From an uncultured Bacilli bacterium (GTDB lineage: Bacteria; Bacillota_I; Bacilli_A; RF39; UBA660): a DNA stretch of 39,269 nt. Shown here in pieces: positions 1 through 39,269 of this stretch; position 1 is the first letter of the stretch; each line of letters begins with the position of its first letter. The position numbers and the translations under genes were made by a program. Below the pieces are notes generated by a model. It did not search any database, was not told the DNA's origin, and saw only the letters and a program-made list of their open reading frames with translations. Location: assembly GCA_947626115.1 (NCBI GenBank), contig CANQQX010000010.1, positions 1 through 39,269 of the forward strand. Direction: 5' to 3'.

Positions 1-90
1 CAAAATAATTGTATAAATAAAATAATAAATTGTCTACATACCCTCTCTAGTTGTCTACTTTAAGTTTACCATCACAAGTGGCCATGAAAA

Positions 91-136
91 TTGACTAAAA
101 ATGTATATTGACTAAAAAATATCGGGGGGGTATAAT
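91..136 (+). promoter_or_regulatory. G-tract promoter of the exported-protein operon
   Basis: A -35 box TTGACT (108-113) and a perfect -10 box TATAAT (131-136) are separated by 17 bp, of which the last seven are G. A second TTGACTAAAAA copy lies at 91-101, so the -35 region is directly repeated at 17-bp spacing. The same design (TTGACT, TTCG plus a G run, TATACT) recurs before three surface-protein genes at 19.3, 21.2 and 22.8 kb. A homopolymer here is expected to slip and alter spacer length. Confidence 0.8.
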
Positions 137-191
137 CTACTTATAAAATACTTAATAGATATTTATTAAGAAAACTTTGGGAGTGTGGGAA

Positions 192-1214
192 ATGAAAAAA
201 TTATGCAAAAACAAAAAGTTTATAATAACTATTATTATTATTTTCATTCTAGCTGTTATTGGTACTACTTGTACAATTATTTATTTAAATAGTAAGAAAA
301 ATAATAATGATAATACACCAAAAATAGAAGAAAAAGATAAAAATAAGCCAAAAGAAGAAGTAGAAGAATTTAAAGTTACTTTTAATCCGAATGGTGGATC
401 AGTAGTAGATAGTATTACTATTAAAAAAGGTGAAAAATTAACTAAACCAGAAGATCCTGAAAGAAAAGGTTATGAATTTGTTGGATGGAAGTTAAATGAA
501 GAAGATTTTGATTTTGATAAAGAAATAAATGAAAATATTACTTTAACAGCTACTTGGAAAAAAGAAGAAGATAAATCATCAACAAGCACTTCTAGTAGTA
601 ATAAAAAAACATCTAGTAGTAATAGTACTAAATATACTTCAACTATTGATAAAATTAATTTAAATGAAAATATGACAACATCTATTGATTATGAAAATTA
701 TACTCAACCAATTGGTTATTATTTTATTACTAATTTAGGTGATGTTTTTCCAAGTCTTGCAGGTAAGAGTTATATTGAGTTATCTTGGGAAGATGAAGAT
801 CCTGCTAGTCAAGGACTAGATTTACGAATAGATGAATGGTATGCATCTTTTGATAAATTACAATTTGATACTGCCAAAGAAAATAATGCTAAAACAATAT
901 TAAATAATATTAAAAATAAGACATATAAGGGAGTTAAATTTACAACAAGTGTTGGTGGTCAATTTCAAAATTATAGTGAAAATCATAGTGTTCATTATAA
1001 ATATGAATTTATAACTGTTAGTAAAACACCATTTACAACTTTATATAATGGTATGAAAAGTGTAAGAGATGGTTTAGATTCAGAAATTTCTAGTGCTTTA
1101 AGTGGCTCTATTAAAGTAGTATTTCCTGGTTATGGGGTTTATGGCAAATATGAAGCTGGGATTTTATCCGAAAAATTATGTGAAGAGTATAATTTAGTTT
1201 GTGATCGGTGGTAA
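192..1214 (+). CDS. membrane-anchored protein with a Listeria-Bacteroides-type repeat
   Basis: The 340-residue product has a short basic N-terminus and one hydrophobic segment (about residues 8-30), then a Lys/Glu-rich stalk, so it is probably tethered with its bulk outside the cell. Residues about 60-125 resemble a List-Bact/InlB-type repeat (KVTFNPNGGS, then GYEFVGWK and LTATW). A Ser/Thr/Asn-rich linker follows, then a C-terminal domain of about 180 residues that I do not recognise. I use ATG at 192, which has GGGAG 8 bases upstream, rather than a TTG at 177 without a ribosome site. It is the first gene behind the G-tract promoter; only 3 bases separate it from the next gene. Confidence 0.8.
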   Translation: MKKLCKNKKFIITIIIIFILAVIGTTCTIIYLNSKKNNNDNTPKIEEKDKNKPKEEVEEFKVTFNPNGGSVVDSITIKKGEKLTKPEDPERKGYEFVGWKLNEEDFDFDKEINENITLTATWKKEEDKSSTSTSSSNKKTSSSNSTKYTSTIDKINLNENMTTSIDYENYTQPIGYYFITNLGDVFPSLAGKSYIELSWEDEDPASQGLDLRIDEWYASFDKLQFDTAKENNAKTILNNIKNKTYKGVKFTTSVGGQFQNYSENHSVHYKYEFITVSKTPFTTLYNGMKSVRDGLDSEISSALSGSIKVVFPGYGVYGKYEAGILSEKLCEEYNLVCDRW

Positions 1215-1217
1215 TTT

Positions 1218-2165
1218 ATGAAGAAAAGATTATTTATAATATTATTTTTGTTGTTGATTCCTACTATAAGTTATGCCGCTTCTAATCCATACCCTAAAAC
1301 ACAAACTTTTAATGGGGTAGTTAGTACTCCTTGTACCAGAGTTGCTTGGCAAGAAGCTTATGATAGGCTTGGAATTGCTCTTCCAGGTTGGGGTAATGCC
1401 GTTGATTGGTATCGAAATGCTGCAAATGCGGGATATCAAGTAGGAAGTGAGGCAAAGCCTAATTCAATTGCGGTTTATTCTGGCTTTCAAGGTTATGGTC
1501 ATGTAGCTTTTGTTGTATCAGTTTCTGATGAGACAATGCATGTGGTGGAAAATAAAGGTAGTGGTGAAGGTAAAACAGAAGGAAATAGAAGTAAAGGTAT
1601 TGGTTCAGGTGAAGCAAGTGATCTTTATTTAATTGGCTTTATCTATATAACTGAACCTAAATCATCTGGTAGTTCTTCTAGTTCTAATAGTTCATCAAGT
1701 ACAACAACTACCACAACTAAAAAATCAAATAATAGTAATTTAAAAAGTTTAACTATTGAAGGAATTGATTTAGAATTTGCTAAAGATAATTATTTCTATA
1801 CTTTAAATGTACCATATGAAACTACTAGCATTACTATAAATGGTAAAACAGATTCAAGTAAAGCTAAAGTAGATGGTCTAAAAGATTATGAATTAAATGT
1901 TGGTGAAAATATAATTACCATAAAAGTAACTGCTGAAGATAAATCAGAATCATCTTACATAATAAACATTACCAGAGATGAAGAAGTAGTAGAAGAAACT
2001 AAAACAGAAAATAAGATAAAAGCTAAAGAAAAACAAAATGTTAAAAAATTTAAATGGTCTAATTACTATTTAATACCTATTATAGGTCTAGTAATATTAA
2101 TAAGTGTAGTAATTATAATAGTAATTAAAAATAAAAAGAAGAAAAAAAGTAAAAGTGAAAAATAA
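1218..2165 (+). CDS. secreted CHAP-domain peptidase, C-terminally membrane-anchored
   Basis: The 315-residue product has a signal peptide ending near SYAA. The CHAP-like domain spans about residues 30-140: the likely catalytic Cys is in STPCTRVAW and the His in GYGHVAFV, with an acidic/Asn partner in VVENKGSG. CHAP enzymes cleave peptidoglycan amide or cross-bridge bonds. After a Ser/Thr linker comes a cadherin-like beta-sandwich domain (about 177-255), typical of Gram-positive surface proteins. A transmembrane helix with a Lys-rich tail ends the protein, so it is probably held at the membrane facing the wall. It lies in the tight operon that starts at 192. Confidence 0.82.
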   Translation: MKKRLFIILFLLLIPTISYAASNPYPKTQTFNGVVSTPCTRVAWQEAYDRLGIALPGWGNAVDWYRNAANAGYQVGSEAKPNSIAVYSGFQGYGHVAFVVSVSDETMHVVENKGSGEGKTEGNRSKGIGSGEASDLYLIGFIYITEPKSSGSSSSSNSSSSTTTTTTKKSNNSNLKSLTIEGIDLEFAKDNYFYTLNVPYETTSITINGKTDSSKAKVDGLKDYELNVGENIITIKVTAEDKSESSYIINITRDEEVVEETKTENKIKAKEKQNVKKFKWSNYYLIPIIGLVILISVVIIIVIKNKKKKKSKSEK

Positions 2166-2180
2166 TTAAAGGTGTAGAAA

Positions 2181-3134
2181 ATGACAAGATTATTTAAAAA
2201 TAAAAAATTAATAATAATTGCTATAATATTACTTGTAGCAATTATTGGTGGTATATGCACAATAATGTTTTTGCCTAATAAAAAAGATAATAAAAATAGT
2301 AATGTTTCGAATGTAGAAGAAAAAGATAATAATTCTGAAGTAAACAAAGAAGATGAACAAGTACCAGAGATAAAACAAGAAGATATTGAAAAAAATGAAG
2401 ATGAAGAAACTGCTAAAACAGATTCAAAAAATAAAAATACTGCTACATCTAAAAATAATAATTCTTCTAGTAGTAATAAAACAACTAGTAAGAAAACTAA
2501 TACGACTAAAGATGAATCAACTAATAAATATGATAATGCAGTATCTTATGATATAGTGTATGAAGAAGAGGATAGAAAACCTTATAAATATGGTATTGAA
2601 CAATTTACAAAAATAACTTATATGATATATAAGTTTGCTGATGGTACGACTGAAAAGGTTGAATCAGATAGAGAAACTAATTATGATGTAACAACATTTA
2701 ATGCTACTGCAAATGATATGAAAGCAGAAGCTCAAAGTGTTATAAATTCTAATCAAAGTATTTATAATGAAGTATTTAGTCTTATTAATAATTTAAGAAC
2801 TAATGCTGATATGGAACCATTAACATTAGATAGCAATTTAACTTTAGCAGCAACAATTAGAGCAATCGAAATGATGTATGCTGTTAGTTTTGATCATACA
2901 AGACCAACCAAAAAACCATATTATACTGTTTTAGATGAATTAAATATTGCTCATGATAGTGTAGTTGTTGAAAATATTGAAATGCAATATAGTAATGCTC
3001 AAAATTTAGTTAATAGTATGCAACCAACAACTATAGAATATAAAAATGTAACAACTGAAAAACTCAAAAAAATTGGTATAGGAATGTTTAAGAAAAATAA
3101 TGAAATATATTGGGTACAAATTCTTACTAAATAA
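2181..3134 (+). CDS. membrane-anchored CAP/SCP-domain protein
   Basis: The 317-residue product has an N-terminal transmembrane helix (about 10-30), a long Lys/Glu/Asn/Ser linker to about residue 120, a small region resembling wall-associated domains, and a C-terminal CAP (SCP/PR-1-like) domain from about 190. Visible CAP signs are NEVFSLINNLR near the domain start and FDHTRPTKK, matching the SHTRP motif. The following VVENIEM matches the usual ENI block. The domain is compact compared with bacterial CAP proteins near 130 residues. The function of bacterial CAP proteins is largely unknown. Start ATG at 2181 is preceded by AAAGGTG. Confidence 0.78.
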   Translation: MTRLFKNKKLIIIAIILLVAIIGGICTIMFLPNKKDNKNSNVSNVEEKDNNSEVNKEDEQVPEIKQEDIEKNEDEETAKTDSKNKNTATSKNNNSSSSNKTTSKKTNTTKDESTNKYDNAVSYDIVYEEEDRKPYKYGIEQFTKITYMIYKFADGTTEKVESDRETNYDVTTFNATANDMKAEAQSVINSNQSIYNEVFSLINNLRTNADMEPLTLDSNLTLAATIRAIEMMYAVSFDHTRPTKKPYYTVLDELNIAHDSVVVENIEMQYSNAQNLVNSMQPTTIEYKNVTTEKLKKIGIGMFKKNNEIYWVQILTK

Positions 3135-3156
3135 AAAAGGAAATGGAGTGATTATT

Positions 3157-4413
3157 TTGAAAAAATTATTATTAAAAAATAGTAAAAAATTTATTGCACT
3201 TATAATTGGTTTATTTTTATTTCCGTTAGTGGTAAAAGCAGATCATATTTATGGTGGAACTGTTGTGGTTGAATGGGTTGATGCTGAAGATAAATTAGGG
3301 ATGCGTCCTGATGAAATTAAAATTCCTGTATTTGGTGAATATCGGACAACTGAATTAGAAACTATAAAACGTGAGTTGGTCTTAAATAAAAAAGATGCAA
3401 AAATAACTCAAGAAGGTTTATTTACATATTGGACTTTTGAAGTTAAATTTATAGATGAAAAAGCAGGAATGGGTACAGATTTTCAATATGACACATCAGA
3501 AAATTTTGAAATACCAAAAGGTTATAAATTAGATCGAGAGCCTAGTGGCAATCTAGGTATTCTTGGTGATTATACATTTGATGGTGAGGAAATTTTAACG
3601 CTCCCTTATGACACATATAATTTAAGAATTACATTAGTTAAAGATATTTATAAGAATATTTCATTAAAGAGTATATTTAATGATGATAATGGTCGTGATA
3701 ATTATCGTTATATTTATTTTGATATGAAAGGTAATAATACTGAAGGTACATATTATAAATTTGATTCTAAATTTACGAAAAAAGTTGATAGTTATACCGA
3801 AAACCTTGATGATTTAATTAAATATTTAGTTGGTGATGTAGGTAGTAGTAATATCTTAGAAAAAGTGCAATATGAATATAAAATATTAGATGAAGTTAAA
3901 AATTTAACTGATGATACTTATACATATTCAGTTGAAGCCGATGAAGATGGTAATATTATTTATACTATTAATCATAAGGCTGAAAGAATAAAAATACCTA
4001 TAAAGGTTAATTGGTTAGATGATAATAATATCTATCAGAAAAGACCTAATAAATTATTAATTAAAACTATTAACCAATATGATGAAGTAGAAGAAGAGGT
4101 AAATTTAGATAAATGGCAAACTGATTTAGAATTATTTAAAAATATTAAATATTCTTTTGGTGAAGAGCAAATAGAATATAATTTAAAATTAGATAATACC
4201 AAAGATTATGAATATGAAGTTATTGGTGATAATAAGGGATTTACTATTAATGCTAAATATATTGGTGATAAAACTATTCCTACTAGTAACGTAGAAGATA
4301 ATAATGTATTACCACCACAAACTAGTGATGATATAGATGTATTTATATCTCTTATACTAATTAGTATAAGCTGTATATTTATTAGTTATAGACAATTAAA
4401 TAAAAAAAATTAA
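3157..4413 (+). CDS. Cna-B-like surface protein with sortase-type anchor
   Basis: The 418-residue protein has a signal peptide ending near VVKA. Two Cna-B-like beta regions are visible: one from about residue 30 (TVVVEWVDAEDKLGMRP) and one from about 285 (IKVNWLDDNNIYQKRP). The WxD...N..RP pattern is characteristic of Cna-B domains, which form stalks in adhesins and pili. The C-terminus has a sortase-like signal (PPQTSD), a hydrophobic helix and a basic tail. I choose TTG at 3157, with GGAGTG 7-8 bases upstream; an ATG at 3100 would overlap the previous gene by 35 bases and place extra residues before the signal peptide. Confidence 0.78.
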   Translation: MKKLLLKNSKKFIALIIGLFLFPLVVKADHIYGGTVVVEWVDAEDKLGMRPDEIKIPVFGEYRTTELETIKRELVLNKKDAKITQEGLFTYWTFEVKFIDEKAGMGTDFQYDTSENFEIPKGYKLDREPSGNLGILGDYTFDGEEILTLPYDTYNLRITLVKDIYKNISLKSIFNDDNGRDNYRYIYFDMKGNNTEGTYYKFDSKFTKKVDSYTENLDDLIKYLVGDVGSSNILEKVQYEYKILDEVKNLTDDTYTYSVEADEDGNIIYTINHKAERIKIPIKVNWLDDNNIYQKRPNKLLIKTINQYDEVEEEVNLDKWQTDLELFKNIKYSFGEEQIEYNLKLDNTKDYEYEVIGDNKGFTINAKYIGDKTIPTSNVEDNNVLPPQTSDDIDVFISLILISISCIFISYRQLNKKN

Positions 4414-4429
4414 GGAGTATGGTGAGTTT

Positions 4430-5395
4430 ATGAAAAAAGTGTTAAGTATATTATTAATTAGTATTTTATCTTTAGCTTTAATAGGTTGTGGAAATAATAC
4501 TAAAAATAATAAAAAAGGAATTGAATTAAAAGAAGATTGGGAAGAGAAGTATGCCGAATATATTTCGGGCGATCATAGTTTGTTTACAGATCAAAAAGAT
4601 TTTGAAGTAGCTTTTATAAAATTAGATGCTTTTGTTGAACCAATTATGGTTTTATTAGGTCAAGGATCAGATGCTGAAGGAGATAGTCCAGATGGTGCTA
4701 TTGGAACAGTTTATCTTGATGAAAAATCTGATTATAAATATAGTGCTGCTCGAGGTAATAATTATGATTTAAAACTTTTATATAATATAGAAAATGAAAA
4801 ATATGAGTGGGTATTTTATCACGAAACAGAAGATGGCAAAATAGAAATTAGATTAATTGATTTGTTTGTTGAAGATGCTTATGGCAATGGTGTTGCGAAA
4901 ATTTTAACAAAATCAGAATTTGCAAAAAAATATGTTCTTATAGATGATATAACTAAAGCAAAAGTTGAAGATATTTCTAAAGCTAAAGATATTGTTTATA
5001 ATTTAGTTGAAGAAAAAGAAGTAAATCAAGTAACTGATAAAATAAAAGAAGAAACAAATAAAAAAGTAGAAGAAGTAAAAGCAAAAATTAAAGAAGAAGA
5101 AAGTAAAGTAATTACTGCTGGTAAAAATACCTTAAAATATGGTAGATATAAAAATTCTTTTGTTGATATTACTTTGAATACCGATAATACTTGTAGCTAT
5201 AAAGATACTGACTATAAGATAGATACAACTGATTGTACTTTTGAGATAAAAAAATATTCTGGTATGGAATTTGGGGAATATGTTTCTGGTTATCATATTA
5301 TTTTCCATATAAGTGGTCAAAGTGATAAGTATTTCTCAGTAGTTAAAAATAATAGTTTTGCTGATACTAGATCTGATGTAACATATATGGGATAA
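4430..5395 (+). CDS. lipoprotein with central coiled coil, function unknown
   Basis: The 321-residue product has a lipoprotein signal peptide with lipobox LIGC; Cys21 should be lipidated and the protein held on the outer face of the membrane. Residues about 35-175 form a compact domain I do not recognise. A charged, probably coiled-coil segment rich in Lys/Glu (about 180-225) leads to a C-terminal beta-rich domain of about 90 residues beginning near TLKYGRYKNSF, which looks like the small lipocalin-like modules seen in related lipoproteins. Its signal peptide is nearly the same as those of the lipoproteins at 5416, 7335 and 8328. Confidence 0.72.
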   Translation: MKKVLSILLISILSLALIGCGNNTKNNKKGIELKEDWEEKYAEYISGDHSLFTDQKDFEVAFIKLDAFVEPIMVLLGQGSDAEGDSPDGAIGTVYLDEKSDYKYSAARGNNYDLKLLYNIENEKYEWVFYHETEDGKIEIRLIDLFVEDAYGNGVAKILTKSEFAKKYVLIDDITKAKVEDISKAKDIVYNLVEEKEVNQVTDKIKEETNKKVEEVKAKIKEEESKVITAGKNTLKYGRYKNSFVDITLNTDNTCSYKDTDYKIDTTDCTFEIKKYSGMEFGEYVSGYHIIFHISGQSDKYFSVVKNNSFADTRSDVTYMG

Positions 5396-5415
5396 TAAAA
5401 GGAAGTGAGTAAATA

Positions 5416-6447
5416 ATGAAAAAGAAATTATTAAGTATATTATTAGTTGGAATCTTACTTATAGGTTTAACTGGCTGTGGTAATGAAACTGCTAAAGATG
5501 GAACTAATAATAATAAGCCTACTACAAATGGTTTAGCATCGAAAATAAAAGTAGGTGATTATGTTAATTATCAAGCCGAAAAAGGAAAATCATATACAGC
5601 TACGAAAGATAAAACTGGTTATGATAAAGATCAAACATTTGAAGTAACTGGTGAAGAAAAATGGCGAGTAATGAATATTAATAAAGATGGGACAATTGAT
5701 TTAATTTTAGATGGTTATGCTAAAACTATAATTGATTCTGGTCTACGTTTTAAAGGTCAAATTGGTGTTGATAATTATAAAAGTGAATTAAACAATATAG
5801 CTCAAATATATGCTAATAGTAATTATGCTACATCAAGTAGAATCATTAGTAAAAAAGATTTAGAAAATATGTTAGATATAGATGCTACTGTAAAATATTT
5901 TTTAAAAACATATGATGCTGAGTCATCTTTATATACGAGAGATGAAAACATAGATACAAGTGGTTCAAAAGAAGATGTTTTAAATAGTATTAGTAAAACT
6001 TATTATAGTTCTATGACTGGTCATACTTATGGGGATACAATTAAATTAGATAATCAAGAAGTAACTTTTAATAGAAGTTATATAATGAATAATGGTTTAA
6101 ATGATTGTATTACTGATGAAAATTATAAAAGTTTAATTAATAATAGCTGGGCTGTATGGCTTTATGGTGATGTTGAAACATTAATTGCTCATGATTTAAA
6201 TTGGAATTCTGATTATATAGATTATGATTTACCTAGATTTAGTTATGATAGTAAATTAAATACTTATAAATATATAAGTGAAAATATTTATAAACTTTAT
6301 TTAAAAGGTAGTGATGGTGCTTATACAAAAGGAGAAAGTTTTGAATATTCAGTTGATGGCAATATTAAACCAATTGTTACCTTAAAAGCAAATATAGAGT
6401 TATCTAGTGGAGATGGAAGTGAGTCAAGTCCATGGATATTAAAATAA
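5416..6447 (+). CDS. lipoprotein, conserved surface family of unknown function
   Basis: The 343-residue product has lipobox LTGC, so it is a lipoprotein. The mature part begins with KIKVGDYVNY, has a central EEKWRVMNINKDGTIDLI, and ends with KPIVTLKANIELSSGDG followed by a Ser-Ser-Pro-Trp block. This begin-and-end pattern is familiar from uncharacterised extracellular proteins of gut Firmicutes, but I know no function for it. It is preceded by AGGAAGTGAG and sits 20 bases after the previous gene. Its end overlaps the next start by 16 bases, supporting co-transcription. Confidence 0.72.
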   Translation: MKKKLLSILLVGILLIGLTGCGNETAKDGTNNNKPTTNGLASKIKVGDYVNYQAEKGKSYTATKDKTGYDKDQTFEVTGEEKWRVMNINKDGTIDLILDGYAKTIIDSGLRFKGQIGVDNYKSELNNIAQIYANSNYATSSRIISKKDLENMLDIDATVKYFLKTYDAESSLYTRDENIDTSGSKEDVLNSISKTYYSSMTGHTYGDTIKLDNQEVTFNRSYIMNNGLNDCITDENYKSLINNSWAVWLYGDVETLIAHDLNWNSDYIDYDLPRFSYDSKLNTYKYISENIYKLYLKGSDGAYTKGESFEYSVDGNIKPIVTLKANIELSSGDGSESSPWILK

Positions 6448-6953
6448 ATAGATTAAAAAAATTATGTAATATATTCCTTATAGGTATATTAATGATAGCC
6501 TTAACAGGCTGTGGTACTAATAACTTATCTAAGGAAGAACCTAATAATACAAATAATGTTAATACTAATACAAACGATATACCAAAGGAAGAAAATGTTA
6601 ATGAAAATAAGGTTACATTTCAAGAAGGCACATATATAGAAATAGATCCAGGTACTAAAGGAACTGAAGCCGAAGGATATAATTTAACTATAACTTTAAA
6701 AAATAATAAGGCATCTTATTATAATGAATATTGGAAGGCTCGTAAAACAGGTACTTATAAAATAGAAGGTAATAAAATAACTATTCATTATACTAGAAGC
6801 ACTGGTATGACTAGTATTGGTGATGCTTATGATGATGCAATAGATGAAGAATATATTGGGTATATCGAAAACAATAAAATTAATTTTGAATCAATGAAAG
6901 GTGAAATTGGCGTAGAAGAATATAAACATACTTATGAATTAAAAGAAAATTAG
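6432..6953 (+). CDS. small lipoprotein, function unknown
   Basis: The 173-residue product has lipobox LTGC about 27 residues from the start, then an Asn/Thr/Glu linker of about 35 residues. The C-terminal domain (about 60-170) reads like a single beta barrel: TFQEGTYIEIDPGTKG, then GTYKIEGNKITIHY, then YIGYIENNKINFES. The pattern 'too big to be a minimal value, fill in the net signal' is absent and no catalytic motif is visible. The start overlaps the previous gene by 16 bases, with GGAAGTGAG just upstream inside that gene, suggesting translational coupling. Confidence 0.68.
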   Translation: MDIKINRLKKLCNIFLIGILMIALTGCGTNNLSKEEPNNTNNVNTNTNDIPKEENVNENKVTFQEGTYIEIDPGTKGTEAEGYNLTITLKNNKASYYNEYWKARKTGTYKIEGNKITIHYTRSTGMTSIGDAYDDAIDEEYIGYIENNKINFESMKGEIGVEEYKHTYELKEN

Positions 6954-6985
6954 CAATATATAAAAATTGAAGGAGAGTGATAAAA

Positions 6986-7318
6986 ATGTATTGCAAAGAA
7001 TGTGGAAGTAAATTAGATGAAGAGGTGAAATTTTGTCCTAATTGTGGGGCAAAAGTAAAAGAAGATGAAAAGGATGAAAAGAAAGAAAAAAAGCATGATA
7101 AGCCAAAATGTACATGCTGTGGTTATGAAGGTGATTGGGTACTTGGACCATTACTAAGACCAATGGATTATGTTTTGGGTGCTATCTTTTTAGTAATGGG
7201 TATTGTTCCTGGTTTAATTTACATTGGTGTAGTAGCAGCAATTAGAAATAATCCAGATAATAGAGAAAAAGTATGCCCTAAATGTAATGCTAAAAATTTA
7301 TGGACGTTCTTTTATTAA
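6986..7318 (+). CDS. zinc-ribbon protein with membrane-associated hairpin
   Basis: The 110-residue product begins with a double zinc ribbon (MYCKECGSKL...FCPNCG), then a Lys/Asp/Glu linker. A second part has CTCCGYEGDW, a hydrophobic stretch (about 65-90), and CPKCNAKN near the end. The arrangement CxxC, hydrophobic hairpin, CxxC resembles LITAF-like zinc domains that sit on membranes. It has no signal peptide and is the only non-exported-looking product in the operon. ATG at 6986 has AGGAG 10 bases upstream; the GTG at 6977 would lie directly on the ribosome site. Confidence 0.7.
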   Translation: MYCKECGSKLDEEVKFCPNCGAKVKEDEKDEKKEKKHDKPKCTCCGYEGDWVLGPLLRPMDYVLGAIFLVMGIVPGLIYIGVVAAIRNNPDNREKVCPKCNAKNLWTFFY

Positions 7319-7334
7319 GAGAATAGAGGTAAAT

Positions 7335-8309
7335 ATGAAAAAGAAAATATTAAGTATATTATTAGTTGGTATTTTAATTGTTAGTTTAACTGGCTGTGGA
7401 AGTAAAGATTCCAAAGGTGGATCTACTAATAATGGAGATTTATATCCTGTTCAAACTGGGGCAACTTGGGGTTATGTTAATGCCAAAGGAAAAATAGTAA
7501 TAGAATCACAATATGACACAGCATATGGCTTTTATGAAGGCCTAGCAGCAGTTGTTAAAGACAATAAAATGGGTTATATCAATAATAAAGGTGAGTATGT
7601 TATTGAACCGCAATTTGAATTACCACCAGAAAAAAGAACTTATGATTCATTTTATAGAAGCAATTTTAAGGATGGTATTGCAGCAGTTTTAACGGGTAGC
7701 ATTAATGAATGCATATACATTGATAAGACAGGAAAGAATATTTTTGATAAAACTTTCTATCAATGTGGTAGCTTTGATAATGGTGTTGCTCGTGTTATGC
7801 CTGAATATGGTGAAACAATTTATATAGATAAAAATGGTAATGAAGTAGAAAAACCTGAAGAAGAAGATCTTTTCGATGTTGAAGCATCTTATAAATGGAT
7901 AGGTAATGAAGAAAAATATTTCTTTGTTGATAAGGAAACTCATGAACAAGTCTTTGGAGATAAGATGTATGATTATGTATATGATTTTAACAAATTAGGA
8001 TATGCCAAAGTTAGAACAAAGGATGAAGGCGAAGGCATTATTGATACAAACGGAAATTATGTTTTTAAACTTGGAGAATATGATAATTATGAATTTGATT
8101 TAGATAATCCAAAAATTATATTTATTATGAAGAATAGTAGTGAAGGATATCTTTTAACTGGCTTATATGATGTAAAAAATAAAAAAGAGTTGGTTGAATC
8201 TAAATATTCTAATTATTATATTTATGATGATGTTTACATTTTTAGGGAATCAAGTGATGCTTTAATAGTGAAAAAAGACGGAACTATAGTTTCGGAATTT
8301 ACAGTATAA
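7335..8309 (+). CDS. WG-repeat lipoprotein
   Basis: The 324-residue product has lipobox LTGC. The mature protein contains WG-type repeats: TWGYVNAKGKIVIESQYD, then MGYINNKGEYVIEPQF, then weaker copies around CIYIDKTGKNI and IYIDKNGNEV, and again near GIIDTNGNYVF. WG repeats build beta-propeller-like or solenoid folds in secreted and surface proteins; a partner or ligand cannot be inferred. ATG at 7335, with AGAGGT upstream, places the signal peptide at the very N-terminus. The signal peptide is almost identical to that of the lipoprotein at 5416. Confidence 0.8.
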   Translation: MKKKILSILLVGILIVSLTGCGSKDSKGGSTNNGDLYPVQTGATWGYVNAKGKIVIESQYDTAYGFYEGLAAVVKDNKMGYINNKGEYVIEPQFELPPEKRTYDSFYRSNFKDGIAAVLTGSINECIYIDKTGKNIFDKTFYQCGSFDNGVARVMPEYGETIYIDKNGNEVEKPEEEDLFDVEASYKWIGNEEKYFFVDKETHEQVFGDKMYDYVYDFNKLGYAKVRTKDEGEGIIDTNGNYVFKLGEYDNYEFDLDNPKIIFIMKNSSEGYLLTGLYDVKNKKELVESKYSNYYIYDDVYIFRESSDALIVKKDGTIVSEFTV

Positions 8310-8327
8310 AGGAGGAGAGTTTAATTT

Positions 8328-8750
8328 ATGAAAAAATTATTTAGTATATTATTAATTGGGGTTTTATCTTTAACTTTAATAGGTTGTGGTAGTAATGGTG
8401 GAAGTAATGCAAAATTTGAATTTACCGAAGCTATGATTGAACAAAGAGATCATACTATTGGTCTTTTAGGAAGTCATACTGTTGGTGAATATTTAGACTA
8501 TTGTGTTTTAGATCAAAAATGGAGTGAAGATGATAGTTATATTGCTACTGATGGAAGTGGCGCTATAATTTTAACTGGTAAAGATAAAAATACGGGCAAT
8601 GATATAGAAGTTAGATGGTATAAAAAATTAACTTGTGGTGGTTGCTTATCAAATGTTTTCAAATTTAAAAATGGTGATGAAGAAGGTGGCTACCAACAAT
8701 ATTTAAGTTATCTTGCTAGTTATAAAGAAGATCTTTTAAATGAAGAATAA
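8328..8750 (+). CDS. small lipoprotein, function unknown
   Basis: The 140-residue product has lipobox LIGC, followed by a short Gly/Ser/Asn linker. The domain begins at KFEFTEAMIEQRD and contains a Cys pair (CGGC) late in the sequence plus an earlier Cys in YLDYCVLD; these could form disulfides outside the cell or bind metal. A strong ribosome site (AAAGGAGGAGAG) precedes ATG at 8328. Its last codons overlap the start of the next gene by 11 bases. Confidence 0.7.
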   Translation: MKKLFSILLIGVLSLTLIGCGSNGGSNAKFEFTEAMIEQRDHTIGLLGSHTVGEYLDYCVLDQKWSEDDSYIATDGSGAIILTGKDKNTGNDIEVRWYKKLTCGGCLSNVFKFKNGDEEGGYQQYLSYLASYKEDLLNEE

Positions 8751-9591
8751 TAAAAGTAAAATATTAACAGTATTATTGTTAGCAATTATTACTTTAAGCA
8801 TAACAGGTTGTGGTAAAACATTAGAAAAGGATAATGATAATGCTTCTAAAAACATTTTAGGTATTTGGCATTTAAATACTAATGTTAGAGCTAATAATGA
8901 TAATTATACCAATCTTAATTCTTTATTTGGAACTTGTCTAAAAGATAGTGATAATTCTTTAACAATTAATGATGATAATACTTTTAAATTAAATATTGGT
9001 TGTTATTATAATTTAAGTGGTAAATATAAATATGAGAATAATATTATTAGTTTTTATGATACCACTGATACAAATATTAAAAATACTGATGATATAGAAA
9101 AAAATTTAGAGATAAAACTAATTAATTACAAAGATAAAGATTTAATGCAAATGTATTTATATGATTTTGAAGATGCCGAAGTTTATATTTTCTTTGAACA
9201 AACGGATGATAATAGTTATGGTAGTAGTGATGTTCCAATTATTGAATTTGATAATGATGATAACCAATTAGTAAATGAAAATAATAAAAGTATTTCTGTT
9301 GGTGATTTTAAATTATCATTTGGAAAATATGAAATGTGGCAAGATAATGGCACATCTAGTGATTTAATTAGTACAATAGAATTAAAGGAAAATGGTGAAT
9401 TTGAATTTACTTTAGCAGAAGATAATAGTAAAATAAGTGGAACATATAAAGAATGTGATTTAGAAAGTTATGGTGGTTCAATTAATCATTGTTTATGTTT
9501 ATATCAAGGCGATAAAAAGTATGCTAATTATAATGTAAATAATGATAATGAATTAAGTAATCAAACTACTGTTTCAAAATTTATTGGTTAA
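8740..9591 (+). CDS. lipoprotein with two small beta domains
   Basis: The 283-residue product has lipobox ITGC. It looks like two related small beta modules: about residues 35-145 (GIWHLNTN, then SGKYKYENNIISFYD) and about 190-283 (FGKYEMWQDNG, then SGTYKECDLESYGG). The G-x-Y/W pattern at strand starts resembles lipocalin-like domains found in other lipoproteins, but I cannot assign a ligand. The start overlaps the previous gene. It is the last gene of the operon; the 19-bp hairpin at 9609-9659 follows 17 bases after the stop. Confidence 0.7.
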   Translation: MKNNKSKILTVLLLAIITLSITGCGKTLEKDNDNASKNILGIWHLNTNVRANNDNYTNLNSLFGTCLKDSDNSLTINDDNTFKLNIGCYYNLSGKYKYENNIISFYDTTDTNIKNTDDIEKNLEIKLINYKDKDLMQMYLYDFEDAEVYIFFEQTDDNSYGSSDVPIIEFDNDDNQLVNENNKSISVGDFKLSFGKYEMWQDNGTSSDLISTIELKENGEFEFTLAEDNSKISGTYKECDLESYGGSINHCLCLYQGDKKYANYNVNNDNELSNQTTVSKFIG

Positions 9592-9608
9592 ATGTTCTAA
9601 TAAGTTTA

Positions 9609-9659
9609 ATATGTTGTATTTTTGCAATTTCATTTTGTTTTTGCAAAAATACAACATAT
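9609..9659. repeat. 19-bp perfect inverted repeat after the exported-protein operon
   Basis: Arms 9609-9627 and 9641-9659 are perfectly complementary with a 13-base loop. It ends the operon and precedes the tRNA promoter, so it may be a terminator or processing hairpin. It lacks a clear U run directly after the stem, so a simple intrinsic terminator is not certain. Confidence 0.7.
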
Positions 9660-9680
9660 GCCATTTTGCAAGAATTGCTC

Positions 9681-9709
9681 TTGCAAGTTCACTACAATTA
9701 TAGTATAAT
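9681..9709 (+). promoter_or_regulatory. tRNA promoter
   Basis: TTGCAA (9681-9686) and TATAAT (9704-9709) are separated by 17 bp, with the first tRNA starting 11 bases downstream. The -35 box overlaps the right arm of a small hairpin (TTGCAAGA 9666-9673 with TCTTGCAA 9679-9686). Confidence 0.75.
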
Positions 9710-9720
9710 GAAAAAGCAAT

Positions 9721-9797
9721 GGACCTCTAGCTCAGTTGGTTAGAGCATCCGGCTCATAACCGGGCGGTCGTAGGTTCGAGTCCTACGAGGTCCACCA
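9721..9797 (+). tRNA. tRNA with CAT anticodon, likely Ile2 (lysidine type)
   Basis: A complete 77-base cloverleaf with encoded CCA: acceptor GGACCTC/GAGGTCC, D arm AGCTCAGTTGGTTAGAGC, anticodon loop CTCATAA and a T arm around GGTTCGAGTCC. The anticodon is CAT. The acceptor and D arm resemble Bacillus-type tRNA-Ile2, in which C34 becomes lysidine to read AUA; an elongator Met tRNA is the alternative. Confidence 0.92.
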
Positions 9798-9805
9798 TTT
9801 TAAGT

Positions 9806-9890
9806 GCACCTGTGGCGGAACTGGTAGACGCGCTAGACTTAGGATCTAGTGGAAATATCCGTGGGGGTTCAAGTCCCTTCAGGTGCACCA
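9806..9890 (+). tRNA. tRNA-Leu (TAG)
   Basis: An 85-base class II tRNA with encoded CCA: acceptor GCACCTG/CAGGTGC, the TGGCGGAACTGGTAGACGC D-arm signature of leucine tRNAs, anticodon loop CTTAGGA (TAG), a long variable arm and T arm GGTTCAAGTCC. It lies 8 bases after the CAT tRNA and is probably co-transcribed with it. Confidence 0.94.
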
Positions 9891-9895
9891 AAATT

Positions 9896-9925
9896 TTGAA
9901 TATGTCAAGGAAACTTGCATAGAAT
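9896..9925 (+). promoter_or_regulatory. predicted promoter of antisense RNA, locus 1
   Basis: TTGAAT (9896-9901) and TAGAAT (9920-9925) are separated by 18 bp. A start near 9931 would give an RNA opening with AGGAAATACTTAAC, close to the opening of the converging toxin mRNA. Confidence 0.5.
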
Positions 9926-9930
9926 AAAAA

Positions 9931-10019
9931 AGGAAATACTTAACTTTGTCAAGTTGAGTACTTACCTAACTAATTAGATTGAGTACTTAATCTTTCGAAG
10001 ATTGAGTACTATTTTTTTA
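9931..10019 (+). ncRNA. predicted antisense antitoxin RNA, locus 1
   Basis: The predicted RNA of about 85-90 nt runs against the 3' part of the 29-residue peptide gene. It ends in a stem (GTACTTAATCTT with AAGATTGAGTAC, loop TCG) followed by a T-rich tract, a good intrinsic terminator that lies across the peptide stop codon. It carries three GAGTACT repeats (9953-9963, 9978-9988, 10001-10010). Its first about 35 bases closely match the first bases of the toxin mRNA. No expression evidence is available, so this rests on promoter, terminator and symmetry. Confidence 0.6.
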
Positions 10020-10098
10020 TTGACAGGATCATTAAAGACACTATTAATAAAATGATAATTAGTATTAGAAATGAGATTAATAAATCTTTTTTCTTCAT
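10009..10098 (-). CDS. 29-residue hydrophobic peptide, type I toxin candidate 1
   Basis: ATG at 10098 (minus strand) to TAG at 10009 encodes 29 residues: MKKKD, a continuous hydrophobic stretch (about residues 6-27) and a final Lys-Lys. This size and charge pattern fit membrane-acting type I toxins of the Fst/Ldr kind, though the sequence is not a recognisable member. A strong ribosome site (AGGAAGGGGG) lies 11 bases upstream and is inside a hairpin (CTTCC/GGAAG, 10109-10130), as in Fst mRNAs. A minus-strand promoter lies at 10162-10190, and a convergent RNA is predicted on the plus strand. The alternative is an ordinary small membrane peptide. Confidence 0.65.
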   Translation of the reverse strand: MKKKDLLISFLILIIILLIVSLMILSIKK

Positions 10099-10161
10099 AA
10101 ATACCAAGCCCCCTTCCTATGGAAGTAGGCAAGTACTCAACAGTTAGTATTTCCTAATAAA

Positions 10162-10190
10162 ATTATACTTTAATACGATATATAAAACAA
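10162..10190 (-). promoter_or_regulatory. promoter of toxin candidate 1
   Basis: On the minus strand TTGTTT (10190-10185) and TATAAT (10167-10162) are separated by 17 bp. A start near 10155 gives an mRNA beginning AGGAAATACTAACTG, whose complement occurs at its own 3' end (9931-9963). Confidence 0.65.
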
Positions 10191-10196
10191 GCGAAC

Positions 10197-10243
10197 AAAG
10201 CCAATTTTTGAAATAATATTTAAACTTTAATGGCTTTTTTATT
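10197..10243 (+). terminator. possible terminator
   Basis: AAAGCCA (10197-10203) and TGGCTTT (10231-10237) can pair across an AT-rich loop of 27 bases, followed by a T run. The long loop keeps confidence low. Confidence 0.4.
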
Positions 10244-10270
10244 TGCAAATAATAAAATTTATGTTATAAC
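10243..10270 (+). promoter_or_regulatory. promoter of the HNH-like gene
   Basis: TTGCAA (10243-10248) and TATAAC (10265-10270) are separated by 16 bp, about 40 bases before the ATG at 10312. Confidence 0.55.
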
Positions 10271-10311
10271 TTTATCAGAGAGTGTATAAATTTCAGAGGG
10301 TAGTGATAATC

Positions 10312-10731
10312 ATGCGTAAAATTCACAGAGAAATGATTAGAAAATATAAAATAGATAGATTAGGTTTTGATTTTATGGGTTATTCTTTTGAATCAATTCC
10401 AGCTGAACTTGATTTACATCATTTATTAGTGCCTAAATGTGAATGTAGTAAATTAGGTTATGGTAAAGGCTTTAAAAGATGGAATGTAGCTGTTTTAAAT
10501 CGCTTGACATCTCATCCTTATTTACATATTATTGGTGTTATTGATCCTGATCGTTTTGATGCCATTACTAGTGAAATGATCGATATGAAAGTTAAAGGAT
10601 TTCTTGATATTCAAAATATATTATATATAGATAGTATTTTAAATAGTTTTGAAAAAGAACATTGTGGACGTTGGGAAAATGGGGTACCAGTTGTTAAAGA
10701 AAAATATACTAAAAGAATTTTACACAAATAA
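10312..10731 (+). CDS. small HNH-like protein, function unknown
   Basis: The 139-residue basic cytosolic protein has no signal peptide. The centre carries LDLHHLLVPKCECSK, then WNVAVLNRLTSHPYLHIIG. A His-His pair followed by an Asn-containing helix and a further His recalls the HNH/His-Me nuclease core, and similar proteins are often noted as HNH-like in Firmicutes. I see no full zinc-binding Cys set. ATG at 10312 is preceded by GAGGGTAGTG; an upstream ATG at 10282 lacks a ribosome site. It converges on the dCMP deaminase-like gene with an 7-base gap and no evident terminator. Confidence 0.65.
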   Translation: MRKIHREMIRKYKIDRLGFDFMGYSFESIPAELDLHHLLVPKCECSKLGYGKGFKRWNVAVLNRLTSHPYLHIIGVIDPDRFDAITSEMIDMKVKGFLDIQNILYIDSILNSFEKEHCGRWENGVPVVKEKYTKRILHK

Positions 10732-10738
10732 AAAGAAG

Positions 10739-11224
10739 TTAATAACCTTTAACTCCTTCTAGTGATTCATCTTGTTTAATGAATTCATCAACATCTATTT
10801 TGGTGAATTCTTTTTTTGTGTTTCTCACATATACTTCTTTAATGCCGGCATTAATGATCATTCTTTTACATAAGGCACATGGTCTTGCATTTTCGACATA
10901 TTTACCATCTTCATAATTTTTGCCTACTAAATATAGCGTTGAATCAATCATTTCTTTTCTAGAAGCTGATATAATTGCATTTTGTTCGGCATGAACACTC
11001 CGGCACAATTCATATCTTTCTCCTCTTGGAATATTTAATTTTTCTCTTGTACAATATTTTAAATCACAGCAATTTTTTCTGCCACGGGGAGCTCCCACAT
11101 AACCTGTCGAAATTATTTCATCATTTTTAACAATAACAGCCCCAAAATTTCTTCTTAAACATGTACCTCTTTCTGCTACTGCTTCCGCAATATCTAAATA
11201 ATAATTAACTTTATCAACTCTCAT
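10739..11224 (-). CDS. dCMP/cytidine deaminase family protein (ComEB-like)
   Basis: The 161-residue product carries both zinc motifs of the deoxycytidylate deaminase family: CRSVHAEQNAI supplies the His ligand and catalytic Glu, and RPCALCKRMI supplies the two Cys ligands. The extra Cys/His-rich insert (about residues 52-60, KNCCDLKYC) is also typical of dCMP deaminases. The expected reaction is dCMP to dUMP plus ammonia, feeding thymidylate synthesis; in Bacillus the homologue is ComEB. Minus-strand ATG at 11224 is preceded by GAGGTAATG. It stands alone between convergent and divergent neighbours. Confidence 0.88.
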   Translation of the reverse strand: MRVDKVNYYLDIAEAVAERGTCLRRNFGAVIVKNDEIISTGYVGAPRGRKNCCDLKYCTREKLNIPRGERYELCRSVHAEQNAIISASRKEMIDSTLYLVGKNYEDGKYVENARPCALCKRMIINAGIKEVYVRNTKKEFTKIDVDEFIKQDESLEGVKGY

Positions 11225-11310
11225 AACATTACCTCTAATAAAATTATAAAAAAAATAACTAATTTTGTAAATGAATTTTTAAAATATATCCATACTAAAA
11301 ATGATGTGGT

Positions 11311-12468
11311 ATGGAAAGAAAAAGTTTATATTTAAAAATAGCTATTTTTATAATATTTTTAATGGTTATTGTAAATATAGTAACTATTAGTATATTTAGT
11401 AAAAAAGAAGAACCTAAGATAGATTTATGTTTTTATGAAAATGATAATAATTATGTTTTAGTCGAAAAAAATACTCTAGGTGAAAGTATAACTAGTTATT
11501 TATATAAAAATAGTCATGATAATTATTTAAGTAAAATATATGAATATGGGACCGAAAATGAACTTAAAATAGAAGATTTGATTAAAGAAGAAAAAGTAGA
11601 AGATTATAACAATAAAATAAATGAATTAATTAAATTAAAATATCCTAAATTTGTCGCCGATACTTTAATAAATGAAAATATAGATAAAAGTTATATTTTA
11701 AGAGATAATGAATTGGTAATCTATTTTAATAATGTGGAAACTAACCCACAAGTAGAAGAGCTTTTATATTTAAAAGTAAATTATAACGAAATAAAAGATT
11801 GTATTAATTTTACTGCATCTTTAGATAAAGATTATCAAAATGAATCAGGTTATGATTATACTAATGCGAAGAAAAGTGTTGCCATTACTTTTGATGATAG
11901 CCCTAATAAAAATAAAACCGATCGTATTTTAGCATCACTCCAAAATAATCATTTTCATGCTACTTTTTTTATTGTTGGGGAAAGAGCAGTCTATAATAAA
12001 GATTTACTTATAAATATCAAAAATTTGGGTAATGAAATAGGTAGTCATACATATCATCATCAAAATATGAAAAAACTTAGTGATGATGAAATAATAAATG
12101 ATTTTAAAAATATGAATGACTTTTATCAAAGTATATTTAACGAAAATATGAATTTAATAAGGCCACCATATGGTTCTATAAATGAAAGTCAACAAACTTT
12201 ACTTGATGTATCTTACATATTATGGAGTCTAGATACCAATGATTGGCGTTATCGCAGTAGTGATTATTTAGTTAATTATGTAATTGATAATATTAAAGAT
12301 GGTGATATTATTTTATTCCATGATGCTTATGATAGTAGTGCCTCTGCTATTGAAGAATTATTACCTATTTTATATAGTAAAGGTTATCAAGTAATGAGTG
12401 TCTCTGAGTTATTTAAATTAAAAAATATCCCTTTAGAAAAAAATAAAATATATTATAATGTTAGTTAG
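11311..12468 (+). CDS. membrane-anchored polysaccharide deacetylase
   Basis: The 385-residue product has an N-terminal transmembrane helix (about 7-30), an extracellular region of about 150 residues resembling the accessory domain of PdaC-like enzymes, and a NodB-type deacetylase domain from about 190 to 375. The motifs are all visible: ITFDDSP (Asp-Asp), GSHTYHH (metal His), RPPYG, WSLDTNDW and ILFHD. The family removes acetyl groups from peptidoglycan or other glycans with a divalent metal, often giving lysozyme resistance. Its last four bases overlap the end of the convergent membrane-protein gene. Confidence 0.88.
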   Translation: MERKSLYLKIAIFIIFLMVIVNIVTISIFSKKEEPKIDLCFYENDNNYVLVEKNTLGESITSYLYKNSHDNYLSKIYEYGTENELKIEDLIKEEKVEDYNNKINELIKLKYPKFVADTLINENIDKSYILRDNELVIYFNNVETNPQVEELLYLKVNYNEIKDCINFTASLDKDYQNESGYDYTNAKKSVAITFDDSPNKNKTDRILASLQNNHFHATFFIVGERAVYNKDLLINIKNLGNEIGSHTYHHQNMKKLSDDEIINDFKNMNDFYQSIFNENMNLIRPPYGSINESQQTLLDVSYILWSLDTNDWRYRSSDYLVNYVIDNIKDGDIILFHDAYDSSASAIEELLPILYSKGYQVMSVSELFKLKNIPLEKNKIYYNVS

Positions 12469-12839
12469 AAGATAGCTAGATCTACATCACCCGCATTATC
12501 ATCAAGTTCCGTATATAAAGATAGAGCACCACCCACTAAGAATACTAAAGTTGTAATTAATCTTTCCATCGCAATTCTTTGTCTATTTGCATCTTTACTC
12601 TTACTTAAATTTAAATCTTGAATCGCGATAATTACATAATAAATATAAATAAGTAGGGCAATTATTAAAAGAACAACATTTATTTTCCGACCACTTGTGC
12701 GATCTTGTTTATTACCTTCATAAATATATTTTTCTTCAAAACTATTAGCAATGATCGCAAATGTTACAATAAAATAGTATATATACCAAATAATATCTTC
12801 TTCTTTTAATAATTTTAAATCCCGAGCATAGTCCTTCAT
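12465..12839 (-). CDS. small membrane protein, function unknown
   Basis: The 124-residue product has three likely transmembrane helices: about 16-35, 53-72 and 92-108. The N-terminus is charged (MKDYARDLKLLKEED) and a basic loop (SKSKDANRQR) sits before the last helix. I recognise no family. It is read on the minus strand and its stop overlaps the end of the deacetylase gene. Confidence 0.6.
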   Translation of the reverse strand: MKDYARDLKLLKEEDIIWYIYYFIVTFAIIANSFEEKYIYEGNKQDRTSGRKINVVLLIIALLIYIYYVIIAIQDLNLSKSKDANRQRIAMERLITTLVFLVGGALSLYTELDDNAGDVDLAIF

Positions 12840-12879
12840 ATTATTATTGTATTAAAAAAGAAATAAATTATTTGGTAAC

Positions 12880-13173
12880 TTATTTCTTTTTCTTGTTCTT
12901 TACTAGATAATCATTTAATTTAGTAATTCTTAATCTAAAACTTGCTATAATAAATACTAAAGAGGCAATTATTAAAATAACACCAGTTATAATATCAAAG
13001 ATAGATGTATTACTAATAAATAGATAGATACTAAATAATATTCCTAAGATACCTATAATAAGTAATCTTGTTAATCTTAATTTTAAATCTTTACCTATAT
13101 CTGTTTGATAAAATTCTTCTTTTAATTTTTTTCTTTTCTCTTTACTTAAAGAATATATTTTCAATCGATACAT
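12880..13173 (-). CDS. small membrane protein, function unknown
   Basis: The 97-residue product has a basic cytosolic N-terminus (about 1-33), two transmembrane helices (about 35-54 and 58-80) and a Lys-rich tail. It is upstream of and same-strand with the 12465-12839 membrane gene, 40 bases apart, so the two may share a transcript. No family recognised. Confidence 0.6.
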   Translation of the reverse strand: MYRLKIYSLSKEKRKKLKEEFYQTDIGKDLKLRLTRLLIIGILGILFSIYLFISNTSIFDIITGVILIIASLVFIIASFRLRITKLNDYLVKNKKKK

Positions 13174-13260
13174 TATACCACCTAAATAAATATTAGCATT
13201 TATTTATCTTTCTTGCAATAATTTCCTAAAGCATATATAATTATCAAAGAAGGGATTATT

Positions 13261-13737
13261 ATGATAATTAATTTAGATGAATTAAATTATAAAAATGTCA
13301 TAGAGTTTAATGAAACTTTAAATGATTATGATGGTACTGATAAAAGAATATATGGCGTAAAAGATTTAAATATCAAAGGCTCTATTTCGGAAAATAGTAA
13401 TAATGATATTAGTTTAAATGCTAGTGTATCTGGCCAAATATTAATTGAAGATTCTATTTCTTTAGATAAAGTTTGGTATCAAATAAACACCAAAATAGAA
13501 GAAAATTTAGAAGATTTAGCGGAAAATTACGAAGGAAGTTATCAAAATAGTCAAAATACACTTGATTTAAAGCAAATTTTATGGCAAAATATTGTATTGG
13601 AAGTTCCCATTAGTTATACTACTGTAACTAATAAGAATCTTAAAGGTAATGGTTGGGAATTAGGAAGTGGAGAAAAATCGCAAGATATTGATCCACGACT
13701 TCAAAAATTAGAAGATTTATTGAAAGGTGATGATTAG
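13261..13737 (+). CDS. yceD: YceD/DUF177 family protein
   Basis: The 158-residue product matches the YceD (DUF177) type: an N-terminal beta-rich half with DLNIKGSISE and ASVSGQILIEDSISL, then an acidic middle, and DLKQILWQNIVLEVPIS, the conserved helix-plus-Pro block. In this family the usual Cys pair around 'C.R.L' is missing, as in many Firmicutes. YceD is linked to 23S rRNA accumulation and nearly always precedes rpmF, as here with a 2-base gap. Confidence 0.85.
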   Translation: MIINLDELNYKNVIEFNETLNDYDGTDKRIYGVKDLNIKGSISENSNNDISLNASVSGQILIEDSISLDKVWYQINTKIEENLEDLAENYEGSYQNSQNTLDLKQILWQNIVLEVPISYTTVTNKNLKGNGWELGSGEKSQDIDPRLQKLEDLLKGDD

Positions 13738-13739
13738 TT

Positions 13740-13925
13740 ATGGCAGTTCCTTTTAGAAGAACAAGTAAAACTAAAAAGAATATGAGAAGAACTCATTTAA
13801 AAAAAGAAGTTGGCTCAGTTACTACTTGTCCAAAATGTGGTGCTCCTTTAAGACCACATAGAGCATGTACTAAATGTGGTAATTATAAAGGTTCAAACGT
13901 TTTAAAAGTTGAAGAAGAAAATTAA
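13740..13925 (+). CDS. rpmF: 50S ribosomal protein bL32
   Basis: The 61-residue protein begins AVPFRRTSKTKKNMRRTH, the bL32 signature, and has the zinc-type motif CPKCGAPLRPHRACTKCG. It is a structural component of the large ribosomal subunit. It directly follows yceD and is followed by a terminator at 13928-13952. Four Cys ligands are present, so this is the zinc-binding form. Confidence 0.97.
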   Translation: MAVPFRRTSKTKKNMRRTHLKKEVGSVTTCPKCGAPLRPHRACTKCGNYKGSNVLKVEEEN

Positions 13926-13927
13926 TT

Positions 13928-13952
13928 AGTAACCAATTTGGTTGCTTTTTTT
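13928..13952 (+). terminator. rpmF terminator
   Basis: A short stem (GTAACCA with TGGTTGC, loop ATT) is followed by seven T. It ends the yceD-rpmF unit just before the ribosome site of the next gene. Confidence 0.75.
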
Positions 13953-13969
13953 CATTAAAGGTGAATATT

Positions 13970-14686
13970 ATGCTAAAAGATTTTATTAATTTACTATTTT
14001 TAAAGCCAGAAGAAAGTTTTAGAGAAATATTTGAATCTATTAATATATTAGAAAATAAATCTAGTAATCTTTATTATGCTTCTTTTAATGATTTATTAAA
14101 AGATGATATAGATATAAATAATTTGCAAGAAGAAATTAATAAATTAAAAGAATTAATAAATAATATATTAAAAGAAAATGAAAATATTAATTTAAAAATA
14201 ATTATTAATCTTTTAGGATCATCTTTTCTTACTTTAATATCATTTGCTTTAATTATGACAAATATTCCTTTTTTACTTGCTATTATTTTATTTTTAATTA
14301 ATTTCTTAATTGCATATCGTTTTGCTTATTTATCTGATTCATTTATGAAAGTAGCAGACAAAGATAAAAGAAGTGGTAAGGTTGCTTTAAATGAATTACA
14401 AAGAATAGAAAATATTTTACAAAATACTAAAAGAAATATTTTAAAAAGTAGAGAATATAAAAATAAATTAACTTATACAAAAGATATAGAATTATTTAAT
14501 AAAGCGCAAGAAATATTAAATAATTATTTTGATAACAATATTATTTTACCTATGGATAGTAATACTATAATGTATTTAATAAAAATGCTTCAAAATGATT
14601 TAAAAACTGATGAGTGTGATTTATTGAAATTGTTAGAAATGGCAAAACAAAATAATCATACAATAACTTTAAAAAGAACTAAATAA
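13970..14686 (+). CDS. two-helix membrane protein with coiled coils, function unknown
   Basis: The 238-residue product has a soluble N-terminal part with a Leu/Ile/Asn/Lys coiled coil (about 45-75), two closely spaced transmembrane helices (about 78-125), and a second charged helical part (about 128-200). I recognise no family. ATG at 13970 is preceded at 7 bases by AAAGGTG; a GTG three codons upstream overlaps that site. It sits directly after the rpmF terminator. Confidence 0.65.
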   Translation: MLKDFINLLFLKPEESFREIFESINILENKSSNLYYASFNDLLKDDIDINNLQEEINKLKELINNILKENENINLKIIINLLGSSFLTLISFALIMTNIPFLLAIILFLINFLIAYRFAYLSDSFMKVADKDKRSGKVALNELQRIENILQNTKRNILKSREYKNKLTYTKDIELFNKAQEILNNYFDNNIILPMDSNTIMYLIKMLQNDLKTDECDLLKLLEMAKQNNHTITLKRTK

Positions 14687-14728
14687 GTGTCGAATTAATA
14701 GAAGTTTTGACAACATTTGTCGAATGTG

Positions 14729-14756
14729 TTGCAAAAGAAAAAATACTCTTTATAAT
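14729..14756 (+). promoter_or_regulatory. promoter of toxin candidate 2
   Basis: TTGCAA (14729-14734) and TATAAT (14751-14756) are separated by 16 bp. A start near 14763 gives a leader of about 95 bases that begins CTTGTTACCGGTTAG. Confidence 0.7.
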
Positions 14757-14857
14757 AGAGAACTTGTTACCGGTTAGTGGCGCCGCTTTTGCACAACTTA
14801 AGTAACTTGCAACTTGTTTATAACAGGGGGTTTTGGTGAAAAAGGAGTGTGAGAGTC

Positions 14858-14926
14858 ATGAGAAAAGATACAATGCTTATTATCGTGATAATTATACTAG
14901 CGTTAATTATATTAAAGTTAGTATGA
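14858..14926 (+). CDS. 22-residue hydrophobic peptide, type I toxin candidate 2
   Basis: ATG at 14858 to TGA at 14926 encodes 22 residues: MRKDTM, then a Ile/Leu/Val/Ala run, a Lys three from the end. AGGAG lies 10 bases upstream. The leader of about 95 bases contains GTTACCGGTTAG (14766-14777), whose complement lies in the same RNA's 3' end (14976-14988). A minus-strand RNA converges on its 3' half from a good promoter. The length and context match type I toxins, but the peptide is not one I recognise; it is too short for homology to be decisive. Confidence 0.65.
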   Translation: MRKDTMLIIVIIILALIILKLV

Positions 14927-14996
14927 AAAATAAAACGCTAACCTTTACGGTGTAGCGTCGAACCTTCGGTGCTACCTAACTCGGTAACACTTTCTA
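14925..14996 (-). ncRNA. predicted antisense antitoxin RNA, locus 2
   Basis: An RNA of about 70-75 nt is predicted from a minus-strand promoter at 15002-15029. It opens with AAAGTGTTACCGAGTTAGG, nearly the opening of the toxin mRNA, and ends in a stem formed by 14935-14943 and 14949-14958 followed by TTTTATTTTT on the minus strand. An internal CGAA/TTCG hairpin is also visible. It overlaps the last bases and 3' untranslated end of the peptide mRNA. Confidence 0.65.
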
Positions 14997-15001
14997 TTTA
15001 T

Positions 15002-15029
15002 ATTATACATTATTTTTGTAAATATGCAA
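15002..15029 (-). promoter_or_regulatory. antisense RNA promoter, locus 2
   Basis: On the minus strand TTGCAT (15029-15024) and TATAAT (15007-15002) are separated by 16 bp. Confidence 0.65.
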
Positions 15030-15050
15030 TTTTTTTAAAAAAATAATTGA

Positions 15051-15076
15051 GTAGAGATTTAACTCTGCTTTTTCTT
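15051..15076 (+). terminator. probable terminator before mraZ
   Basis: GTAGAG and CTCTGC pair around a six-base loop (one G-T pair), followed by TTTTTCTTTT. It isolates the toxin-like locus from the mraZ promoter. Confidence 0.6.
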
Positions 15077-15129
15077 TTGTCAAAAATATGTCAATTTACT
15101 ATGAATGAAAAATAAATGGGGAATAAATA

Positions 15130-15158
15130 TTTACTTTTAAAGTAGCTTATAGTACAAT
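15130..15158 (+). promoter_or_regulatory. mraZ promoter
   Basis: TTTACT (15130-15135) and TACAAT (15153-15158) are separated by 17 bp and stand directly upstream of the MraZ boxes. Confidence 0.75.
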
Positions 15159-15195
15159 AGTGGTAGACAGTGGATAACTGTGGCAGAAAGTGGGT
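15159..15195 (+). promoter_or_regulatory. MraZ operator: four TGG boxes at 10-bp period
   Basis: TGG occurs at 15161, 15171, 15181 and 15191, each preceded by GTG or AGTG-like bases (AGTGG, AGTGG, TGTGG, AGTGG). MraZ proteins bind repeated GTGG/TGGG boxes one DNA turn apart just upstream of their own gene and repress or tune the dcw operon. The boxes start directly after the -10 box, placing them over the start of transcription. Confidence 0.75.
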
Positions 15196-15202
15196 GATAT
15201 AA

Positions 15203-15640
15203 ATGTTCATGGGAGAATATCATCACAACATCGATGAAAAGGGCAGAATTGTCTTACCCGGTAAATTTAGAGAAGACAGAACAAAGATTGTAGTTACTAG
15301 GGGACTTGAAAAATGCCTTTATCTATATACGATGGAAGATTGGGAAAAAGTAGTTAATAAATTAAATGAATTACCTTTTACCAAAAAAGATGCCCGAACA
15401 TTTATGAGATCATTTTTTGCCGGTGCCTCTGTATGCGAATTCGACAAAATGGGTCGAATCAATATTACCTCCCCGTTGGTTAGTTACGCCAATCTTACAA
15501 AAGAATGCGTAGTGATTGGCGTAAATGACCGTATTGAAATATGGGATAAGGATTTATTTGAATCATTTATGGATGATAACTCTTCTAAATTAGAAGAAAT
15601 TGCCGAAAATTTATTTGAGGTATCTAGTGAAGCATTATAG
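15203..15640 (+). CDS. mraZ: transcriptional regulator MraZ
   Basis: The 145-residue product begins MFMGEYHHNIDEKGRIVLPG, the hallmark of MraZ, with a second AbrB-like half (SVCEFDKMGRINI). MraZ forms a ring of subunits that bind repeated TGG boxes at its own promoter and regulates division and wall genes. The length is normal. The boxes at 15159-15195 are immediately upstream. Its last 14 bases overlap the start of rsmH. Confidence 0.97.
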   Translation: MFMGEYHHNIDEKGRIVLPGKFREDRTKIVVTRGLEKCLYLYTMEDWEKVVNKLNELPFTKKDARTFMRSFFAGASVCEFDKMGRINITSPLVSYANLTKECVVIGVNDRIEIWDKDLFESFMDDNSSKLEEIAENLFEVSSEAL

Positions 15641-16553
15641 TGTTCTTTGCAAAGAAATAATTGATTCATTAAATATAAATCCGAAAGGTATTTATGTTGA
15701 TGCTACTTTAGGTTATGCGGGTATGAGTAAGAAAATACTTGAAGCATTAGATAAAGATGGAATGCTTATTGGTATTGATCAAGACAAAGAAGCTCGTGAA
15801 TATGCTGAAGTAGAACTTGCCAAAATTGGTAGTAATTACCAAATATTACCGATAAACTTTGTGGATATGAAGAAATCTTTAGAAGGTTTAGGGATAGACA
15901 AAGTTGATGGTATTATCTTTGATTTAGGTTTTTCATCACCCCAAATAGATGATGAAAAAAGAGGATTTTCCTTTATGAAAGATGCACCTTTAGATATGCG
16001 TATGAATCAAGATGAGAAGTTTAATGCTAGTAACATAGTAAATAATGCATCAGAAGAAGAGTTAACAAAATACTTTTATGAGTATGGGGAAGAGAAATTA
16101 GGAAAAGTAATAGCGAAAAAAATAGTAAGTATTAGAAAATCAAAAAAAATCAATACAACTTTAGAATTAGTTGAAATAATTAAAAGTGCTACTGGTGCTA
16201 ATTACTTTTACAAGAATCACCCAGAAAGAAAAATATTTCAGGCATTAAGAATTGCTGTTAATAATGAACTAGATGTCTTAGAAAGTGTTTTACCAGATGC
16301 CATTGATTTACTAAAGAGTGGTGGTAGACTTTCAGTCATTACTTTTCATTCCTTGGAAGATCGCATAGTTAAAAATACTTTTAAAAAGTATAGTGAAGTA
16401 AATGAAATATTTAAAGGATTACCTGATATACCTGATGAGTATAAACCGAAAATTAAAATAATTAATAAAAAACCTATCTTACCTAGTGAAGATGAATTAA
16501 AAATAAATAGTCGAAGCCATAGTGCTAAACTTAGAATAGTAGAAAGGATTTAA
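15627..16553 (+). CDS. rsmH: 16S rRNA (cytosine-1402-N4)-methyltransferase
   Basis: The 308-residue product carries the RsmH features: HYSVLCKEIID at the start, YVDATLGYAGMSKKIL (SAM-binding loop), GIIFDLGFSSPQIDD, DAPLDMRMN, ERKIFQALRIAVNNEL and VITFHSLEDRIVK, ending SRSHSAKLRIVERI. It methylates N4 of C1402 in 16S rRNA, affecting the decoding site. I choose GTG at 15627, with GAGGT upstream, because family members begin just before HYSVL. It overlaps mraZ by 14 bases, as usual for translationally coupled dcw genes. Confidence 0.96.
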   Translation: MKHYSVLCKEIIDSLNINPKGIYVDATLGYAGMSKKILEALDKDGMLIGIDQDKEAREYAEVELAKIGSNYQILPINFVDMKKSLEGLGIDKVDGIIFDLGFSSPQIDDEKRGFSFMKDAPLDMRMNQDEKFNASNIVNNASEEELTKYFYEYGEEKLGKVIAKKIVSIRKSKKINTTLELVEIIKSATGANYFYKNHPERKIFQALRIAVNNELDVLESVLPDAIDLLKSGGRLSVITFHSLEDRIVKNTFKKYSEVNEIFKGLPDIPDEYKPKIKIINKKPILPSEDELKINSRSHSAKLRIVERI

Positions 16554-16555
16554 TA

Positions 16556-16891
16556 ATGCAAAGAAGAAAGAAAACTAGATTAAAATTATTAAAGGGAGAA
16601 AAATTTATGTATGTAATACTTTTATTACTTCTTTTAGCAATTCCTACTGTTAATGTTTTTTCGAAAGCATTATTAAGTGAAACTAATATTAAAAACGAAA
16701 AGATTAAAAGTAAAATTGAAAAACAAGAAGATATTAATGAAAGTTTAGAAATGCAAATAAATGAACTTGTTAGTATGGAAAACATTCAAAAAATAGCCGA
16801 TGAGTATGGACTTTCATATATAAGTGGTAATATAGTAAAAGTAGATGGACAAAATAGTGAAATAAATGACACAGAAGAATTAGGAGAGTAA
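16556..16891 (+). CDS. ftsL: FtsL-like cell-division protein
   Basis: The 111-residue product has a basic cytosolic N-terminus (MQRRKKTRLKLLKG), one transmembrane helix (about 17-37) and an extracytoplasmic coiled coil (about 42-75) ending in IQKIADEYGLSYISG, the pattern of FtsL/DivIC proteins. FtsL proteins are poorly conserved in sequence, so position between rsmH and the division PBP is the main support. It should link the divisome to septal wall synthesis. Confidence 0.85.
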   Translation: MQRRKKTRLKLLKGEKFMYVILLLLLLAIPTVNVFSKALLSETNIKNEKIKSKIEKQEDINESLEMQINELVSMENIQKIADEYGLSYISGNIVKVDGQNSEINDTEELGE

Positions 16892-16895
16892 GATT

Positions 16896-18998
16896 ATGAG
16901 AAAAGTTACAGTAAAAATACCAAGAATATTAATTTTTATTGTGGCTTTTTTATTTGTAGCCATTATTGGAAGATTATCTTTTATTGCATTAAGTAATAAT
17001 ATTGATGGAATTAATTTACATGAATTTGCTAGTAACAGAAATACTAAAAGTAATGTTATCTATGCTAAAAGAGGTAATATTTATGATAGTAGAGGTAATA
17101 TGTTAGCATCTACTGTTAATTCTTATAAAATAATTGCGTATTTAGAACCAAGTAGAACAACTGATCCCAAGAAACCCCAACATGTGGTAGATATTGAAGG
17201 TACTGCTAAAATGCTTAATGAAGAGCTCGGGATAGATTATGATAAAGCCGTTAAACTTTTAAGCCAAGAAGGAAAATATCAAACTGAATTTGGTAGTAAA
17301 GGTAGTGGCATATCCGAAGCTAAGAAAAATGAAATAGAAGCTTTAAATATGCCAGGAATAGATTTTATTCAAGGTCAAAAAAGACATTATAATATGGGAC
17401 AATTTGCATCATACATTGTAGGATATGCTAAAACGCAAGAAGATGGTGATATTGTTGGCGAACTTGGTATTGAATCTTACTATGATAAAGAACTATCTGG
17501 TACAGATGGTAAAACTACTTATCAAACCGATGCTTATGGTTATACGCTTCCAAGTGCCGAAGTTATAACTGAAGATGCGGTTGATGGAGCCGGAATTTAT
17601 CTTACTATTGATAATCGTATTCAATGGTTTGCGGAAACCTTAACCCGTAATTTAGCAACAGAATATGATATGGACTTTATGGTATTTTCGGTAATGGATG
17701 CTAAAACAGGTGCCATTGTCGCAAGTTCTACTTATCCCAATTTTAATCCAAATGATTTAAGTACTTTGGAGATTTATACTAATCCACTTGTATCTTACGA
17801 ATATGAACCCGGTAGTGTTATGAAAATATTTTCATGGGCAACAAGTATAAATGAAGGTAAATATGATGGAACTAAAACTTTTAAATCTGGTTGTAGAGAG
17901 ATTGCTGATGCGAAAATTTGTGACTTTAACGATTATGGTTTTGGCGAAATCAACTTTGATACAGGTTTTGCTTATTCATCCAATGTTGGAGCTACTTATA
18001 TTGGTGAATCTGTTGGAAGTGCCACATTAACTGATTATTATAAAAAATTAGGTTTTAGTAAAAAAACAGGGATAGAACTTGCAAATGAAGTATCAGGTAA
18101 AGTAAATATTAAATATAAAACTGATTTAGCAACGGCCTCTTTTGGTCAAGGTATAACTGTTACACCAATTCAAATGTTACAAGCATTATCCTCTATTACT
18201 AATGATGGCACAGTTTTAAAGCCGTATGTTGTTGATAAAATAGTTGGTGATGATGGCGAAATTATTTATGATGGTAAAAGAACCGAAGTAGCTAAAGTAT
18301 TTAGTAAAGAAACAACTGATTATATGCAAAAACTAATGCATAATGTTGTTTATGAAGGACTTGAAAGTAATAAAATGTATCGACCAACTTTAACTAATAT
18401 GATGGGTAAAACGGGAACTGCCCAAATAGCATCACCTAAAGGTGGATACTTAAAAGGAAGTTACGATTATGTTCGTTCTTTTGCCGGAATTTTCCCCGAA
18501 GAAGATCCAAAATATATTGTTTATGTGGCTGCTAAACAATTATCATCATCTAGTGCAAGACCAATTGCTGAACAACTTACGAAAGCCGTCGATGATATCG
18601 TATCTAATTTAGGTATTGAAAATTCTTCTCAAGAAATAAATACTAAAGTAATAAAGTTAGATAATTATATTAGTAAAGATATGAATACTACAGTAGAAGA
18701 TTTACAAAATAAAAAATTAAAAGTATATAAACTTGGAACTGGTAATTATGTTATTAATCAATATCCGCTAAAAGGTGGCGAAGCCTTAGAAGGTAGTAAA
18801 GTATTCTTAGTAAGTAATAAACATGATTATGTAATGGAAGATTTAACTGGTTGGAGTTTAAATGAAGTTATGACTTATGCAAACTTACTTGGTATTGATA
18901 TTAAAACAAATGGTTATGGTTATGTAACTACACAGAGTATACCAGTTGGTACTTCTATTAGTAATGATCAAGTATTAGAAGTAACTTTAAGTAAATAA
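16896..18998 (+). CDS. division-type class B penicillin-binding protein with PASTA domains
   Basis: The 700-residue product has an N-terminal membrane anchor (about 10-32), a dimerisation region with AKRGNIYDSRGNMLAST, and a transpeptidase domain with Ser307-x-x-Lys310 in EPGSVMKIF, Ser361-Ser-Asn363 and Lys505-Thr-Gly507. Two PASTA-type repeats (about 580-700) end the protein, as in PBP2B/PBP2x of Gram-positive bacteria. It cross-links septal peptidoglycan and its location after ftsL identifies it as the division PBP (pbpB/ftsI/spoVD type). A terminator follows, so the dcw cluster stops here in this window. Confidence 0.95.
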   Translation: MRKVTVKIPRILIFIVAFLFVAIIGRLSFIALSNNIDGINLHEFASNRNTKSNVIYAKRGNIYDSRGNMLASTVNSYKIIAYLEPSRTTDPKKPQHVVDIEGTAKMLNEELGIDYDKAVKLLSQEGKYQTEFGSKGSGISEAKKNEIEALNMPGIDFIQGQKRHYNMGQFASYIVGYAKTQEDGDIVGELGIESYYDKELSGTDGKTTYQTDAYGYTLPSAEVITEDAVDGAGIYLTIDNRIQWFAETLTRNLATEYDMDFMVFSVMDAKTGAIVASSTYPNFNPNDLSTLEIYTNPLVSYEYEPGSVMKIFSWATSINEGKYDGTKTFKSGCREIADAKICDFNDYGFGEINFDTGFAYSSNVGATYIGESVGSATLTDYYKKLGFSKKTGIELANEVSGKVNIKYKTDLATASFGQGITVTPIQMLQALSSITNDGTVLKPYVVDKIVGDDGEIIYDGKRTEVAKVFSKETTDYMQKLMHNVVYEGLESNKMYRPTLTNMMGKTGTAQIASPKGGYLKGSYDYVRSFAGIFPEEDPKYIVYVAAKQLSSSSARPIAEQLTKAVDDIVSNLGIENSSQEINTKVIKLDNYISKDMNTTVEDLQNKKLKVYKLGTGNYVINQYPLKGGEALEGSKVFLVSNKHDYVMEDLTGWSLNEVMTYANLLGIDIKTNGYGYVTTQSIPVGTSISNDQVLEVTLSK

Positions 18999-19034
18999 AC
19001 ATATTATTGAATTTGTATAATAATATGTTTTTTT
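18998..19034 (+). terminator. terminator of the dcw fragment
   Basis: AACATATTATT (18998-19008) and AATAATATGTT (19019-19029) form a perfect 11-bp stem, followed by a T run to 19034. Confidence 0.88.
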
Positions 19035-19071
19035 GTGTAAACTAATTTTGATTATAGAAGGGAAGAATTAA

Positions 19072-19224
19072 ATGACAAATTTATTAGAATTAGCTAAACA
19101 AGCAGTAATAGAAAATCCAAATACATTAGATAGTATCTATCTTTTTATTGGCCTAGGTATCATAAGTATTGTAGCAATTGTTTTAGTTGTTAACAAAATG
19201 ATGAAAGATAAAAAAATAAAATAA
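19072..19224 (+). CDS. 50-residue single-helix membrane protein
   Basis: ATG at 19072 to TAA at 19224 encodes 50 residues: a soluble N-terminus (MTNLLELAKQAVIENPN), one transmembrane helix (about 22-42) and a Lys-rich tail. AAGGGAAG lies 7-9 bases upstream. It stands between the dcw terminator and the first surface-protein promoter, where mraY would usually follow in a Bacillus-like dcw cluster. I recognise no family. Confidence 0.65.
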   Translation: MTNLLELAKQAVIENPNTLDSIYLFIGLGIISIVAIVLVVNKMMKDKKIK

Positions 19225-19257
19225 ATGTGTCAATTAATAACAAATTTAAACAATTAC

Positions 19258-19287
19258 TTGACTTTAAAAATTCGGGGGGGGTATACT
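19258..19287 (+). promoter_or_regulatory. G-tract promoter of surface protein 1
   Basis: TTGACT (19258-19263) and TATACT (19282-19287) are separated by 18 bp, the last eight being G. Same design as the promoters at 91, 21201 and 22829. Confidence 0.8.
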
Positions 19288-19350
19288 TATAGTAAGGAAA
19301 GGAGAAAAAAGTTTAATACGAACGATTTTAAGAAAGGGAGAATGATAAAT

Positions 19351-21105
19351 ATGAAAAAATTAAAATTGATGATGTTCGCAATAGTAGCGAGTATACTATT
19401 TGTACCAGCATTAAATGTTTATGCAGAAGAAAAAACAGTAGATAATTTCAGCGCATTCAAGACTAATGTTGCGAGTGCTACTGCTACTGATGTAATTAAA
19501 CTAAATAATGATATCAAAAATGCTGAAGCTCTTACTATCGAAAAATCAGTTACTATTGATTTGAATGGCCATACTTATGAAGGTTCTGCTTTTGAATTAC
19601 TTACAATTAAAGGAGCAAATGTAAAAGTAACGATTGAGGATAGTTCAACAAATGGAAAAATTCAAACAACAAATACAGCAACTAATTCTAAAATTATTAG
19701 AATGATGGACCATGCAAATTTAACAATTGAAAGTGGTACAATTGCTAATAATGCTGCTGGAATGGTTGGTATTTCTGTTGAAGGAGAATCTAGTTTAGTG
19801 TTGAAAGGTACTGCTAAAGTAGTAATGACTCCTAAATTAAATAAGCTAAGAACTTATGGTATTAACATTGTAGATGGTACTGCTGATATTCAAAGTGGTG
19901 CTTCTGTAGAGTCTAGTGATTCTATAGGTGAAGCTGTTAGTGTAAAAGATACATTGACTTTAAGTGGTGGAACAATTAAATCTACTAATAAAGGTGTTGC
20001 TATAAGTAGTACTATGGGAAAAGATGTAACAATTACGATTACTAGTGGTACTGTTGAAAGTGATAGCGACTATGGTGTAAAATTAGCCGATTTCAATAAC
20101 TTTACCATGACTGGTGGTACTGTAAAAACAGGTATTTCTCAAAGAAATTCTAATATAAAAATTGGAACTAATGCTACAGTAAATGGTAAAATGAAAATTG
20201 ATGATAGCAGTAAAACAGATATCAAAGGAAATGTTACGGGAGATAAATTCTATAGTGCTGGCGTTGTTGTAAAAACAGGAAAAGAAACAGGTACAGCTAA
20301 ATTATCAAAAACATCTGCTAAAAAGGGTGAAAAAATTACTTTAACAACTACTCCAAGTGAAGGATATCGTATTGCAAGTATTAAAGTTGTAAAAACAGGT
20401 GATGAAAGTACTGTTGTAACATTTAATGAAGAAGATAATAGTTTCACTATGCCTGATTATACAGTTTTAGTATATGTTAGTTATGAAACTTATGATATTA
20501 ACGTTTCTACTCCTACAGGTGATGTAACGGTTTCTGAAGATGCTACTGAAGTTTTAAAAGATGCAGTTAATGCAGTTGAAGATGAAGAAATACAAACTTT
20601 ATTAAAACATAATGACTCAACAGTTACACTTGAAACTAATAAAATTGAAGAACCTGAAAAAGAAGTAGTTGAAAAATTTGAAGCAGTTATTAAAGGTGCT
20701 ACAGTTACTGATTACTTTGATGCTGAAATAGTATTAAGAGTAGCTGGAAAAGAAGCTAAAATACATGAATTAGGAAAGGCTATCACTTTAACAGTAGAAT
20801 TACCAGAATTGCCAGCTGTTAAAGAAGGATACAAAAGAACATTCTATATTCTAAGAGAACATAATGGTAAAGTTACAAAATTAGATGCAACTTTAACAGA
20901 AGATGGAAATAGTTTAACATTTGCAACAGATAAATTCTCAACATATGCACTTGCATATTTAGATGAAAGAGTTGAAACCCCAGTAACAAATACAGCAGAA
21001 GAAAATCCGAAAACTGGTGATAACATATTAATGTATCTAGGTTTAGGACTTGCGAGTGTTGCAGTTACTACATTAAGTGTTAAAAAACTTAGAAAATCTA
21101 ACTAA
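19351..21105 (+). CDS. sortase-anchored surface protein 1 (beta-helix plus InlB-like repeat)
   Basis: The 584-residue product has a signal peptide ending near VYAEE. Residues about 50-310 are a repetitive Gly/Thr/Ser-rich region (for example LTLSGGTIKS, VTITSGTVES, FTMTGGTVKT), fitting a right-handed beta helix. A divergent InlB-type repeat (about 325-390, KTSAKKGEKITLTTTPSEGY) follows, then a mixed domain, and the C-terminal anchor ENPKTGD, a hydrophobic helix and KKLRKSN. ATG at 19351 has AAAGGGAG upstream; earlier starts would add a non-signal leader. It is the first of three tandem genes with shared ends. Confidence 0.85.
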   Translation: MKKLKLMMFAIVASILFVPALNVYAEEKTVDNFSAFKTNVASATATDVIKLNNDIKNAEALTIEKSVTIDLNGHTYEGSAFELLTIKGANVKVTIEDSSTNGKIQTTNTATNSKIIRMMDHANLTIESGTIANNAAGMVGISVEGESSLVLKGTAKVVMTPKLNKLRTYGINIVDGTADIQSGASVESSDSIGEAVSVKDTLTLSGGTIKSTNKGVAISSTMGKDVTITITSGTVESDSDYGVKLADFNNFTMTGGTVKTGISQRNSNIKIGTNATVNGKMKIDDSSKTDIKGNVTGDKFYSAGVVVKTGKETGTAKLSKTSAKKGEKITLTTTPSEGYRIASIKVVKTGDESTVVTFNEEDNSFTMPDYTVLVYVSYETYDINVSTPTGDVTVSEDATEVLKDAVNAVEDEEIQTLLKHNDSTVTLETNKIEEPEKEVVEKFEAVIKGATVTDYFDAEIVLRVAGKEAKIHELGKAITLTVELPELPAVKEGYKRTFYILREHNGKVTKLDATLTEDGNSLTFATDKFSTYALAYLDERVETPVTNTAEENPKTGDNILMYLGLGLASVAVTTLSVKKLRKSN

Positions 21106-21128
21106 TTTGCAAAATTAAAATAATGTTA

Positions 21129-21165
21129 AAAACATATTGCTTTGAATAGAGCAGTATGTTTTTTT
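21129..21165 (+). terminator. terminator of surface protein 1
   Basis: AACATATTGCT (21131-21141) pairs with AGCAGTATGTT (21150-21160), one G-T pair, followed by T to 21165. Confidence 0.85.
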
Positions 21166-21200
21166 GTGTGTCAAGAAAAATGTTAAGCTAAATATTGTGG

Positions 21201-21230
21201 TTGACTTTAAAAGTTCGGGGGGGGTATACT
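21201..21230 (+). promoter_or_regulatory. G-tract promoter of surface protein 2
   Basis: TTGACT (21201-21206) and TATACT (21225-21230) are separated by 18 bp, of which the last eight are G. Confidence 0.82.
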
Positions 21231-21289
21231 TATAGTAGGAAAGGAGAAAACTGAAAACAAAATAGTTTTAAAGAAAGGAAGAGGATATT

Positions 21290-22735
21290 ATGAAAAAATT
21301 AAAATTATTTTTAACATCAATAATTGCTATGTTTGTAGCAGTAGTTGGTGTTCATGCTGAAACATTAAAAGATTGCTTAGATGGAGCAACAACTGAAGGC
21401 GTTACTTGTACATTTACTGATGATGAAGAAGAATTATATAGTACTTATATTACAGTAAGTAATAAAGCAACAATTGATTTAGATGGTAAAGAATTGAATT
21501 TAACTCATACACTTGTTGTAGGTACAGGTGCTACTTTAAAAATTACTAGTAGTAATGGAAAAGGAACAATAAATGCTACCACTATTGATAATGGTCAACC
21601 AATAGCTGTTATGCCAGGTGGTACTTTAGAAATTGACAATGTTATAGTTAAGGGAAGAACTACTGAATCAACTAATCATACAAATTATCAAATTATAGCT
21701 ATTCAAGGTGGAGGAAGTTCTGAAACTAAATTTACTTTAGGTAGTAATGCAGAAATTACAGGTTATAATACAGGAGTTGGCGTATTTGGTACTGATACAG
21801 ATGGTGGAAAGCAATATGCTGATAAAGTTGTAGTAGATATTTATGGTAAAATTACAACAGATTCAATGGCAGTTTCAATTAATGGGGTAGTAATACCAAA
21901 TGAAAATGCTGATGATGCTGTTATTAATATTTATGATGGTGCTGAAATAACTTCAACAGATTCTGCTGCTTTATATGCTGCTGGATATGGTACTTATAAT
22001 GTAAAAGGTGGAACTTTAACAGGTACTGTTGGTGTAGTAGCTCGTCAAGGTGACGTAAGTATTACTGGCGGAACTATTATTGCTAATGGTGAAGCAGGTA
22101 CAACTGATAAAGTTGGTAGTAATAATACAGAAGTTCCTTTAGGAGTTGCTGTAGTTGTAGATAATACAACAGCAGGTTATACTGATTCTGCATTAGTAGA
22201 AATAAGCGGTGGAGATTTTAAAGCAACTGCTGAAGAAGCTGTCCATTCATTTAATGAAGGAGAAGGCCATGATATTGTAGTAAGAGGTGGTACTTTTAAT
22301 AAAACAGTTGCTACAAAATATCTTGCTTCAAATGAATTAGGACAATCTGAAAGTGGTGTTGTAGGAAAATTACATAAAATTGAAATTACTAAACCTGAAA
22401 ATGGTAAAGTAGAATCATATACAAATGCTGCTGAAGGTGAAGAAGTAGTTGTAAAAATTGCAGCAGATAAAGGCTATGAAATTAATTCAATTACTATTCT
22501 AGATAAAGATGGTAAAGAAGTTAAATTTGTAAGTGCTGATGGTGGAATTAAATTTACAATGCCAGCAAGTGATGTAACAATTAGTGCAACATTTAAAAAG
22601 ATAGAAACTCCAGTAACAAATACAACGGAAGAAAATCCAAAAACTGGTGATAACATATTAATGTATCTAGGGTTAGGACTAGCAAGTGTTGCAATTGCTA
22701 CATTAAGTGTTAAAAAACTTAGAAAATCTAACTAA
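21290..22735 (+). CDS. sortase-anchored surface protein 2 (beta-helix plus InlB-like repeat)
   Basis: The 481-residue product has a signal peptide (cleavage near VHAET), then a long beta-helix-like region (about 30-350) with repeated -GGT- turns such as YNVKGGTLTG and VSITGGTIIA and VEISGGDFK. A divergent InlB-type repeat follows (about 360-440, ITKPENGKVESY through MPASDVTISATFKK). The C-terminus has ENPKTGD, a hydrophobic helix and KKLRKSN. The first 20 or so residues are almost identical to those of the next gene, and the anchor region is almost identical to protein 1. Confidence 0.87.
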   Translation: MKKLKLFLTSIIAMFVAVVGVHAETLKDCLDGATTEGVTCTFTDDEEELYSTYITVSNKATIDLDGKELNLTHTLVVGTGATLKITSSNGKGTINATTIDNGQPIAVMPGGTLEIDNVIVKGRTTESTNHTNYQIIAIQGGGSSETKFTLGSNAEITGYNTGVGVFGTDTDGGKQYADKVVVDIYGKITTDSMAVSINGVVIPNENADDAVINIYDGAEITSTDSAALYAAGYGTYNVKGGTLTGTVGVVARQGDVSITGGTIIANGEAGTTDKVGSNNTEVPLGVAVVVDNTTAGYTDSALVEISGGDFKATAEEAVHSFNEGEGHDIVVRGGTFNKTVATKYLASNELGQSESGVVGKLHKIEITKPENGKVESYTNAAEGEEVVVKIAADKGYEINSITILDKDGKEVKFVSADGGIKFTMPASDVTISATFKKIETPVTNTTEENPKTGDNILMYLGLGLASVAIATLSVKKLRKSN

Positions 22736-22758
22736 TTTGTAAAATTAAAATAATATGA

Positions 22759-22797
22759 AAAACATATTGCTTGATAAAAGTGATATGTTTTTTTTGT
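22759..22797 (+). terminator. terminator of surface protein 2
   Basis: AACATATTGCTT (22761-22772) and AAGTGATATGTT (22778-22789) form a stem with mispairs in the middle, followed by a T run. Confidence 0.82.
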
Positions 22798-22828
22798 GTC
22801 AACAAAAATGCTAAACCAAAAATTGGGG

Positions 22829-22858
22829 TTGACTTTAAAAGTTCGGGGGGGGTATACT
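22829..22858 (+). promoter_or_regulatory. G-tract promoter of surface protein 3
   Basis: TTGACT (22829-22834) and TATACT (22853-22858) are separated by 18 bp, of which the last eight are G. Confidence 0.82.
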
Positions 22859-22917
22859 TATACTAAGAAAGGAGAAAACTGAAAACAAAATAGTTTTAAA
22901 GAAAGGAAGAGGATATT

Positions 22918-24240
22918 ATGAAAAAATTAAAATTATTTTTAACATCAATAATTGCTATGTTTGTAGCAACAGTTAGTGTTCATGCAACACAATTAAATAT
23001 GCATTCAGATTTGCCTGAATTAGAATTAAAAGAAGAAAAATTTGAAGAAAATGTTCATTATGTTACTGCAACCGTAAAAGTAAATAAGAATAATATCAAT
23101 GCTATACTAAATTATAAAGCAGGTCATAGTGGATCTAATGGTGAAGCATACATTGGTGTATTTTACTTTTCTGCCCAATTACCTGTAACTTTGGGAGATA
23201 CTAAAGTATTAGAAAAAGCTGGTGCTCATGTTACTGATAAAGTATCTTTAGCAGAAGCTATGAAAGAGGCTCAAGCTATGGCTCTAAAACAATATACAGA
23301 TGCAGAGTATAATAAAACTGCTTCAGACAAAAGAAAAGATGAGCATGGCTCTGAAATAGCACATGACACTAAAGATACTATGTGGAATCTTGGTGTAGAA
23401 GTATTATATAAAGATAGCGAAACTGGTGAATGGACAGCATTTGATGAAACTGATACTGGTACCCAAACAATTGGAAATTGGATAGCTCAAAAAGTTGGTG
23501 TTGATTCTGTAAGTGCTGCAGATTATGGTACAAAGTTTATATTTTCTGTACCAGAATATAAGAATTTATTATTATGGAGAGTAACTGATACTGATAATAA
23601 TGAAGTTGTTTCTGAAGAATGGGTACAAGTTACTTATGATATTGAATTCCCTATAACAGCATCAAATGGAGATAGATCATATTATTATTTAACTATGGAA
23701 CAAGCATTAGAAGAAGTAGAAAAAACTGGTGCAACAGATATTACTGTTTATAATGATACAGAAGTAGGAGAAGATGTTACTGTACCTACAGGTGTAACTA
23801 TTAAAACTGCTAATAGTGCTAAATTAACATTCAATGGTGATGTTACAATTGAAGCTGGTGCTGAAGTTACTGGTGATAATGTTATATATGCTGAAGGAGT
23901 AAAAGTTACAAAATATTATGCTGTAACAACTGAAGCTGAACATGGTAAAGTAACTGTTGATAAAGCATCTGCTCAAAAAGATGAAGTAGTTAAAATTACT
24001 GTTAAAGCTGATGAAGGTTATGAATTAGATAAATTATATGTTGATGGTAAAGAACAAACTGAATTAACATTTAAAATGCCTGAAAAAGATGTAGTTGTAA
24101 AAGCAACATTTAAGAAAGTTGCTGGTATAGTTGAAGAAAATCCTAAAACTGGTGATAACATTTTGATGTATCTTGGTTTAGGACTTGCCAGTGTTGCAGT
24201 AATTACATTAAGTGTTAAAAAACTAAAGAAATCAAACTAA
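22918..24240 (+). CDS. sortase-anchored surface protein 3
   Basis: The 440-residue product has the same signal peptide as protein 2 (cleavage near VHATQ) but a different main domain (about 25-240) that I do not recognise; it contains TVKVNKNNINAILNYKAG and AYIGVFYFSAQL. A short beta-helix-like piece (about 250-335) follows, then an InlB-type repeat (TTEAEHGKVTVDK through MPEKDVVVKATFKK) and the NPKTGD anchor with KKLKKSN. The swap of the central domain between shared ends is typical of modular surface-protein families. Confidence 0.85.
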   Translation: MKKLKLFLTSIIAMFVATVSVHATQLNMHSDLPELELKEEKFEENVHYVTATVKVNKNNINAILNYKAGHSGSNGEAYIGVFYFSAQLPVTLGDTKVLEKAGAHVTDKVSLAEAMKEAQAMALKQYTDAEYNKTASDKRKDEHGSEIAHDTKDTMWNLGVEVLYKDSETGEWTAFDETDTGTQTIGNWIAQKVGVDSVSAADYGTKFIFSVPEYKNLLLWRVTDTDNNEVVSEEWVQVTYDIEFPITASNGDRSYYYLTMEQALEEVEKTGATDITVYNDTEVGEDVTVPTGVTIKTANSAKLTFNGDVTIEAGAEVTGDNVIYAEGVKVTKYYAVTTEAEHGKVTVDKASAQKDEVVKITVKADEGYELDKLYVDGKEQTELTFKMPEKDVVVKATFKKVAGIVEENPKTGDNILMYLGLGLASVAVITLSVKKLKKSN

Positions 24241-24283
24241 TTAAATTAGAGAACAAGTTTTGATAATTTAAATTTAAGATAAA

Positions 24284-24316
24284 AGTGTACACAAAAAATG
24301 TGTATGCTTTTTTATT
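24284..24316 (+). terminator. terminator of surface protein 3
   Basis: AGTGTACACA (24284-24293) pairs with TGTGTATGCT with two G-T pairs, followed by a T run. Confidence 0.72.
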
Positions 24317-24439
24317 TGCTTTTTTAAATAAATGATGTAAATTATATTACTTATGTGAAAGTTTTGTGAATTTTTTCAAAATAAAAAGGAAATCAGCCTA
24401 TGATTGACGAATAATATATATGAAGGGAGAAAAATATAT

Positions 24440-24733
24440 ATGAAAAATTATTATAATGAAATTGTGGAATTAATCGAAGAAATGGAAGCAAAAAGATACG
24501 CTAGAGAAGTTAAAAACAAAAACGATGCTATCAAAACCTATCGAGAAATTGGTAGATTATTAGTAGAGGCTCAAGGAAGTGAACTTAAAGATAATAAAGG
24601 TAATATTTTAATAAAAAAATTAAGTAAAAAGTTGACTAAAGAATATGGCGAAAATTATAATACCGATAATTTAAAATCTATGCGAGAATTTTATTATTCT
24701 AAATATTATATAGAATATGAAAAGTTAGAATAA
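24440..24733 (+). pseudogene. YhcG-family N-terminal remnant
   Basis: The 97-residue reading frame aligns with the first third of the next gene (YNEIVELIEEMEAKRYAREV against YSEIVELIEEGEVKKFVREF; EIGRLLVEAQG against EIGRLLVNAQG), so it is a DUF1016 N-terminal domain without the nuclease half. After the TAA at 24731 the same frame stays open for about 20 codons (AELVLQVNEEIVKRHGIN) to 24798, which suggests one broken gene. A GGGAGAAAAA site precedes ATG at 24440. It could instead be a short standalone domain. Confidence 0.65.
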
Positions 24734-24817
24734 AATATTGCAGAGTTAGTATTACAAGTAAATGAAGAAATTGTAAAAAGACATGGAATAAATTAATTAA
24801 AAATGAAAGGCAAAATT

Positions 24818-25756
24818 ATGACAGAAGAAAAAATATACAGCGAAATAGTTGAGTTAATTGAAGAAGGAGAAGTTAAAAAATTTGTTAGAGAATTTAAAGA
24901 AAATTCAGAAACTTTAAAAACAAATTGGGAAATAGGTAGACTACTAGTAAATGCTCAAGGTGGAGAATCCAGAGCAAAATATGGTGATAATTTAATTAAG
25001 AAATGGGGCGAAAAATTATCTTTAGATTATGGTAAGAATTATGGAACAAGGAATTTAAAAATTTTTAGACAATTTTATTTAACTTTTCCAATTGTGCACG
25101 CACTGCGTGCACAATTAACATGGACACATGTAAAAATATTATTACCTATTAAAAATGAGAATGAACGAAACTATTATATAAACCAAATTATACTTAATAA
25201 TTTATCTAGTCGTGAATTAATTCAAGAAATAAAAAGTAAAGCTTTTGAAAGATTATCTTATGCCGATAAAAATAATATTAAGTTAATAACAGATAATGAT
25301 AATTCGATAACATTAAGTGATATGATAAAAGATCCAATAATTATTAAAACTGATAAAGATACTACTAATTTAACTGAACAAAAGTTACATGAAATATTAA
25401 TTGAATTGGTTGAAAATCATTATATGGAGCTAGGTGTAGGTTTTGCTTTAATAGGCCATGAATATAAATGCAAAATAGATAATAGAACATATAAAATAGA
25501 TTTATTATTCTTTAATTATAAAATAAATGCCTTTGTCGTAGTAGAAGTAAAGATAAAAGAATATAATCCAAAAGATAGAGGACAAATAGAGTCGTATATG
25601 GATTATGTTGATAAAAATATAAAAGAAAATTATCATAATAAAACAGAAGGTATATTAGTAGTAAGAGAAAAAAATAAATTAGTTACTAAATATGTTTCAA
25701 ATAATAATTTATATATCACTACTTATTTATTAGAAAATAAAAAACAAGTTAATTAA
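24818..25756 (+). CDS. YhcG-type PD-(D/E)XK nuclease (DUF1016)
   Basis: The 312-residue product has a DUF1016 N-terminal domain (about 5-150; EIGRLLVNAQGG, then ALRAQLTWTHVKILLPI) and a C-terminal PD-(D/E)XK nuclease domain (about 180-300) with YKIDLLFFNYKINAFVVVEVKI supplying the Asp and ExK. These nucleases occur in defence islands, with restriction systems and as standalone genes; the precise activity is not established for most. ATG at 24818 has AAAGG at 7 bases; the ATG at 24803 lacks a site. A 27-bp palindrome lies inside the coding region. Confidence 0.88.
   Translation: MTEEKIYSEIVELIEEGEVKKFVREFKENSETLKTNWEIGRLLVNAQGGESRAKYGDNLIKKWGEKLSLDYGKNYGTRNLKIFRQFYLTFPIVHALRAQLTWTHVKILLPIKNENERNYYINQIILNNLSSRELIQEIKSKAFERLSYADKNNIKLITDNDNSITLSDMIKDPIIIKTDKDTTNLTEQKLHEILIELVENHYMELGVGFALIGHEYKCKIDNRTYKIDLLFFNYKINAFVVVEVKIKEYNPKDRGQIESYMDYVDKNIKENYHNKTEGILVVREKNKLVTKYVSNNNLYITTYLLENKKQVN
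25090..25116. repeat. 27-bp perfect palindrome inside the nuclease gene
   Basis: Arms AATTGTGCACGCA (25090-25102) and TGCGTGCACAATT (25104-25116) are exact complements around a single C at 25103. It has far higher GC than its surroundings and encodes part of IVHALRAQL at the end of the N-terminal domain. Confidence 0.85.
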
Positions 25757-25810
25757 TATATAAAAATAATATAAGTTAATTTAAAAACATATTATTTATT
25801 GGTGAATAAT

Positions 25811-26902
25811 ATGTTTTTTAATGATATTCATACTAGAATTCGTTTTACATTTTTAGTAGTAATTATAATTTTGTTATTAGTAATAGGGAAAGTATTTTAT
25901 ATTCAAGTAATATCTTATAATAAACTTTCAAAAATTACTGAAGATTTATGGAGTAGAAAGATGACTATTAATGCCCCAAGGGGAGATATAGTTGATAGGA
26001 ATGGTAATATATTAGCAACTAGTCTAGTTACAACAACTATATATGTTGTACCTAATCAAATTAAAGATAAAGAAAAAGTATCTAAAGATATTGCTGAAAT
26101 TTTAAATTGTGATTATGATGATGTTTATAAATATGTCTCTAAACATAGTAGTATGGAAATCATTAGAAAAGGAATGGATTTAGATAGTGAAACAGCAGAT
26201 AAAATAGATAAACTAGGATATGATGGAGTATATTTAGTAGTAGATTCTAAAAGATATTATCCTTATGGGGAAACTTTAGCTCATATTATTGGTTTTGTTG
26301 GCAGTGATAATCAAGGTCTATCAGGACTTGAACTTACTTATGATAAATATTTAACGGGTACTAATGGAGAATTAAAATACTATAGTGATGGTAAAGGTAA
26401 TAAATTAGAAATACCCGATAGTTATGTAGCACCGACTAAAGGAATGACTTTAAAATTAACTTTAGATATAGAACTTATTAAAGCAGTTGATAATGAGATA
26501 AATAATGCCATGGATAAATATGATTCGGAATCAGCTTTAGCAATTGCGATGCGTCCTAATACAGGAGAAATCCTTGCCATAGGTAGTAAGCCTTCATTTG
26601 ATCCGGATAATTACCAAAAATACAGTGAAGAAGTTATTAATCGTAATCTACCTATATGGATGACTTATGAACCAGGTTCGACTTTTAAAATTATTACGCT
26701 TGCTAGTACTATTGAAGAAGGAACAGTTGATTTATTTAAAGATACTTTTACTGATACGGGTGCAATAACAATTGATGGCTCAACTTTGCATTGCTGGAAA
26801 CACGGTGGCCATGGTACGCAAACGTACTTGGAAGTAGTAGAGAATTCTTGTAATCTTGGAGTCAATACAGGAACACATACAAATTTGAAGAATATGCTTT
26901 AA
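25811..26902 (+). pseudogene. truncated class B penicillin-binding protein
   Basis: The 363-residue frame has an N-terminal membrane helix, the PBP dimerisation region with APRGDIVDRNGNILATS, and the front part of a transpeptidase domain with SxxK (EPGSTFKI) and SxN (ENSCN). Right after that Asn it stops matching the family, runs on for about 15 residues and ends, so the KTG motif and about 200 residues are lost. It cannot be an active transpeptidase. It probably arose by recombination with the DUF5655-like fragment that starts in another frame at about 26854. Start ATG at 25811 has GGTGA upstream. Confidence 0.8.
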
Positions 26903-26964
26903 ATAACACAAAAAATTATACCCAAATTGATGTTTGTTCTACCTTTAATTTAGTTTATAATAAT

Positions 26965-27783
26965 GTGTCTTATACAAATAATGAAGATATTAAAATAGAT
27001 AATTCTATAATACAAATTACTTCTAACAAAAAAGATGATACTAAAAAAATTAATAATAAATTATATAATATAGATACTAATACTTATGAAAATATAATAT
27101 ATAATAAAAAGCAAATTGCTATTGATTTGTTAAATAAATTAGATTCTTCTATAATGGCTATTAGTAAAAATATTATAAAGAATTATTTAGTAAAAAATAT
27201 TGTTTATAAATTAAATAATAAAATCGCTGAAATTCAAGTAAATCAAAATAACTTATTAGTATGTTTTCATAAAGTTGCTAAGCAATTTGATATTGAAAAT
27301 AAATTAATAAATCGTAAAGGATATGAAAATAAGAATATGTGTTATTCTTTAACTGTTGAAGATAATGATAGCTGTAATTATGCAATTAAAATTGTTGAAA
27401 ATTTATATAATTATTTTACTACTCCACAGGAAAGTTTAAGTGATATTCTATTTAGTACTTTAAAGTTTAAAATTAGTACATTAGATTATTCTATAAGTGA
27501 GCATACGACTAATAAAGGTTTGATGTTTAAGGGCAAAAGAAATTTTGTATTATTATCCAAGACAAATTATGGTGTTTATGTTAGATTATTAAATGTTGAT
27601 AATTCAAATAATGAATTAAATGTTGTAACTAGAAAAAGTTATGAGCCACTATGTTTATCATATAAAGTTAAAAATATTGAAGATATTGATATATTATTAC
27701 CTTATATCAAAGAAAGCTATAAATTATGTAATATTAATCCTGTTGATTTAAAATATGAATTTTATAAAATATATCAAGTTTAA
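26965..27783 (+). pseudogene. C-terminal fragment with two DUF5655-like domains
   Basis: The frame is open from about 26854 with no convincing start or ribosome site; GTG at 26965 is only a nominal start. The protein part holds two related modules ending in similar blocks: YKLNNKIAEIQV...AIKIVENLYNYF and GKRNFVLLSKTNYG...DIDILLPYIKESYKL. This pattern resembles DUF5655, a small C-terminal domain often fused to nucleases or to predicted transport proteins. It is likely the tail of a larger gene whose front was replaced by the truncated PBP. Confidence 0.6.
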
Positions 27784-27880
27784 TAAGTAAATATAATATA
27801 TTTTAAAAAACAAATTAATTCATGGTATAATTAAGAAGAAAGAAATATAATTAATATGAAAGAGAGGAACGAAATATAAT

Positions 27881-28303
27881 ATGAAATTAAATTATGTAGG
27901 ATATATTAATGGAAAAGATATTGATGAAATAGAAAATCAGAAAAAAAAGATTATTGACTATACAAGTTCCTTAGGCATAAAAATAGATCATTTTTATATA
28001 GACAATGATTGTTCTAGTCCTATTTCTGATAGGCGAGAATTAAACCAAATGTTAAAAGATGCTAAGACTAAAAAAAATATCAAAGAGGTTTTTAGTGTTA
28101 ATAATTCAATTTTAAGTAATGACATATATGAAGTAAATGATATAATTCAAAAACTATGTAGATATAATGCTATATTTACATCATTATTAGAAAATGAACA
28201 TTTAAAAAATAATATAGTGATAGAACTTGAATTGTATTTTAAAAGAGAAGAAAAAGAAAGAAGAAAATTGAGAGAAAATTTTTTAAAATCAAAATTAATT
28301 TAA
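27881..28303 (+). CDS. resolvase-like protein lacking catalytic residues
   Basis: The 140-residue product follows the fold outline of a serine-recombinase N-terminal domain: YVGYINGKD, then a Q/K helix, KIDHFYIDNDCSS, then RRELNQMLKDAK, and a late helix pair. In active enzymes the first motif is YxRVS with the catalytic Ser; here the Arg is Tyr and the Ser is Asn. The usual RLSR block is FSVNNSILSND. The DNA-binding C-terminal domain is absent, replaced by a charged helix. It could be a decayed or a repurposed recombinase. AGAGAGG precedes the ATG. Confidence 0.6.
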   Translation: MKLNYVGYINGKDIDEIENQKKKIIDYTSSLGIKIDHFYIDNDCSSPISDRRELNQMLKDAKTKKNIKEVFSVNNSILSNDIYEVNDIIQKLCRYNAIFTSLLENEHLKNNIVIELELYFKREEKERRKLRENFLKSKLI

Positions 28304-28330
28304 CAATTTTATAAGAAATTCTTATATAAA

Positions 28331-28358
28331 AAAGTGAATCAAATGATTCATTTTTTTA
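28331..28358 (+). terminator. terminator after the resolvase-like gene
   Basis: TGAATC (28335-28340) and GATTCA (28345-28350) enclose a four-base loop and are followed by seven T. Confidence 0.85.
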
Positions 28359-28381
28359 TTACAACTATTAAAGGATATTTA

Positions 28382-28409
28382 TTTGTAATAAACATTTCTA
28401 TGTTATAAT
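28382..28409 (+). promoter_or_regulatory. promoter of the endonuclease-RT pair
   Basis: TTTGTA (28382-28387) and TATAAT (28404-28409) are separated by 16 bp, about 45 bases before the start of the endonuclease gene. Confidence 0.55.
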
Positions 28410-28453
28410 ATTTATAGTTAGATAGTAATTATTATTTAGAAAGTAGGGGTGCT

Positions 28454-29194
28454 ATGAAAATAATATCTTTTAATGTTAATGGGCTTAATTCTGCAATAAG
28501 TAAAGGTTTATTAAATTTTATAGAAGATGAAAAACCAGATATTTTATGTTTACAAGAAACAAAATGTCAAAATAAAATTTTAACTCTCAATACCTATTAT
28601 TCGTATTGGAATTTTAGCAATAAAGGAAGTTTTTCTGGAACAGCAATTTTTACTAAGTATAAGCCAATAAATGTATATTATAATTTTGAAGATGATTTTA
28701 ATGTTGAAGGTAGAATAATAACATTAGAATATCATAAATTTTATTTAATTAATGTTTATATTCCAAATTCAAAATCAAATAATATTAGATTGGATTACAG
28801 AATGGAATGGGATGATAGATTTTTTAAATATATTTTAAAATTAGAAAACAATAAGCCTGTAATATTATGTGGTGATTTTAATGTCGCCATTAAAGAAGAT
28901 GATACTAATCAGAAAGAATCAGTTTTTTTAAATAATGAAGTAATTGAATTTATATCTTTAATTGATTCAGGTTTTATAGATACTTTTAGATATAAGCATG
29001 GTAATATAAAAAATGCTTTTACTTGGTGGAATGTAAATGTTGGTAATAAAGAATTAAATATAGGATCAAGGTTGGATTATTTTTTAGTTTCTAATTATTT
29101 TAAAAAATATATTAATGATTCTGTTTTAAAAAGCGATATTAATATATCAGACCATTGTCCTATTATGTTAGATATTGGAGTTAATACTGATTAA
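28454..29194 (+). CDS. exodeoxyribonuclease III-type (EEP) endonuclease
   Basis: The 246-residue product has the exonuclease/endonuclease/phosphatase core: FNVNGLN, CLQETKCQ (metal Glu), NVYIPNS, CGDFNVA (Asp/Asn) and SDHCPIMLD (catalytic His). Family enzymes cut at abasic sites and digest 3' ends. It is closer to ExoA/Xth than to other EEP branches, but several loops are short, the central R-x-N-x-G-W stretch is replaced by a short GSRLDYF, and an acidic insert is missing. It is followed after two bases by the reverse transcriptase gene, which makes a simple housekeeping role less likely. Confidence 0.85.
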   Translation: MKIISFNVNGLNSAISKGLLNFIEDEKPDILCLQETKCQNKILTLNTYYSYWNFSNKGSFSGTAIFTKYKPINVYYNFEDDFNVEGRIITLEYHKFYLINVYIPNSKSNNIRLDYRMEWDDRFFKYILKLENNKPVILCGDFNVAIKEDDTNQKESVFLNNEVIEFISLIDSGFIDTFRYKHGNIKNAFTWWNVNVGNKELNIGSRLDYFLVSNYFKKYINDSVLKSDINISDHCPIMLDIGVNTD

Positions 29195-29196
29195 TT

Positions 29197-31242
29197 ATGG
29201 AAATGCCAGATGATTTGTTAGAAGAAAAATGGCTTGAATGTGATTTTAAACAAGCTAAAGCAAAGTTAGAAAAAGACCAAATATTATTGACAAAAGCAGT
29301 ATTTAAAAAGAGAGATGCTGATATTGAATTTTTATCTAATAAAATAGTTAATTCTTTATATGCTAAAATTTTAGCTGTTAAAAAAGTTTCGGAAGAATTA
29401 AATTCAGCATCTGGTATTGATAGAGTAAAATGGATAACCCCAGCTGAAAAAATGCGAGCTTCCATGTCTTTAAATCCAAAGGATTATAAGGCAAAACCCT
29501 TTAAACATTTTGTAATTAAAGATGAGAAAGCTAGTAAAGAAAGAAGAATAAATATTCCATCAATGTTTGATAGAGCAATGCAAGTTTTATATTTAATGGC
29601 TTTAACACCAATTGCTGAAGCTACTGCAGATAGAAAATCTTTTGCTTTTAGAAAGGGAAGATCAGCATTAGATGTTCATGCTCTTATTATGGATTCGTTG
29701 AATGATTATAATGCACCAAAATATATATTAATTTGCGATGTAAAATCTTACTATGATTCTATTAGTCATCAGTGGATTTTAGACAATATTCCAATTAATA
29801 AAAAAGTATTAAAAGAATTTTTAAAAGCAGGGTTTGTTTTTAATAATGAGATTTTTCCAACTGATATTGGTATTTCATTAGGTTGTAATATATCGCCCAC
29901 AATAGGAAATATGGTTTTAGATGGATTACAATATGAATTGTATAATTTGCAAGATAAATCTAATATGGATTATTATGATGGCTATATGATTAGATTTGCA
30001 GATGATATATTAATTTTTGCAAGAACTATTGATAGTGCAAATAAGTTTTTAGAAGTAACTACATCTTTTGTTAAAGAAAGAGGTTTAGAAATAAATAAAA
30101 AGAAAACTTATATAACTACAATAGAAGATGGATTCGAGTTTTTATCAAGAAGATATTATAAATCGTATGGATATATTCGATGTGTTCCATCAGAAAAAGC
30201 AATTGATAATTTTAAAAAAGAACTATATGATTTAATTCTGAATAGTGATAAAAGATGGTCGCAAAAAAAATTAATTGATACATTAAATGCAAAACTAACA
30301 GGTTGGGCTACTTATCATAGAGTAAGTGATGCTTCAGAAGAATTTAAAAAACTTGATTCTTATATATCAGCTTTATTATTAAATTTAATAAAAAAAATGT
30401 ATCCAAAAATTCCTATTAAAACATTAATAAAAAAATATTGGTATATAGATTCAAAAGGAAGAGAAATTTTTGCATTAACTACTAATAAAAGCATAAGTGT
30501 TATTAAATTAGAAGATGTTATACTTGTAACTCATAAAAGATTAGATACAAAACAAAATATTTATTTAGATAAAGAATATTTTAGGGATAGAAGTACAATA
30601 CAAGATATTAATAAGGTTTCTGGTGGATATAAAACCATTTGGAATCGACAAAATGGCAAATGCTATTATTGTGGTAAAGATATTAATGCTAATCAAGAAA
30701 GAAAAATAGTTATAAAAAATATTACTTCAAAAGATAGAACATTAAAAAATTATGTTTATGTTCATTCACATTGTGTAGATTCAGAGATTTTATTTGTAAA
30801 ATCATCTTATGGTGATCTCAATAGAGTAGATATTGAAAAAGTTATATCCGAGATAAAAGATCCAAATATTATTCATTTGTTAGTAAAAAAAGGCAAGTAT
30901 TCTAATTTATATGAATTTTTTGCAAATTGTAATAAATATACTTTTTCAATGAGTTTTAAAGAAATTGAAGAAATAATTGATGATAAATTATGCAATTCTT
31001 TATATAAATATGAGAATTATTGGAAATTAAAAGGTAAAGGATTAATTTCCAATTGTTGGTTAGATAATGGTTATCAATTAAAAAGAATATATTTAAAAGA
31101 AAAAAAAGTTACTTTTCTTAGAATTAAAAAAGTAACTTCTAAATTGAATATTCCAGATGAACTATTAGGAGTTTTACCAGATAACGCAGTAACTGAGTTA
31201 AATCAATTTTTTAATTATATAATAAAAAAATATGGTCTTTAA
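29197..31242 (+). CDS. group II-type reverse transcriptase with HNH-like and C-terminal domain
   Basis: The 681-residue product has the RT core at about 90-330, with ICDVKSYYDSIS and the catalytic FADD at residues 267-270 (the usual motif is YADD). ATYHRV-type residues (about 370) fit the maturase region of group II intron proteins. A zinc-type CYYCGKD and a later HSHC (about 489-535) recall an HNH nuclease but lack a clear HNH core. The C-terminal about 65 residues (FKEIEEIIDDKLC...WLDNGYQLKRIYLKEKKVTFLRI) resemble the small domain I know as DUF7662, an unusual fusion. It follows the endonuclease with no gap for a separate promoter. No flanking intron RNA structure was recognised. Confidence 0.78.
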   Translation: MEMPDDLLEEKWLECDFKQAKAKLEKDQILLTKAVFKKRDADIEFLSNKIVNSLYAKILAVKKVSEELNSASGIDRVKWITPAEKMRASMSLNPKDYKAKPFKHFVIKDEKASKERRINIPSMFDRAMQVLYLMALTPIAEATADRKSFAFRKGRSALDVHALIMDSLNDYNAPKYILICDVKSYYDSISHQWILDNIPINKKVLKEFLKAGFVFNNEIFPTDIGISLGCNISPTIGNMVLDGLQYELYNLQDKSNMDYYDGYMIRFADDILIFARTIDSANKFLEVTTSFVKERGLEINKKKTYITTIEDGFEFLSRRYYKSYGYIRCVPSEKAIDNFKKELYDLILNSDKRWSQKKLIDTLNAKLTGWATYHRVSDASEEFKKLDSYISALLLNLIKKMYPKIPIKTLIKKYWYIDSKGREIFALTTNKSISVIKLEDVILVTHKRLDTKQNIYLDKEYFRDRSTIQDINKVSGGYKTIWNRQNGKCYYCGKDINANQERKIVIKNITSKDRTLKNYVYVHSHCVDSEILFVKSSYGDLNRVDIEKVISEIKDPNIIHLLVKKGKYSNLYEFFANCNKYTFSMSFKEIEEIIDDKLCNSLYKYENYWKLKGKGLISNCWLDNGYQLKRIYLKEKKVTFLRIKKVTSKLNIPDELLGVLPDNAVTELNQFFNYIIKKYGL

Positions 31243-31251
31243 TATTATAAA

Positions 31252-31545
31252 TTATTTCCTTTCATCAACTCTTGTAAAAGTTGTTTTATGTTTTGGATCA
31301 TATCTAAGTAGCTCTGAACTTGTCATTTTTAGTTTAGAATCTATATTTTTATTCATTCCATTTGCAATTTTATCTAACATATCGATTGTTGGTTTTCTTT
31401 TACAATTTTCTAGTTGATTAATATATACTAAATTACTACCAACTTTTTCAGCAAATTTTTCTTGTGAGAGATTATACTTTTCTCTATAATATTTTAAATT
31501 CATTGATAAAATTTGTTTAGTATTTAAATTATCATTTATGCACAT
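31252..31545 (-). CDS. XRE-type helix-turn-helix regulator
   Basis: The 97-residue product contains a Cro/cI-type HTH at about 14-70 (NLKYYREKYNLSQEKFAEKVG, then VYINQLENCKRKPTIDMLDKIA) with a short charged tail. Minus-strand ATG at 31545 has GGAGG at 7 bases. It converges on the reverse transcriptase gene, ending 10 bases after its stop, so it may control the endonuclease-RT pair or simply be a neighbour. Confidence 0.85.
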   Translation of the reverse strand: MCINDNLNTKQILSMNLKYYREKYNLSQEKFAEKVGSNLVYINQLENCKRKPTIDMLDKIANGMNKNIDSKLKMTSSELLRYDPKHKTTFTRVDERK

Positions 31546-31640
31546 TATTTTGCCTCCAATTTCACATTTATTTTATACATTAGTTAAATGAAAGTCTTTT
31601 GCACAATTGTTAATGGTGACTAAAATATAAAGTGCATATA

Positions 31641-31666
31641 AAAAAGCCATATTTTAATGGCTTTAA
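31641..31666 (-). terminator. terminator of the 65-residue membrane protein
   Basis: AAAGCCAT (31643-31650) and ATGGCTTT (31657-31664) form a perfect 8-bp stem, with a T run on the minus strand at 31642 down. It is also followed by A on the plus strand. Confidence 0.75.
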
Positions 31667-31680
31667 AAAAATATAAATAA

Positions 31681-31878
31681 TTAATTATTTAATAAATCAG
31701 TATTATTATATGTTTTTTGTATAGTAACATAACTTTTATTATTTTTATTTTGGATATTTTCTTTTAAAGCATGAATTTTATTGTATGAATCTATTAACAT
31801 GATTAAATTAATAATACTTAATATTAATGATAATATTGTTAATAATGGAAATATTTTGGATTTTATACTAATTTTCAT
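31681..31878 (-). CDS. 65-residue membrane protein, function unknown
   Basis: One transmembrane helix (about 10-30), then a polar tail with coiled-coil character. GGAGAGAAT precedes the minus-strand ATG, a good ribosome site. No family recognised. It is divergent from the acetate kinase gene. Confidence 0.6.
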   Translation of the reverse strand: MKISIKSKIFPLLTILSLILSIINLIMLIDSYNKIHALKENIQNKNNKSYVTIQKTYNNTDLLNN

Positions 31879-31965
31879 ATTCTCTCCTTTTTAAAACAAA
31901 TATATTATATCAATTTTTTCTAAGTTTTCAATATGTTTTAAATATTTATAATTTTATTATTTATA

Positions 31966-31993
31966 TTGCATTTTTTTTAAAATGTGGTACAAT
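31966..31993 (+). promoter_or_regulatory. ackA promoter
   Basis: TTGCAT (31966-31971) and TACAAT (31988-31993) are separated by 16 bp, 28 bases before the ATG. Confidence 0.7.
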
Positions 31994-32021
31994 ACATATC
32001 AAACTTTAATGAGGTGAAATT

Positions 32022-33263
32022 ATGAGTGAAAAATATTTGATTATTAATGCAGGTAGTTCATCTTTGAAATTTTCTTTATATGAAGTGCCAGAAATGAAAG
32101 AAATTGTTAATGGCTATATTGAAAAAATTGGCAATGTAGATAGTTTTTATACACTTAAATTTAATGGCAAAAAATTAGAAAAAAGAAAAGCTATTATGGA
32201 TCATACTGAAGCAGTAAGAACAATGCTTGAAGAATTATTAGATAATCAATTTATTGTTGATGTTAGTGAAATCAAAGGAATTGGTCATCGTGTTGTACAT
32301 GGAGGAGAATTTTACTCACAATCAGTTGTTATTGATGAGGAAGTGTTAAATAATATTAAAGATTTAACTAAACTTGTTCCACTTCATCATCCAGGTGAAA
32401 TAGCAGGAATCGAAAGTATGAAAAGTATTATGCCAGATGTTCCACAAGTTGCAGTTTTTGATACTGCTTTTCATCAAACAATGCCAAGAGAAAATTATAT
32501 GTATGCACTACCTTATAGTTGGTATGAAGAAAATGGTGTTAGAAAGTATGGATTTCATGGAACAAGCCATCGATATATTACAGAAGAAATGCAAAAGTAT
32601 TTTAATAAAAAAGATGTTAATTTAATTATTTGTCATATTGGTAGTGGTGCAAGTATAAGTTGCATAAAAGATGGCGAATGTTATGATACATCAATGGGTT
32701 TAACACCTTTAGATGGTCTTATAATGGGTACGAGAAGTGGTAGTATTGATAGCTCAATTATTGAATATATTTGTAAAGAAAGAAGTTTAACAGTTGAAGA
32801 AGTAACATCAATTTTAAATAAGAAAAGTGGTTTACTTGGAATAGCTGGTCAAAATGATTTTAGGGATTTAGAAGCTTTAGCAAATAAAGGCGATGAAAAA
32901 GCACAATTAGCAATAAAAATGCTAAGAAATTCAATAGCAAAATTTATTGCTCAATACTATGTTGAATTAGGTGGACAAGTTGATGCTCTTGTGTTTACAG
33001 CTGGAATTGGCGAAAACGCAATAACTTTGAGATCTGACATTATTAAATCTATTTCTAGTGCAATGGGTATCGAATTAGATGCTGATGCTAATAATAATAT
33101 TGCTAGATTTAAAGAAATTCAAAGTGGAGTTATTTCTACTTTAAGTTCTAAATTTAAAGTAATGGTAATACCAACTAATGAAGAATATATGATATTAAAA
33201 GATACTTTTGAATTAAGTCAACAAGTAAAATCAAAAGGACAATCAAAAGTATTGAAGAAATAA
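32022..33263 (+). CDS. ackA: acetate kinase
   Basis: The 413-residue product has the acetokinase motifs: NAGSSSLKFS at the start, GHRVVHGGE, AVFDTAFHQTMP, KYGFHGTSHR, GLTPLDGLIMGTRSGSID and FTAGIGENA. It makes ATP from acetyl phosphate plus ADP, the last step of acetate fermentation. The length is normal with a short Lys/Ser tail. GAGGTGAAAT precedes the ATG. No phosphotransacetylase gene is present in the window. Confidence 0.97.
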   Translation: MSEKYLIINAGSSSLKFSLYEVPEMKEIVNGYIEKIGNVDSFYTLKFNGKKLEKRKAIMDHTEAVRTMLEELLDNQFIVDVSEIKGIGHRVVHGGEFYSQSVVIDEEVLNNIKDLTKLVPLHHPGEIAGIESMKSIMPDVPQVAVFDTAFHQTMPRENYMYALPYSWYEENGVRKYGFHGTSHRYITEEMQKYFNKKDVNLIICHIGSGASISCIKDGECYDTSMGLTPLDGLIMGTRSGSIDSSIIEYICKERSLTVEEVTSILNKKSGLLGIAGQNDFRDLEALANKGDEKAQLAIKMLRNSIAKFIAQYYVELGGQVDALVFTAGIGENAITLRSDIIKSISSAMGIELDADANNNIARFKEIQSGVISTLSSKFKVMVIPTNEEYMILKDTFELSQQVKSKGQSKVLKK

Positions 33264-33289
33264 CTATTTAAAGAAATGAGAATTTCAAT

Positions 33290-33949
33290 ATGGATACTGT
33301 AATGTTAGAAGAAAGATATATTTTAGAGTATATAAAAGATATTCTTAGTGATGTTAAGTTAAGTTCTTTTATTATTTCTAATGCAAAATATCATCATAAT
33401 ACAAGTTATAGTGATGCACCATTAATTTGCAGATATGGAATATTATCGTTAAGAGATTTAAAAAAATTAGGAATTAAAAATTATACAGAAGATTTTTTAC
33501 AAAGAATGGATGATATTGAATCTCATATTAATGGAAGTGATGCAGTATCTTTGTCAGTTGTTGGGTTACAAGATTTATATCATGATGAGTTTGAGTACGA
33601 TCCTTTTAGTCCTGGCAAAGTCGATTTTTTGGTATCAAGTGAAATTAAAGCTAGTAGGCATGCTATACACTATGGAAATGAATTTTTATCCAAAAGTATA
33701 AGTGTTGATAAATTAAAAGCTATTGATATTAGATTGTTTACATTAATTGAATTGTTAGAAAACAAGTATTCTTCGAATAATTACTCTATTGAAAGTATAA
33801 TTGAAAAATATAATTATTTAAAAAATATTGCTTTAACTATAAAACAAATTAAATTAGATATTCCTTTGAGAGAAATGTCTTATCAAGATAATACTTTATT
33901 AGATATAGATAGAGTATCTTCTTTTCCAAGATTGATTTTAAAAAGATAA
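33290..33949 (+). CDS. conserved protein of unknown function, possibly ADP-ribosyltransferase-like
   Basis: The 219-residue soluble protein has blocks that look conserved: NAKYHHNTSYSDAPLICRYGILS, then SHINGSDAVSLSVVGLQDLY, and KVDFLVSSEIKASRHAIHYGNEFL. An early His-rich turn, a GILS turn and a late acidic SSE run could fit an ADP-ribosyltransferase fold such as DarT-like enzymes, but the match is weak and untested. It starts 26 bases after ackA and precedes the WYL regulator, so it could be expressed with either. I would not assign a function. Confidence 0.55.
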   Translation: MDTVMLEERYILEYIKDILSDVKLSSFIISNAKYHHNTSYSDAPLICRYGILSLRDLKKLGIKNYTEDFLQRMDDIESHINGSDAVSLSVVGLQDLYHDEFEYDPFSPGKVDFLVSSEIKASRHAIHYGNEFLSKSISVDKLKAIDIRLFTLIELLENKYSSNNYSIESIIEKYNYLKNIALTIKQIKLDIPLREMSYQDNTLLDIDRVSSFPRLILKR

Positions 33950-34009
33950 AAGTATATAAATATAATTTTTTAAATGTTATACTTATTATATAAAGAAATG
34001 AGTGATTTT

Positions 34010-34567
34010 ATGAGTAAATTAGGAAATACTTTAGCAATGTTAAAAATACTAGAAACTGGAAGAAAATATACTGTAAATGAATTAGCAGAAATAATAGAAG
34101 TTTCCCCACGAATGATAAAAACATATAAAGCTGATTTAGAAAAAGCAGGTATATATATAGATACTATTAATGGAGTTTATGGTGGATATGTATATAATCA
34201 TAAAAACAATTATGATGTATCATTTAGTATTCATGATGTTAATTGTCTTGAAAAAATATTACCTTTATTAGATTTAAAAGATAAAAATAATATTGAACAA
34301 CTTCTAGAAAAGATAAAAACTATTGTTATATACTCAGATACCACTCTTATTAAAGGTGAAAATACCGAAGAAATTAAAAAGAAATATAATATTGTTTCAA
34401 AAGCATTAAAAAATAATTTTGACATAGAAATACAATATAAAAATAAAATAAAGCTTATTACTCCACATAATTTTAGCTTTTATAAAGACTATATTTATGT
34501 AACTGGTTATTCAAAAACTGATAAAGATTTAAGAACTTATAATTTAAATGAAATTAATATTAAATAG
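34010..34567 (+). CDS. WYL/HTH-type regulator
   Basis: The 185-residue product has a DeoR/HTH-11-type winged helix at about 1-65 (LAMLKILETGRKYTVNELAEIIEV, then MIKTYKADLEKAGI) followed by a helical region and a short WYL-like part (DIEIQYKN...LITPHNFSFYKDYIYVTGYSK...LRTYNLNEI). WYL regulators often control defence or nucleic-acid-linked genes. The WYL domain is shorter than in full-length members. Starts at 33974, 33998 and 34010 are possible; I prefer 34010, where GAGTG lies upstream. It ends just before the hairpin at 34579-34614. Confidence 0.78.
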   Translation: MSKLGNTLAMLKILETGRKYTVNELAEIIEVSPRMIKTYKADLEKAGIYIDTINGVYGGYVYNHKNNYDVSFSIHDVNCLEKILPLLDLKDKNNIEQLLEKIKTIVIYSDTTLIKGENTEEIKKKYNIVSKALKNNFDIEIQYKNKIKLITPHNFSFYKDYIYVTGYSKTDKDLRTYNLNEINIK

Positions 34568-34578
34568 TACCATATATT

Positions 34579-34619
34579 ACACCTTTTAATGATATATTAA
34601 TCATTAGGAGGTGTTTTTT
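34579..34619 (+). promoter_or_regulatory. terminator-like hairpin containing the ribosome site of the methyltransferase gene
   Basis: ACACCT (34579-34584) pairs with AGGTGT (34609-34614) around an inner AATGAT (34588-34593)/ATCATT (34600-34605) stem, followed by TTTTTT. AGGAGG (34606-34611), the ribosome site of the next gene, is inside the 3' arm. It could be the terminator of the WYL gene, an attenuator, or both. Confidence 0.6.
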
Positions 34620-35516
34620 GTGGATATAATTATGAGTTCTAAAAAACCAGAGGTAAATATTGAGTACTTTGGACAGCAATCGAGATTTTATAATTTTTTT
34701 GAAACAATAGTAGATGATTTATTACATGGTAAAGGTATTTATGCAGAAACAAATTCAGGATCTAATTGTAATGCATATATGTATGCAAAAAAAGGTTACA
34801 AAGTTATTACAAATGATATAAGTGAATACAGCTTTTCAGTAGCTAATGCTATTATGAGTAATAATATACCAGTTAATTTTGCATGTAAATATGATTGGTT
34901 AGAACAATATAGTGATTCTTATATAAAAAGAGCTTCTGTATTTGCTAGCGTTGTTGAACTTTATGGCTATAATGCTGAAATACCAAGTGAACTAAATAGC
35001 AATTTAAAAAATAAAATCGATGAATATATTAAATACTTTACAAATATTAATTCAAAAAATGTAAAAGCATATAAAATATATAACGAAGATTTATTTTGCT
35101 ATTTAAAAAAATTATATAAAGATAATATTAAAGTTGATATTATGTTTATGGATTTTGCATGGCCATGGAGAGATGGAAGTAAAACAGAAGAATATAATAC
35201 TACTGCTAATATTTATAGTAATGTTTTTGAACCATCAAAATTTAAAAACATTGAAATATGGGATAAAAATAATGTTATTGATAATGTTATTAAAGCAGTA
35301 AAAGAAGCAAAAAAAGTTTCTAGATATGTTTTGCTATCAAATCAAAGTTCTAATTATCCAACTCCAGAATTATTAGAAGTAGCATTATTAAAAAATAATT
35401 TAAATTATGAAATTAGACATACTATGCTGACAAATGCTGAATACGAAGACAATTTAGGTAAAGAAACATTTTTTAGGGAATATTTATATGTAATAAGGGG
35501 CGATGTAGATGACTAA
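34620..35516 (+). CDS. D12-class DNA adenine methyltransferase-like protein
   Basis: The 298-residue product resembles DNA adenine methylases of the D12 kind in order: YFGQQSRFYNFFETIV, then YAETNSGSNCNAYMYA (SAM loop), KGYKVITNDISEYS, and the catalytic-position MDFAWPWRDG. The usual catalytic motif is DPPY; here it is DFAWPW, so catalysis is uncertain. GTG at 34620 is chosen because AGGAGG ends 8 bases before it; ATG at 34632 is too far. Its last 8 bases overlap the next gene. The partner restriction enzyme is absent. Confidence 0.68.
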   Translation: MDIIMSSKKPEVNIEYFGQQSRFYNFFETIVDDLLHGKGIYAETNSGSNCNAYMYAKKGYKVITNDISEYSFSVANAIMSNNIPVNFACKYDWLEQYSDSYIKRASVFASVVELYGYNAEIPSELNSNLKNKIDEYIKYFTNINSKNVKAYKIYNEDLFCYLKKLYKDNIKVDIMFMDFAWPWRDGSKTEEYNTTANIYSNVFEPSKFKNIEIWDKNNVIDNVIKAVKEAKKVSRYVLLSNQSSNYPTPELLEVALLKNNLNYEIRHTMLTNAEYEDNLGKETFFREYLYVIRGDVDD

Positions 35517-36009
35517 AACTAATTATCCATTGGTTAAGGTTGAATGGGAAGAAGTGCAAAATTTAGCTTTTAAAATTGCAGAACAAATTATAGCAGATAA
35601 AAAAGATATTGATTTAATTGTTCCAATATTACGAGGTGGAATGCCAGTTGCTATGCTTCTTTCTTCTATGCTGAATGTTGAAGAAATGTCTTGTATTCAT
35701 ATAAAAAGAAGTGTTAATGATAATCCAAATACAGAATTTAAAAAAATACCAATTTATAAAGGAATTACTAATAGCGAAAAAATTACTGGTGCAAATATAC
35801 TAATTGTAGATGATACTTTAGATTCAAAAATTACATTAGATTTTACTGTTGATTTATTAAAAAAATATAATCCAAAAAGTATTAATATAGCAATTTTATA
35901 TAATTTTAATAAAGATACATTTGAAAATGTTTATAGTGGTGAAGAAGTTAGAAATTATAAATGGGTTGTCTTTCCATGGGAGGACAAGCAAATTAAGGGA
36001 GGTATTTAA
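35509..36009 (+). CDS. phosphoribosyltransferase
   Basis: The 166-residue product has the type I phosphoribosyltransferase fold: DLIVPILRGGMPVAMLLSSML near the start and the PRPP loop at about 95-110 (ANILIVDDTLDSKITL, in place of VDDxxDTGxT). Family members transfer phosphoribosyl between PRPP and a base or related acceptor. It is closer to hypoxanthine/xanthine transferases than to others, but the acceptor is not predictable. The ATG overlaps the methyltransferase gene. Confidence 0.86.
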   Translation: MTKTNYPLVKVEWEEVQNLAFKIAEQIIADKKDIDLIVPILRGGMPVAMLLSSMLNVEEMSCIHIKRSVNDNPNTEFKKIPIYKGITNSEKITGANILIVDDTLDSKITLDFTVDLLKKYNPKSINIAILYNFNKDTFENVYSGEEVRNYKWVVFPWEDKQIKGGI

Positions 36010-36010
36010 A

Positions 36011-36460
36011 TTGAAAAATAATAAATGGCAAGTTTGTATTTGTGGAGCTATTAAATGCGAACATGAATACTTAATGGTAAAAAGAAGTTTAAATGATGAA
36101 GATTGTGCAGGATTTTGGGAAATGCCTAGTGGAAAACTTGAATTTGGTGAAAAAGTAGCGGATGGTTTAAGAAGAGAAATTTTTGAAGAGGTTGGTATTG
36201 ATGTTGCACCTTTTGAACAAAGAATTATTGGAATTTCAGAATATTCATCTGAAAAACCTGAGGGTACTAAATATAGTGTTCAATTAAATTATGTTATAGA
36301 AGTGCCTACTAAAGAATTAGATATTAAATTAAGTAATGAACATACGGATTTTGTATGGGCTACTAGAGATTCAGAATATGTTGATGAATTTATTGCTGAA
36401 ATTATTGATGCCATAGAGCCAAATAGAGAAGAAGGATATGCAAGGACTAAAAAAATGTAA
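36011..36460 (+). CDS. Nudix hydrolase
   Basis: The 149-residue product has the full Nudix box at about residues 41-63 (GKLEFGEKVADGLRREIFEEVGI pattern: GxxxxxE...REUxEExGU). Nudix enzymes cleave nucleoside diphosphates linked to another group. It begins at TTG 36011, preceded by GGGAGGT, rather than an upstream ATG at 35921 inside the phosphoribosyltransferase gene. It overlaps the next start by 23 bases. Confidence 0.9.
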   Translation: MKNNKWQVCICGAIKCEHEYLMVKRSLNDEDCAGFWEMPSGKLEFGEKVADGLRREIFEEVGIDVAPFEQRIIGISEYSSEKPEGTKYSVQLNYVIEVPTKELDIKLSNEHTDFVWATRDSEYVDEFIAEIIDAIEPNREEGYARTKKM

Positions 36461-37286
36461 AAAAATATTAATAGAAGTTAATCAAACTTGTAATTTAAAT
36501 TGTACTTATTGTTTTTATAGGGATTATGGAAGAAACACACAGAGTTTAAGTTTAAATAGTATTAATGAAATGTTAGAAAGATGTCCTAATGTAAAAGAAT
36601 TTTATTTAACAGGTGGTGAATGTTTTACTTCTCCTATTATAGAAGAAATAATAAAGAAACTTTCACAAGTTGGAAAAGTTTTTGTTTTTACAAATGGAGT
36701 AGTATTAAATAAATATGATGATAGCAGACTGTTAAATGTTGTTAGCAATGTTGATAGATTTATAATGAGTTTTGATTCATTTGATTTTAAAAATTATTTT
36801 TGTAGAAAGGAATTAGATCAAACTATTAGTACTATTAAAAAGATTCTACATATTAATCCTGAAAAAATTGAAGTCAAAGTTTGTATTACTCATTATAACT
36901 ATAATAACATCGATGAAATATTCAATAACTTAGTAAAAATGGGAGTGAAATTTTTATCAGTAAATTTTGTGTTTGATATACATCATTCTGATATAAAACA
37001 TGAAGTAAAAGACATATCAATATTAAAAAATATATTTAATGTTATATATAAATATAAAAAGTATTTTAATGTTGATTATATAGATATGTTATATGATTTA
37101 TATATAAATAATATTATAAATGAAAAATTCCCATGTTTGGCAGACCAAGAATACTATTATTTAGATTGTACTAATCAATATCTAATTTGTCCAGGAAATT
37201 GTAAGAAAATTGGAAAAAGGGAAAATTGGAAAAACTGTTTTTCAAAGGAATGTGCTAACGAATGGGAAATTATGTATATGAGGTGA
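36438..37286 (+). CDS. radical SAM enzyme with C-terminal Cys cluster
   Basis: The 282-residue product has the radical SAM Cys motif at residues 18, 22 and 25 (CNLNCTYC) with LTGGECF and FTNG in the usual order. The last 60 residues carry six further Cys (FPCLADQ, LDCTNQ, ICPGNCK, NCFSKEC), suggesting an auxiliary iron-sulfur cluster as in SPASM-type or other family members. The substrate cannot be named. The start overlaps the Nudix gene, and it is 7 bases before the kinase gene. Confidence 0.87.
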   Translation: MQGLKKCKKILIEVNQTCNLNCTYCFYRDYGRNTQSLSLNSINEMLERCPNVKEFYLTGGECFTSPIIEEIIKKLSQVGKVFVFTNGVVLNKYDDSRLLNVVSNVDRFIMSFDSFDFKNYFCRKELDQTISTIKKILHINPEKIEVKVCITHYNYNNIDEIFNNLVKMGVKFLSVNFVFDIHHSDIKHEVKDISILKNIFNVIYKYKKYFNVDYIDMLYDLYINNIINEKFPCLADQEYYYLDCTNQYLICPGNCKKIGKRENWKNCFSKECANEWEIMYMR

Positions 37287-37293
37287 AATAGAA

Positions 37294-37935
37294 ATGAATA
37301 TTATTTTTGAAGGAGTTGATGGTGCTGGTAAAACAACCATCATTGATAGTCTTAGAAAAGATTTAGAAAGAAAAAAGGAAATTGTTAGATATATAGATGA
37401 AATAACCCAAGATTCACCTATTAGTGAAATTTTAGGGAAAATGTTAAGTGATGATCCATTCTTTATGCTTGACAAATCGTTTCCAACTTCAATTTTTGAA
37501 AGCTTATTATTAGTAGCAGATATGCATTATCGCCAAGAAAGATATAAATATAATGATGGTTATAATTTATATGATCGAGATTTTCTTTCTATATTGTCAT
37601 ATCAAAAAGAAATCTTAAAACAAGATTATAGTAATTATATGGATTTTTATAGACCTTTTAAAGAAATTGTATTATTCAATTTAAAACCAATAGACTTATT
37701 AGTTTATGTTCATGTACCATTAGAAGTAAGTGTTTCTAGGGTGGCATCAAGGGATAATATTGAATTTTTAGAAAAGCAAAAAAGATTTTTATTAACTTTG
37801 AAAGAATCTTTAGAACAAGAATTACTACCTGAACTAGAAAGTCAAAAAATAAGGATTTTAAGATTAGATGGTCGTGAAACACCTGATAATAATGTTTCTA
37901 AAATATATAGAGAGATTGGCTATGGAAAAAATTAA
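37294..37935 (+). CDS. thymidylate-kinase-like P-loop kinase
   Basis: The 213-residue product begins with the P-loop FEGVDGAGKTT, then has YDRDFLSILSYQKE, matching the DRY/R..S..AYQ block of thymidylate kinases, and SRVASRDNIEF as a lid. Related kinases phosphorylate dTMP or modified nucleotides. The specificity is not certain: the LID and NMP-binding parts are divergent. It overlaps the aminotransferase gene by 14 bases and follows the radical SAM gene by 7. Confidence 0.85.
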   Translation: MNIIFEGVDGAGKTTIIDSLRKDLERKKEIVRYIDEITQDSPISEILGKMLSDDPFFMLDKSFPTSIFESLLLVADMHYRQERYKYNDGYNLYDRDFLSILSYQKEILKQDYSNYMDFYRPFKEIVLFNLKPIDLLVYVHVPLEVSVSRVASRDNIEFLEKQKRFLLTLKESLEQELLPELESQKIRILRLDGRETPDNNVSKIYREIGYGKN

Positions 37936-39220
37936 AGTTAATCCTGATTTTATGATTTATACCGATGAAGAGAAAGAAAGTGCATTAAATTGTTTATCTA
38001 ATAGTGATTCTAGTATTTTTGTTGGGAATACTATATCAACTTTTGAACAAAAATTAGCAAATTATTTAAAAGCAAAATATTCTTTAGCTTTGCCTAATTG
38101 CACTTTATCTATTTTTGCAACATTGCAAACTTTAGGCATTAGTCCTAATGATGAAGTTATTGTTCCAAATCTTACACATGCATCTTCCATATATCCAATA
38201 ATAATGAGTGGTGCTAAAATTAAAGTATGTGATTTTCAAGCAAATTCTTATTATTATGATATAGAAAGTATTAAAAAACTTATTACACCAAAAACAAAAT
38301 TTTTACTTGCATGTTATCTATATGGGATGCCATTAAACATTCAAGAAATTCAAGATTTATGTGAAAAATATGGAATAACATTAATTGAAGATGTTGCACA
38401 GGCTTTTGGTACAAAGATCAATAATAAATATGCTGGTACTTTTGGGAAGGTTGGATGTTATAGTTTTAATGATACAAAAATGTTGAGAATTGGTGAAGGT
38501 GGTGCAATAGTTACAAATGATAAGAAGATTTTTGAACAAATTGAACATTTTAGACATGTAGGGGAAGTATTTAATTCAACGAAAAAATCATCTGTAAGTT
38601 CAAATACTACATATAGAGATCTTTTATTTAATGGGCTTTCTAATGATGGTAAGGGATTAAATTTAAGACCATCACCATTAGCATTTTCTACTGGTGTTAA
38701 ACGAATCGATTTAATTGATGATTATATAAATAAACGAAGAGAAAAGTTACAACTTTATGTAGAAAAATTATCTAATATTAAGGGAATTAATTTTATTTCT
38801 AATTTTAATATTTCTAATATTAGTGATTATGCACCAATTGCTTTGTGGATTGTATTAGATAATAATTTTTATGATAGAAATAGAGTTATTTTAGGCTCTA
38901 TAAATATGGGAATACCTATTGGATCATTCAATTATAATACTATTATTAAAAATGATTATTTTAAAAATTATATTATTAATAAGTCAGATACTTTAGAACA
39001 ATCACAGTATATAAGAGATAACAGTATATTTTTACCATTATATGAATCGCTTTCTATGGAAGATATAAAAAAAATATGTGATGCTTTTAAATATGTCATT
39101 GATAATTATAAAAAGAATATTGATATATTTGATGAAAGTGTATATGATGAAGAAATTAGTTATTTTGATGGATTTTATCTAATGAGGAGGAGAAGGTTGA
39201 AAATAAAAAGTAAATTTTAA
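37922..39220 (+). CDS. DegT/DnrJ/EryC1/StrS-family aminotransferase
   Basis: The 432-residue product follows the sugar aminotransferase fold (about 20-400): SLALPNCTLSIFAT, EVIVPNLTHASS, TLIEDVAQAFG and YSFNDTKMLRIGEGGAIVTND, where Lys in NDTKM is the PLP-binding residue. Family members transfer an amino group to keto-sugars linked to nucleotides. It has a C-terminal extension of about 40 residues with a Lys/Arg-rich end. ATG at 37922 overlaps the kinase stop; an upstream ATG at 37868 is inside the kinase gene. The product sugar is unknown. Confidence 0.88.
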   Translation: MEKIKVNPDFMIYTDEEKESALNCLSNSDSSIFVGNTISTFEQKLANYLKAKYSLALPNCTLSIFATLQTLGISPNDEVIVPNLTHASSIYPIIMSGAKIKVCDFQANSYYYDIESIKKLITPKTKFLLACYLYGMPLNIQEIQDLCEKYGITLIEDVAQAFGTKINNKYAGTFGKVGCYSFNDTKMLRIGEGGAIVTNDKKIFEQIEHFRHVGEVFNSTKKSSVSSNTTYRDLLFNGLSNDGKGLNLRPSPLAFSTGVKRIDLIDDYINKRREKLQLYVEKLSNIKGINFISNFNISNISDYAPIALWIVLDNNFYDRNRVILGSINMGIPIGSFNYNTIIKNDYFKNYIINKSDTLEQSQYIRDNSIFLPLYESLSMEDIKKICDAFKYVIDNYKKNIDIFDESVYDEEISYFDGFYLMRRRRLKIKSKF

Positions 39221-39269
39221 GGCATAGCAAAACCCGTCAATGAAGACGTTAAAATAAACAAACAATCGT
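39221..39269 (+). other. end of window, no gene assigned
   Basis: The last 49 bases after the aminotransferase stop hold no start codon with a ribosome site. One frame is open to the edge, and a CGTC/GACG pair (39236-39251) could form a small hairpin. A following gene may begin just outside. Confidence 0.3.

Follow-up and report, generated by a model that had tools for sequence, protein, structure and literature searches.

An ExoIII/APE-type endonuclease coupled to, and at some loci fused with, a group II-type reverse transcriptase that lacks an intron, in Bacillota and viral contigs

Eukaryotic LINEs are known to solve priming by pairing an APE-type endonuclease with a reverse transcriptase (RT). 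According to the LINE-1 structure paper, group II introns lack the N-terminal APE-like endonuclease (EN) (PMC10830420). Efficient retrohoming of RmInt1, whose IEP is devoid of an endonuclease, requires the host ExoIII XthA4, and the same enzyme inhibits an endonuclease-bearing intron (PMC5010178). The group II-like G2L4 RT mends breaks by MMEJ (PMC12337344), and one survey gives G2L4 as restricted to Proteobacteria (PMC4244168). In the group II introns with LAGLIDADG endonucleases, the ribozyme is kept and the enzyme is encoded instead of the usual RT/maturase (PMC13190283). The RT types named in the two surveys consulted are group II, CRISPR, G2L, UG, Abi, DGR, and retron, and word searches of both returned neither an EEP nor an exonuclease as a partner (PMC4244168, PMC8934634). 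The literature searched, most subscription journals lying outside its reach, contained no description of a prokaryotic EEP-RT pair. To our knowledge, a bacterial fusion of an APE-type nuclease with an RT has no precedent.

The 39,269-nucleotide stretch of DNA analyzed here (the window) belongs to a small gut bacterium and carries an EEP gene that ends 2 bases before the start of a group II-type RT gene with a FADD motif, the open reading frames being precisely as the initial annotation described them (Table 1). The window EEP matches the xth profile TIGR00633 (E 1.9e-70, 237 bits; curated cutoff, 99), and its nearest solved structure is B. subtilis ExoA (5cfe; E 2e-65, 224 bits), with only 37 to 40 bits against LINE ENs. 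Residues N7, E35, Y102, D141, N143, D208, D233, and H234 are present in it, invariant in the nine paired EEPs and likewise conserved in solo ExoAs; judged from this alignment, the EEP active site is intact. A tryptophan corresponding to W280 of APE1 is invariant in 30 solo ExoAs and substituted in six of the nine paired EEPs. E. coli ExoIII also lacks it, and we therefore do not take its loss as a loss of AP activity. In the EEP tree, the nine paired enzymes are split from the 30 solo ExoAs by a branch with support of 100/97. The enzyme had been called divergent from housekeeping ExoA; it does fall outside the solo-ExoA clade, but it is clearly of the ExoA type, scoring above the xth cutoff and being 42% identical to a Clostridia ExoA. 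What the window EEP has of a housekeeping ExoA (xth) is thus the catalytic residues and the curated score, whereas paired EEPs neither group with the solo ExoAs nor are conserved across the host lineage.

Table 1. Positions in the window of the EEP and RT genes and of the RT domains
Feature	Position	Strand	Basis
EEP, ExoIII/ExoA/APE-type endonuclease, 246 aa	28454..29194	+	ORF list, profile and structure searches, alignment
Group II-type reverse transcriptase without intron, 681 aa, FADD active site	29197..31242	+	ORF list, Pfam, profiles
RVT_N, N-terminal extension, aa 12-92	29230..29472	+	Pfam
RVT_1 fingers/palm, aa 111-316, catalytic D181, D269, D270	29527..30144	+	Pfam, alignment
GIIM maturase/X (thumb) domain, aa 337-415	30205..30441	+	Pfam; 8/8 members
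Degenerate HNH, zinc ligands C489, C492, H523, C526	30661..30774	+	Alignment, model
DUF7662, aa 568-640, winged-helix-like in predicted model	30898..31116	+	Pfam, model

The window RT matches the group_II_RT_mat profile (E 2.3e-70, 237 bits), and its best PDB match is the group II maturase 6me0 (E 3e-84, residues 9 to 526). Pfam finds RVT_1, RVT_N, and GIIM in eight of eight members. The FADD motif occupies residues 267 to 270 of the window RT, and every aligned member retains the motif-A aspartate and FADD/YADD, leaving the RT active site intact as far as sequence can tell. The initial annotation was right about the group II type and the FADD motif but overlooked two C-terminal elements, a degenerate HNH/zinc element and DUF7662. 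In the first, the HNH catalytic histidine pair and the last H are replaced in all eight aligned members, the four zinc ligands are invariant, and an HNH-like fold persists in the predicted model of the C-terminal region. The catalytic histidines are retained in the group II controls L044 and L048; a further control, the phage group II RT L047, is also stripped of them. Since L047 is the RT of a true group II intron, HNH decay need not be tied to the gain of an EEP. The phage record itself (MT836602) holds a complete-looking group II intron whose RT lacks the HNH histidines. The second element, DUF7662, is winged-helix-like in the predicted model and nearest to CtsR-DNA and RepE-DNA, with weak Z scores of 4.8 to 4.9, and likely binds DNA. 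A large serine recombinase of another genome (G1100, L070, 67-1791) ends in DUF7662, the tail domain of the EEP-linked RT, which fits such a role.

RT relatives were drawn from public genomes and viral contigs. At all nine loci with upstream sequence (window counted), an EEP lies immediately upstream of the RT, either as an adjacent or overlapping gene (window, L003, L026 of genome G139, L049 of genome G700, L005, and L028) or within a single ORF at Clostridia/viral loci (L004, 967 aa; L027, 944 aa; G1022, 961 aa). Excluded from this count are L006/L123 and G1020, truncated at contig ends, of which L123 is a further instance of the L005 island. A neighborhood conserved in no relative, with RT homologs always solitary, had been named as what would speak against the link, and the nine informative loci show the reverse. 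The RTs of paired loci are united in a single clade, separate from group II and other RTs (support, 98/94). Within it, the subclade of the window, L003, G139, and G700 has support of 100/99 in both the EEP and the RT tree, and L005, L028, and G1022 group together in each. These trees indicate that the EEP-RT pairing is a single old partnership, inherited as a unit, and not a product of chance. The window genes match those of L003, G139, and G700 at 75 to 82% of second codon positions and at 33 to 44% of four-fold sites; identity so much higher at second positions implies purifying selection, by which both proteins are maintained.

Neither an intron RNA nor a conserved ncRNA of the retron kind was found beside the pair. 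Within 9 kb around the window pair, cmscan found no Rfam family, and group II RNA is absent at the window, L003, L004, L005, L026, and L027 (Rfam, E up to 1-2), the only signal being a subthreshold SAM-II match in L026. D1-D4 was recovered upstream, and D5-D6 downstream, of each of the five nearest group II RTs examined as positive controls. A structured RNA had been anticipated near 28304-28453 or after 31242, and none that is conserved came to light. The 5′ segment (28304-28453) folds better than shuffles (z, -3.45), but the fold takes in the terminator-like hairpin of the upstream gene (28329-28356) and nothing there is conserved in relatives, and we rejected it as a partner RNA; the 3′ flank is unstructured (z, -1.1). 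DNA homology among the window, L003, G139, and G700 runs from near the EEP start codon to the RT stop codon. That it ends at these codons argues against both an adjoining ncRNA of the DRT/retron type and a LINE whose UTRs are conserved. The direct or inverted repeats found to bound the pair are merely short AT-rich chance matches. A group II-type RT with its X domain and HNH fold, its intron RNA gone, might be what is left of a decayed mobile group II intron that came to lie behind exoA by chance. The conserved EEP-RT coupling refutes this reading, with nine coupled loci, three fusions, parallel trees, and purifying selection in both genes, and we regard it as extremely improbable.

The EEP-linked RT shares RVT_N, RVT_1, the X/thumb domain, and the HNH fold with the RTs of mobile group II introns of the T.el4h (6me0) type, from which it differs by the lack of intron RNA and HNH catalytic residues and by the presence of DUF7662 and an EEP partner or fusion. 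Like the domesticated G2L4 RT, it is an intron-less group II-like enzyme; however, all aligned members have FADD/YADD, not the YIDD of G2L4, they are associated with an EEP and a zinc/winged-helix tail, and they come from Bacillota and viral contigs. G2L3/UG10 is defined by valine as the second residue of YADD (PMC4244168), whereas this residue is alanine in the YADD/FADD of all aligned EEP-linked RTs. Reminiscent of the DRT/UG defense RTs is the combination of an RT and a partner enzyme in islands with restriction or candidate defense genes. Nevertheless, no DRT class is the best profile (for the window RT, RT_UG4 gives 74.8 bits and Drt3a 47.9 bits, with a cutoff of 200, against the 237 bits of group_II_RT_mat), and no conserved ncRNA stands beside the pair. 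No Cas protein, the trait of CRISPR-associated RTs (RT-Cas1), occurs among the neighboring ORFs scanned. The LAGLIDADG introns (PMC13190283) are likewise a group II lineage given a foreign nuclease family, but EEP-RT has lost the ribozyme and kept the RT.

The likeness to G2L4 raises the possibility of a DNA repair module, in which the EEP would trim blocked or abasic ends and a G2L4-like RT would fill or join them by microhomology, in hosts mostly without ExoA. In line with this, the EEP is ExoA-like with every catalytic residue, searches of the window, L003, G139, and G700 genomes brought up no EEP other than the paired one, and G2L4 sets the example of repair by MMEJ. The distribution of the pair speaks against it, since it is sporadic and lies in islands rather than core loci. 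EEPs are common across the phylum, with 75 positive genomes among 295 (the window's own counted), and the EEP-RT pair is rare: 36 of 38 genomes of the host genus are without an EEP match, both positive genomes carrying the pair, the host family has a full-length RT in 2 of its 193 searched genomes, the window's own genome is the sole one with a full-length RT match in the samples of the class and the phylum, and the order of G709 has full-length C-terminal RT matches in 3 of 394 genomes. In addition, G709 has the pair plus a second, solo ExoA, the RT shows the canonical FADD/YADD, and the tryptophan that is invariant in ExoAs is mostly replaced in the paired EEPs. We consider such a dedicated repair module rather doubtful.

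Most loci, though not all, look like islands with recombinase, restriction, or candidate defense genes. The G700 pair adjoins a type IIG restriction-modification gene and a PLD/SNF2 helicase, the L028 pair sits 360 bp before hsdM, and the L005 pair is near an FRG protein (PDC-S15). The stretch that holds the window pair includes YhcG (PDC-S02; 24803-25756), a truncated PBP, a DUF5655 fragment, and an N-terminal fragment of a serine recombinase. Integrases, serine recombinases, or an ICE-type Y-family polymerase are read from the ORF tables at L003, L005, L004, and L027, the L003 integrase being the sole one of these recombination/ICE genes confirmed by Pfam. At some loci, L003 and G139 among them, no defense gene was recognized.

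Other features of the window were noted in passing. The 140-aa serine recombinase (27881-28303) comprises the N-terminal domain only and lies 150 bp before the EEP. A chimeric junction near 26880 (within 25799-27783) joins a PBP cut inside its transpeptidase domain to a 5′-truncated DUF5655 (PDC-S18-like). Three surface-protein genes (19225-24240) have near-identical starts and ends (for example, 20966-21357 versus 22597-22985, 91.6%) and differing middles, possibly forming a recombination cassette. A second acetate kinase (32022-33263) has relatives at 70% (G695) and 60% (G676), other genus members being at 47 to 53%. The genes at 34611-39220, most of them overlapping or closely spaced, resemble those for a DNA methyltransferase-like protein, a phosphoribosyltransferase, a NUDIX hydrolase, a radical SAM protein, a thymidylate kinase-like protein, and a DegT-type aminotransferase. 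An Xre-type HTH protein (31252-31545 in the window, and near several loci) was rejected as a fixed partner, the proteins being unlike one another by eye. Comparison with same-genus ackA loci gave matches to ackA and the next gene only, and no clean empty site emerged.

The pair could also be a bacterial LINE-like retrotransposon, whose EEP would nick the chromosome and whose RT would copy its own mRNA by target-primed reverse transcription; the enzyme pairing is that of ORF2p and, in the fusions, so is the domain order (PMC10830420). The genome G1022 (Clostridiales) bears directly on this idea, with four related EEP-RT loci, one intact (C70, L079) and three broken or partial: C74 (L089) is frameshifted and lacks its 3′ end, C129 (L080) lacks the middle, and C101 (L081) is a C-terminal piece only. 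The sequence that C74 and C129 have in common with C70 starts at the start codon, and C129 and C101 share 22 bp (ATATCTGCTGCTTTTCACACCC) ahead of the same C-terminal piece, with different flanks. Both the copy number and the common start are in favor of such an element. The truncations are reminiscent of LINE copies, but they lack the conserved 3′ ends that a LINE would show, and contig ends interfere. Moreover, C70 and C74 agree at 79% of four-fold sites, which makes the copies old. No second copy was found in the window and G139 genomes (RT search) or in the L003 and G700 genomes (EEP search). In IMG/VR, there were no near-identical copies at new sites; only the L005 island recurs, a second metagenome contig with the L005 RT matching it at 99.8% across 6.4 kb and so giving no new site. 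Relatives have no DNA in common outside the two ORFs, and the RT stop is often followed by another gene at a distance of ~10 bases or less (L003, L028, G700, and window), leaving no room for a 3′ UTR. An autonomous element of this kind therefore seems to us unlikely.

The likeness to LINE-1 is nevertheless apparent in the fused proteins. An AlphaFold model of the fused L004 protein (mean pLDDT, 78.7; pTM, 0.53; low-confidence linker, residues 262 to 291) resembles ExoA (5cfe) over residues 1 to 254 (Z, 31.9) and the group II RT 6me0 over residues 302 to 728 (Z, 30.5). Among the Foldseek matches listed, LINE-1 ORF2p (9hdr) alone aligned over both halves (893 columns, E 1.6e-20), with a low TM because the domains are differently placed. 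As in LINEs, the APE-type nuclease is N-terminal to the RT (nine of nine informative loci, three of them fused), and the fused proteins follow the ORF2p order of N-terminal APE-type nuclease, RT, and C-terminal zinc element. In contrast to LINEs, the best matches in sequence and fold comparisons are bacterial ExoA and group II RT, and no ORF1, UTRs, poly(A), or multicopy spread is apparent for EEP-RT. Since both EEP and RT are bacterial in origin, the ORF2p-like architecture looks, most simply, like convergence rather than kinship with LINEs. The parallel with eukaryotic non-LTR elements drawn in the initial annotation thus extends, in fused relatives, to the domain order.

We favor, as on balance probable, the view that EEP-RT is a domesticated, intron-less group II RT teamed with its own ExoIII/APE-type nuclease for priming and serving an accessory role. 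Coupling and three fusions, intact sites, the loss of intron RNA and of HNH residues, co-inheritance, and residence mostly in islands all point in this direction. In such a scheme, the EEP would nick DNA, or clean a blocked or abasic end, and expose a 3′-OH; the zinc element and the C-terminal winged helix would hold the RT on DNA; and the RT, with RNA or DNA as its template, would extend the EEP-made 3′-OH (target-primed synthesis). The EEP may thereby replace the former priming cut of the HNH domain, as the APE-type EN does in LINE-1. The need of RmInt1 retrohoming for an ExoIII is a precedent for priming supplied by an EEP. As to the accessory function in mobile islands, phage defense would be the leading candidate, while still short of probable, DNA end repair a tentative second, self-copying an improbable third, and any other role more improbable still. 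We rate an autonomous retrotransposon as less likely than island-borne defense or DNA repair. We also put forward, with reserve, the bolder possibility of a prokaryotic target-primed RT machine that became ORF2p-like independently and writes RNA-derived DNA into nicks for defense or self-copying.

A group II-type RT that has lost HNH activity and gained an APE-type nuclease suggests that the same architecture as that of LINEs arose in bacteria. The step from a group II RT to LINE-like target-primed reverse transcription becomes experimentally accessible in a small bacterial enzyme, and the fused proteins, at 944 to 967 aa, offer compact candidates for DNA writing primed at nicks. With EEP-RT, domesticated group II RTs would now extend past CRISPR-RT and G2L4.
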